Part shown: in pieces, positions 1 through 37,670 of the stretch
Numbering within the stretch: the first letter of the stretch is position 1
Layout: every line of letters starts with the position of its first letter
NCBI GenBank assembly: GCA_902793285.1
Contig: CADBCV010000019.1
Location: forward strand, 1 to 37,670
DNA length: 37,670 nt
Direction of reading: 5' to 3'
From: Oscillospiraceae bacterium
Lineage (GTDB): Bacteria > Bacillota > Clostridia > Oscillospirales > Oscillospiraceae
Notes under the pieces: generated by a model
Databases searched by the model: none
Seen by the model: only the letters and a program-made list of their open reading frames with translations
Told to the model about the DNA's origin: nothing
Program-made: the position numbers and the translations under genes

Positions 1-75
1 CTTGCAATCTTCCGTAAAGTGGCGAAATACGCCTTTACGATAATATGTCTCTTTGTCAATTACTTTATAATTCAT
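1..75 (-). CDS. Chloramphenicol acetyltransferase-like protein, N-terminal 25 codons only
   Basis: The reverse strand gives an ATG at 75 followed by 25 open codons to the window edge. An AAGGGTGA ribosome-binding site lies about six bases upstream. The peptide starts MNYKVIDKETYYRKG and continues VFRHFTEDCK. It matches what I recall of the N-terminus of trimeric CatA-type chloramphenicol O-acetyltransferases, where an I-D-x-x-x-x-x-R-K-x-x-F-x-H-F pattern precedes the first strand. The catalytic HxxxDG motif would lie outside the window, so activity cannot be judged. The region is AT-rich compared with rlmD next door, which suggests acquired DNA. Family assignment from 25 residues is tentative; it could be a CAT-like protein without resistance function. 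Confidence 0.6.
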   Translation of the reverse strand, partial: MNYKVIDKETYYRKGVFRHFTEDCK

Positions 76-111
76 TTTCTTCACCCTTACAAACTTCGAG
101 TTGCTGCCCCG

Positions 112-225
112 ACATCTAAACCACAGCCACAACCTGCCGTTATCCAAATCACTAACTCAACCCTACCGCAAAAACATCTAAACCGGCAACTCAACCCTAT
201 GACATCTAAATGGCCTGCTCAACCC
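112..225 (-). repeat. Four bipartite repeats upstream of the cat-like gene
   Basis: Read on the minus strand, the unit GGGTTGAG-N7-TTTAGATGT occurs at 225-202 and 197-174 exactly. Degenerate copies lie at 163-140 (second half TTTGGATAA) and 135-112 (first half AGGTTGTG). Unit starts are spaced 28, 34 and 28 bases. The two boxes are conserved while the seven bases between them vary, which looks like protein-binding half sites rather than simple slippage. They could be operators for the cat-like gene or multiple transposase-binding sites at the end of a mobile element. No clear sigma-A promoter was seen between them and the gene. Confidence 0.7.
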
Positions 226-340
226 TCCGACAGGAGCGATTGATCTATTCTGACAGAGCGATTTTTGCGGTCAAAATCGTCTCCGCGACACTGATTCCCA
301 GATGCCCGAAAAGCCAGGAAATACGGCGCTTTTTTGGCAG

Positions 341-1708
341 TCAATCCTTTACCCGTGACATCAATACTACCGTCTCGACGTGCTTTGTACGAGGAAATAG
401 ATCGAAGGCCGCGGCGTCGCGGAGGGTGTAGCCCAGCTCCGTAAAGCGCAGGATGTCCCGCGCGAGGGTTGCGGGCTCGCACGACACATAGACGATACGC
501 TCCGGCTCCATGGAGACCACCGCCTCGATCGCGTCCTCCCGCATCCCCTTGCGCGGCGGGTCCACCACCACGACCGTAGGCTTTAAGCCGCGCTCAGAGA
601 GCTGCCTTGCCGCCTCGCCCGCGTCGGCACAGAGAAACTCGGCGTTGCGGATGCCGTTTCGCGCCGCGTTCTCCCGTGCGTTCTCGATGGCCTCAGGCAC
701 GATCTCCGCGCCGATGACCTGCCCCGCCTCGCGCGCGAGGCAGAGCGTGATGGTTCCCGCTCCGCAGTAGAGGTCGAAGGCGAGGTCGTCTTTCCCGAGC
801 GCCGCGTAACGCAAGGCGCGCGCGTAGAGCCGCTCAGCCTGCGGGGGGTTCACCTGGAAGAACGCCTGGGGCGCGATGTCAAAGGACAGGCCGCAGAGCG
901 TGTCGCGGATATAGCCCCTGCCCCAGAGTGTGTAGAAATCCCCCGCGAGGACCGTGTTGCCCGCGGTCTTATTGACGTTCAGCACGATGCCCGTGAGCTC
1001 CGGGCAGGCGCCCCGCAGGGCATTGACGAGCGCCTGGGTTTTCTCGCCAAAGCCCCTGCGCGTCACGACGCAGACAAGCCTGTCCTCCCCGTGTACGGCG
1101 CGGCGGCAGTAGAGATGGCGCACTGTCCCCGCGCCTGTCTCCTCGTCATAAGGGACAAGGCCGTTTTCGTCCAGAAACACGGTCAGCGCCCTGGCCGCCC
1201 TGTGGGTTAGCTCGTCCTGAAGGAGACAGCGCTCCACGGGGATGATCTGGTGGCTCCGCTCCCGGTAAAAGCCGGTGACCGCGTGCCCGTCCATGTGCCC
1301 GACGGCGAGGATGCCCTTGTTGCGGTAGGCGTCGATCTGTTCGCTCCCGACGATCTCGCTTGCGGTGACGCTCTGCTTCCCGATGCGCGTGAGGGCGTCG
1401 TTCACCTTCTGCAGCTTGAAGCGCAGCTCCTCGCCATAGTCCATGTGCCGCAAATCGCAGCCGCCGCACTTCGGATAGACCGGACAGCCCGGTTCAACGC
1501 GGGCAGGGGAGGGGGTGAGCAGTTTTCCACCCCGTGCAAAGGCACAGCTTTTCTGCACCTTGAGGATGCGGATCTCCCACTCCTCGCCTGCGATCGTGCC
1601 GGGGACGAATACGGCAAGTCCCTCCACATGGGCGACGCCCACCCCCTCGGCGCTGTAGCCGTCGATCGTGACACGGATGATCTGATTTTTTTGAAGTATG
1701 TTTTCCAT
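341..1708 (-). CDS. rlmD: 23S rRNA (uracil-C5)-methyltransferase, RlmD/TrmA family
   Basis: A 455-residue RNA m5U methyltransferase that uses S-adenosylmethionine to methylate a uridine in 23S rRNA. An N-terminal TRAM-like RNA-binding domain (about 8-65) is followed by an iron-sulphur cysteine cluster, seen as CPVYPKCGGC near residue 75 with a further cysteine near 160. The C-terminal Rossmann methyltransferase domain carries FDLYCGAGT, VVVDPPRKG and YVSCEPATLARD, which includes the catalytic cysteine. Length is normal for RlmD/RumA. The ATG at 1706-1708 gives a full TRAM domain. Firmicutes often carry several paralogues (RlmCD), so the exact target uridine (U747, U1939 or both) cannot be told. 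It diverges from the lipoprotein gene at 1824. Confidence 0.93.
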   Translation of the reverse strand: MENILQKNQIIRVTIDGYSAEGVGVAHVEGLAVFVPGTIAGEEWEIRILKVQKSCAFARGGKLLTPSPARVEPGCPVYPKCGGCDLRHMDYGEELRFKLQKVNDALTRIGKQSVTASEIVGSEQIDAYRNKGILAVGHMDGHAVTGFYRERSHQIIPVERCLLQDELTHRAARALTVFLDENGLVPYDEETGAGTVRHLYCRRAVHGEDRLVCVVTRRGFGEKTQALVNALRGACPELTGIVLNVNKTAGNTVLAGDFYTLWGRGYIRDTLCGLSFDIAPQAFFQVNPPQAERLYARALRYAALGKDDLAFDLYCGAGTITLCLAREAGQVIGAEIVPEAIENARENAARNGIRNAEFLCADAGEAARQLSERGLKPTVVVVDPPRKGMREDAIEAVVSMEPERIVYVSCEPATLARDILRFTELGYTLRDAAAFDLFPRTKHVETVVLMSRVKD

Positions 1709-1823
1709 ATCTCCAAGATACCATAGAACAGGGAAGAGTGCAAATCAAAAAATTTTTTCTGTCATGCATAATCCAAAGCATCGCGCAGATAATAGCCCTG
1801 CATCTATGAATAGGAGGATGGAA

Positions 1824-2081
1824 ATGAAAAGATCTTTCGTATATCTGATCCTGGCCCTCGCGCTGAGCCTTCTGCTGTGCGCCTGCGGCAATATGAGCGA
1901 CGACGGCCGCGCGGTCTCCTCGCCCTGGCCCGATGTGACGACGCCGGTCATCCCTTCGCCCAGCGCGAACGTCACCGGCACCGCGACGCCCGACGCCCGG
2001 GAGAGCGCCGCGCCCGACATGATGAGCGCCTCGCCCATGCCGGACATGACGGCAAGCCCGCGCCCCACCGAGCAGAACTGA
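1824..2081 (+). CDS. Small Pro/Ser/Thr-rich lipoprotein, function unknown
   Basis: An 85-residue secreted lipoprotein. Two basic residues are followed by a hydrophobic stretch and a lipobox ending L-C-A-C, so signal peptidase II would leave Cys21 lipidated. The mature part is about 65 residues, rich in Pro, Ser, Thr, Met and Asp (short repeats such as ASPMPDM and ASPRPTE), and has no recognisable domain; it is probably disordered. AGGAGG at 1812-1817 lies six bases before the ATG at 1824. An in-frame ATG at 1818 abuts the ribosome-binding site, and the one at 1806 precedes it, so 1824 is preferred. A strong terminator follows immediately, so the gene appears monocistronic. Confidence 0.75.
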   Translation: MKRSFVYLILALALSLLLCACGNMSDDGRAVSSPWPDVTTPVIPSPSANVTGTATPDARESAAPDMMSASPMPDMTASPRPTEQN

Positions 2082-2090
2082 GCAGAGAAA

Positions 2091-2117
2091 GCCGCCCGCG
2101 AGACCGGGCGGTTTTTC
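2091..2117 (+). terminator. Rho-independent terminator of the lipoprotein gene
   Basis: GCCGCCCG and CGGGCGGT form a GC-rich stem around a short loop, followed by TTTTTC. It begins ten bases after the lipoprotein stop codon. Confidence 0.85.
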
Positions 2118-2142
2118 TTTGCAAATTTGTTTTGGAAAAAAC

Positions 2143-2171
2143 TTGACTTTGCCGGAAAAACATGCTAAGAT
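2143..2171 (+). promoter_or_regulatory. Sigma-A promoter of tRNA-Thr
   Basis: TTGACT at 2143-2148, a 17-base spacer and TAAGAT at 2166-2171 with an upstream TGC (extended -10). The predicted start is a few bases to a dozen before the tRNA 5' end at 2191. Confidence 0.75.
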
Positions 2172-2190
2172 TCATTCCGCTTTGGGAAAC

Positions 2191-2266
2191 GCTGGTATAG
2201 CTCAGTTGGTAGAGCAGCTGATTCGTAATCAGCAGGTCGTGTGTTCGAGTCACATTACCAGCTCCA
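2191..2266 (+). tRNA. tRNA-Thr (anticodon CGU)
   Basis: A full cloverleaf. The acceptor strand GCTGGTA pairs with TACCAGC, followed by discriminator T and an encoded CCA (2264-2266). The anticodon arm GCTGA/TCAGC (2217-2233) encloses loop TTCGTAA, giving anticodon CGU at 2224-2226, which reads ACG. The T arm GTGTG/CACAT encloses TTCGAGT. Everything from 2221 to 2266 is the left att repeat of the integrated element. The mature tRNA is therefore half chromosomal and half element-derived, but its sequence is restored. Confidence 0.97.
2221..2266 (+). repeat. attL: 46-bp direct repeat inside tRNA-Thr
   Basis: Bases 2221-2266 are identical to 8379-8424 (offset 6158). The repeat runs from the last base of the 5' anticodon stem through the CCA end. 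The identity stops at 2220 (G against A) and at 2267 (C against G). The strand exchange is therefore probably in the anticodon loop or T arm. Confidence 0.95.
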
Positions 2267-2309
2267 CCCGCAAGCCTTTGTGTATCAAGGGTTTGCGGGT
2301 TTTTCTTTG
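2267..2309 (+). terminator. Element-borne terminator directly behind tRNA-Thr
   Basis: The 14-base arms 2267-2280 and 2286-2299 pair along their whole length (two G-U pairs) around the loop TGTAT, then TTTTTC. It starts at the first base after CCA. Because this DNA belongs to the element, it replaces the original tRNA terminator, now left at 8425. Confidence 0.88.
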
Positions 2310-2346
2310 CTTTGTCGCCACCTTTGAAAAAAGCGCCATTTCGCAA

Positions 2347-2370
2347 AAGTACAGACCAAAGTACAGACAT
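2347..2370 (+). promoter_or_regulatory. Integrase arm-type binding sites, left end
   Basis: Two direct copies of AAGTACAGAC start at 2347 and 2359 (12-bp spacing), the second extended to ACAT. The same word occurs twice at the opposite end of the element (8227 and 8248). This arrangement is expected for arm sites bound by the N-terminal domain of a lambda/Tn916-type integrase. Confidence 0.7.
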
Positions 2371-2398
2371 GAGAGAAAACCAGACATAAAACGCAAAG

Positions 2399-2425
2399 AA
2401 GCCGCCCTTTTTCGGGGCGGCTTTT
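2399..2425 (-). terminator. Terminator of the integrase transcript
   Basis: AAGCCGCCC and GGGCGGCTT form a hairpin around a T-rich loop, 20 bases beyond the integrase stop codon. Read leftward it is followed by TTCTTTGCG, a weak U tract. It could also stop rightward transcription (CTTTT after the stem). Confidence 0.65.
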
Positions 2426-2444
2426 GCTATCCCTGTATGAAGAT

Positions 2445-3731
2445 TTACGCCTGCTTGATGGCGGCGGCGACGATCCCGGCGGCACGGCGCTTGCTTTCCT
2501 CATCGGCGTGAGAGTATACACGAAGCGTTGTCGCCTTGTCAGCGTGTCCAAGCACCTCAGACACCGAAGCAATGTCAGAGCCGTTCACGATGGCAAGGGA
2601 GGCGAAAGAGTGCCGGAGCTTGTGCGCGTGGATTTCAATACCGTGCTTCTTGCCAAATTTCTGAAAGAACCTGTTCACGGCGTCCGGGTGCATGGGTTCG
2701 CTGTTGCCCCGCTCCGTAAAGACATAATCAGGAATGGCGATCTTTTCAAACTGCAAAGGCTGCTTGTCTTTGATAAGCCTTGCCTTGCGTCTGGACGTTG
2801 CCGCGATCTGTTCATTGCGGTATTGCTTGAGAAGGGAGGCGACCTCTTGCGAGAAGTAAACAACCCTTTCCCGGCCTGTTTTCGTCACGTCGATATATAC
2901 GCCCTTTTCCGGGGTATAGCAGATATTTTCCTTTATCAAGGCTGAGTTATCTTTGAGGTCAATGTTTTCCCATCTCAAAGCGCAAGCCTCACCGCGCCGG
3001 ATGCCTGTATCAATCAGCAGACGCACGAAGCAGCGCCATTTCAACGATTCATCGTCCAGCAGGGAGAGAATGCTTTTCAATTCGTCGGCGGTGAAGGCCT
3101 CCACGCCTTTTTTCTGTTCTTCCTTGCGCTGCCGGGGGCGCTGTACCCGATCCATCGGATTCCGGGAAATAGATTCGTCAAGATATGCCTGCTTGAAAAG
3201 CTGATTGCATGTCACATAGATTCCGGTAATCGTGGAATGAGCAAGGCCGGATTCTTTGAGCTTCAAAAAGAATGCGCTCAGTTGTGCAGAGCTAATATTT
3301 TGAATGGGCAAATCTCCAAAGGCCGGATAAAGATGTTTGTCCAAACTGTACTGATAGTATGCGCGTGTTTTTTCAGCACAGTTGATTTTCTTTGCGGGCA
3401 TGAATACCGATTCACCATACTGCTTTAAGGTTTTAATCTTTGCGGCTTCCTCGGCTGCCCTCCTGGCCTCCTCGGCTGCTTTCGCTCTTTCCTGTGCGGC
3501 GATTTCCTTTTGCACTTTTCGTGTAAGAACTTCACCGCACGCGCAGCGCCGTTCAAAATCGGCGACAGCTTTGTCAAGCTCACGGAGCGCGGTTTTTTCT
3601 GCGACAGGATCCCCATTCGCTTTCAGCGGCCAGTAAAAGCGCTCTGTGTATTGCTGTTCACGTCCGGCGGAGACAATGATTTTCCAAAACTTGCGACCGT
3701 CCGCCGTTTGCATCAAACGAGTACTCGCCAT
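2445..3731 (-). CDS. int: Tyrosine recombinase (site-specific integrase) of the element
   Basis: A 428-residue phage/Tn916-type integrase that would catalyse attP x attB recombination at tRNA-Thr. An N-terminal arm-binding region (about 1-75) is followed by an Ala/Glu-rich helix, a SAM-like core-binding domain (about 105-190) and the catalytic domain. All catalytic residues are present: Arg in TGIRRGEA, Lys in VTKTGRE, HxxR in HKLRHSFAS, His in VLGHAD and the nucleophile in LRVYSHAD. The ATG at 3731 is preceded by GGAGGT six bases upstream; an open extension to 3788 lacks such a site and overlaps the repressor gene. It lies four bases after the repressor stop, so the two are co-transcribed toward attL. 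Confidence 0.95.
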   Translation of the reverse strand: MASTRLMQTADGRKFWKIIVSAGREQQYTERFYWPLKANGDPVAEKTALRELDKAVADFERRCACGEVLTRKVQKEIAAQERAKAAEEARRAAEEAAKIKTLKQYGESVFMPAKKINCAEKTRAYYQYSLDKHLYPAFGDLPIQNISSAQLSAFFLKLKESGLAHSTITGIYVTCNQLFKQAYLDESISRNPMDRVQRPRQRKEEQKKGVEAFTADELKSILSLLDDESLKWRCFVRLLIDTGIRRGEACALRWENIDLKDNSALIKENICYTPEKGVYIDVTKTGRERVVYFSQEVASLLKQYRNEQIAATSRRKARLIKDKQPLQFEKIAIPDYVFTERGNSEPMHPDAVNRFFQKFGKKHGIEIHAHKLRHSFASLAIVNGSDIASVSEVLGHADKATTLRVYSHADEESKRRAAGIVAAAIKQA

Positions 3732-3735
3732 AGTT

Positions 3736-4257
3736 TTACCTCCATCCCGTATTGGCTCCTCGCACTTCCTCATAATAGCCAATTTCAAACATTGAGTGTT
3801 CTTGCTCTAAAAGTGTTTCAAAGGCGACATAGTACGTTTTTTCCCCAAGAGTTTCTTTCAAGCTGTGAAGCGCTAAGAATTTATCAAAAAATGCTTTCAT
3901 TTTTTCGCCCTTGAAAACGATTGAAGTTTCATTATCACGTCTACGCAATTCCATTACTTTTTCCTTTTGGATGGTCGGCGGATCATCAATAAGCCGATCT
4001 AAGTAAGATAACCACTGGCTGGCTCTGATTTCTCTCCGCACGTCATTCGCTCCACACAATGAGTCTAATGATACGCCCAAAGCTTCAGCAAGTTTGTACG
4101 CTGTTTCAAGGGATGGTGTTTTGCCTGTCGCATTTTCATAGCTGGATATTTGGCTTTGCTGCACTCCTGCTTCTTCTCCAAGCTTGCTTTGATTCCAGCC
4201 TTTTTTCTCTCTTGCGGTTCGTAGATTGCGACCGAATGTGTCTATGCTAAATTCCAT
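3736..4257 (-). CDS. XRE-family (CI/Stl-like) transcriptional repressor
   Basis: A 173-residue regulator. The N-terminal HTH (about 5-65) reads FGRNLRTAREKKGWNQSKL, then GVQQSQISSYENA and the typical LAEALGVSLDSL end. The C-terminal 100 residues are helical and charged, without the S24 peptidase serine/lysine dyad of LexA-like repressors, so induction would not be by RecA self-cleavage. In satellites of the SaPI type such a repressor (Stl) is relieved by a helper-phage protein; that is inference here. AAGGGGG at 4266-4272 precedes the ATG. It sits at the divergent control region and probably represses the rightward promoter at 4353-4381. Confidence 0.88.
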   Translation of the reverse strand: MEFSIDTFGRNLRTAREKKGWNQSKLGEEAGVQQSQISSYENATGKTPSLETAYKLAEALGVSLDSLCGANDVRREIRASQWLSYLDRLIDDPPTIQKEKVMELRRRDNETSIVFKGEKMKAFFDKFLALHSLKETLGEKTYYVAFETLLEQEHSMFEIGYYEEVRGANTGWR

Positions 4258-4279
4258 CTAAGCGCCCCCTTTCTCTTGA

Positions 4280-4308
4280 ATTTTATATCATTTTTATCTC
4301 TATGTCAA
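4280..4308 (-). promoter_or_regulatory. Leftward promoter for repressor and integrase
   Basis: On the minus strand, TTGACA (4308-4303), a 17-base spacer and TAAAAT (4285-4280). It lies in an AT-rich gap about 23 bases upstream of the repressor start. Inverted ATTTTTAT/ATAAAAAT words around it may be operator sequence. Confidence 0.7.
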
Positions 4309-4352
4309 TATAAATATCTCAATAAAAATAATAAAATATATAATTCTGTTGA

Positions 4353-4381
4353 TTGATATAATAATCTGAAAAAGATATAAT
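4353..4381 (+). promoter_or_regulatory. Rightward promoter of the element's main operon
   Basis: TTGATA at 4353-4358, a 17-base spacer and TATAAT at 4376-4381. The sequence GATATAAT occurs twice here (4355 and 4374). It lies 29 bases before the first rightward start and is the obvious target of the divergent XRE repressor. Confidence 0.78.
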
Positions 4382-4409
4382 TTAGCCAAACCAGAAAGGG
4401 GGCGGTACA

Positions 4410-4577
4410 GTGACCGACCAAGAGAAAATCAGAGCGGCGCGTAATGAATACGCACGACGCTATCGGCAGAAGCACCCGGAGCGCGTCAAAGAAGCACAAG
4501 AACGATACTGGGCGCGGAAATACGAAGCGGCAGCACGGAAAGGAGATGGGGGCGATGCCGAGAAGAGCGCTGATTGA
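4410..4577 (+). CDS. Small charged phage-type protein, function unknown
   Basis: A 55-residue open frame with a GTG start at 4410 and AGAAAGGGGG just upstream (4393-4402). The product is highly charged and helical (MTDQEKIRAARNEYARRYRQ, then KHPERVKEAQERYW). Similar R/K/E-rich ~50-residue proteins with a K-x-P-E-x-V-x-x-A-Q-x-x-Y-W core occur early in Gram-positive phage and element operons, in my recollection. It has no catalytic motif; nucleic-acid binding is plausible. It is the first gene of the rightward operon and overlaps the next gene by 23 bases. Confidence 0.65.
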   Translation: MTDQEKIRAARNEYARRYRQKHPERVKEAQERYWARKYEAAARKGDGGDAEKSAD

Positions 4578-4767
4578 CCCGGCGGCAGCTTTTCAGCCAA
4601 TCAATGGGGCAGCGCGAGTCACGGGGTTTGCGGCAAGTTACATTCGCAAAGGTGTTCGAGAAGGGACGATTCCAGCGATCAGAGTCGGTGCCGGCGCTTA
4701 CATGATTGACATGAAGGCATTTCTCTCTCAGCTTCATCAAATGGCAGCAGAAGGGAGCGAATCATGA
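4555..4767 (+). CDS. Excisionase/AlpA-like helix-turn-helix protein
   Basis: A 70-residue protein made of one winged-helix DNA-binding domain of the excisionase/MerR type: an initiating INGAARVTGFAASYIRKGV helix pair, then REGTIPAIRVGAGAYMIDMKAFLSQL, which is the characteristic G-x-I-P-x-x-R-V wing and C-terminal helix. AAGGAG at 4539-4544 sits ten bases before the ATG at 4555, so the longer frame from 4444 is unlikely. It is the best candidate for the recombination directionality factor pairing with the integrase; a transcriptional activator role (AlpA) is the alternative. It overlaps the next gene by four bases. Confidence 0.8.
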   Translation: MPRRALIDPAAAFQPINGAARVTGFAASYIRKGVREGTIPAIRVGAGAYMIDMKAFLSQLHQMAAEGSES

Positions 4768-5156
4768 AGAAGAAACGAAAAGCCGCCCAGGTGTTGCGGC
4801 ACCCAGACGGCGGCGGACAGCAAATAGTTTTACCAGGCTTTGAGCTATCCAAATCAGATTTTACCATACAGGCCGAAAAGAATCAAGCCGCTATTGCAGG
4901 ACTACTCTTGACCGGCGCGAAGAATGCAATCACACTGTCAGAGCTTGCGCGGATTACAGGGAAGGACACACGAACGGTCCGCCTCATGATTCGACAGGAT
5001 CGAGCAAAAGGATTTCCGGTTTGCGTGGATAACGCGCACGGATATTTCATGCCCGCCACTGAGGGAGAAAAAAGCGCGTGCGTGCGATCTATGCGACACC
5101 GGGCGCGAGAGGTTCAACGGACCGCGGATAACATCGAAAGGGGGCAGGTGCTTTGA
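4764..5156 (+). CDS. Winged-helix DNA-binding protein, phage/element type
   Basis: A 130-residue protein, basic at both ends. Residues about 45-105 form an HTH: LLLTGAKNAITLSELARITG, then KDTRTVRLMIRQDRAKGFPV with an R-x-x-R-x-x-I recognition helix and a wing (GYFMPATEGE). The C-terminal part (RHRAREVQRTADNIE) is a charged helix. Such proteins are common in the early region of Firmicutes phages near replication genes. The ATG overlaps the excisionase-like stop (ATGA), indicating translational coupling. A replication or regulatory role is inferred from position only. Confidence 0.75.
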   Translation: MKKKRKAAQVLRHPDGGGQQIVLPGFELSKSDFTIQAEKNQAAIAGLLLTGAKNAITLSELARITGKDTRTVRLMIRQDRAKGFPVCVDNAHGYFMPATEGEKSACVRSMRHRAREVQRTADNIERGQVL

Positions 5157-5359
5157 ACAAGTTTGCTGTATGGGTATCACGCTCAGAAGACTTTGGCGAC
5201 CTCCTGGACACCTATAATGATGTTCTTTCTTATCACGGACTAACCTGGGAGCAAGCAATGACTTTATTCGAGCTATCGCTTCGAGAGGGCTTTTTGCTCG
5301 TCTTGTGCAAAGAAGAGCGGGAAGAAGAGGGCGACGATGCCGAGACGGAAAGCGGCTGA
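5153..5359 (+). CDS. Small acidic protein, function unknown
   Basis: A 68-residue acidic protein starting at a TTG that overlaps the previous stop (TTGA); AAAGGGGGCAGG just upstream supports the start. The sequence (FAVWVSRSEDFGDLLDTYND, then LTWEQAMTLFELSLREGF) is predicted helical, with a poly-Glu/Asp tail. I recognise no family. Its place between two DNA-binding genes and its four-base coupling suggest it belongs to the element's control or replication unit. Confidence 0.65.
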   Translation: MNKFAVWVSRSEDFGDLLDTYNDVLSYHGLTWEQAMTLFELSLREGFLLVLCKEEREEEGDDAETESG

Positions 5360-5699
5360 ACATTGCGCTATTCGCCCCTGGTTATCGGCCCGACAGGATT
5401 GCAAAGAACGCCGCTTTCTGCAAATTGGGGATTCCTTATTCTTTTCGGATAGATTTCAACAGCTCTCATCAGGGGCGCAAATGTGCTATTTATTTATGTG
5501 TATGGAGTCCGCTGGGCGCCGGGACTTTATATTTCCTCTTAGTAGCGCAAAAAAATACAAAATTGCTCCCCGTTCATTTCGACGCTATCTCTCAGAGCTG
5601 GAAGAAGCCGGATTTATTAAAAAGGTGAGCCTCGCAAACCTGAGGAAGCCAAATGAATACTCGTTCGCTCTGTCGTGGAAAGAGATTCGTCCCCCTTAA
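5337..5699 (+). CDS. Winged-helix protein resembling a short replication initiator
   Basis: A 120-residue protein. The core (about 30-115) reads IGDSLFFSDRFQQLSSGAQM, then CYLFMCMESAGRRDFIFPLS, then KKYKIAPRSFRRYLSELEEA, then GFIKKVSLANLRKPNEYSFA. This is the layout of the winged-helix domain at the N-terminus of RepA_N-like initiators (F-x-x-L-S-x-x-A-x-x-x-Y, HTH, then a G-x-I wing). No primase or helicase domain is attached. It ends 33 bases before a cluster of palindromic repeats (5733-5872), which it may bind as initiator or regulator. It overlaps the preceding gene by 23 bases. Confidence 0.7.
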   Translation: MPRRKAAEHCAIRPWLSARQDCKERRFLQIGDSLFFSDRFQQLSSGAQMCYLFMCMESAGRRDFIFPLSSAKKYKIAPRSFRRYLSELEEAGFIKKVSLANLRKPNEYSFALSWKEIRPP

Positions 5700-5732
5700 T
5701 AACGATACCCTCTGGCAATATATAGTATATTC

Positions 5733-5872
5733 TGTGCCATTCTGGCATAGTTCATCAAAACAGAAAAAATTCACTGGATGTACCGAATTGGCACAGTGTG
5801 AGGAATAAAGAACATCAATCTGTGCCATTTTGGCATAAGAAAGCGTACCAATACTGTGCCAAAATGGCATAG
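5733..5872 (+). repeat. Palindromic iterons, candidate replication origin or operator
   Basis: Three copies of TGTGCCANNNTGGCATA start at 5733 (NNN = TTC), 5821 (TTT) and 5855 (AAA). Each contains the dyad TGCCA-N3-TGGCA. A half site in opposite orientation (ATTGGCACA) lies at 5787-5795. They sit in a 230-bp AT-rich gene-free interval between the Rep-like and TerS-like genes. This is where SaPI-type satellites carry their origin. An operator array for the neighbouring winged-helix protein is the alternative. Confidence 0.8.
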
Positions 5873-5929
5873 CCAAAATAAACAATTTTGAGCGGTTATA
5901 AGCGCTTTTCGAGACAGGAGGTGCAAGTA

Positions 5930-6301
5930 TTGACCGCAAAGCAAAAGAGGGCGCTTGCGTGCCTCCTGACGGCCTCCACGGTACAAGAGGCGGCAAGGAA
6001 AGCGAAAATATCATATCCGACTATGCGCCGATGGCTATCGGATGACAAGGATTTTCGCAGCGCGTACAACAGCGCAATGCAGGAGCTTGTCGAGAGCGCG
6101 GCAGCACAGGCGCGGGCGGGTATGACGGAGGCTGTAGCCGTACTCCGTGAGGTTATGGCCGATGTTGAGACCGCGCCAAATACAAGAGTGGCAGCGGCAC
6201 GAACTGTCATTGACAGCGGCGCGCGCCTCGTTGAAATGCAGTCCTATGAGAGCAGAATTTCCGAGCTGGAGCGTGTCCTTTTGGAGGAAAAAGAAAAGTG
6301 A
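5930..6301 (+). CDS. Small-terminase-like HTH protein (phBC6A51/TerS type)
   Basis: A 123-residue protein. The N-terminal HTH (MTAKQKRALACLLTASTVQE, then AARKAKISYPTMRRWLSDDK) is followed by an Ala-rich helical region (AAAQARAGMTEAVAVLREVM) and a C-terminal coiled coil (YESRISELERVLLEEKEK). This is the layout of phBC6A51-type HTH proteins and small terminase subunits, which choose the pac/cos site and oligomerise. AGGAGG at 5916-5921 is eight bases from the TTG at 5930; the longer frame from 5888 lacks a site. No large terminase follows. In a satellite, an own TerS would redirect a helper phage's terminase; that is inference. A plain DNA-binding regulator is the alternative. Confidence 0.7.
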   Translation: MTAKQKRALACLLTASTVQEAARKAKISYPTMRRWLSDDKDFRSAYNSAMQELVESAAAQARAGMTEAVAVLREVMADVETAPNTRVAAARTVIDSGARLVEMQSYESRISELERVLLEEKEK

Positions 6302-6525
6302 ATATTGCAAGTAGAATTCAGCAAATAGAGCAGATTATACAGAAGCGCGGAAACGAGAGCGTACTTGTTACGTTTCGGGACGGGGGCTCACGCCGAATGA
6401 AAGCGGCGGATTTGATACCCATGCTTCGGGAACCAGACGTTGATTCCATCATAAGCATTGACGGCACAGGTGGAGGCGCAAGCGGTCTTTTGATCGAGCT
6501 TGAAAGGGGACTGATTCAAGAATGA
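6298..6525 (+). CDS. Small phage-type protein downstream of terS, function unknown
   Basis: A 75-residue protein with a GTG start overlapping the previous stop (GTGA). An N-terminal coiled-coil segment (RIQQIEQIIQKRG) is followed by a beta-rich part (SVLVTFRDGGSRRMKAADLI) and a Gly-rich stretch (IDGTGGGASG). Proteins of this size and layout, with an V-T-F-x-D-G-x-x-R-R core, occur next to terminase genes in Firmicutes phages in my recollection. No enzymatic motif. Tight overlaps on both sides show it is translated as part of the TerS-like operon. Confidence 0.62.
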   Translation: MNIASRIQQIEQIIQKRGNESVLVTFRDGGSRRMKAADLIPMLREPDVDSIISIDGTGGGASGLLIELERGLIQE

Positions 6526-6662
6526 GGGCGCGTCTATTTGAACGATTAGCGGCGCTGGAGCGCCGAGTAAAAGCGTCGTTTTGCCGCCGCTGGGATGGTG
6601 ATGAAGATCATTTTATCACGGCTTTAGGCGTCGAGGCAGAAGTGCTGAAATCTTTTGAGTGA
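6522..6662 (+). CDS. 46-residue protein, function unknown
   Basis: An ATG at 6522 overlaps the preceding stop (ATGA) and opens 46 codons to a TGA at 6660-6662. The product starts MRARLFERLAALERRVKASF; it is basic and helical at the N-terminus and acidic at the end (DGDEDHFITALG). The stop-start coupling is the main support. I recognise no family. It is followed by a 113-base gap (6663-6775) with no convincing gene. Confidence 0.5.
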   Translation: MRARLFERLAALERRVKASFCRRWDGDEDHFITALGVEAEVLKSFE

Positions 6663-6775
6663 AGAAACGCCGATGGTTCCACCGGATATGATTTATTAGC
6701 CATATTGAACACCCAGGCTCAAAAAGTTTGGAATAACTACACTTATGAGGGCGAATTGCCCAGAAAGGAAAACAA

Positions 6776-7123
6776 ATGATTGAAAAAGAACCGAGTGTAA
6801 CCCTTGCAAACGGCGAGGAAATCCCGCAAAGCCAGCTTGCGGGCTTTCACGCGAGAAACGCGGCGACAATGCGGACATACCAGGAGAAGCAGGCGGCAAA
6901 GCCTCAGAGCGAATTTTGCCCCTTCAGCAGCGCATTAAACCCCGTCTGTCGCGGCGACGATTGCGCCCTGCATGTTAAGGCGGGATGCGCTCTGAAATTT
7001 ATCTTTGACCGGCCACCGGTAGTGAAGAGCACACAAGGGAAACGCTGCCCCATTTCCGGCCAGCTATGCGCCCCGACTTGCGCCCTCGGCGCAAGCGGCG
7101 CTTGCGTGCTTACGTCAATCTGA
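6776..7123 (+). CDS. Cysteine-rich protein with a duplicated C4 motif
   Basis: A 115-residue protein preceded by AAAGGAAA. The N-terminal 48 residues are hydrophilic. The rest holds eight cysteines in two related clusters: C-x9-C-x4-C-x7-C (CPFS...C...CALHVKAGCAL) and C-x6-C-x3-C-x7-C (CPIS...C...CALGASGACVL). The shared frame CPxS-C-CAL-G-C-L indicates an internal duplication and two metal-binding (zinc or iron-sulphur) units. There is no signal peptide or membrane segment. Short proteins with one such CPF...C...CAL motif occur on Firmicutes phages and plasmids in my recollection, without known function. Confidence 0.72.
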   Translation: MIEKEPSVTLANGEEIPQSQLAGFHARNAATMRTYQEKQAAKPQSEFCPFSSALNPVCRGDDCALHVKAGCALKFIFDRPPVVKSTQGKRCPISGQLCAPTCALGASGACVLTSI

Positions 7124-7153
7124 AAAGCCAAAATTGAAAGGAGCTATTTACAA

Positions 7154-7840
7154 ATGGAAAAATCTGAACTTGCATACCGCGGAGCCGTCCGCAAACTCGA
7201 TGCAGCAGTGAAACGCGCCCGTGAGCTTCACAAAGCGGAAATTCAAAAGCTGGATTCCGCAAAAAGGAACCTGGACAGCTATCCCCCGTCACGGGATGCA
7301 ATGCAAGCGGCACGGCGACAGATTGCCCAGGGGGAGCTTGACCAGGTGAAAAACGGATTTCGCCATGCCGTCGAGCAGATTTATATTGATTTCGATATGA
7401 CCGTCGCAGCGGCCCGCCGGGAGCTTGTTAAGGCCCTGGGCGAAGCTGATACCTACAAGGCGAAAGATGTTGACGCGGGGGCGCTTGCCTTGATTCAGTC
7501 CCATGTTATGCGCCCGAAAGATCTTGCTCAGATGGCCGAGGATTTCAGCGAAAATGCCGCCGTCCTTGCCCTTGTGCGGCAGGAAGCCAAACGGCAGTGG
7601 GAAGCGGCCACCGCACCGGAGGAAGCTGCCACCCGTGTGGAATTGGCGCGAATCATCGAAAACGCCAAGACAACCGGCGAACGCTTTTTGAAAGGCTTTG
7701 ACGATCTGAACCAGGGCGCGCACACTCTTTCCGGGCGCAACAATTATGGAGATTTCACGTCAAGCGACCGGCTTTTATTCACGTCTCTTGACAGTTGGGA
7801 AGCGCTTGTCGATGGCCTCATCCCCGGCGACGATGTATAA
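7154..7840 (+). CDS. 228-residue helical protein, function unknown
   Basis: Start ATG at 7154 with AAAGGAGCT upstream. The product is almost wholly helical and charged: an N-terminal coiled coil (about 1-60, SELAYRGAVRKLDAAVKRAR) and a second from about 70 to 180 with Ala/Glu/Lys heptads. A shorter acidic C-terminus ends DGLIPGDDV. There is no signal peptide, membrane segment or catalytic motif. Codon use fits the element. The position in the packaging-like half of the element and the composition would suit a scaffold or capsid-remodelling role, but nothing in the sequence proves it. It is the longest rightward gene of the element. Confidence 0.7.
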   Translation: MEKSELAYRGAVRKLDAAVKRARELHKAEIQKLDSAKRNLDSYPPSRDAMQAARRQIAQGELDQVKNGFRHAVEQIYIDFDMTVAAARRELVKALGEADTYKAKDVDAGALALIQSHVMRPKDLAQMAEDFSENAAVLALVRQEAKRQWEAATAPEEAATRVELARIIENAKTTGERFLKGFDDLNQGAHTLSGRNNYGDFTSSDRLLFTSLDSWEALVDGLIPGDDV

Positions 7841-7886
7841 GCCGAGAGCTTCACGGTGAAAAGCAAAGATGAAAAGGGGGGATAAT

Positions 7887-8075
7887 ATGACACCCGGCGA
7901 AAAAGCTTCAAAGACGGCGCGAGAACGCCGAGAGCGCCGAGAACAGGCTTTGCGGGAACGTGTACGGGATAGTGAGCAGGCAATAGCCGTCTGTCGTGCG
8001 ATTCGTGACGATGAGAACGCCACTGACGCCGACAGGCTGGAAGCTATCCGACTTTTGAAAGAATTCATCGCATAA
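7887..8075 (+). CDS. 62-residue charged helical protein, last gene of the element
   Basis: The ATG at 7887 follows AAAAGGGGGG; an in-frame ATG at 7869 lies before that site and is less likely. The product is Arg/Glu-rich (KTARERRERREQALRERV) and ends ATDADRLEAIRLLKEFIA, a helix resembling the A-x-x-R-L-x-A-I-x-x-L pattern in helical oligomerisation segments. No family is recognised. A strong terminator starts ten bases after the stop. Confidence 0.62.
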   Translation: MTPGEKASKTARERRERREQALRERVRDSEQAIAVCRAIRDDENATDADRLEAIRLLKEFIA

Positions 8076-8084
8076 GATAGGCGA

Positions 8085-8110
8085 GGCCGGGGATGTTCCC
8101 CGGCCTTTTT
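8085..8110 (+). terminator. Terminator of the element's rightward operon
   Basis: GGCCGGGGA (8085-8093) pairs with TCCCCGGCC (8097-8105) across a three-base loop, followed by TTTTT. Confidence 0.93.
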
Positions 8111-8378
8111 ATGATGTAATAATTGAACATCCAAGTGTTTTCCAGCTACTCTTCACGCGCACGCGCGAGATGAGACGATTTTTCAAATAACAAAGTCAAC
8201 AAAAGGTCAAACAGAAGGACAAACAGAAGTACAGACATGCAAAGCAAAAGTACAGACATGGGGTTATGTGAAGGTATAGCAAGCTATAACATGGGGAACC
8301 CGTAAAGCCGCTTGACACCTTGCTTTTTCAGTGATAAGCTATGCCAAGCAATCGAGGCTTATAAAACGACAAAAATCA
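8111..8378. other. Non-coding right arm of the element
   Basis: 268 bases without a credible gene. It holds the right-hand arm sites (8227-8260), a small inverted repeat GTATAGC/GCTATAAC near 8272-8289, and TTGACA at 8312-8317 with a poor -10 (TAAGCT at 8335) pointing out of the element. It corresponds to the P' arm of the attachment site. Confidence 0.6.
8227..8260 (+). promoter_or_regulatory. Integrase arm-type binding sites, right end
   Basis: Two direct copies of AAGTACAGACATG start at 8227 and 8248, with looser copies (GAAGGACAAACAG) just before. They match the pair at 2347-2370 near the left end. The pairing of identical words at both ends, inside the att cores, supports arm sites for this integrase. 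Confidence 0.72.
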
Positions 8379-8424
8379 ATTCGTAATCAGCAGGTCGTGT
8401 GTTCGAGTCACATTACCAGCTCCA
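8379..8424 (+). repeat. attR: 46-bp direct repeat, 3' tRNA-Thr fragment
   Basis: Identical to 2221-2266. It lacks the 5' half of the tRNA and cannot fold as one. It is the displaced chromosomal 3' end of the original tRNA-Thr gene. Confidence 0.95.
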
Positions 8425-8452
8425 GCCCGGGATCTTGAAAAGGGTCCCGGGC
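8425..8452 (+). terminator. Original tRNA-Thr terminator, displaced by integration
   Basis: A 12-bp stem begins GCCCGGGA and closes with TCCCGGGC around GAAA, then CTTTTCTTTT. It starts right after the attR CCA, exactly where the element's own terminator sits behind attL. Confidence 0.85.
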
Positions 8453-8862
8453 TTTTCTTTTGCCTGGTCCGTCTCGTGATGGTTCTGCTGAGTTTACAAT
8501 CTCTTAGTAGACGGGGAAAAGGAAATATGATAAAATTACTCTTCACTAAAACCCGTGCCGCGATGTGAAAACGTAAGGCCGTTCACGAGCGGCCGGCAGC
8601 CCGCGATGCGGTACAATCGTCCCACGATGCGCAAATATTGCCGCCTGTCCGAAGGGGAGGGGCTTGCCCCTCCCGCGCGGGGATACCGACGTTTTTCTTT
8701 TGCGCCCGGGCGAATAGAAGCAACCAACTTTGCGCCGCCGGGCGGTCGAGGGCGCCCGCCCCTACGGATCAGGCGCACGTTTCGCCTTTGTACGCACGTT
8801 TCCGAGTTGGCGGGGCTGCGGGTCGCCGAGGGCGTTGACTCCTGCGGCGAAAGGGTCTCTAC
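8453..8862. other. Gene-free chromosomal stretch with repeat fragments
   Basis: About 410 bases without a credible gene. The open frames here are GC-driven and lack ribosome-binding sites. It contains a GGGGAGGGG-CTTG-CCCCTCCC hairpin near 8654-8673. At 8740-8765 there is a single end of the GTAGGGGC...GCCCGC repeat family, with the core GAGGGCGCCCGCCCCTAC. It looks like degraded repeat DNA. Confidence 0.55.
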
Positions 8863-8905
8863 ATAAAAAAACAAAATCGGAGCCCAGCGAAGCGGGTCCG
8901 ATTTT
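8863..8905 (-). terminator. Terminator of tRNA-Arg
   Basis: AAAATCGG at 8873-8880 pairs with CCGATTTT at 8898-8905, with an extra GCCC/GGG segment inside. Read leftward, the stem is followed by GTTTTTTTATG, a good U tract, about 50 bases past the tRNA 3' end. Confidence 0.85.
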
Positions 8906-8957
8906 GAAAGGAAGAAGGAGACTGCGGAAACGGAATGGAGCAGGCTTCTTCTGACGC

Positions 8958-9034
8958 TGGCACCCACGAGAGGATTCGAACCTCCGACCCCTCGCTTAGG
9001 AGGCGAGTGCTCTATCCTGCTGAGCTACGTGGGC
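8958..9034 (-). tRNA. tRNA-Arg (anticodon CCU)
   Basis: On the minus strand, acceptor GCCCACG pairs with CGTGGGT, then discriminator G and encoded CCA (8960-8958). The anticodon arm CTCGC/GCGAG encloses CTCCTAA, giving anticodon CCU at 9000-8998, which reads AGG. The T arm contains GTTCGAATC. All arms are intact. Confidence 0.97.
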
Positions 9035-9050
9035 ATTTGCAAGCCTTGGT

Positions 9051-9079
9051 ATTATAAAGCAGAACCAGATTCTTGTCAA
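9051..9079 (-). promoter_or_regulatory. Consensus sigma-A promoter of tRNA-Arg
   Basis: TTGACA (9079-9074), 17 bases and TATAAT (9056-9051) on the minus strand: a perfect consensus. It occupies the 71-bp gap shared with the divergent ABC transporter. On the plus strand the same bases read TATTAT (9050-9055) and could serve as a -10 for that gene. Confidence 0.88.
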
Positions 9080-9105
9080 CAAGCAATTGCGGAGAAGGGA
9101 ACCCC

Positions 9106-12036
9106 ATGCTGAAACTCACTCAGATCAAAAAGGACTATGAAGCCGGCGACACCGTCGTGCACGCGCTCAAGGGCGTGGATCTGGAGTTCCGGGAGAACGA
9201 ATTTGTCGCGATCCTCGGCCACTCCGGCTGCGGCAAGACGACGCTTTTGAACATCATCGGCGGGCTCGATCAGTACAGCTCGGGTGATCTCATCATCAAC
9301 AACAAGTCCACCAAGCGCTTCACCGACGCGGACTGGGACTCCTACCGCAACCACTCCATCGGCTTTGTCTTCCAGGCCTACAACCTCATCCCGCACCAGA
9401 CGGTGCTCGCCAATGTGGAGCTTGCCCTCACGCTCTCGGGTGTCGGGACCTCCGAGCGGCGCAGGAGGGCGGCCGAGGCCCTCGAGAAGGTGGGACTCGG
9501 CGATCAGCTCTCGAAGAAGCCGAGCCAGATGTCCGGCGGCCAGATGCAGCGCGTCGCCATCGCGAGAGCGCTTGTCAATAACCCCGACATCCTCCTCGCG
9601 GACGAGCCGACCGGCGCCCTCGATACCGAGACCTCCATTCAGATCATGGACCTTTTGAAAGAGATCTCAAAGGACAAGCTCATCATCATGGTCACGCACA
9701 ACCCCGATCTCGCCACCGACTACGCAAGCCGCATCATCAGGCTGCGCGACGGCGTCATCACGGACGATTCAGCCCCCTATGCCTCCGGCAGCACCGAAGA
9801 GGCTGTGACGGTGAAGACAAAGCGCAAAGACAAGACCTCCATGAGCTTCTTTACGGCGCTCGCCCTCTCGACCAACAACCTTCTCACCAAGAAGGCGCGC
9901 ACCATCCTCACCTCCTTTGCCGGGAGCATCGGCATCATCGGCATTGCCCTCATCATGTCGCTCTCCAACGGCATCCAGAACTACATCGACAAGGTGCAGG
10001 AGGACACCCTCTCGAGCTACCCCATCACCATCCAGGCCGAGAGTGTGGACATGACCAGCATGATGACCTCGCTCATGGGCATCCAGGCCGAGGCCGAGGG
10101 CAACCAGCACGAGAGGGACGCCGTCTACTCCAGCACCGTCCTCTACGACATGATGAACTCCATGGTCTCGGCCGACATGCAGACCAACAACCTCAAGTCC
10201 TTCAAGCAGTTTATCGAGAGGGAGGATTCTGACATTGCCCCGCACATCAGCTCCATCCAGTACAGCTACGATCTCGACATGAACATCTATGCCGAGGACT
10301 GCGACGGCGCCATCGTCAAGACCGACGTGACCGATCTCATGCAGCGCGCCATGAGCACCACCTTCGGCGGGGATTACAGCAGCTACTTCTCCACCTTCGG
10401 CCAGGCCTACAGCGTGATGAACGCCTGGCAGGAGATGCTGCCCGGAGAGAACGGGGAGCTCATCAGCCCCGTCGTCAAGGCCCAGTACGATGTCATCTAC
10501 GGCAAGTGGCCGGAGCGCTATGACGAGGTGGTGCTGACGGTGGATAAGAACAACAATGTCTCCGACCTCACGCTCTACGCCCTGGGCTTAAAATCCAGCG
10601 CCGCCCTCTCCGAGGACATGGAGACCTTCATCAACCAGGAAAATCTCACGAGCGAGCTGGAGCACTGGAGCTATGAGGAGGTCTGCGACCTGAAGCTCCG
10701 CTACATCTACCCGACGGACGAGTACCGCTATGACGAGGAGGAGGGCGTGTACACCAACGTCGCGGACGAGACGCTCGGCCTGCCGACGCTCTTCTCCAAC
10801 GGGCTTCCCATCCGCATCGTCGGCATCGTGCGCCAGAACGAGGACGCCATGTCCGGCATGATCGCGAGCAGCGCCGTGGGCTATACCCACAGTCTCGTGG
10901 AATACGTGGTGCGGGAAGCGGAGAAAAAGCCCCTCGTCGCGCGCCAGCTCCACGACCCGGGGACCGACGTGCTGACCGGCCTTCCGTTTCTGGACGAGGA
11001 GGACGAGACGCTCACCAAGTCCCTCAAGGTTGAGGCCGCGAAGGACTACATCGCGGGCGCCGACAATGAGCAGCTTGCGGATCTCTATGTGGAGTTCATG
11101 ACCGTCCCGGACGACGGCTACATCGAGGAGCAGCTTGACGAGCAGATGAAGGATCTGACGCGCAAGGACATCGAGGACATGGTCCTGCAGTACTATCCGG
11201 GCTACGCCTCCTTCCTCAAGGAGATGGACGACGACACGCTCATGGAGTACATGCGCACCATGTTCACCGAGACCGTCAAGGAGCAGTACGCTATCCAGAT
11301 GCGCAATATGTACGCCTACCTCTCGGACGAGTCGCTGGCGCACGACTTCTCGCTTCTCTCGCTGGAGGAGGAGGACTACATCTGGCTCTATGACCACGCC
11401 ATGCCCCCGGTCTACTCTGACAGCACCCTCAAGAAAAATCTCAAGGCCCTCGGCTATGTCGATCTCGAGAGCCCGAGCACCATCAACATCTACGCCACCA
11501 CCTTTGAGGACAAGGACGCCATCGCCAAGGCCATCACCGCCTACAACGACTCCGTGCCCGAGGAGGACGAGATCGAGTATACCGACATCGTCGCCATGCT
11601 CATGAGCTCCGTGTCTACCATCATCAACGTCATCAGCTATGTGCTCATCGCCTTTGTCGCGATCTCCCTTGTGGTGTCGTCCATCATGATCGGCATCATC
11701 ACCTACATCAGCGTCCTCGAGCGCACCAAGGAGATCGGCATCCTGCGCGCCATCGGGGCCTCGAAGCGCGACGTGTCCCGCGTCTTCAACGCCGAGACCT
11801 TCATCATCGGGCTTTTCGCGGGGCTCATCGGCATCGGGACGACGGTGCTGCTCAATATCCCCATCAACATCGTCATCCACGATATCACGAACATCCAGGC
11901 CATCAACGCAAGCCTCCCGCTCATCGGCGGGGTCGGCCTTGTACTTGTGAGCGTCTCGCTGACCTTCATCGCGGGCCTCATCCCCTCGGGTCTCGCCGCA
12001 AAGAAGGACCCGGTCGAGGCGCTAAGGAACGAATAA
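9106..12036 (+). CDS. MacB/FtsX-type ABC transporter, ATPase-permease fusion
   Basis: A 976-residue fusion of a LolD/MacB-class ATPase and an FtsX-like permease. ATPase domain 1-235: Walker [10 protein letters not shown] (38-46), signature SGGQ (143-146), Walker B ending in D166-E167, and H-loop THNP. One membrane helix near 270-295 is followed by about 540 acidic extracytoplasmic residues. Three C-terminal helices (about 840-976) contain the FtsX signature around [20 protein letters not shown]. This mechanotransmission class exports peptides or antibiotics, or controls envelope enzymes, rather than importing solutes. The ATG at 9106 is chosen for GAGAAGGG just upstream. No two-component system is adjacent, so a Bce-type role is not supported. 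The unusually large outer domain may bind substrate. Confidence 0.9.
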
Positions 12037-12065
12037 GGGAAATGAACCCTCTCCGTCACAGCGCG

Positions 12066-12125
12066 TCCCTTGGCTCCCCCTTTTGGGGAGCTGTCACCAG
12101 TGCGCACACTGGTGACTGAGAGGGT
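12066..12125 (+). repeat. Dispersed hairpin repeat, copy A
   Basis: TCCCTTGGCTCCCCC... ending ...GACTGAGAGGGT. It has two internal dyads (CTCCCC/GGGGAG and CACCAGT/ACTGGTG). A second copy in reverse orientation lies at 14517-14575, so the pair brackets the gene at 12305. This family is common in Oscillospiraceae genomes as I recall. Confidence 0.8.
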
Positions 12126-12158
12126 CTCCGGCACTGCACAATGCACATAATTGACAAT

Positions 12159-12203
12159 CCCGGGGCGAATCCGCAGTATAGTACGGACTCGTCCCGGGTT
12201 TGA
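12159..12203 (+). terminator. Terminator after the ABC transporter gene
   Basis: The 15-base arms 12159-12173 and 12184-12198 pair throughout with two wobble positions (CCCGGG at the base), followed by TTTGAACTTT. The U tract is moderate. Confidence 0.7.
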
Positions 12204-12228
12204 ACTTTCGTCTGCCATAGATTGTTTG

Positions 12229-12258
12229 TTGACAGATCCATGGGAAAAGATGTATGAT
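12229..12258 (+). promoter_or_regulatory. Promoter of the degenerate P-type ATPase gene
   Basis: TTGACA at 12229-12234, an 18-base spacer and TATGAT at 12253-12258 with a preceding TG (extended -10). It lies 47 bases before the ATG at 12305. Confidence 0.65.
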
Positions 12259-12304
12259 ATCAAAATGTAAGAATATGCCCGAAAACGTTGGTTGGTGATA
12301 GGAA

Positions 12305-14329
12305 ATGGCAAAGCATCTCGCGCCGACGCCGAAGCACGAGCTGAATTTCATAAAGAAGAAGCCCGCGCACGCCAATGGGCAGCGGGCGGCAGCGCCCGCA
12401 CGGCACAGCAAGGATGCGCCCACAAAACGCGCGGCGCGGAAGCCTTTGAAGCTGCCCGCCTTCCTCACCCGCCTTGACGCGGAGAACACAGCGTCCACAG
12501 CGGGGGACCGCCGCGCGCTCATCTTCGCCGGGATCGCCGCGGTGCTTCTCATCGCGCTGCGTTTTCTCCCGCTCGCGGGCTGGATGGTCCCGGCGGCTTT
12601 TGCGGTCCCGCTCCTTTTCGCCGCGGCGGAGCATGTGCTGCGCGCGTTCGGGGAGATCCGGAACCGCCGTTACATCAATGACTCCCTCCTCACCTGTCTC
12701 GCCGCCGTGCTGCTTTTTGCAACCGGGCTCTATACCGAGGCGGCGCTGCTTCTCATCCTCACTACTGTTGTCCTGTATCTGGAAACCCGTTTCGCCGAAA
12801 AGAGCGCGCGCGAGGAGGCCAGAATATCCGCCATCCTCCCGCGCAGCGCCGCCCTCCTCAGCGAGGAGGGGGAGCAGCGCGTGGACCCCGCCGCGGTCCA
12901 GCCGGGGGATATCCTGCTCGTGCGCGCGGGGGAGCGCATCCCTCTCGACGGCGTCGTGACCGAGGGCATCACCACCATCGACACTGCCGCCGTATCCGGC
13001 CAGCGCTCGCCCTGGGCGGTCAACGCGGGGTACAAGGTCTATGCCGGCTGCCGCAATCTCACAAGCGACATCAAGATCCGCGTCCTGCGCCCATATGACC
13101 GGTCCACGGGGCCAAAGCTCGTCCAGATCGCCGAGGCCGCCGCCGGCTTCGACGCCGAGCAGGAGGTCAGGGCCGCGGCATTCCGGCGTTACTATACTCC
13201 GGCCGCGGCGGGGCTTGCGCTCGTGCTGGGGCTTTCTGTCCCTATCTTCCGGGGCGGCTGGGTGCTCTGGCTTCGGCGCGCTGCGGTGCTGCTCATTCTG
13301 GGGCGCACGGCGGCGGACGGCTTTGCCATCCCGCTTATCTATCGCAAGTCCCTATCCCTCGCCTCCGCTCTCGGCGTGTTCGTCAAGGGCAAGGACTGCC
13401 TTGAAGCCATGGCGCGGGCCGAGACCGTCATCTTCGACAAGACCGGTGCCATCACCGAAGGGCGCTACGCCGTGACGGACGCCTTCCCCGTGAAGATGAG
13501 CGAGCGGCAGCTTCTCGCCATTGCCGCCGCCGCCGAGAGCTTTTCACGTCACCCCATCGCCGCCGCCATCCGCGACGCCGCCGGGGAGCTGGACGAGCGC
13601 ATGGTCAGAGCCGTCAAGATCCGGGAGATCCCCGGCCGCGGCGTGAGCGCCTTTCTCGGCAAGCGCCAGGTCTATGTCGGCAACGCCGCCCTTCTGGAGG
13701 AGCACGGCATCCGTTATACCGTCCCCGCCCGCCCCGGCACGGCCATCCACGTCGCGGTGGATGAGCATTACTGCGGCTACCTCCTCGTGACGGACAAGGT
13801 GCGCCGCCGCGCCTTCGACGCCCTCGAGACCCTGCGCGTCAACGGCGTGAAGAAGCTGGTGCTTCTGACGGGGGATGTCATGTCGGTCGCGCGGCCCATT
13901 GCCTCGCGCCTCAATTTTGACATGCTGCGCGCGGAGCTCCGCCCCGAGGAGAAGGCCAAGGCCGTGGGCTACCTTATGAAGAACAAGGGCCAGCGCTCCA
14001 CCATCGCCTTCGTGGGCGAGGGGGAGAACAGCGGCCGCCTCCTGCGCGGGGCCGATGTCGGCATCGCGATGGGGTCTCTCGGCTCTGACCAGGCCCTCGC
14101 CGCGGCGGACGTGATGATCATGGACCGGGATATCTTCAAGGTCCCGAAGATCTTCATGCTCTCGCGCACGGCCTTTCGCGCGGCGGTGGAGAACTTCGCC
14201 CTCGGCACGGGGGGAAGCGCGCTGCTCGCTCTGCTCGGTGTTTTCGGCGCTCTCTCGCCGCTTGCCGCCGTGATCTTGAGCGCTGCGCTCTCCATGCTGC
14301 TCTTGCTGAATACCCTGCGGATCAAATAA
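12305..14329 (+). CDS. Degenerate P1B-type (CadA/ZntA-like) ATPase
   Basis: A 674-residue homologue of heavy-metal P-type ATPases with most signature motifs altered but an uninterrupted frame. An N-terminal basic tail (about 1-70) has no CxxC metal-binding domain. Paired helices precede an actuator domain (about 160-270). The P-domain aspartate motif DKTG (378-381) is intact, as are HP (416-417) and TGD (522-524). The TGES loop reads SGQR (231-234), so the glutamate needed for dephosphorylation is missing. The CPC metal site in the sixth helix region reads GRT (333-335). The GDGxND magnesium loop reads GEGENS (571-576). It may trap a phosphoenzyme, act on another ligand, or be a sensor. It lies alone between inverted repeats. 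Confidence 0.85.
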   Translation: MAKHLAPTPKHELNFIKKKPAHANGQRAAAPARHSKDAPTKRAARKPLKLPAFLTRLDAENTASTAGDRRALIFAGIAAVLLIALRFLPLAGWMVPAAFAVPLLFAAAEHVLRAFGEIRNRRYINDSLLTCLAAVLLFATGLYTEAALLLILTTVVLYLETRFAEKSAREEARISAILPRSAALLSEEGEQRVDPAAVQPGDILLVRAGERIPLDGVVTEGITTIDTAAVSGQRSPWAVNAGYKVYAGCRNLTSDIKIRVLRPYDRSTGPKLVQIAEAAAGFDAEQEVRAAAFRRYYTPAAAGLALVLGLSVPIFRGGWVLWLRRAAVLLILGRTAADGFAIPLIYRKSLSLASALGVFVKGKDCLEAMARAETVIFDKTGAITEGRYAVTDAFPVKMSERQLLAIAAAAESFSRHPIAAAIRDAAGELDERMVRAVKIREIPGRGVSAFLGKRQVYVGNAALLEEHGIRYTVPARPGTAIHVAVDEHYCGYLLVTDKVRRRAFDALETLRVNGVKKLVLLTGDVMSVARPIASRLNFDMLRAELRPEEKAKAVGYLMKNKGQRSTIAFVGEGENSGRLLRGADVGIAMGSLGSDQALAAADVMIMDRDIFKVPKIFMLSRTAFRAAVENFALGTGGSALLALLGVFGALSPLAAVILSAALSMLLLLNTLRIK

Positions 14330-14516
14330 CTTGCATCTCCCTTTGGGAGAGTGGAACAAGATGCAGGAATGACGCTTTAAGCGACTTCCCTCCTCGCAGC
14401 ATAGCTGCTGCGGCCTCCGCTGCAAACATGCCACTGGCATGTTTGCTTAACGCTGCGGGGTGGCACGGCGCGTACATGACCGCGCCGTGACGGAGAGGGT
14501 TTGCGGGGACATGGCG
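14330..14516. other. Hairpin-rich spacer after the P-type ATPase gene
   Basis: No gene. Three dyads are visible. TGCATCT/AGATGCA (14333-14365) has an inner CTCCC-TTT-GGGAG and may terminate the upstream gene. A perfect 11-bp stem GCAAACATGCC/GGCATGTTTGC spans 14422-14446. CACGGCGCG/CGCGCCGTG spans 14464-14489. The density of hairpins looks like nested repeat insertions. Confidence 0.6.
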
Positions 14517-14575
14517 ACCCTCTCAGTCACCAGCGTGCGCACTGGTGCCAGCTCCCCCAGAGGGGGAGCCAAGGG
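14517..14575 (-). repeat. Dispersed hairpin repeat, copy B (inverted)
   Basis: Reverse complement of the 12066-12125 repeat with few changes. It ends 39 bases before the next gene's ATG. Confidence 0.8.
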
Positions 14576-14614
14576 CACACGCTGTTATCTCTGTGAAGTC
14601 GGGAAGGATATTGT

Positions 14615-15181
14615 ATGAACACCTACGATTTTGATAAAACCATCTTCTACCCCGACAGCTCCGCCTGCTTTATGCGCTTTTGCCTGCTGCGGCACCCCGG
14701 GGCCGTACTGCCGACGCTGCCGAAGACCTTGTGGATGGCGCTGCGCTATGCCCGCGGCAGGGTGGACGCCAGGGCCGTCAAACAGCAGGTCTTCTCCTTC
14801 CTCCCACGCCTCCGGGATCTCGACAGGACTGTCGCCGCCTTCTGGGAGAAAAATGAGCATCGCATCGGCGCCTGGTACCTCGCCCAGAAGCAGAGCACGG
14901 ATCTCATCCTCTCCGCCTCGCCCCGCTTTCTCTTGGAGCCCATCTGTGAGAAACTGGGTGTGAACCTCATCGCGACCGAGATGGACAGGTTCACCGGAGA
15001 GATCCGCGGCCTCAACTGCCACGACCGGGAGAAGGTGCGGCGCTTCTACGCCCTCGACCCCCACGTGAAAACCGAGGCGTTCTACTCCGACTCCCTCACC
15101 GACAGCCCCATGGCGGAGATCGCCGAGAGGGCCTTTCTTGTGAAAAAGCACAGACTTTTCCCATGGCCCGGGAAGCGCTGA
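14615..15181 (+). CDS. HAD-superfamily phosphatase (HAD-IB, SerB-like)
   Basis: A 188-residue cytosolic hydrolase. The catalytic aspartates are in DFDKT at residues 5-9. The helical cap is typical of subclass IB (about 15-85). Motif II is the serine of LILSASPRF. The lysine is expected around CHDREKVRRF, and motif IV lies in AFYSDSLTDSPM, with acidic residues binding magnesium. The nearest described relatives are phosphoserine phosphatase-like enzymes and PAP-type HAD-IB phosphatases; the substrate cannot be told. The ORF ends within the first base of a repeat (15182 onward). It has its own spacer on both sides, so it is probably monocistronic. Confidence 0.88.
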   Translation: MNTYDFDKTIFYPDSSACFMRFCLLRHPGAVLPTLPKTLWMALRYARGRVDARAVKQQVFSFLPRLRDLDRTVAAFWEKNEHRIGAWYLAQKQSTDLILSASPRFLLEPICEKLGVNLIATEMDRFTGEIRGLNCHDREKVRRFYALDPHVKTEAFYSDSLTDSPMAEIAERAFLVKKHRLFPWPGKR

Positions 15182-15232
15182 CCTCCCTTTGGAAAAAGGG
15201 AGGGGGACCGCTTGCGGTGGTGGGATCGATCC
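15182..15232 (+). repeat. Dispersed repeat, CCTCCCTTT...AAAGGGAGG family
   Basis: CCTCCCTTT and AAAGGGAGG form a hairpin, followed by GGGACCGC-TTGC-GGTGG and GGATCGAT. A near-identical copy lies at 37602-37652. A related inverted word (CCCCTTTTTGAAAAGGGG) follows at about 15256-15273. Confidence 0.75.
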
Positions 15233-15291
15233 CCCAGTCGCTTTGTGAAAGCCCCCTTTTTGAAAAGGGGCTTGGAAACGTCAAATGATCG

Positions 15292-15326
15292 CCGGAGTCC
15301 TGCAATCGAGCAGGGCTCCGGTTTTT
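15292..15326 (+). terminator. Terminator insulating the spoIIIA operon
   Basis: A 12-bp stem opens CCGGAG (15292) and closes CTCCGG (15321), then TTTTT. It ends directly before the proposed sigma-E -35 element. Confidence 0.88.
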
Positions 15327-15355
15327 GCATATCTGTCCGTCCCGCCTCATAGATT
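15327..15355 (+). promoter_or_regulatory. Possible sigma-E promoter of spoIIIA
   Basis: GCATATC at 15327-15333, 14 bases and CATAGATT at 15348-15355. This fits the known sigma-E pattern (KMATATT-N14-CATACAMT) at 12 of 15 positions. Sigma-E drives spoIIIA in the mother cell of Bacillus and clostridia. If real, transcription would start near 15362. Confidence 0.6.
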
Positions 15356-15374
15356 GTCCATGGGAAGTGATGCT

Positions 15375-16232
15375 GTGGATTTACGGGAGACGGCCCGGTC
15401 GCTGCTGCCGGGGAGCTATGCCATGATTTTGAACCGCTGGCCGCGGGCAGAGGAGATCCGACTGCGCGTAGGGCGGCCCCCCGGCGTCGTGATCGCAGGG
15501 CGGGAGCTTTTCGCGGGGGAGGAGACGGTTGCACGCGAGACCCTGCTGCACATCCTGGAGCGCGCGACAGGGGCCTCTCTTCACGCCTCGGCCCCGGCCC
15601 TGCGCGGGGGCTATATCAGCTATCAGGGCCTTCGTATCGGCGTCTGCGGCGAGGCTGTCATGACCGGGGACACGCTCACGGGCCTTCGCGCCTTCAGTTC
15701 GCTTTCGATCCGCATCCCGCACACAGAGCTCACGGGCGGCGCGCGCATTCTCGACACGCTCACCGAACCGGAGGCGGGGAGCATCCTCATCGCGTCTCCC
15801 CCCGGCGTCGGGAAGACGAGCCTTCTGCGCGCCCTCATCCGCCGCGCGGCCTCCGTACCCCAGCGCGTCGCGGTCCTTGACGAGCGCAACGAACTGTCCG
15901 CGACGATCTCGGGCAGGCCCTTTTTCGATCTCGGCCAGGGGAGCGATGTGCTCATCGGCGTACCGAAGAGCCAGGGGGCCATGATGGCCCTGCGCGGGCT
16001 GAACCCCGACATCATCGCCATGGACGAAATCACAAAGCCCGCGGATCTCAGCGCTGTGGAGGAGATCGCGGGCTGCGGCGTCACGCTCTTTGCCACCGCC
16101 CACGGGAGAAACCTGGAGGACATGCGAAAGCGCCCCCTGTACCGGGAGCTTCTATCCCTCGGCGTGTTCGGGCAGCTCGTCACGATCCGTCTCCGGGGCG
16201 AGGGGCGCGTCTACGAGAGGGCCGCGCTTTGA
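15375..16232 (+). CDS. spoIIIAA: Stage III sporulation protein AA (ATPase)
   Basis: A 285-residue secretion-type ATPase that energises the SpoIIIA-SpoIIQ channel between mother cell and forespore. Visible features: N-terminal EEIRLRVGRPPGVV, Walker A SPPGVGKTSLLR, the acidic VLDERNEL, and MALRGLNPDIIAMDEITKPA with Walker B. The frame is open back to 15285. The ATG at 15360 would start at or before the predicted sigma-E transcript 5' end, so the GTG at 15375 (behind GGGAAGTGA) is preferred; the difference is five residues. It is the first of eight genes and overlaps spoIIIAB by four bases. Confidence 0.92.
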   Translation: MDLRETARSLLPGSYAMILNRWPRAEEIRLRVGRPPGVVIAGRELFAGEETVARETLLHILERATGASLHASAPALRGGYISYQGLRIGVCGEAVMTGDTLTGLRAFSSLSIRIPHTELTGGARILDTLTEPEAGSILIASPPGVGKTSLLRALIRRAASVPQRVAVLDERNELSATISGRPFFDLGQGSDVLIGVPKSQGAMMALRGLNPDIIAMDEITKPADLSAVEEIAGCGVTLFATAHGRNLEDMRKRPLYRELLSLGVFGQLVTIRLRGEGRVYERAAL

Positions 16233-16741
16233 GGCGGGCGCTGGGCTTTGCGCTCCTTCTTCTCTCGGCGGCGCTATGGGCGTCGGAGCGCATCCAGGAC
16301 AGGGCCGCGCAAAACGAGGCGCTCCGGTCCTTCTGCGGCCTCCTCGGGCAGCTCTACGGCCTCCTTGAGACGGAGGGTGCCCCCATGCCGGAGCTTCTGC
16401 AGACACTCACGGAGCGCGCGGACGGGGCTGCACGGGACTTTGCGGCGGCGCTCTCCGCGTCCCTCCCGGCGCTGGGGGAGCAGAGCTTTGAGGCGCTCTA
16501 CCGCGCGGCGCTCGCGCAGAACCCGGTCGCCCGGGACAAGGATGCCCGCCGGGCACTTGAAGCGCTTGGCGCGGTGCTTGGACGCTATGAGCTCAAAACC
16601 CAGCTTGACGCGGTGTCGGGCTGTCTCGCCGCCCTGCGCCGGGAGCTTGACAAGAGAGAGGGGGAGACGCGGGATGCCGGGCGGCTCACGCTCGGGCTCT
16701 CCCTCTCCGGGGCGGCGCTGTTGGGGATCATCCTGTTATAG
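16229..16741 (+). CDS. spoIIIAB: Stage III sporulation protein AB
   Basis: A 170-residue membrane protein related to type II/IV secretion GspF-like components. An N-terminal helix (ALGFALLLLSAALWASE) is followed by a cytoplasmic helical domain and a C-terminal hydrophobic segment (LTLGLSLSGAALLGIILL). The length is standard. The TTG start overlaps the spoIIIAA stop (TTGA), so translation is coupled. With SpoIIIAA it forms the cytosolic/inner part of the channel that keeps the engulfed forespore active; assignment rests on layout and operon position. Confidence 0.9.
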   Translation: MRRALGFALLLLSAALWASERIQDRAAQNEALRSFCGLLGQLYGLLETEGAPMPELLQTLTERADGAARDFAAALSASLPALGEQSFEALYRAALAQNPVARDKDARRALEALGAVLGRYELKTQLDAVSGCLAALRRELDKREGETRDAGRLTLGLSLSGAALLGIILL

Positions 16742-16761
16742 GTGTTGCCATAGGAGACAAA

Positions 16762-16956
16762 ATGGACGTCGATTTGATATTCAAGATCGCGGCGGTCGGG
16801 ATACTGGTCGCGGTGCTCAACATCCTGCTCCAGCGCTCCGGACGGGAGGAGCAGGCGCTCATGACCACGATCGCGGCGCTCGTTGTGGTGCTGATGGTCG
16901 TGGTGCAGAAGATCAGCGAGCTTTTCCACATGATCAAAGCGCTCTTCGGGCTGTAG
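16762..16956 (+). CDS. spoIIIAC: Stage III sporulation protein AC
   Basis: A 64-residue integral membrane protein with two helices: IFKIAAVGILVAVLNILLQ and, after the polar turn RSGREEQA, TTIAALVVVLMVVVQKI. Length and the GREEQA turn are characteristic of SpoIIIAC. It starts 20 bases after spoIIIAB with GGAG upstream. It belongs to the SpoIIIA channel in the outer forespore membrane. Confidence 0.94.
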   Translation: MDVDLIFKIAAVGILVAVLNILLQRSGREEQALMTTIAALVVVLMVVVQKISELFHMIKALFGL

Positions 16957-16965
16957 ACCCGCACT

Positions 16966-17000
16966 GTCACCCTTTGTGAGCAAAGCGAGCTGAAGGATCG
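16966..17000 (+). repeat. Dispersed repeat fragment between spoIIIAC and spoIIIAD
   Basis: GTCACCCTTTGTGAGCAAAG then CGAGCTGAAGGATCG. It shares the GTCA...GAGC...GCGA...GAAGGATC skeleton with 33256-33282 and, more weakly, 37500-37533. It explains the only sizeable gap (86 bases) in an otherwise overlapping operon. Confidence 0.55.
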
Positions 17001-17042
17001 CGTGGTTTTACGCTGCGAACATGTTTACGGAAGGATTCTGAA

Positions 17043-17429
17043 ATGGAGCTCATGATCAAATGCGCGGGGGCGGGGATTTTGAGCGCGGTGTGCGTGCTGC
17101 TGCTCAGACGCTCGAACCCGGAGTTCTCCTTCGCTCTCAGCGCCGCGACGGTTGCGGTGCTGCTGCTCGCGGGGGCGTCGCTTCTGGGGGAAGTGCTCTC
17201 CGCCCTGCGGGAGATGACGGGCATTCTCGGCGCCGGGAGCGCGGAACTGCGCCCTGTTTTAAAATGCCTCGGCATCGCGTCGGTCAGCCGTTTCGGGGCC
17301 GATCTCTGCCGGGACGCCTCCCAGGGCGCGGTGGCCGCCGCCGTGGAGACGGTGGGGAGCGTCTGCGCCCTCGCTGTAGCGGCGCCGGTGCTGCTGAGTC
17401 TTCTCACGACAATAGGCGGTCTTTTATGA
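17043..17429 (+). CDS. spoIIIAD: Stage III sporulation protein AD
   Basis: A 128-residue membrane protein with four hydrophobic segments: IKCAGAGILSAVCVLLL, FALSAATVAVLLLAGASLLG, a weaker one around LKCLGIASVSRFGADLCRD, and VCALAVAAPVLLSLLTTI. The sequence LGIASVSRFGADLCRDA is the conserved core of the family. It is related to SpoIIIAC in its first half. GGAAGGATT precedes the ATG. The stop overlaps the spoIIIAE start (ATGA). Confidence 0.94.
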   Translation: MELMIKCAGAGILSAVCVLLLRRSNPEFSFALSAATVAVLLLAGASLLGEVLSALREMTGILGAGSAELRPVLKCLGIASVSRFGADLCRDASQGAVAAAVETVGSVCALAVAAPVLLSLLTTIGGLL

Positions 17430-18508
17430 AAAAGCTCCTGCTCGTGCTGCTTTTGCTGCCGCTCTTCGGTACGAGGGCCTGGGCGGAGGATGCCTTCGAC
17501 ATCTTTGACGCCCCCGCCATGCAGCAGGGGCTCACTGCCGAGGAGCGCGCGATCGGTGGGGAGCTTCACCCGGACGGCTTTGACGTCGCCTCCGCCCTCG
17601 CCCGCCTCTGGCAGAGCGCCGTGCAGCACTTTCGGGCCCGCTTTCTCGCGGAGTTCGGCTTCGCGGCGGAGCTTCTGGCCCTCGTGCTGCTCTGCGGCGC
17701 GGCGCGGGCGGCCTGCCCCACGGAGAAGATCGCAGGGCTTATTGAGATCTGCTCCGCCTCCTTTGCGGCAGCGCTCCTCCTCAATGGTGTGAACAGCCTT
17801 GTGGAGGAGACCGTGCAGGCCCTCTACCGACTCTCGGACTACTCCAAGGCGGCGCTCCCGGTGGTGTACACCGCAGCCGCCGCAAGCGGGGCGCCCGGCT
17901 CCGCCGCCGCGCGCTACGCGGCCTCCGCCCTTGCCCTCGATGTGATCCTGAGCCTTGCGCAGAGGGCCGTGATCCCGCTCATCTACGCGGTGCTGAGCCT
18001 CACGCTCGCAAACGCCGTCTTCCCGCACCCCATCTTAGGGGCCGTGGAGGGGCTCACCCGCTGGATGGCGAAGACCGCCATGACGCTGGTCTCCTTTGCC
18101 TTTACCGCCTGTCTCGGCATCTGCTCCGTGGTGAGCGGCAGCGTGGACGCTGCCGCCGTGAAGGCCGCGCGCTCTGTCATCGCGGGGGCGGTGCCCGTTG
18201 TGGGCGGCATGGTCGCGGACGCCTCCGCCGCCGTTCTCTCTGCCGCCGCCGTGGTCAGAAGCTGCACAGGAGCCTTCGGGCTTTTTGCGGTGTGCGCCAT
18301 GTGTCTCGGCCCCTTCGCGGCCCTGACGGTCAAAAACCTCCTCTTCAAGGCCGTCGCGGTCGTAGCGGAGGCCGTGCAGAACCCGAGACTCTATAAGCTC
18401 TTCTCCGGCGTCGGGAGCGCCGCGGCGCTTCTGATGGGGCTTCTCGGCAGCACAGCCCTGATGCTCTTCATCGCCATCGCCGTCGGCATGAAGGCGGTGG
18501 GCGTCTGA
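17426..18508 (+). CDS. spoIIIAE: Stage III sporulation protein AE
   Basis: A 360-residue multi-pass membrane protein. A cleavable signal peptide (MKKLLLVLLLLPLFGTRAWA) is followed by a short outer region and about seven hydrophobic segments, among them LLALVLLCGAARAA, VIPLIYAVLSLTLANAVF and ALMLFIAIAVGMKA. The GSVDAAAVKAARSVIAGAVP region, conserved in SpoIIIAE, is present. The start at 17426 gives a proper signal peptide and overlaps spoIIIAD by four bases; the frame is open further upstream but unsupported. It is the predicted membrane core of the SpoIIIA complex. Confidence 0.94.
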   Translation: MKKLLLVLLLLPLFGTRAWAEDAFDIFDAPAMQQGLTAEERAIGGELHPDGFDVASALARLWQSAVQHFRARFLAEFGFAAELLALVLLCGAARAACPTEKIAGLIEICSASFAAALLLNGVNSLVEETVQALYRLSDYSKAALPVVYTAAAASGAPGSAAARYAASALALDVILSLAQRAVIPLIYAVLSLTLANAVFPHPILGAVEGLTRWMAKTAMTLVSFAFTACLGICSVVSGSVDAAAVKAARSVIAGAVPVVGGMVADASAAVLSAAAVVRSCTGAFGLFAVCAMCLGPFAALTVKNLLFKAVAVVAEAVQNPRLYKLFSGVGSAAALLMGLLGSTALMLFIAIAVGMKAVGV

Positions 18509-18987
18509 TGCGGGAGGGGCTTTACACACTCATTGGCCTTGCGTTTTTCTGCGGGGCGGCTCTGTATCTCTGTCCGGAGGGCGGCGCGCGGCGCGTCCTC
18601 ACGCTTCTTTGTACGGCGGTCCTCGCAGCGTCGGTGCTCTCAGCCCTCGGGGAGCTTGACTACGGCAGTCTCACCCGGCTCGAGGCGCGCTTTAACAGTG
18701 CCGAGGCGGAAATCACGCAATCGGGCCGGGAGCGCGGAGACAGACTCCGGCTTCTGCTCTTTGAGGAGAGGGCAGAGCGCTATCTGGGGGAGAAGGCAGA
18801 CGCCCTCGGTCTCACGCTTTTGGAGGCGCGCATCGAGGCGGTGCAGACAGAGGAGGGCGAGCTGCGGCCCTATGCCGCCTCGATACGGGTCACAGGGGCC
18901 GAAGAGAGCGCCGAGGCCCTCTGCATCCTCCTGCGTGACGAGCTCAAGATCCCCGTGGAAAGGCAGGCGTGGCGCGTGAATGAGTAG
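18508..18987 (+). CDS. spoIIIAF: Stage III sporulation protein AF
   Basis: A 159-residue protein with two N-terminal membrane helices (LYTLIGLAFFCGAALYLC and VLTLLCTAVLAASVLSAL) and a C-terminal soluble domain of about 90 residues. That domain is the ring-building alpha/beta fold seen in SpoIIIAF/AG/AH (ERYLGEKADALGLTLLEARI, then VTGAEESAEALCILLRDE). The start shares one base with the spoIIIAE stop (TGATG). The end overlaps spoIIIAG by eight bases. Confidence 0.92.
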   Translation: MREGLYTLIGLAFFCGAALYLCPEGGARRVLTLLCTAVLAASVLSALGELDYGSLTRLEARFNSAEAEITQSGRERGDRLRLLLFEERAERYLGEKADALGLTLLEARIEAVQTEEGELRPYAASIRVTGAEESAEALCILLRDELKIPVERQAWRVNE

Positions 18988-19297
18988 GGATGTCCTGGAA
19001 CTTGCGAAAAAATGGAAAACGCCGCTCTTCATCCTGCTCGCGGGCCTGCTGCTTCTGCTGCTGCCGGGCGGGGAGGAGAAGAGCGAGCCGGCTGCGCCGC
19101 CCGAGGCGGCCCTCGCGGACATTCTCTCCAAAACCCAGGGGGTGGGGGAGGCCCGGGTGCTCATTTCGGACAGCGGCGTGGTGGTAGCCTGCGAGGGTGC
19201 TTCCAGCGCTGAGGTGCGCCTTGACATTTTGCGCGCCGTCCGCTCATATACTGGTTTTGGCACGGATAAGATCACCATTTTGAAGTTAAGAAAATGA
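18980..19297 (+). CDS. spoIIIAG: Stage III sporulation protein AG
   Basis: A 105-residue, short SpoIIIAG. One N-terminal helix (TPLFILLAGLLLLLLPGGEE) precedes a ring-building motif domain (AALADILSKTQGVGEARVLI, then SGVVVACEGASSAEVRLDIL). Bacillus SpoIIIAG is about 230 residues and carries a large beta insertion that forms the 30-mer ring's cage. Here that insertion is absent, as is common in clostridia, leaving only the core fold. The C-terminus FGTDKITILKLRK is typical. Confidence 0.9.
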   Translation: MSRDVLELAKKWKTPLFILLAGLLLLLLPGGEEKSEPAAPPEAALADILSKTQGVGEARVLISDSGVVVACEGASSAEVRLDILRAVRSYTGFGTDKITILKLRK

Positions 19298-19318
19298 GCG
19301 GGGAGGAGATCGTGCAAC

Positions 19319-19858
19319 ATGAAAAATCGGAAAAGGAACCTGACGATGCTGGCTGTGATGATGTTTGTATGCGCCGCGGTGGCGCTCAACTGGAGCTACA
19401 ACAGCCGCTGGGGAAAGCCGGACGCGGAAATGGTCTATGCCGAGGATGAGGCGATGCTCGCGGCGCAGATGGACTTTGAGAAAACCCTCATGCCCGCGGG
19501 CACCGAGTACTTTGCCGAGGCGCGCCTGACGCGCCAGGTCTCGCGGGACGAGGCGCTGGAGCTTTTGCAGACCGCCGCGGCGGCGGAGTCCGCGTCCCAG
19601 GAGACCATCGACGGGGCCATGACCGCCATCACGAACATGGCGGCCTGCTCCATGCAGGAGGCGCAGATCGAAAACCTCCTGCTTGCCAAGAATTTTGAGG
19701 ATTGCGTGGTGTACATCGGCTCCGACAAGGTGACAGTCGCGGTGCCCGCCCCCATGGAGGGACTGAGCGAGGAGGCCGTCGCCCGCATCACGGATGTCAT
19801 CTGCACCGAAACGAGCTACAGACCCACGCAGCTCAGTATCATCGAGGTAAAGGCGTAA
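19319..19858 (+). CDS. spoIIIAH: Stage III sporulation protein AH
   Basis: A 179-residue bitopic membrane protein. One N-terminal helix (LAVMMFVCAAVALNWSY) is followed by a linker and a YscJ/FliF-like ring domain (about 95-179: EALELLQTAAAAESASQETI, then NLLLAKNFEDCVVYIGSDKV). In Bacillus this domain meets SpoIIQ (or the LytM protein in clostridia) across the intermembrane space. It is the last gene of the operon, 21 bases after spoIIIAG. A terminator within the following repeat (19933-19974) closes the unit. Confidence 0.94.
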   Translation: MKNRKRNLTMLAVMMFVCAAVALNWSYNSRWGKPDAEMVYAEDEAMLAAQMDFEKTLMPAGTEYFAEARLTRQVSRDEALELLQTAAAAESASQETIDGAMTAITNMAACSMQEAQIENLLLAKNFEDCVVYIGSDKVTVAVPAPMEGLSEEAVARITDVICTETSYRPTQLSIIEVKA

Positions 19859-19878
19859 GAGAGTAGTATTCCAAATCC

Positions 19879-20026
19879 GTAGGGCCGACGCCCTCGGCGG
19901 CCCGCGCGGAACAACCTTAAATAAAGCAAACAGCCCCCGGCGAAAACGTACTTTGTTACGAATTCGCCGGGGGCCTTCATCATTTGGGCTTTTCACTGCC
20001 GGGCCGCCGAGGGCGTCGGCCCCTAC
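19879..20026. repeat. Inverted-repeat element, copy 1 (with internal terminator)
   Basis: GTAGGGCCGACGCCCTCGGC then GGCCCG at 19879-19904 is the reverse complement of 20000-20026, apart from one extra C. Inside is a strong hairpin, GCCCCCGGCGAA (19933-19944) with TTCGCCGGGGGC (19963-19974), which probably terminates spoIIIA. Related pairs lie at 29099-29249 and 33147-33228, and a single end at 8740-8765. It encodes no protein and resembles a MITE. Confidence 0.8.
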
Positions 20027-20153
20027 GATGTCAATTGACTTTTTCCGCATCGGCTTGAATCTTTTTTCGCTTTTATTCAGAATCCGAAGAAAAGCGCTTC
20101 CTTTTTTTCGGATCTTGTGATAAAATGACGTGATATCAATTGGGAGGTTTCCT

Positions 20154-20516
20154 ATGGGCGAGAATTATATCAGCTGCCAGGCTGAGAAGGGCAGCATCAA
20201 TATTTCCGAGGAGGTCATCACCGACGTCGTCAAATCCGCCGTGAGTGAGACGGAGGGCGTCGCGGGTCTCTCCTATACCGCCGGGGCCGAGATTGCGGAG
20301 CTCATTGGGCTCAAGACCGTGTCGAAGGGCGTCAAGGTCCAGTTTGCCGATGAAAAGATCATCATTGATGTCATCATAAACGTGCTCTACGGCAGCAACA
20401 TTGTCCAGGTCGCGCAGGACGTGCAGGACAAGGTCATGTCCCTTGTACAGGCTTCCACCGGCTTTGACCAGGCTGAGGTGAACGTCCACGTGGCCGGCAT
20501 ATCCTTTGATAAATAA
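20154..20516 (+). CDS. Asp23/Gls24 family protein (YqhY-like)
   Basis: A 120-residue cytosolic protein of the Asp23 family. The N-terminal GSINISEEVITDVVKSAVSE is followed by EGVAGLS and the conserved KGVKVQFADEKIIIDVIINV, then a helix (VAQDVQDKVMSLVQASTG) and VNVHVAGI. GGGAGG at 20144-20149 fixes the ATG at 20154. In Bacillus the equivalent gene yqhY lies between accBC and nusB and affects fatty-acid synthesis through acetyl-CoA carboxylase. The same place next to nusB supports the YqhY identity here, although accBC is missing. Confidence 0.88.
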   Translation: MGENYISCQAEKGSINISEEVITDVVKSAVSETEGVAGLSYTAGAEIAELIGLKTVSKGVKVQFADEKIIIDVIINVLYGSNIVQVAQDVQDKVMSLVQASTGFDQAEVNVHVAGISFDK

Positions 20517-20533
20517 AGGCGGAGGATTTCAAC

Positions 20534-20983
20534 ATGACCAGAACCACCGCGAGAGAGATCGCCATTCAGCTCGGCTTCGCGGCCGCCGCGACGGGGGAGG
20601 AGCCCTCCGCGCTGCTTGACCGCTTCTTCGAGCCGGAGCACTATGCCACCCTCGCCGAGGAGGACGCGCTTTTTGCCGAGACCCCGGATGAGGCGCAGAC
20701 AGCCTACATTCGCCGCCTCGTCACGCTCATTGACGAGCACCGGGACGAGATCGACAATGAGATCCGCACTTACGCCAAGGGCTGGCGCCCTGAGCGTATG
20801 TCCAGGACCGCGCTTGCCGTGCTGCGCTGCGCCCTGTGCGAGATTCTGTACATGGACGATATCCCGGACGCCGCCGCCATCAACGAGGCGGTGGAGCTCT
20901 CCAAGGGCTATGACGAGCCGGACACCGTCGCGTTTGTGAACGGCGTTCTCGGCGGCTTTATGCGCGGGAGAGCGGAAAAGTGA
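20534..20983 (+). CDS. nusB: Transcription antitermination factor NusB
   Basis: A 149-residue all-helical RNA-binding protein that with NusE (S10) binds boxA in rRNA leaders. The start TRTTAREIAIQLGFAA corresponds to the R-x-x-R-x-x-A-x-Q helix that contacts boxA. The C-terminal WRPERMSRTALAVLRCALCE, then DIPDAAAINEAVELSKGY and VAFVNGVLGG are the family signature. AAGGCGGAGG lies before the ATG. It is followed by xseA with a four-base overlap (GTGA). Confidence 0.95.
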   Translation: MTRTTAREIAIQLGFAAAATGEEPSALLDRFFEPEHYATLAEEDALFAETPDEAQTAYIRRLVTLIDEHRDEIDNEIRTYAKGWRPERMSRTALAVLRCALCEILYMDDIPDAAAINEAVELSKGYDEPDTVAFVNGVLGGFMRGRAEK

Positions 20984-22191
20984 GCATGGAGCGGACGCTG
21001 AGCGTTACGGAGCTCAATTCCTACATCCGCGACTTACTGGACAGCCAGCCCATGCTTGCGCACGTCTCGGTGCGGGGCGAGGTTTCAAATTATAAGATCT
21101 ACCCCTCGGGACACCACTATTTCACGCTCAAGGACGCGGAGAGCAGCATCCGCTGCGTGATGTTCAAGTCCAGTGCGGACAAGCTGCGCTTCCGCCCGGA
21201 AAACGGCATGGGCGTCACGGTCTCGGGGCGTGTGTCCGTCTATCCGCGCGACGGGGCCTATCAGCTCTACTGTACACAAATCATGCCGGAGGGGATGGGC
21301 GATCTCCAGGTCGCCTTCGAGCAGCTCAAGCAGAAGCTGGAGGCGGAGGGGCTTTTCGATCCAAAGTACAAAAAGCCGCTGCCCCGCATCCCGGGGCGCA
21401 TCGCGATCATCACCTCCTCCGCGGGCGCGGCGGTCCATGATATGATCCGCATTCTCTCAAAGCGCTGGCCCATGGCGAAGCTCATCCTCCTGCCCGTGCG
21501 CGTCCAGGGGGTCGAGGCCCCGCCCGAGATCGCGGGGGCCATCCGCTATGCCAACGAGTTTGACGTGGCGGACCTTATCATCACGGGGCGCGGCGGCGGT
21601 TCGATCGAGGATCTCTGGGCTTTTAATGATGAGCGCGTGGCGCGCGCCATCTTCGCCTCCCGCATCCCGGTCATCTCCGCCGTCGGGCATGAGCCGGATG
21701 TGACCATCTCCGACTATGTGGCGGACAGGCGCGCCTCCACGCCCTCAAACGCGGCGGAGATCGCGGTGCCGGACTGCCGGGAGATCGCGGATTATCTCGC
21801 CGCGGCGGAGCTGCGCGCCTCCCAGGGGATGCGGAAAAAGCTCAATACCCTGCGCGAACGGCTCGACGCTCTCGGCGAACGGCGCGTCCTCTCCGATCCC
21901 GGGGCCGCCTTCGACACCAGAAGGATGGAGCTTGACAGGATGCGCGACCGCCTTACGGCGAGTGAGGAGCAGAAGCTCGCCCGCTGCCGTGAGCGCTTTG
22001 TGGGTCTCACAGCCGCGCTCGAGGCGATGAGCCCGCTGAAGGTTTTATCGCGCGGCTATGCCATCGCAAGCGGCGAAGCGGGCGAGACCATCCGCAGCGT
22101 TTCGCAGCTCAGGCCGGGGGACCGTCTCAATCTGCGTCTGACCGACGGGGCGGCAGGCTGCGTGGTGGAGAAAGTGAGGAGTACACGATGA
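20980..22191 (+). CDS. xseA: Exodeoxyribonuclease VII large subunit
   Basis: A 403-residue catalytic subunit of exonuclease VII, which degrades single-stranded DNA. An N-terminal OB-fold (about 5-100, LSVTELNSYIRDLLDSQPML, then GHHYFTLKDAESSIRCVMFK) precedes the nuclease domain (about 120-280: IPGRIAIITSSAGAAVHDMI, then ITGRGGGSIEDLWAFNDE, VISAVGHEPDVTISD, DRRASTPSNAAE). A helical tail follows that binds XseB. The GTG at 20980 overlaps the nusB stop; an ATG at 20986 is also possible. FolD, which separates nusB and xseA in Bacillus, is absent. Confidence 0.96.
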   Translation: MSMERTLSVTELNSYIRDLLDSQPMLAHVSVRGEVSNYKIYPSGHHYFTLKDAESSIRCVMFKSSADKLRFRPENGMGVTVSGRVSVYPRDGAYQLYCTQIMPEGMGDLQVAFEQLKQKLEAEGLFDPKYKKPLPRIPGRIAIITSSAGAAVHDMIRILSKRWPMAKLILLPVRVQGVEAPPEIAGAIRYANEFDVADLIITGRGGGSIEDLWAFNDERVARAIFASRIPVISAVGHEPDVTISDYVADRRASTPSNAAEIAVPDCREIADYLAAAELRASQGMRKKLNTLRERLDALGERRVLSDPGAAFDTRRMELDRMRDRLTASEEQKLARCRERFVGLTAALEAMSPLKVLSRGYAIASGEAGETIRSVSQLRPGDRLNLRLTDGAAGCVVEKVRSTR

Positions 22192-22433
22192 CTGCAAAAA
22201 AACCGTCTCTGACATTTGAAGAGTCTCTCGTGAGGCTCGAGGAGATCGTGCGCCATCTCGAGAAGGGCGACCTGCCCCTCGGCGACACGCTGAAGCTCTA
22301 CGAGGAGGGCACGGGGCTCATCGCTTCGTGCAGCAGGATGCTTGACGAGGCGGAGCAGAAGGTCGTGAAGCTCAAGAAGGGCCCCGACCGCCGGCCCATC
22401 GAGACGGATTTTGAGGAAGAGGGGCAAGCATGA
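22188..22433 (+). CDS. xseB: Exodeoxyribonuclease VII small subunit
   Basis: An 81-residue helical hairpin protein. LTFEESLVRLEEIVRHLEKG, then DLPLGDTLKLYEEGTGLI is the family signature. Several copies wrap the XseA tail and are required for activity. It overlaps xseA (ATGA) and ispA (ATGA) by four bases, so the three are translationally coupled. Length is normal. Confidence 0.96.
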   Translation: MTAKKPSLTFEESLVRLEEIVRHLEKGDLPLGDTLKLYEEGTGLIASCSRMLDEAEQKVVKLKKGPDRRPIETDFEEEGQA

Positions 22434-23299
22434 CGGCTGAGGAATACAGAGAGAAGATCAACGTCGCCCTGGACACCTGCTTCCGCCTGCCGGAGACTTT
22501 GCCCCAGGCCGGGCTTGCCGGCGCCATGCGCTACAGCCTCCTCGCCGGGGGAAAGCGCATCCGGCCGATGCTGGTATTGGAGTTCTGCCGCATTGCGGGC
22601 GGAAATATCGAGGAGGCCATGCCGGTTGCCTGTGCTGTGGAGATGCTGCACACCTACAGCCTCATTCACGACGACCTGCCCTGCATGGATAACGATTCGC
22701 TCCGCCGCGGCAAGCCCACGAACCACGTCGTCTACGGCGAATGTACCGCAACGCTCGCGGGGGACACTTTGCAGGCGGAGGCTTTCGGCACCATCCTGCG
22801 TTCGTCCCTCCCGGCGGAGAGGCGGGCAAAATGCGCCGAGCTTCTGGCCGACGCCGTGGGGCTTGACGGGATGTGCTGCGGGCAGTATCTCGACATGCTC
22901 TGGGAGGGGCGGACCCTCACCGAGCAGGAGCTTACCGACATCAACAGCCGCAAGACCGGGGCGCTTTTGGCGGCGGCCTGCCAGATGGGCGTCGCCGCGG
23001 CCGGCGGCACAGACCGGATGCTCAAGTGCGCCGGACATTTCGGCGCGGCACTCGGCCTTGCCTTCCAGATCCGGGACGACATGCTGGATGTGACCGGGAA
23101 TGTGGAGGAGTTCGGAAAGCCTATCGGCTCCGATCTCGAGGAACAGAAGAACACTTATATGGCCCTGCTGGGGCTCGAGGGCTGCGCGAGGACGGTGGAG
23201 AAGCTCACCGCCTTCTCGAAGGACATCCTCGCAGAGGGCTTTGAAGACACGGGTTTTCTGTGTGCGCTCGCGGACGAGCTTGCCATCCGACAAAAATAA
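22430..23299 (+). CDS. ispA: Farnesyl/geranyl diphosphate synthase
   Basis: A 289-residue all-helical prenyltransferase that condenses isopentenyl diphosphate with allylic diphosphates. The first aspartate-rich motif DDLPCMD (81-87) has the two-residue insertion of bacterial FPP synthases. The second is DDMLD (216-220) in FQIRDDMLD. The basic substrate-binding GGKRIRP lies near residue 40. The product length is most likely C15, judged from the family and context. It lies between xseB (overlap) and dxs, as in Bacillus (yqiD-dxs). Confidence 0.93.
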   Translation: MTAEEYREKINVALDTCFRLPETLPQAGLAGAMRYSLLAGGKRIRPMLVLEFCRIAGGNIEEAMPVACAVEMLHTYSLIHDDLPCMDNDSLRRGKPTNHVVYGECTATLAGDTLQAEAFGTILRSSLPAERRAKCAELLADAVGLDGMCCGQYLDMLWEGRTLTEQELTDINSRKTGALLAAACQMGVAAAGGTDRMLKCAGHFGAALGLAFQIRDDMLDVTGNVEEFGKPIGSDLEEQKNTYMALLGLEGCARTVEKLTAFSKDILAEGFEDTGFLCALADELAIRQK

Positions 23300-23331
23300 A
23301 ACCGTTCCGACGGGGTTAACAGAGGAACAAG

Positions 23332-25185
23332 TTGAGTATATTAGAAAAAATCAACAGCTCTGCGGACATCAAGGCTTTAAGCAGGGCCGAGGTTCATGCA
23401 CTCTGTGAGGAGCTGCGGCGCTTCGAGATCGAGAGCATCTCCAAAACCGGTGGGCATCTCGCGTCCAATCTCGGCGCGGTGGAGCTCACCGTCGCGATCC
23501 ACAGGGTCTACGACACGGCGCAGGACCGGCTCATTTTCGATGTGGGCCATCAGAGCTATACCCACAAGATCATCACGGGCCGCAGGGAGAGCTTTCACAC
23601 CCTGCGCCAGCGCCACGGTGTCTCCGGCTTCCCGAAGCCGAACGAGGCGAAGGACGACGCCTTTATCGCGGGCCACGCCTCCACCTCCGTGTCGGCCGCG
23701 GTCGGCATGGCCAAGGCGCGCACCCTCCAGGGCGAGGACTATGACGTCGTCGCCGTCATCGGGGACGGGGCGCTCACGGGCGGTCTCGCCTTTGAGGGGC
23801 TCTGCAACGCCGCGGCGAGCAATGAACCCATCGTCATCATCTTAAACGACAACAACATGTCCATCAGCAAAAACGTCGGCGGCACGGCCCACCTTCTGCA
23901 GGCCATGCGCATGAGGCCCGGGTATATCAATTTTAAGAAATGGTTTCGGAGCGTCTCGAGCCATACGCGCTGGATCTATGAATTTGTCCACCGGACCAAG
24001 GAGCGCCTGAAATCCCGCATTCTCCCGGGCAATGTGTTCAGCGATCTTGGGCTATACTATCTCGGCCCCGTGGACGGGCATGACGTGGACAAGCTCGAAA
24101 ACGCCGTCCGTCTCGCGAGAGAGCTGCGGCGGCCGGTGCTGCTGCATGTCCTGACAAAGAAGGGGAAGGGCTGCCCTTACGCCGAGGCCCACCCCGACAA
24201 GTACCACGGCGTCGGGCCCTTTGACCCCGTGACCGGGGAGCTTGCCCCGGTCGGCGAGAGTTTTTCTGACAAGATGGGGAAATATCTCTGCGAAGCTGCC
24301 GAGAAGGACGGACGCATCGTCGTGATCACGGCTGCCATGGCCGGCGGCACCGGGACCGAGTGCTTTGAGGATACATTCCCCCGGCGCTTTTTCGATGTCG
24401 GTATCGCCGAGGGGCACGCCGTCACCATGGCGGGGGCCATGGCAAAGCAGGGGCTTGTGCCGGTCTTCGCCGTGTATTCGAGCTTTCTGCAGCGGAGCCT
24501 TGACATGATGATCCACGATGTATCGCTCGAAGGGCTGCACGTCGTCTTCTGTGTGGACAGGGCCGGTCTCGTCGGCAGCGATGGGGAGACCCATCAGGGC
24601 CTTTTCGATATCAGCTATCTCGGCACCGTGCCGGGAATGACCGTTCTCGCCCCCGGCAGCTTTGAGGAACTGCGTGCCATGCTGGGCTACGCCCTCGGCA
24701 GCGTCACGGGACCTGTCGCCGTGCGCTACCCCAGAGGGGGAGAGGGGCGCTATACCGATTGCAGCATGGCCGCGGAGACCGTGATCCGGGAAGGCTCCGA
24801 CATCACCCTCCTCTGCTACGGCACGATGGTGAACGAAGCCCTCGATGCCGCCGATAAGCTCGCCATGCAGGGGGTCTCAGCCGAGATTGTAAAGCTCGGC
24901 ATCCTCTTCCCAAACCGCTATGACGCCTGTCTCCAGTCTCTCAGGAAGACCGGACGCATTCTCGCGGTGGAGGAGGTCTGCGCCGCCGGCTGCATCGGCC
25001 GTCGCGTGCTCGAGGCGTGCAGCGAGAACGAGGTGCACATCCGCGCGGCGAATCTTCTGAATCTCGGCGACGGGATCATCCCCCACGGGACGGTCGCCCA
25101 GCTTCGCCATGACTACGGCATCGACGCGGACGCCATCGTGCGCTGCGCGGCCCAGCTTTGCGGACGGGATGTGCGGGAGCCATGA
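23332..25185 (+). CDS. dxs: 1-deoxy-D-xylulose-5-phosphate synthase
   Basis: A 617-residue thiamine-diphosphate enzyme that makes DXP from pyruvate and glyceraldehyde-3-phosphate, the first step of the MEP isoprenoid pathway. The N-terminal domain contains the ThDP motif from GDG (144-146, GDGALTGGLAFEGLCNAA) to LNDNNMSIS. The middle transketolase domain has AEGHAVTMAGAMA and FCVDRAGLVGSDGETHQG. A transketolase C-terminal domain follows. The TTG at 23332 is preceded by AGAGGAA and begins a typical N-terminus (ILEKINSSADIKAL). It precedes tlyA with a four-base overlap. No ThDP riboswitch was seen upstream. Confidence 0.97.
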   Translation: MSILEKINSSADIKALSRAEVHALCEELRRFEIESISKTGGHLASNLGAVELTVAIHRVYDTAQDRLIFDVGHQSYTHKIITGRRESFHTLRQRHGVSGFPKPNEAKDDAFIAGHASTSVSAAVGMAKARTLQGEDYDVVAVIGDGALTGGLAFEGLCNAAASNEPIVIILNDNNMSISKNVGGTAHLLQAMRMRPGYINFKKWFRSVSSHTRWIYEFVHRTKERLKSRILPGNVFSDLGLYYLGPVDGHDVDKLENAVRLARELRRPVLLHVLTKKGKGCPYAEAHPDKYHGVGPFDPVTGELAPVGESFSDKMGKYLCEAAEKDGRIVVITAAMAGGTGTECFEDTFPRRFFDVGIAEGHAVTMAGAMAKQGLVPVFAVYSSFLQRSLDMMIHDVSLEGLHVVFCVDRAGLVGSDGETHQGLFDISYLGTVPGMTVLAPGSFEELRAMLGYALGSVTGPVAVRYPRGGEGRYTDCSMAAETVIREGSDITLLCYGTMVNEALDAADKLAMQGVSAEIVKLGILFPNRYDACLQSLRKTGRILAVEEVCAAGCIGRRVLEACSENEVHIRAANLLNLGDGIIPHGTVAQLRHDYGIDADAIVRCAAQLCGRDVREP

Positions 25186-25976
25186 AAAAGATAAGACTTG
25201 ACCAGCTCGTTTTCGACAAGGGCCTCACAGAGAGCCGGGAGCGCGCCAGGACCACGGTCATGGCGGGGCTCGTGTTTGTGAACGGCCAGCGTGTCGATAA
25301 GCCCGGCACTGCCGTGGACCCGGAGGCGAAGATCGAAGTGCATGGGGAGACCCTGCCCTTCGTGAGCCGGGGCGGGTACAAGCTCGACAAGGCCCTGAAG
25401 GTTTTTCCCGTGGACCCCGCGGGGAAGGTCTGCCTTGACTGCGGCGCCTCCACCGGCGGCTTTACGGACGTTCTGCTCCAGCATGGGGCGGGGAAGGTCT
25501 ACGCCGTCGATGTGGGCTATGGACAACTCGCCTGGAAGCTCCGGACCGACGAGAGAGTCGTGAATTTAGAGCGCACCAATCTCCGCTATATTACCGAAGA
25601 ACAGATCCCGGACCCCATCGACCTTGCCGTGATGGACGTGTCCTTCATCTCCATCCGGCTTGTCATTCCGGCGGTGAAGGCGCTTTTGAAACCCGGGGCG
25701 GATTTCATCTGCCTCATCAAGCCCCAGTTTGAGGCCGGGCGCGAGGATGTGGGCAAAAAGGGCGTCGTGCGCGACAGCGCCGTGCACGAGCGCGTGATCC
25801 GGGAAATTCTGGATTTTGTCCCCGGCGCGGGCCTCACGGTCGAGGGACTGGACTTTTCCCCGATCAAGGGGCCGGAGGGGAATATCGAATACCTCTGCTG
25901 GCTCAAGAACCGGGAGGGGGAGCGGAAGGACTTCGACGTGGCTGGCCTCGTCTCCGCCTCCCATGAGAAGCTGTAG
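25182..25976 (+). CDS. tlyA: TlyA-family rRNA 2'-O-methyltransferase
   Basis: A 264-residue protein with an N-terminal S4 RNA-binding domain (about 1-62, IRLDQLVFDKGLTESRERAR, then VFVNGQRVDKPG) and an FtsJ-like methyltransferase domain (about 63-250). That domain carries SAM-binding LDCGASTGGFTDVLLQ, YAVDVGYGQLAWKL, DVSFISIRLVIPA and the catalytic-lysine region LIKPQFEAGRE. Members methylate 16S/23S rRNA and set capreomycin sensitivity; older names call them hemolysin A. The ATG at 25182 overlaps the dxs stop. In Bacillus the homologue is yqxC in the same place. Confidence 0.94.
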   Translation: MKKIRLDQLVFDKGLTESRERARTTVMAGLVFVNGQRVDKPGTAVDPEAKIEVHGETLPFVSRGGYKLDKALKVFPVDPAGKVCLDCGASTGGFTDVLLQHGAGKVYAVDVGYGQLAWKLRTDERVVNLERTNLRYITEEQIPDPIDLAVMDVSFISIRLVIPAVKALLKPGADFICLIKPQFEAGREDVGKKGVVRDSAVHERVIREILDFVPGAGLTVEGLDFSPIKGPEGNIEYLCWLKNREGERKDFDVAGLVSASHEKL

Positions 25977-26020
25977 CTTGTTGATTGACATCGATCGCAT
26001 TTGCCAGACCGGAGGTATTT

Positions 26021-26866
26021 ATGATTGCCATCTGTCCCAATCCTTTTCGTGACAAGGGCTGTGAACTCTCCCGGCGCGTCGCGGCGCTGCTGGAGGAAAA
26101 CGGCTTTGAAACCTGCTTCTGCCCCGTCTTCGCGGACGAGGGGGATGAGGTCCTGCCCCAGGAGCTCTCGTTCCGCGCCCTCTCTGACGTGGCTGCAAGC
26201 TGCACCCTGATCGTCGTGATCGGGGGCGACGGGACCATCCTCCACGCAGCCCGGCAGATAACCCCCCATCCCGTACCGGTGATCGGCATCAACCTCGGCT
26301 CCAAGGGCTTTATGGCAAATCTCGAGCCGGAGGAGTATGCCTACGTCCTCCAGGCGGCAAGAGGGGAGTATACCCTCAGCCGCCGCATGAAGCTGGATGT
26401 GCGGCTCTATCGCGCCGGGGTCGAGATCTGCCGCGACCAGGCGCTCAACGATGTCGTGATGCACGGCTACGGCGACTGCATCAAGATCACCGCCCTCTGT
26501 AACTCCAAGCGCATCACCGCCTTCTCCGGCGATGGCATCATCCTCTCCACGCCGACAGGCTCCACCGGCTACTCCATGTCCGCCGGCGGGCCCATTGTGG
26601 AGCCGGACGCCGAGGCCCTCATCATCAGCCCCATCTGCGCGCATATGATGAGCTCCCGCAGCTTCGTCCTCGGCGCGGACAACGTCATCACCGTTGAGAT
26701 GGAAAAGCAGCATGACCGACGCGCCTACCTCTCGGTGGACGGGACCTCGGTCATGGATCTCGCCGGCGGCGACAGACTCGTCGTGCGCCGCTCGGAATCC
26801 TATACCCACATGGCCGACATCGGGCTGAGAAACTTCTACGACATTGCCTTTGAGAAATTGAGATAA
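26021..26866 (+). CDS. nadK: NAD kinase
   Basis: A 281-residue ATP-NAD kinase that makes NADP. The glycine-rich GGDGT (68-72) is in VVIGGDGTILHAAR. NEKxD-type contacts lie around QALNDVVMHGYGD, and the signature STPTGSTGYSMSAGGPIV is complete. GGAGGT at 26011-26016 lies four bases before the ATG at 26021; the longer open frame from 25985 has no such site. It is placed between tlyA and argR, a common clostridial order that differs from Bacillus, where nadK is elsewhere. Confidence 0.95.
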   Translation: MIAICPNPFRDKGCELSRRVAALLEENGFETCFCPVFADEGDEVLPQELSFRALSDVAASCTLIVVIGGDGTILHAARQITPHPVPVIGINLGSKGFMANLEPEEYAYVLQAARGEYTLSRRMKLDVRLYRAGVEICRDQALNDVVMHGYGDCIKITALCNSKRITAFSGDGIILSTPTGSTGYSMSAGGPIVEPDAEALIISPICAHMMSSRSFVLGADNVITVEMEKQHDRRAYLSVDGTSVMDLAGGDRLVVRRSESYTHMADIGLRNFYDIAFEKLR

Positions 26867-26889
26867 TTAAGTAAAATACAGGAGGACAC

Positions 26890-27342
26890 ATGATGAAACT
26901 CGGAAGACAGAGCATAATCATGGAAATCATCAGCGAAAGAGACATCGAGACCCAGAATCAGCTTATGGCCGCTCTGGCCGAGCGCGGCGTCAAGAGTACG
27001 CAGGCGACCCTTTCAAGAGATATCCGGGATATGCGGCTTGTCAAAGAGCTTGGACCGAAGGGGAACTACCGGTATGTGGCCGCGGTCAAGCAGGATACGC
27101 CGGACTTGGATCAGAGACTCAAAAAGATCTTCAAGGAGAGCGTCGTGTCCTATGACCTTGCACAAAACATCCTCGTCATCAAGACGCTGCCGGGCCTTGC
27201 AAACGGGGCCTGCTCGGCACTCGACGGGATGGACATTGAGGGGCTTGTCGGCACGATCGCCGGCGACGACACAGCTTTTCTCGCCCTCAGGGACAATAAC
27301 TGCGCCATGAATCTGTATAAGGAAATCGAACAACTTTTTTGA
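26890..27342 (+). CDS. argR: Arginine repressor ArgR/AhrC
   Basis: A 150-residue hexameric regulator. The N-terminal winged-helix domain (about 5-70) includes IETQNQLMAALAERGVKSTQ, then ATLSRDIRDMRLVKEL, the SRD-x-x-x-x-x-L signature. The C-terminal arginine-binding/oligomerisation domain includes NILVIKTLPGLANGACSALD and GTIAGDDTAFLALRD with the GDD arginine contact. GGAGG lies just before the ATG. Gene order nadK-argR-recN is typical of Firmicutes. Confidence 0.96.
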   Translation: MMKLGRQSIIMEIISERDIETQNQLMAALAERGVKSTQATLSRDIRDMRLVKELGPKGNYRYVAAVKQDTPDLDQRLKKIFKESVVSYDLAQNILVIKTLPGLANGACSALDGMDIEGLVGTIAGDDTAFLALRDNNCAMNLYKEIEQLF

Positions 27343-27360
27343 TCACACAGGGGCGATACC

Positions 27361-29061
27361 ATGCTCAACGAACTGCACATTGAAAATATTGCCGTCATCG
27401 AGAAGGCCGACATCGCCTTCGGGCGGGGGCTGAACGTCCTCACCGGCGAGACCGGCGCCGGCAAGTCCATCGTCATCGACTCCATCGGCGCCGTTCTGGG
27501 GGAGCGCGTCAGCCGCGAGCTTGTCCGCCGCGGGGCCGAGAAGGGCGTCGTGACGGCGGCCTTCGACGTGGAGGGGTGTGAGCAGTGGCTCAAAGAGAAC
27601 GAGATCGAGTGCGAGGATGAGCTCATCGTTCAGCGCCGCATCCAGGCCGACGGGAAGAGCGGCTGCCGCGTCTGCGGGACCCCGGTCACGGCGGCCCAGC
27701 TCAAGGAGCTCGCGGCGCTGCTCGTCGATATCCACGGCCAGAACGACGGGCGCCAGCTCATGGACGAGAGGCGGCACCGGGAATACCTCGACCGCTTCGG
27801 CGATTACGGAGCGGCGCTCTCGGCCTATAAAAATGCCTATAAGGAATACAGCGCCATCGAGAAGGAGCTCAACTCCCTCCAGATGGATGAGATCGAGAAG
27901 GAGCGCCTCAGCGACAGTCTCCGCTATCAGATCGAGGAGCTCGAGAGGGCGGAGCTCAAGGCGGGGGAGTACGATACGCTTTGCGCCCGGCGGGATCTTC
28001 TGCGCAACGCCGAAAAGCTCAGCGAGGCGCTCGATTCCGCGATCGCCATGCTCTCCGGGGAGGAGGACAGCGCCCTCGCCCTCACGCAGAACGCGGCCTA
28101 TTATGTTGGAAAAGCGTCCGGCTTTGCCGCCGAGCTTGAGCCGACCGCCCGGACGCTCGAGTCCGCCGCCTTCAATCTCTCGGACGCCTCCGAGACCCTG
28201 CGGGATTTCCGGGAGAGCCTGGATTTTTCACCGGGGGAGTACGACAGTCTCGAGACGCGCATCGCGGCGCTCAACAAGCTCCGGCGCAAATACGGCCGGA
28301 GCGAGGAGGAGCTGATCCCCTATCTCGCCGAGTGCCGGGAAAAGCTCGACAATATCCAGTACGCCGACGAGCGCAGCGAAAAATTAAAGCGGGAGCTTGC
28401 GAGCGCGAAGGCCCGCTGCCTGAGAGAAGGGGAGAGCCTGAGCCGCGCCCGGAGGAAGGCCGCAAAGGACCTGGAGGCGCGCATCAGCGGGGAGCTCAAG
28501 CAGCTCAACATGCCCTCCGTCCGCTTTGAGGTCGCCTTTGACCCCGTCGGCGGAGACCCGGGATTTGACGCCCACGGCGTGGACGAGATCCGCTTTGTCA
28601 TGTCCGCAAACGCCGGGGAGGAGCTCGGCCGCATCAGCCGCATCGCCTCGGGCGGTGAGCTCAGCCGCATCATGCTCGCCATGAAAAATGTCTTTGCCGA
28701 GAAGGACCCGGTGCAGACCATGGTCTTCGACGAGATCGACACCGGCGTCTCCGGCATCGCCGCCCAGCGGGTCGGGGAGAAGCTCTGGTCCGTGTCCCTC
28801 GGCAAGCAGGTCATGTGCGTCACGCACCTGCCGCAGATCGCGGCCATGGCGGATCAGCACTACCTGATCCAAAAGCAGGAGCGCGCGGGCCGAACGTATA
28901 CGGACGTGCTGCCCCTCGACCGCGAGGGACGACGCCGGGAGCTTGCAAGGCTCCACGGCGGGGACAACATCACGGACACCACCCTCCAAAGCGCCGAGGA
29001 GCAGCTCGAAGCCTGCGAGACGTTCAAGGAAAAATATCTTAAAGGAACACAGCGCTTGTGA
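27361..29061 (+). CDS. recN: DNA repair ATPase RecN
   Basis: A 566-residue SMC-like protein in double-strand-break repair. Walker A GETGAGKS spans 29-36. Coiled-coil arms run over about 155-370 (KEYSAIEKELNSLQMDEIEK, then SDSLRYQIEELERAELKAGE). The C-terminal ABC head has the signature ASGGELSRIMLAMK, Walker B TMVFDEIDTGVSG and CVTHLPQIAAMAD. Length is standard. It is the last gene of the run from 20154; a repeat element and tyrS follow. Confidence 0.96.
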   Translation: MLNELHIENIAVIEKADIAFGRGLNVLTGETGAGKSIVIDSIGAVLGERVSRELVRRGAEKGVVTAAFDVEGCEQWLKENEIECEDELIVQRRIQADGKSGCRVCGTPVTAAQLKELAALLVDIHGQNDGRQLMDERRHREYLDRFGDYGAALSAYKNAYKEYSAIEKELNSLQMDEIEKERLSDSLRYQIEELERAELKAGEYDTLCARRDLLRNAEKLSEALDSAIAMLSGEEDSALALTQNAAYYVGKASGFAAELEPTARTLESAAFNLSDASETLRDFRESLDFSPGEYDSLETRIAALNKLRRKYGRSEEELIPYLAECREKLDNIQYADERSEKLKRELASAKARCLREGESLSRARRKAAKDLEARISGELKQLNMPSVRFEVAFDPVGGDPGFDAHGVDEIRFVMSANAGEELGRISRIASGGELSRIMLAMKNVFAEKDPVQTMVFDEIDTGVSGIAAQRVGEKLWSVSLGKQVMCVTHLPQIAAMADQHYLIQKQERAGRTYTDVLPLDREGRRRELARLHGGDNITDTTLQSAEEQLEACETFKEKYLKGTQRL

Positions 29062-29098
29062 AAAAAGTCGGTTCCTTGAAGCAAGCAAAAACAATATC

Positions 29099-29249
29099 GT
29101 AGGGGACGGCGCCCTCGACGTCCCGGCGGAGATAAACAGATCATCCGCATTTGCTCTGGCGAATTCATTTCTTGTGAGCGTTTTCGCCGAAGGCTGTTCC
29201 TCTTTTGAAGAGCTGTACTGCGCGGGCCGCCGAGGGCGTCGGCCCCTAC
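29099..29249. repeat. Inverted-repeat element, copy 2
   Basis: The left end GTAGGGGACGGCGCCCTCGA (29099) and the right end, closing GTCGGCCCCTAC (29249), are inverted and match copy 1. The interior (about 90 bases) differs from copies 1 and 3 and holds no gene. It fills most of the 256-bp recN-tyrS gap. Confidence 0.75.
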
Positions 29250-29317
29250 GGGCAGTGAGGGGAACAGCGCGTCATATCCAATCGTCAGCAACAATTTTCA
29301 GATACAGGAGAGATACC

Positions 29318-30499
29318 ATGGGAATTTACGAAGAACTGGTGGCCCGCGGGCTGATCGCCCAGGTCACGAACGAGGAAGAGATCCGCGAGATGGTCAATAA
29401 CGGCAAGGCCACCTTCTATATCGGCTTTGACTGCACGGCGGACTCCCTGCATGTGGGGCACTTCATGGCGCTGTGCCTCATGAAGCGCCTGCAGATGGCG
29501 GGCAACAAGCCCATCGCCCTCATCGGCGACGGCACTACGCTCATCGGCGACCCCTCCGGCCGCACCGATATGCGCAAGATGCTGACGAAAGAGGACATCC
29601 GCCACAATGCCGAGTGCTTCAAACGCCAGATGGAGAAGTTCATCGACTTCTCGGACGACAAGGCGCTCATGCTCTATAACTCCGAGTGGCTGGTTCCGCT
29701 CAATTATATCGAGCTTCTGCGCGAGGTGGGCCCCTGCTTCTCCGTGAACAACATGCTCCGGGCCGAGTGCTACAAGCAGCGCATGGAGCGCGGGCTGAGC
29801 TTTCTCGAGTTCAACTATATGATCATGCAGTCCTACGACTTCTACTACATGTTCCAGCACTACGGCTGCAACATGCAGTTCGGCGGCAACGACCAGTGGA
29901 GCAATATGCTCGGCGGCGCCATGACCATCACCCTGCTCCTCAACTCCGAGGGGAAGAAGATGGGCAAGACCGCCTCGGGCGCTGTGTGGCTCGACCCCAA
30001 TAAGACGAGCCCCTTTGAGTTCTACCAGTACTGGCGCAACGTCGGCGACGCGGACGTGCTCAAGTGCATCCGGATGCTGACCTTCCTCCCGCTGGAGGAG
30101 ATCGACGCCATGGATGGCTGGGAGGGGAGCCAGCTCAACCGCGCCAAGGAGATCCTGGCCTTTGAGCTTACAAAGCTCGTCCACGGCGAGGAGGAGGCCA
30201 AAAAGGCCGAGGCTTCTGCCAAAGCACTCTTCGGCGGCGCGGGCGGCGGCGATGTGCCGACCTGCGAGATCGCGGAGGCGGATCTTACGGACGGGAAGCT
30301 CGATATCCTCTCGGTCCTCGTGAAGGCCGGTCTCTGCCCCTCGAAGTCCGACGCCCGTCGCAACGTGCAGCAGGGCGGCGTCACCGTGGACGATCAGAAG
30401 GTCACCGACATCGCGGCGAGCTACTCCGCCGACGCCCTGCGCGAGGGCATCGTCGTCCGCCGCGGCAAGAAGAACTTCTGCAAGGTCGTTTTGAAGTAA
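29318..30499 (+). CDS. tyrS: Tyrosyl-tRNA synthetase
   Basis: A 393-residue class I aminoacyl-tRNA synthetase. The HIGH motif reads HVGH (45-48) and KMSKS reads KMGKT (214-218). Tyrosine-binding residues are seen in FYIGFDCTADSLHVGH and YMIMQSYDFYYMF. The catalytic domain is followed by the alpha-helical anticodon domain and an S4 RNA-binding domain (about 330-393, VLVKAGLCPSKSDARRNVQQ). CAGGAGAG precedes the ATG at 29318; the frame is open far upstream but that part is not coding. No T-box leader is recognisable in the gap before it. Confidence 0.96.
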   Translation: MGIYEELVARGLIAQVTNEEEIREMVNNGKATFYIGFDCTADSLHVGHFMALCLMKRLQMAGNKPIALIGDGTTLIGDPSGRTDMRKMLTKEDIRHNAECFKRQMEKFIDFSDDKALMLYNSEWLVPLNYIELLREVGPCFSVNNMLRAECYKQRMERGLSFLEFNYMIMQSYDFYYMFQHYGCNMQFGGNDQWSNMLGGAMTITLLLNSEGKKMGKTASGAVWLDPNKTSPFEFYQYWRNVGDADVLKCIRMLTFLPLEEIDAMDGWEGSQLNRAKEILAFELTKLVHGEEEAKKAEASAKALFGGAGGGDVPTCEIAEADLTDGKLDILSVLVKAGLCPSKSDARRNVQQGGVTVDDQKVTDIAASYSADALREGIVVRRGKKNFCKVVLK

Positions 30500-30503
30500 A
30501 CAC

Positions 30504-30539
30504 AAAACCCATAGGAGGAGCTTTCTTCCTATGGGTTTT
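30504..30539 (+). terminator. Terminator of tyrS
   Basis: AAAACCCATAGGA (30504-30516) and TCCTATGGGTTTT (30527-30539) form a perfect 13-bp stem. Its A and T runs allow function in either direction. Confidence 0.88.
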
Positions 30540-30571
30540 GAACAGTGTCTGTGGGTATAAGGGAGAGAGTT

Positions 30572-32392
30572 ATGTACGATTTCGGGAAAATCAAGCTGGT
30601 CGTCTGGGATCTGGACTGTACGCTCTGGCAGGGGACCCTGTCGGAGGGGGCGGTGCGGCTGCCGGAGGAGAACCTGCGCCTTGTGAAGAGGCTCACCGAT
30701 ATCGGGATCGTGAACTCCATTTGCAGCAAAAACGACCGGGCCCCCGTGGAGGCAGAGCTCAAAGCCCACGGTCTGCTCGAGGATTTCGTCTTTGCCTCCG
30801 TCAACTGGGAGGCCAAGGGGGAGCGCGTAAAGCAGCTTATCGCCGACATGCAGCTTCGGCCCGTGAACGTCCTCTTTCTCGACGACAACCCCTCCAACTG
30901 CGCGGAGGTCGCCTTCTGCTGCCCCGGGATCATGACGGCGGGGCCGGAGATCCTGCCCCGGCTGCTGGAGGATGCCCTGCATTCCGACAAGTCTGACCCA
31001 GGGCACAAACGCCTCGCCCAGTACCGCCTGCTGGAGACCAAGCGGACAGAGATGGCGCAGTACCGCTCGAACGAGGATTTTCTGATGCACAGCGATGTGC
31101 GCGTCACCGTCGGGCATGACTGTCTTGATCACCTTGACCGCATCCACGATCTCATCCAGCGCTCGAACCAGTTGAATTTTACGAAGCTCAGAAACTCAAA
31201 GGAGGAGCTTGCGGCCCTCTTCTCCGATGTCACGTTTGATTGCGGCTGGGTCTCCGTGACGGACCGCTTCGGCGATTACGGCATCGTGGGCTTTTACGCG
31301 GTAAAAGACGCGGCGCTCTTGCACTTTGTGTTCTCCTGCCGCATCCTCGGCATGGGGGTGGAGCAGTATGTGTATAATCTTCTGGGGCGCCCGAGGCTCG
31401 ATGTGCAGGGCGAGGTGATCGGCGATCTCAGCTCCACGGAGCTGCCGCGCTGGATCAATCAGCGGGAGAGCGCCGCGCCCCGGCTTGACAGGATGGAGAT
31501 CGGCGGACTCAGGGCGCACACCGTCCTTGTGAAGGGGCCCTGTGATTTGAACGCCGTGTATCCCTTCCTTGCGGACACGGAGCTTTTCGACACGGAGTTT
31601 ACCTATGTGGCCCCGGGCGGCTTTCTCGTAGAGTCCACCGGCCACACCACCCACATCGTTGAGGCTGACAGGCTCACGGCGGCCGAGAAACAGCGGGTAC
31701 TGGACGAGGTCCCGTTCGCCGATCCCGGTATGTATGACGACAGCATCTTCCGCCGCGCTTATAAGGTCGTCTTCATCAGCATCCTGCAGGACGCGAATCT
31801 CGGTGTTTACCACCGGAAGGGGACAGGGGAGCGCCTTGCCTTTCTCCCGGCGTGCACGCCCATGACGGATCCCGAGAACTGGCCGAAGCTCATCCGCGGC
31901 GAGTGCTTCACCGCAAACTTCCGCTTTACCGAGGAGATCCTGCGAAACTTTTCACAAAGATACGAGTTTGTCGGGCGCAACACCCCGGAGCAGATCGTGG
32001 AAAACCTCCGCTATATCCGCGGGAGACTTCCGCACAGCTGCACGCTCTGCATCATGCTGGGGGGTGAGCTCAAGCGGGAAGGGGAGACGGACGAGAACTA
32101 CAAGGACCGCCATCTCCTGCACAGGACCGTCAACGACGCCATCCGCGCCTGGGCGGCGGGGGAGGCGCATGTGGTGCTGCTGGACGTGAACCGCTATCTT
32201 ACGGACCAGAGCTGTTTTTACAACCACTTCAACCACTATTCCAAGCCCGTCTACTATCAGGTCGCAAAGGAGATGGCGGACATCATCCGGCGCTGCACCG
32301 GCAGCGAGATCCGGGAGAGGTCGAAGCTCTACCTCGCGGCCTCCACCGCAAGGCAGAAGCTGGCCGCGGTCTACCACGGCCTGCGTAAATGA
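30572..32392 (+). CDS. FkbH-like HAD-IIIC multidomain protein
   Basis: A 606-residue protein. The N-terminal HAD-IIIC phosphatase domain (about 1-150) has VVWDLDCTLW (DxDCT at 13-17), ICSKNDRAPV and VLFLDDNPSNCAEV, as in FkbH proteins that load glyceryl groups onto acyl carriers in polyketide pathways. An FkbH-associated acetyltransferase-like domain follows (about 195-300, LDRIHDLIQRSNQLNFTKLR, then RFGDYGIVGFYAV). The last 270 residues end in a region like SGNH hydrolases (VVLLDVNRYLT, FNHYSKPVYYQVAKEMADII). GGGAGAGAG lies before the ATG at 30572. There is no carrier protein or polyketide synthase nearby, so the partner is unknown. It has its own terminators on both sides. Confidence 0.82.
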   Translation: MYDFGKIKLVVWDLDCTLWQGTLSEGAVRLPEENLRLVKRLTDIGIVNSICSKNDRAPVEAELKAHGLLEDFVFASVNWEAKGERVKQLIADMQLRPVNVLFLDDNPSNCAEVAFCCPGIMTAGPEILPRLLEDALHSDKSDPGHKRLAQYRLLETKRTEMAQYRSNEDFLMHSDVRVTVGHDCLDHLDRIHDLIQRSNQLNFTKLRNSKEELAALFSDVTFDCGWVSVTDRFGDYGIVGFYAVKDAALLHFVFSCRILGMGVEQYVYNLLGRPRLDVQGEVIGDLSSTELPRWINQRESAAPRLDRMEIGGLRAHTVLVKGPCDLNAVYPFLADTELFDTEFTYVAPGGFLVESTGHTTHIVEADRLTAAEKQRVLDEVPFADPGMYDDSIFRRAYKVVFISILQDANLGVYHRKGTGERLAFLPACTPMTDPENWPKLIRGECFTANFRFTEEILRNFSQRYEFVGRNTPEQIVENLRYIRGRLPHSCTLCIMLGGELKREGETDENYKDRHLLHRTVNDAIRAWAAGEAHVVLLDVNRYLTDQSCFYNHFNHYSKPVYYQVAKEMADIIRRCTGSEIRERSKLYLAASTARQKLAAVYHGLRK

Positions 32393-32397
32393 TCATG

Positions 32398-32436
32398 AAA
32401 AAGTACCCTTGGGATTTCTCCTAAAGGTACTTTTTT
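32398..32436. terminator. Bidirectional terminator between convergent genes
   Basis: AAAAAGTACC (32398-32407) and GGTACTTTTT (32426-32435) form a stem with A and T flanks. It serves the FkbH-like gene rightward and the convergent C39-like gene, whose stop codon it touches, leftward. Confidence 0.82.
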
Positions 32437-33112
32437 ATGCCTTTCTCTCCACCAGCAGGATATTGCTCGCAGGGGCCAGGCTCTCGCCGCGGGCGTAGGC
32501 GATGAATTCCGCGCGGCTGAGATAGTACAGCCGCCCCCAGGAGGAGATCTGCATCCAGGTCTCGTCAAGCCCCGTCACCGTGATGAAATGCGCCCTTGCC
32601 CCGGATGTCGGGATATAGACCCCGGCGTCGGTTTTCGTATAAAAGCGCACGGTCTTTTTGCCCCAGAACACGGGGAAGTTCGGCCCAACGGAGAGGATGA
32701 CCGGGATGTCTTTTTGAAGCTGCGTCTCTATCCGCGTCCAAAGCCTCTCGTGAGAGAAGCACCAGCGGGCCGTGAAGGGCATGTGAAAATCCCGGAAGAC
32801 GCGCAGCATCCCCGCCATGAGCATGGGGCCGTTGATGCCGGCGTAAGGGATGACAGGGAAGTACCTGCGGTGGAGTCTCAGGATCAGCGCGTTATAGTCG
32901 GGGAGGGGGATGGACCCCTCTGCGGGAAGGCCGTCGAAGCATGTGCTGCCGGGCACGTGATAGCGCGAGAGGTACAAAAGCAGGTCCGCCGCCGCGATGA
33001 TGCCGCAGCCGCAGCGCCGCAACATGGGGTCCGGTGAGTGCTGCTGCCCGCCGCCGAAGCTCGGTCTGCCGTGCACGTCAACGGAGATATAGGGGTGCTG
33101 AAGCATCAACAT
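32435..33112 (-). CDS. C39-like cysteine-peptidase homologue
   Basis: A 225-residue protein without signal peptide or membrane segment. It has the layout of papain-fold C39-like families: an N-terminal GGGQQ followed by LRRCGCGIIAAADLLLYLSR, with the presumed nucleophile Cys34 or Cys36 and an oxyanion Gln before it. The middle region is variable. A C-terminal ARAHFITVTGLDETWMQISS then WGRLYYLSRAEF would supply His and Asp/Asn. I chose the ATG at 33112 (GAGAGGCGG upstream); a GTG at 33121 is an alternative. Related stand-alone proteins in clostridia have no known substrate. It is convergent with the FkbH-like gene and shares its terminator. Confidence 0.72.
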   Translation of the reverse strand: MLMLQHPYISVDVHGRPSFGGGQQHSPDPMLRRCGCGIIAAADLLLYLSRYHVPGSTCFDGLPAEGSIPLPDYNALILRLHRRYFPVIPYAGINGPMLMAGMLRVFRDFHMPFTARWCFSHERLWTRIETQLQKDIPVILSVGPNFPVFWGKKTVRFYTKTDAGVYIPTSGARAHFITVTGLDETWMQISSWGRLYYLSRAEFIAYARGESLAPASNILLVERKA

Positions 33113-33146
33113 GTCGATCACCGCCTCTCAGGTAAGAGATAAAACC

Positions 33147-33228
33147 GTAGGGGTCGATCCCCAGATCGACCCGCCGAATTCCGTACATCGTCAAAAAACG
33201 GCGGGCCGGTGAGGGCATCGGCCCCTAC
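33147..33228. repeat. Inverted-repeat element, copy 3 (short form)
   Basis: The left end GTAGGGGTCGATCCCCAGAT and right end, closing CATCGGCCCCTAC, are inverted, with CCGCCG/CGGCGG at the inner edges. It is the shortest copy (82 bases). It sits 34 bases upstream of the C39-like gene start. Confidence 0.7.
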
Positions 33229-33255
33229 TAGCTTATAACACCTTAAACTTCACAT

Positions 33256-33282
33256 GTCATCCTGAGCGCAAGCGAAGGATCC
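33256..33282 (+). repeat. GTCATCCTGAGC...GAAGGATC dispersed repeat
   Basis: GTCATCCTGAGCGCAAGCGA then AGGATCC. The skeleton recurs at 16966-17000 and 37500-37533. It is a known kind of extragenic repeat in gut Firmicutes, in my recollection. Confidence 0.6.
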
Positions 33283-33322
33283 CCCGGTTGTCTACGGGAT
33301 TCTTCGTCTACGATATTTATAA

Positions 33323-33353
33323 GCAGGGGCTGTCTCACGGAGGCAGCCCCTGC
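33323..33353 (-). terminator. Terminator of the phosphofructokinase gene
   Basis: GCAGGGGCTG and CAGCCCCTGC form a 10-bp stem 15 bases past the pfk stop codon. Read leftward it is followed by TTATAAATAT, a weak U tract. Confidence 0.7.
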
Positions 33354-33367
33354 GCATACGGGAAAAC

Positions 33368-34609
33368 TTACTTTGCCAGGACCTTCTTGAGCTTTGCGTA
33401 GCGGGGGAGGGAATCGACCAGGGGGAGGACCGGCTCGCCCTGGATGAGGGGCAGCACGTAGTCCACAAACTCCTGCTTGAGGCCGTTGCCGGTCTCGTTG
33501 ATCCACTCCAGGGGGACCTTCTTCTCATAGTTTGCAACAGAGGAGAGGGGAAGCAGGACCATCTTGCAGTGGTACTTGCCGTCGATCATCTCGCGCTCGA
33601 AGGCGACCATCTTGCCGGTCACGCCGCTGACAGCCTGGCGCACAGCCTCCATGCCGGCCTCGCACGCCTCATTCACGTCGGTCAGGGAGGCGAGGTGCGC
33701 GCCGCAGCGCTGCAGCAGGCTCAGCTCAATGCCGCGGACCTTCGCGCCGGTGTGGGCCTTGATGATCTCCGCCAGCATAGCGGCGAGACCGCCGAGCTGG
33801 GCATGGCCGAAGCCGTCGGTCGCGGAGGTCTTGGCCTCGGATACGAAGCTGCCGTCGGCGTAGTGGATGCCCTCGGACACGGCGATGAAGACCTTGCCGT
33901 TCTGCTTGTAGATGCGCACGACGTCGGAGAGAAACTTGTCCATGTCGAAGTCGAGCTCGGGCAGGTAGATGAGGTCGGGGCCGGAGCCGTAAGCGGTGGC
34001 GAGGGCGGCGGAGGCCGCGAGCCAGCCGGCGTGGCGGCCCATGATCTCCACGACGGTGATCATGCCGTTGTCATACACGCGCGCGTCCTTGTTGATCTCC
34101 ATGCAGGAGGTCGCGATGTACTTCGCGGCGCTGGCAAAGCCGGGGCAGTGGTCGGTGCCGAAGAGGTCGTTGTCGATGGTCTTGGGCACGCCCATCACGC
34201 GGCACTCATAGCCGACGGATTCCATGTAGCGGCTGATCTTGTTGCAGGTGTCCATGGAGTCGTTGCCGCCGTTGTAGAAGAAGTAGCGGACATTATACTT
34301 CTTGAAGATCTCAAGAATGCGCTTGTAGTCGGTGTCGTCCTTCTCGGGGTCGGCGATTTTGTAGCGGCAGGAGCCGAGCTCGGAAGACGGGGTGTGCAGC
34401 AGGAGCTTGAGCTCTTCGGGGTCCTCCTCGTCCATGACGAAGAGCTTGTCATCCAGAACGCCGCGGATGCCGTGGCTCGCGCCGTAGACCTTGGTGATCT
34501 CCTCCGCGTCGAGCGCGGCGCGGATCACGCCGTAGGCGCTGGCGTTGATGACGGCGGTGGGGCCGCCGGACTGACCGAAGATGCAGGAGCCGATGAGCTT
34601 CTCAGACAT
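33368..34609 (-). CDS. Pyrophosphate-type 6-phosphofructokinase
   Basis: A 413-residue glycolytic enzyme that phosphorylates fructose-6-phosphate. IFGQSGGPTAVINAS is the phosphoryl-donor loop. The donor-selecting motif reads GGNDS (114-118) where ATP enzymes have GGDGS; an acidic or amide residue after GG-x favours pyrophosphate. PKTIDND (142-148) is the active-site loop, followed by TDHCPGFASAAKY and the catalytic MGRHAGWLA. Length and motifs match PPi-dependent clostridial PFKs. GGAGGT at 34616-34621 fixes the ATG at 34609. It diverges from fba, the next glycolytic step. The donor should be tested; ATP use is not excluded. Confidence 0.9.
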   Translation of the reverse strand: MSEKLIGSCIFGQSGGPTAVINASAYGVIRAALDAEEITKVYGASHGIRGVLDDKLFVMDEEDPEELKLLLHTPSSELGSCRYKIADPEKDDTDYKRILEIFKKYNVRYFFYNGGNDSMDTCNKISRYMESVGYECRVMGVPKTIDNDLFGTDHCPGFASAAKYIATSCMEINKDARVYDNGMITVVEIMGRHAGWLAASAALATAYGSGPDLIYLPELDFDMDKFLSDVVRIYKQNGKVFIAVSEGIHYADGSFVSEAKTSATDGFGHAQLGGLAAMLAEIIKAHTGAKVRGIELSLLQRCGAHLASLTDVNEACEAGMEAVRQAVSGVTGKMVAFEREMIDGKYHCKMVLLPLSSVANYEKKVPLEWINETGNGLKQEFVDYVLPLIQGEPVLPLVDSLPRYAKLKKVLAK

Positions 34610-34661
34610 GTTGTTACCTCCAGTTGATTTAAAAATTATTTGTTTTTGTAGAAAGTCCATA

Positions 34662-34690
34662 TTGATTATGAGCTGGAATGAGGATATAAT
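34662..34690 (+). promoter_or_regulatory. Sigma-A promoter of fba
   Basis: TTGATT at 34662-34667, 17 bases and TATAAT at 34685-34690. It lies 67 bases before the fba ATG. Confidence 0.78.
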
Positions 34691-34697
34691 AATAATG

Positions 34698-34730
34698 AAA
34701 ATTTGTAAATGTGCTTTTTGTACAAATTTT
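34698..34730 (+). promoter_or_regulatory. Perfect inverted repeat in the fba leader
   Basis: AAAATTTGTA (34698-34707) and TACAAATTTT (34721-34730), separated by 13 bases. The expected transcription start falls at its left edge, so it could be an operator blocking RNA polymerase or an mRNA hairpin. No known glycolytic regulator site is matched with certainty. Confidence 0.6.
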
Positions 34731-34756
34731 TAGAAAAACAAAGGAGAATTTGAATT

Positions 34757-35725
34757 ATGCCTCTTGTAACCACCAAAGAAATGTTTGCAAAAGCCTATAA
34801 CGGCGGATATGCCGTCGGCGCGTTCAACGTCAACAACATGGAGATCGTCCAGGGCATCACCGAGGCCGCGGGCGAACTGAAGAGCCCCGTGATCCTTCAG
34901 GTGTCCAAGGGCGCGCGCGCCTACGCCAACCATACTTACCTCGTAAAGCTCGTCGAGGCCGCGGTCATCGAGAATCCCGAGATCCCCATCGCGCTGCACC
35001 TCGACCACGGCGATACCTTTGAGCTCTGCAAGTCCTGCATCGACGGCGGCTTCACCTCCGTCATGATCGACGCCTCCTCCAAGCCCTTCGAGGAGAACAT
35101 CGCCCTGACCCGCCAGGTTGTGGAATACGCCCATGACCACGGCGTCGTCGTCGAGGCCGAGCTCGGCACTCTCGCCGGTGTTGAGGATGAGGTCTCGGTC
35201 GAGCACGGCCACGAGAGCTATACCCGCCCCGAGGAGGTCGAGGAGTTCGTCACCCGCACCGGCTGCGACTCTCTCGCCATTGCCATCGGCACCTCCCACG
35301 GCGCCTATAAGTTCAAGGCTTCCCAGTGCACCCGCAATGCCGACGGCATCCTGGTCCCGCCTCCGCTCCGCTTCGACGTGCTGCATGAGTGCATCAAGCG
35401 TCTGCCCGGCTTCCCCATCGTGCTGCACGGCTCCTCCTCCGTCCCTCAGGAGTTTGTGAAGATGGTCAACCAGTACGGCGGCAACATGCCCGACGCCATC
35501 GGCATCCCCGAGGATCAGCTCCGCGAGGCCGCGAAGCTCGCCGTCTGCAAGATCAATATCGACTCCGATATCCGCCTTGCCATGACCGGCAATATCCGCA
35601 AGTACTTTGCCGAGCATCCCGATCACTTCGACCCGCGCCAGTACCTCAAGCCCGCGCGTCAGGCAGTGAAAGATATGGTCGCGCACAAGATCGTTCACGT
35701 TCTCGGTTCTGACGGCAAAGCCTGA
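34757..35725 (+). CDS. fba: Fructose-1,6-bisphosphate aldolase, class II
   Basis: A 322-residue zinc-dependent aldolase that splits fructose-1,6-bisphosphate into DHAP and glyceraldehyde-3-phosphate. Catalytic Asp83 and zinc ligand His84 are in HLDHGD. The other ligands are seen in VVVEAELGTLAG (Glu) and the histidines of GTSHGAYKF and VLHGSSSVP. KINIDSDIRLAMTGNIRKYF is the phosphate-binding end. AAGGAG precedes the ATG. It diverges from pfk across a 147-bp control region. The degenerate P-type-ATPase-like gene follows 33 bases later and may be read from the same promoter. Confidence 0.96.
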   Translation: MPLVTTKEMFAKAYNGGYAVGAFNVNNMEIVQGITEAAGELKSPVILQVSKGARAYANHTYLVKLVEAAVIENPEIPIALHLDHGDTFELCKSCIDGGFTSVMIDASSKPFEENIALTRQVVEYAHDHGVVVEAELGTLAGVEDEVSVEHGHESYTRPEEVEEFVTRTGCDSLAIAIGTSHGAYKFKASQCTRNADGILVPPPLRFDVLHECIKRLPGFPIVLHGSSSVPQEFVKMVNQYGGNMPDAIGIPEDQLREAAKLAVCKINIDSDIRLAMTGNIRKYFAEHPDHFDPRQYLKPARQAVKDMVAHKIVHVLGSDGKA

Positions 35726-35758
35726 TCACTCTCCGCGCAATAACAGGGAGGTGGCAGA

Positions 35759-37408
35759 ATGCCCCAGAAACATGTAAAAAACCAGCCGCACCAGTTCGAC
35801 GCGGCAAAGCTTTCCGCCACACTTGGTAATTCTCTTGTTATCAGACTTGTCATCGCAACAATTGTCTTCGCCCTGTCCCTCATCGTCTCCATGCCCGATT
35901 TCGCCCGCATCCTTCTGCTCGTGCTCACGTCGGTTCTCGCGGGGTACGACATTATCCTCGACGCTGTGAACAGCGTCGAGGCGGGGGACTTCACGGCCTC
36001 GCCCCTCATCGTGGTGGTGACCGCCGTGCTCGCGTTCTTCATCGGCTTCGGCATTGAGGGCGCGGCCCTTGTCCTGCTGTACCAGATCGGGACGTTGCTT
36101 CTGCGCTTTGTGACGGATCACACGAAGAAGGCGGCGCTCGATCTCCTGCAGGACCAGGATGAGCAGCTTATCGACCACATGCGGGAAATCATCTCGGACG
36201 GGGATAAGACCTACATGTCGATCCAGAAGGTCATGGGCGAGAGCGCGGGACTTGTGCTCAAGCTCGCAATCGCGTTTGCGGTCCTGTATGCGATCCTGAT
36301 GCCCCTGCTCACGAATATGAGCTTTTCGGTCTCCATCCACCGGGCTCTGATGATCCTGCTGGTTGCGTCGCCGTTTTCGGTTGTGGCCTCCATCCCCACG
36401 GCCGGGGCTGTCGGCCTCTGTCAGAGCGCGCAGCACGGTTTTGTCTTCAACAGCGCTTACAGTCTCGAGGCTATGGCGGATGTGTCCGCCGCGGTGTTCG
36501 ACAAGGGCGGCATCTTTGCCGAGGAGTGCCCCAGGATCATCGCCATGCACTCCGACAGGCTCGATTACGACACCTTCCTCAATTTTGTGGCCCACGCGGT
36601 CTACTACTCGGAGCAGCCCGTCGCGAACGCCATCTCCGCCGTCTTTGAGCATGACTACAAGCTCGATGTCATCAAGGACTTCCGGGAGATCCCGGGCTAC
36701 GGGGTGGAGCTTTCCATCGACGGGATCGACGTGATCTTTGCCACGCGGGAGCTTCTTGAGAAGCGGGGCATCGCGCTCTCCGACGAGCCCTCCGATCTCG
36801 GCACAGCCTATTATATGGTCGTCGCCGGCAGACCGATGGGGAAGGTTGTCATCTCCTCCGATGTGAACCAGGATCTGGAAAATCTCGTGCCCGAACTCAA
36901 GTCCGTCGGCATTTCCCGCTGCGTCCTTTTGACCGAGGACAGCAGGGAAGCGGGGCAGCAGTTTGCGGAGATGATGAACTTCTCCGAGATGTACGCCCAG
37001 TGCGACACCCAAAAGAAGCTCCAGATCATCAGCGACATGACGCGCAAAACCAGGGGAGCGGTCTTGTTTGTGTACGCGAACGGGATCGAGACCCATAGCG
37101 ACGCCGCCGTCGATATGCGCGTGAGCAGCAGGGCCAAGTACGCCGACGCTCTCGCGAGACCCGACGTGATCGGAAATCTCCCGGTCACAAAGCACATCTC
37201 GCGCCGCGTTCGGGAGATCTGTATTCAGAACGCGCTCTTTGCGTTCATCGTGAAGGCGGTTCTGATTTTCCTGAGCATCATCGGCTACTGCAATCTCTGG
37301 TTTGCGATCTTTGTCGATTTTGTCGCCGCGGTTGCGACGGTGCTCAACACCATCCGCGTGACAAGCGAATCCCTGCGAAGCAATCTGCGTTACAAAATGG
37401 GCAGATAA
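35759..37408 (+). CDS. P-type-ATPase-like protein without phosphorylation motif
   Basis: A 549-residue membrane protein with the membrane and P/N-domain layout of heavy-metal P-type ATPases but no catalytic set. DKTG reads DKGG (248-251). The CPC position reads SPF (204-206, VASPFSVVASIPTAG). TGD reads TED (392-394). GDGxND reads YANGIE (439-444). Only about 55 residues lie between the helix pairs where an actuator domain of about 110 with TGES belongs, so it is largely deleted. Two C-terminal helices close the protein. GGGAGG precedes the ATG. The frame is intact over 1.65 kb, so it is kept by selection or only recently lost function. A sensor, scaffold or partner of the pump-like protein at 12305 are possible roles. 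No adjacent regulator is seen. Confidence 0.82.
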   Translation: MPQKHVKNQPHQFDAAKLSATLGNSLVIRLVIATIVFALSLIVSMPDFARILLLVLTSVLAGYDIILDAVNSVEAGDFTASPLIVVVTAVLAFFIGFGIEGAALVLLYQIGTLLLRFVTDHTKKAALDLLQDQDEQLIDHMREIISDGDKTYMSIQKVMGESAGLVLKLAIAFAVLYAILMPLLTNMSFSVSIHRALMILLVASPFSVVASIPTAGAVGLCQSAQHGFVFNSAYSLEAMADVSAAVFDKGGIFAEECPRIIAMHSDRLDYDTFLNFVAHAVYYSEQPVANAISAVFEHDYKLDVIKDFREIPGYGVELSIDGIDVIFATRELLEKRGIALSDEPSDLGTAYYMVVAGRPMGKVVISSDVNQDLENLVPELKSVGISRCVLLTEDSREAGQQFAEMMNFSEMYAQCDTQKKLQIISDMTRKTRGAVLFVYANGIETHSDAAVDMRVSSRAKYADALARPDVIGNLPVTKHISRRVREICIQNALFAFIVKAVLIFLSIIGYCNLWFAIFVDFVAAVATVLNTIRVTSESLRSNLRYKMGR

Positions 37409-37430
37409 AAAGCAATTGTATAGAAGACAT

Positions 37431-37463
37431 GAGGCTGCCTCCAAACGGGGCAGCCTCTTTTAT
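37431..37463 (+). terminator. Terminator after the P-type-ATPase-like gene
   Basis: GAGGCTGCC (37431-37439) and GGCAGCCTC (37449-37457) form a stem followed by TTTTATAATT. Confidence 0.88.
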
Positions 37464-37499
37464 AATTGTTGCGGTATTTTGCATCGCATAAAACCTGGC

Positions 37500-37533
37500 G
37501 TCATTCTGAGGTGCGTCAGCGACGAAGAATCCT
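37500..37533 (+). repeat. Weak copy of the GTCATCCTGAGC repeat family
   Basis: GTCATTCTGAGG, then GCGACGAAGAATCC. It has the skeleton of 33256-33282 with several changes and an insertion. Confidence 0.5.
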
Positions 37534-37601
37534 GTACCTTATAACGGCGCACAAACATTTTTTATTATGGGTATCGGGTTAAGTCAGCAAGCCTCTTTCT
37601 A

Positions 37602-37652
37602 ACCTCCCTTTCGAAAAGGGAGGGGGACCGCCGAAGGCGGTGGAGGGATCGA
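37602..37652 (+). repeat. CCTCCCTTT...AAAGGGAGG dispersed repeat, second copy
   Basis: It matches 15182-15232 through the hairpin, the GGGACCGC/GGCGGTGG dyad and GGATCGAT. The window ends 18 bases later without another gene. Confidence 0.72.
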
Positions 37653-37670
37653 TTTGCCCCGGCTTGCACA

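Follow-up and report, generated by a model that had tools for sequence, protein, structure and literature searches.

The 6.2-kb island in the tRNA-Thr gene near the left end of the window (the whole stretch of 37,670 nucleotides that was analysed) is very probably, at a probability of roughly 0.84, an intact TerS-redirecting phage satellite with an organisation like that of the PICIs of Gram-positive bacteria. A preliminary description had proposed a TerS-carrying satellite laid out in this way, and the att repeats, the lines of evidence for TerS and the related islands support the proposal well. All of the components that it listed were found again, namely an integrase and an XRE gene running leftward, divergent promoters, and a rightward series comprising xis-like, winged-helix and Rep-like genes, iterons, a TerS-like gene and genes of unknown function. 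The features are as follows (L numbers denote related loci).

2191..2266 (+), tRNA-Thr (CGT), the target gene, called by ARAGORN
2221..2266, attL core, 46 bp, exact repeat of 8379-8424
2266..2308 (+), terminator just inside the island edge, identical to the tRNA-Thr terminator of genome G072
2344..2371, left arm-type repeats (GTACAGAC), repeat family in common with 8200-8260
2445..3731 (-), tyrosine integrase; PF00589 (Phage_integrase) 1.5e-33, phrog_1 2.4e-66
3736..4257 (-), XRE repressor in the stl slot; HTH_3 5.2e-17
4280..4381, divergent promoter pair, two 11-of-12 matches
4410..4577 (+), 55-aa ORF, kept in L042, L043 and L051
4555..4767 (+), excisionase-like HTH protein; weak family matches, homologues at the equivalent slot in relatives
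4764..5156 (+), 130-aa winged-helix protein (wh130); 71 % to L040, phrog_2113 4.1e-13
5153..5359 (+), 68-aa ORF, kept in L039 and L040
5337..5699 (+), rep120, small winged-helix initiator candidate, 120 aa; HMM family, linked to the origin
5705..5890, origin candidate with four iterons (5731-5749, 5775-5797, which is degenerate, 5819-5837 and 5853-5875)
5930..6301 (+), small terminase subunit TerS, 123 aa; TTG start after AGGAGGT; phrog_4044, fold, TerS-TerL pairs
6298..6525 (+), 75-aa ORF; 49 % over 45 aa to L039
6522..6662 (+), 46-aa ORF; 47 % to L040
6776..7123 (+), 115-aa ORF; relatives in L049, L082, L120, L121 and L124
7154..7840 (+), 228-aa helical protein (o228), the family marker
7869..8075 (+), 68-aa ORF; 69 % to L039
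8083..8107 (+), terminator of the rightward operon
8200..8260, right arm-type repeats, same family as 2344..2371
8379..8424, attR core, 46 bp, exact repeat of 2221-2266

The two att cores share 100 % identity over 46 bp and 98 % over the extended pair (2221-2269 and 8379-8427), and for an exact repeat of 46 bp within 6.2 kb chance is excluded as the origin. The integration into tRNA-Thr that had been proposed from these repeats is borne out, and together with the integrase they identify the island as an integrated mobile element. The search for an empty tRNA-Thr site in a related genome, which had been recommended at the outset, succeeded in the closest relative (G066), which has the same left neighbour and where the 15.7 kb examined include the unoccupied site with one copy of the core and none of the island proteins. 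The GC content of 1-kb segments is 0.47-0.56 within the island and 0.585-0.675 wholly outside it. The arm-type repeats inside the left edge are probably integrase arm sites.

Given that the end of the XRE gene is at 3736, the integrase start was read at 3731, not at the called ORF start of 3788. Predicted promoters at 4308-4280 (-) and 4353-4381 (+), each an 11-of-12 match, diverge, and the region as a whole has 13 promoter matches against a shuffle mean of 5.6. The excisionase-like gene (4555-4767), taken alone, has a weak match (phrog_575, Cox, E 0.027). The resulting order, int-stl leftward and xis-rep-ori-terS rightward, is of the Gram-positive PICI type. Virion structural genes are missing from the island; as originally stated, the window proteins scanned, a set that left out the 46-aa and the last 68-aa ORFs, gave no match to families of capsid, portal, large terminase, lysis or transfer proteins. 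Nor did the window proteins match a relaxase, as expected of an ICE or mobilizable island, capsid genes of the island's own (cf-PICI), a primase family (PICMI, which would also lie at fis and not at tRNA-Thr) or the capsid-morphogenesis genes seen in some PICIs. Capsid or conjugation genes between the repeats of relatives would have pointed to a decayed prophage or ICE, and no capsid, portal or conjugation family was recognised there in the relatives surveyed; among relatives, L064 and L085, each with a tape measure, are the exceptions to the lack of virion structural genes.

Gram-positive PICIs have a TerS homologue or a helper pac/cos site, and identification of the product of 5930-6301 as TerS is supported by three lines of evidence. 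It matches phrog_4044, a terminase small subunit family (1.8e-9), SF6 small-terminase DNA-binding domains are among the top three PDB matches of its predicted fold, which was the structural check originally advised, and a homologue directly precedes the large terminase in six loci (L048, L082, L123, L126, L127 and L128). On the other side, the best Foldseek match on the PDB has E 0.013, HTH folds are found among the weaker of the structure matches, Pfam gives a transposase-type HTH (HTH_Tnp_1_2) with scores under the cut-offs, and a TerS sequence profile found no terminase among PDB chains. Relatives of TerS occur in 38 phage records, 35 of them from Streptococcus, and all 18 of these 35 that are listed are named satellite phages.

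The search for syntenic elements that had also been suggested yielded 16 TerS islands with att repeats, at different tRNAs and similar in layout and size (5,398-9,950 bp). As 6.2 kb is ordinary for the family (5.4-9.95 kb), the idea of an unusually reduced, minimal satellite falls away, and the contrast drawn with PICIs of 'usually 10-15 kb' was overstated, the average PICI size given in the available part of PMC10803314 being 9.5 kb. Two relatives, MT836267.1 and IMGVR_UViG_3300021399_003899, are circular assemblies in virus collections, and both carry TerS, TerL and a 228-family gene. MT836267.1 has a single attP-like core and is apparently of virus-particle origin, from particles treated with DNase. 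These circular forms are those of relatives, and no excised or packaged form is known for this exact copy; a scan of a viral contig collection with the window proteins, or with alignments led by them, found nothing. The o228 family gene lies near TerS in 10 of 10 fetched family loci, and in phage records the family is limited to a few faecal-virome contigs, outside which rep120 was not found either. The fold matches of o228 were uninformative and its sequence had no capsid-morphogenesis match. With synonymous change unsaturated in each case, dN/dS was 0.20 for terS against L039, 0.25 for o228 (L041 against L043) and 0.28 for wh130 against L040, values that reflect purifying selection.

Since genes for integrase, repressor and TerS are of phage type and the draft genome of the host contains other prophage genes, the island might be the decayed remnant of a prophage in which these three survived by chance after the virion genes were lost. 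This is very unlikely, given the similar layout and size of 16 islands at different tRNAs, the constant company of TerS and the 228-aa protein in the 10 family loci fetched, the limitation of that protein within phage records to a few faecal-virome contigs, and the dN/dS values; judged from these comparisons, the island is not a decayed one-off. It is most improbable that the island is an integrative mobilizable element moved by conjugation, with a plain HTH regulator in place of TerS: the Pfam match and the HTH folds would suit such a protein, but the six TerS-TerL pairs and the SF6 domains in the top three of the structure matches argue against it, and no relaxase or transfer family was recognised in the window proteins scanned or the relatives surveyed.

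The TerS-redirecting satellite would also have its own replication origin. The rep120 HMM family comprises 12 loci, including the window, and the iteron cluster lies directly 3' of the initiator candidate gene, where the available part of PMC6092414 places the origin of Gram-positive PICIs. The motif TGYCAnnnTGRCA has three copies in the island and none in the remaining 31.5 kb of the window. Among relatives the four-iteron framework is conserved, and the iteron cores vary along with the putative recognition helix of Rep. Pac sites of headful phages are often close to terS, and the iterons of the window are immediately upstream of terS, as would be expected if the cluster were a pac site read by TerS and not an origin read by Rep. 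That the framework also follows rep120 in L065, L067 and partly L068, where a full TerS gene was not found beside it (L066 ends at that point), makes this reading unlikely, as do the covariation with Rep and the position of PICI origins. The first suggestion, that most replication functions are borrowed from a helper, is unsupported in that form; the island has an initiator candidate and a conserved candidate origin of its own, with the host or a helper as possible suppliers of polymerase and helicase.

In the resting state, the XRE protein would repress the divergent promoters until a helper phage relieved the repression. Excision at the tRNA-Thr repeats would then be the work of the integrase and the excisionase-like protein. 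Rep, the winged-helix protein of 120 aa, would bind the four iterons just 3' of its own gene for replication by host or helper machinery, and TerS would select island DNA for the helper large terminase and the helper capsids. We infer this order of events and the dependence on a helper, and the large terminase used would be a foreign one. A point against the satellite reading is that, at E 1e-20, its own genome has no member of the TerL group found paired with this TerS, and the two TerLs present there belong to a different family or are remote (22 % to the TerL of L048). The 228-aa protein is possibly a second hijack or interference factor.

The layout of Gram-positive PICIs and SaPIs, in part as given in PMC6092414, is that of the island in its leftward integrase and repressor, divergent promoters, rightward xis-like gene, rep, iteron origin 3' of rep and terS, and lack of virion genes. 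The island differs in its 120-aa initiator, in which no helicase or primase domain was recognised, in having a 228-aa protein and no recognised capsid-morphogenesis homologue, and in the tRNA sites and Oscillospiraceae hosts of its family. Streptococcus satellite prophages (the Javan set, PMC6813308) are 6.4-14.7 kb long, their TerS relatives share 30-36 % among the matches listed, and Javan343 and Javan245 have an integrase and repressor opposite HTH, primase and TerS genes; in contrast to the island, these two examined both have a primase. According to the available part of PMC10803314, the Vibrionaceae element PICMI115 (6,110 bp) is about the size of the island, and no capsid remodelling genes were recognised, but PICMIs adjoin fis and use int, alpA and primase, whereas the island lies in tRNA-Thr and has TerS. 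Possession of both terminase subunits by six relatives (L048, L082, L123 and L126-L128) recalls cf-PICIs, though a capsid gene was recognised neither in the island nor in the surveyed relatives.

The odds appear even that these islands form a separate satellite family of the Oscillospiraceae and their neighbours, whose mark is a unique helical protein of 228 aa encoded near a satellite-type TerS. The hijack kit would be graded from member to member (TerS only, TerS and TerL, or TerS and a tape measure, in one contig with a tail chaperone as well), so that some would re-specify the helper tail besides the DNA. Many would have a four-iteron origin of fixed framework whose exchangeable cores are read by the winged-helix initiator of 120 aa, and each island would in this way have a compatibility type of its own. 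Phage satellites are known chiefly from staphylococci, streptococci, enterobacteria and vibrios, and we did not find an earlier description of an Oscillospiraceae lineage in the literature searched. The Flavonifractor sp. AGMB03687 genome, which contains the member L064, has a record without a metagenome-assembled label, so that induction and packaging could be tested there, as could the role of a tape measure carried by a satellite. The origins are a natural set of matched initiator and iteron variants, and the TerS-carrying lineage, present in 12 of 106 sampled genera of the bacterial family, would extend satellite biology to dominant anaerobes of the gut and rumen.

The island (2221..8424) is known here solely in its integrated form, within a draft genome of 2.36 Mb (79.5 % complete) of which the window is contig C19. 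The preliminary description of the island was borne out, as the att repeats, the gene directions and the divergent promoters were all confirmed. The last 46 bp of the tRNA-Thr(CGT) gene are repeated exactly at the distal end of the island, arm-type repeats lie inside both ends, and a divergent promoter pair separates the leftward integrase and XRE genes from eleven small ORFs read rightward. The features that frame it are:

2191-2266, tRNA-Thr(CGT) gene, with the 6.2-kb island after it
8083-8107, terminator closing the rightward ORF series

TerS relatives are encoded by 10 of the 102 genomes of the genus, including this one (three, in G003, G035 and G069, are weak), and relatives of the 228-aa helical protein that marks the family by six (one weak). 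An additional TerS place in G035 (contig C178) contains internal stops and island genes are absent around it. Both genes are present in four discrete islands, each in a different tRNA gene.

Table. Discrete islands of the genus with both TerS and 228-aa protein genes (locus; tRNA gene; exact repeats)
L039; tRNA-Pro; 47 bp
L040; tRNA-Ser; 23 bp
L041; tRNA-Met; 45 bp
L043; tRNA-Thr(GGT); 46 bp

Across the bacterial family, the 228-aa protein was found in 13 of 400 sampled genomes (this one included), corresponding to 12 of 106 genera, and TerS was near its gene in all 10 loci fetched from the 14 places outside this genome, the distance in L118 being 3.5 kb. Two loci, L121 and L124, use the same tRNA-Thr(CGT) target, and their integrases are 69 % and 55 % identical, respectively, to that in the window. 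The 16 TerS islands bearing att repeats range in size from 5,398 to 9,950 bp. When 96 further proteins from such islands were compared with Pfam, 14 families were matched, none of them virion or transfer families, and in PHROGs no virion or transfer function was among the 25 listed of 47 matches. Several relatives have a sigma-70-like gene near TerS (L039 9699-10520, L081 3202-4083, L085 1248-1865, L115, L116, L118 and L125; Sigma70_r4, 8.5e-17, in L039), and in L040, L041 and L043 a 132-149-aa protein (weakly phrog_36 in L040) is found near the 228-aa gene in its place. A 9.0-kb tRNA-Arg island (L042, G064:C3, 5305-14376) has related integrase, 55-aa and winged-helix genes, and no TerS was found in it. 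Neither this lineage nor any phage satellite of the Oscillospiraceae was found in the open-access papers searched, a coverage outside which most subscription journals and preprints fall, and the term 'satellite' is absent from the part of PMC12946183 covered.

A framework resembling a replication origin lies 3' of rep120, the 120-aa winged-helix initiator candidate (5337..5699), where a TAGTATATC-type box is followed by four iterons, spaced approximately 45, 43 and 33 bp, and then by AGCCAAA. It was seen in the window, L040, L041, L047, L064, L065, L066 and L067, in part in L068, and was not clear in L039, L051 and L063. The framework is constant across loci and the iteron core is variable, and the putative recognition helix of rep120 varies in step with the core, though over few loci and with kinship not factored in.

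Table. Iteron core and putative rep120 recognition helix (core; helix; loci)
TGCCA..TGGCA; PRSFRRY or PRSMRRY; window, L041, L064
GGTCA..TGACA; DKSFRRY; L040
GCCCG..CGGGC; RSTAQAA, three times, in close relatives; L047, L066, L067
CCCCC; TTTFERL; L068
CTCGC; PAGLWRG; L065

In L065 (Pseudoflavonifractor gallinarum), rep120 and the four-iteron origin occupy 9974-10550, and neither integrase nor TerS was recognised within the 20-kb locus; they may be either a remnant or a piece of an independent replicon.

The genome contains two TerL genes. One (PF03354, contig C4) adjoins portal and tape-measure genes, and the other (PF04466, contig C25, L059 and L060, about 16.7-31.4 kb) is near an endolysin gene and a gene for a phrog_511 internal virion protein, with no TerS recognised beside it. 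Both fall short of 1e-20 against the TerL that accompanies the island's type of TerS. Of the 102 genus genomes, 13 encode a TerL of that group, in one case within the island L048, and an SPP1-type portal (PF05133) is near it in both loci tested (L101 and L102). Phages with this TerL group are at most candidates for the helper type.

Circular relatives were also found. MT836267.1, from human faeces in Mexico, has a 124-bp terminal repeat. Its integrase shares 197 of 392 aligned residues with that in the window, and it also codes for both terminase subunits (TerS and TerL), an XRE protein, an AAA_25 primase-helicase-like protein and proteins related to the 115-aa and 228-aa ones; capsid and portal were absent among the five ORFs scanned with Pfam. 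The 46-bp core that L043 has at tRNA-Thr(GGT) occurs in it once, without a mismatch, and it lacks a tRNA gene, the pattern that would be expected of attP. In the part of PMC8361208 covered, 0.22-µm filtrates of faeces from Mexican children were treated with chloroform and DNase and sequenced, with assembly k up to 125. MT836267.1 fits this study, a 124-bp overlap being equal to k-1, and it probably stems from it, the accession being absent from the text covered. Chromosomal DNA packaged by gene-transfer agents can be present in virus-particle preparations from these bacteria, according to the part of PMC12946183 covered; packaging of an integrated copy would not yield a circle holding a single att core. 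The second circular relative, IMGVR_UViG_3300021399_003899, has a 107-bp terminal repeat and encodes TerS, TerL and a 228-family protein; it also has a ParA-like gene (9892-10632, by eye) and is possibly plasmid-like. Further related viral contigs are not circular (L081, L085, L086, L087, L088 and L128, as well as L125 and L126, of each of which a part was covered).

Tail genes were seen in two relatives. A tape measure gene (13406-15325; PF20155, 1.3e-45; phrog_1068, 4e-127) sits between the att repeats of the 9.95-kb TerS island L064 of Flavonifractor sp. AGMB03687, where no other tail gene was recognised, and it is possible that this satellite re-sets tail length. The faecal-virome contig MT837364.1 (L085, 1921-6736) combines TerS and a 228-family gene with a tail chaperone of the Gp15 type (PF06854, 5e-20). 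It also encodes a 717-aa protein that resembles a tape measure by eye and has no match in Pfam.

In G066, the closest relative as judged by the right-flank gene (88 %), the tRNA-Thr and the rRNA-methyltransferase-like left neighbour (78 %) are both in place and the att core occurs once. None of 65 island query proteins was matched within 15.7 kb, of which 13.5 kb lie downstream of the tRNA. The ABC transporter that is the right neighbour in the window is located elsewhere in G066, hence the two genomes differ in gene order on the right flank. In G072, too, there is one core, with island proteins absent across 16 kb. Paired copies of the core further apart are seen in other genomes; in G026 (contig C47) two perfect tRNA-Thr(CGT) cores (631-676 and 36722-36767) lie 36 kb apart, possibly enclosing a full prophage at the same site. 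At 2266-2308, immediately within the left end of the island, lies a terminator that has the same sequence as the one after the chromosomal tRNA-Thr gene in G072 (88/88 bp including the core). It is 97 % identical over 96 bp to that of G056, the other flanks of which differ, but is unlike its counterpart in the closest relative, G066. On this sequence comparison, the island appears to have carried the terminator in from another species of the genus, which would be a trace of movement between species.
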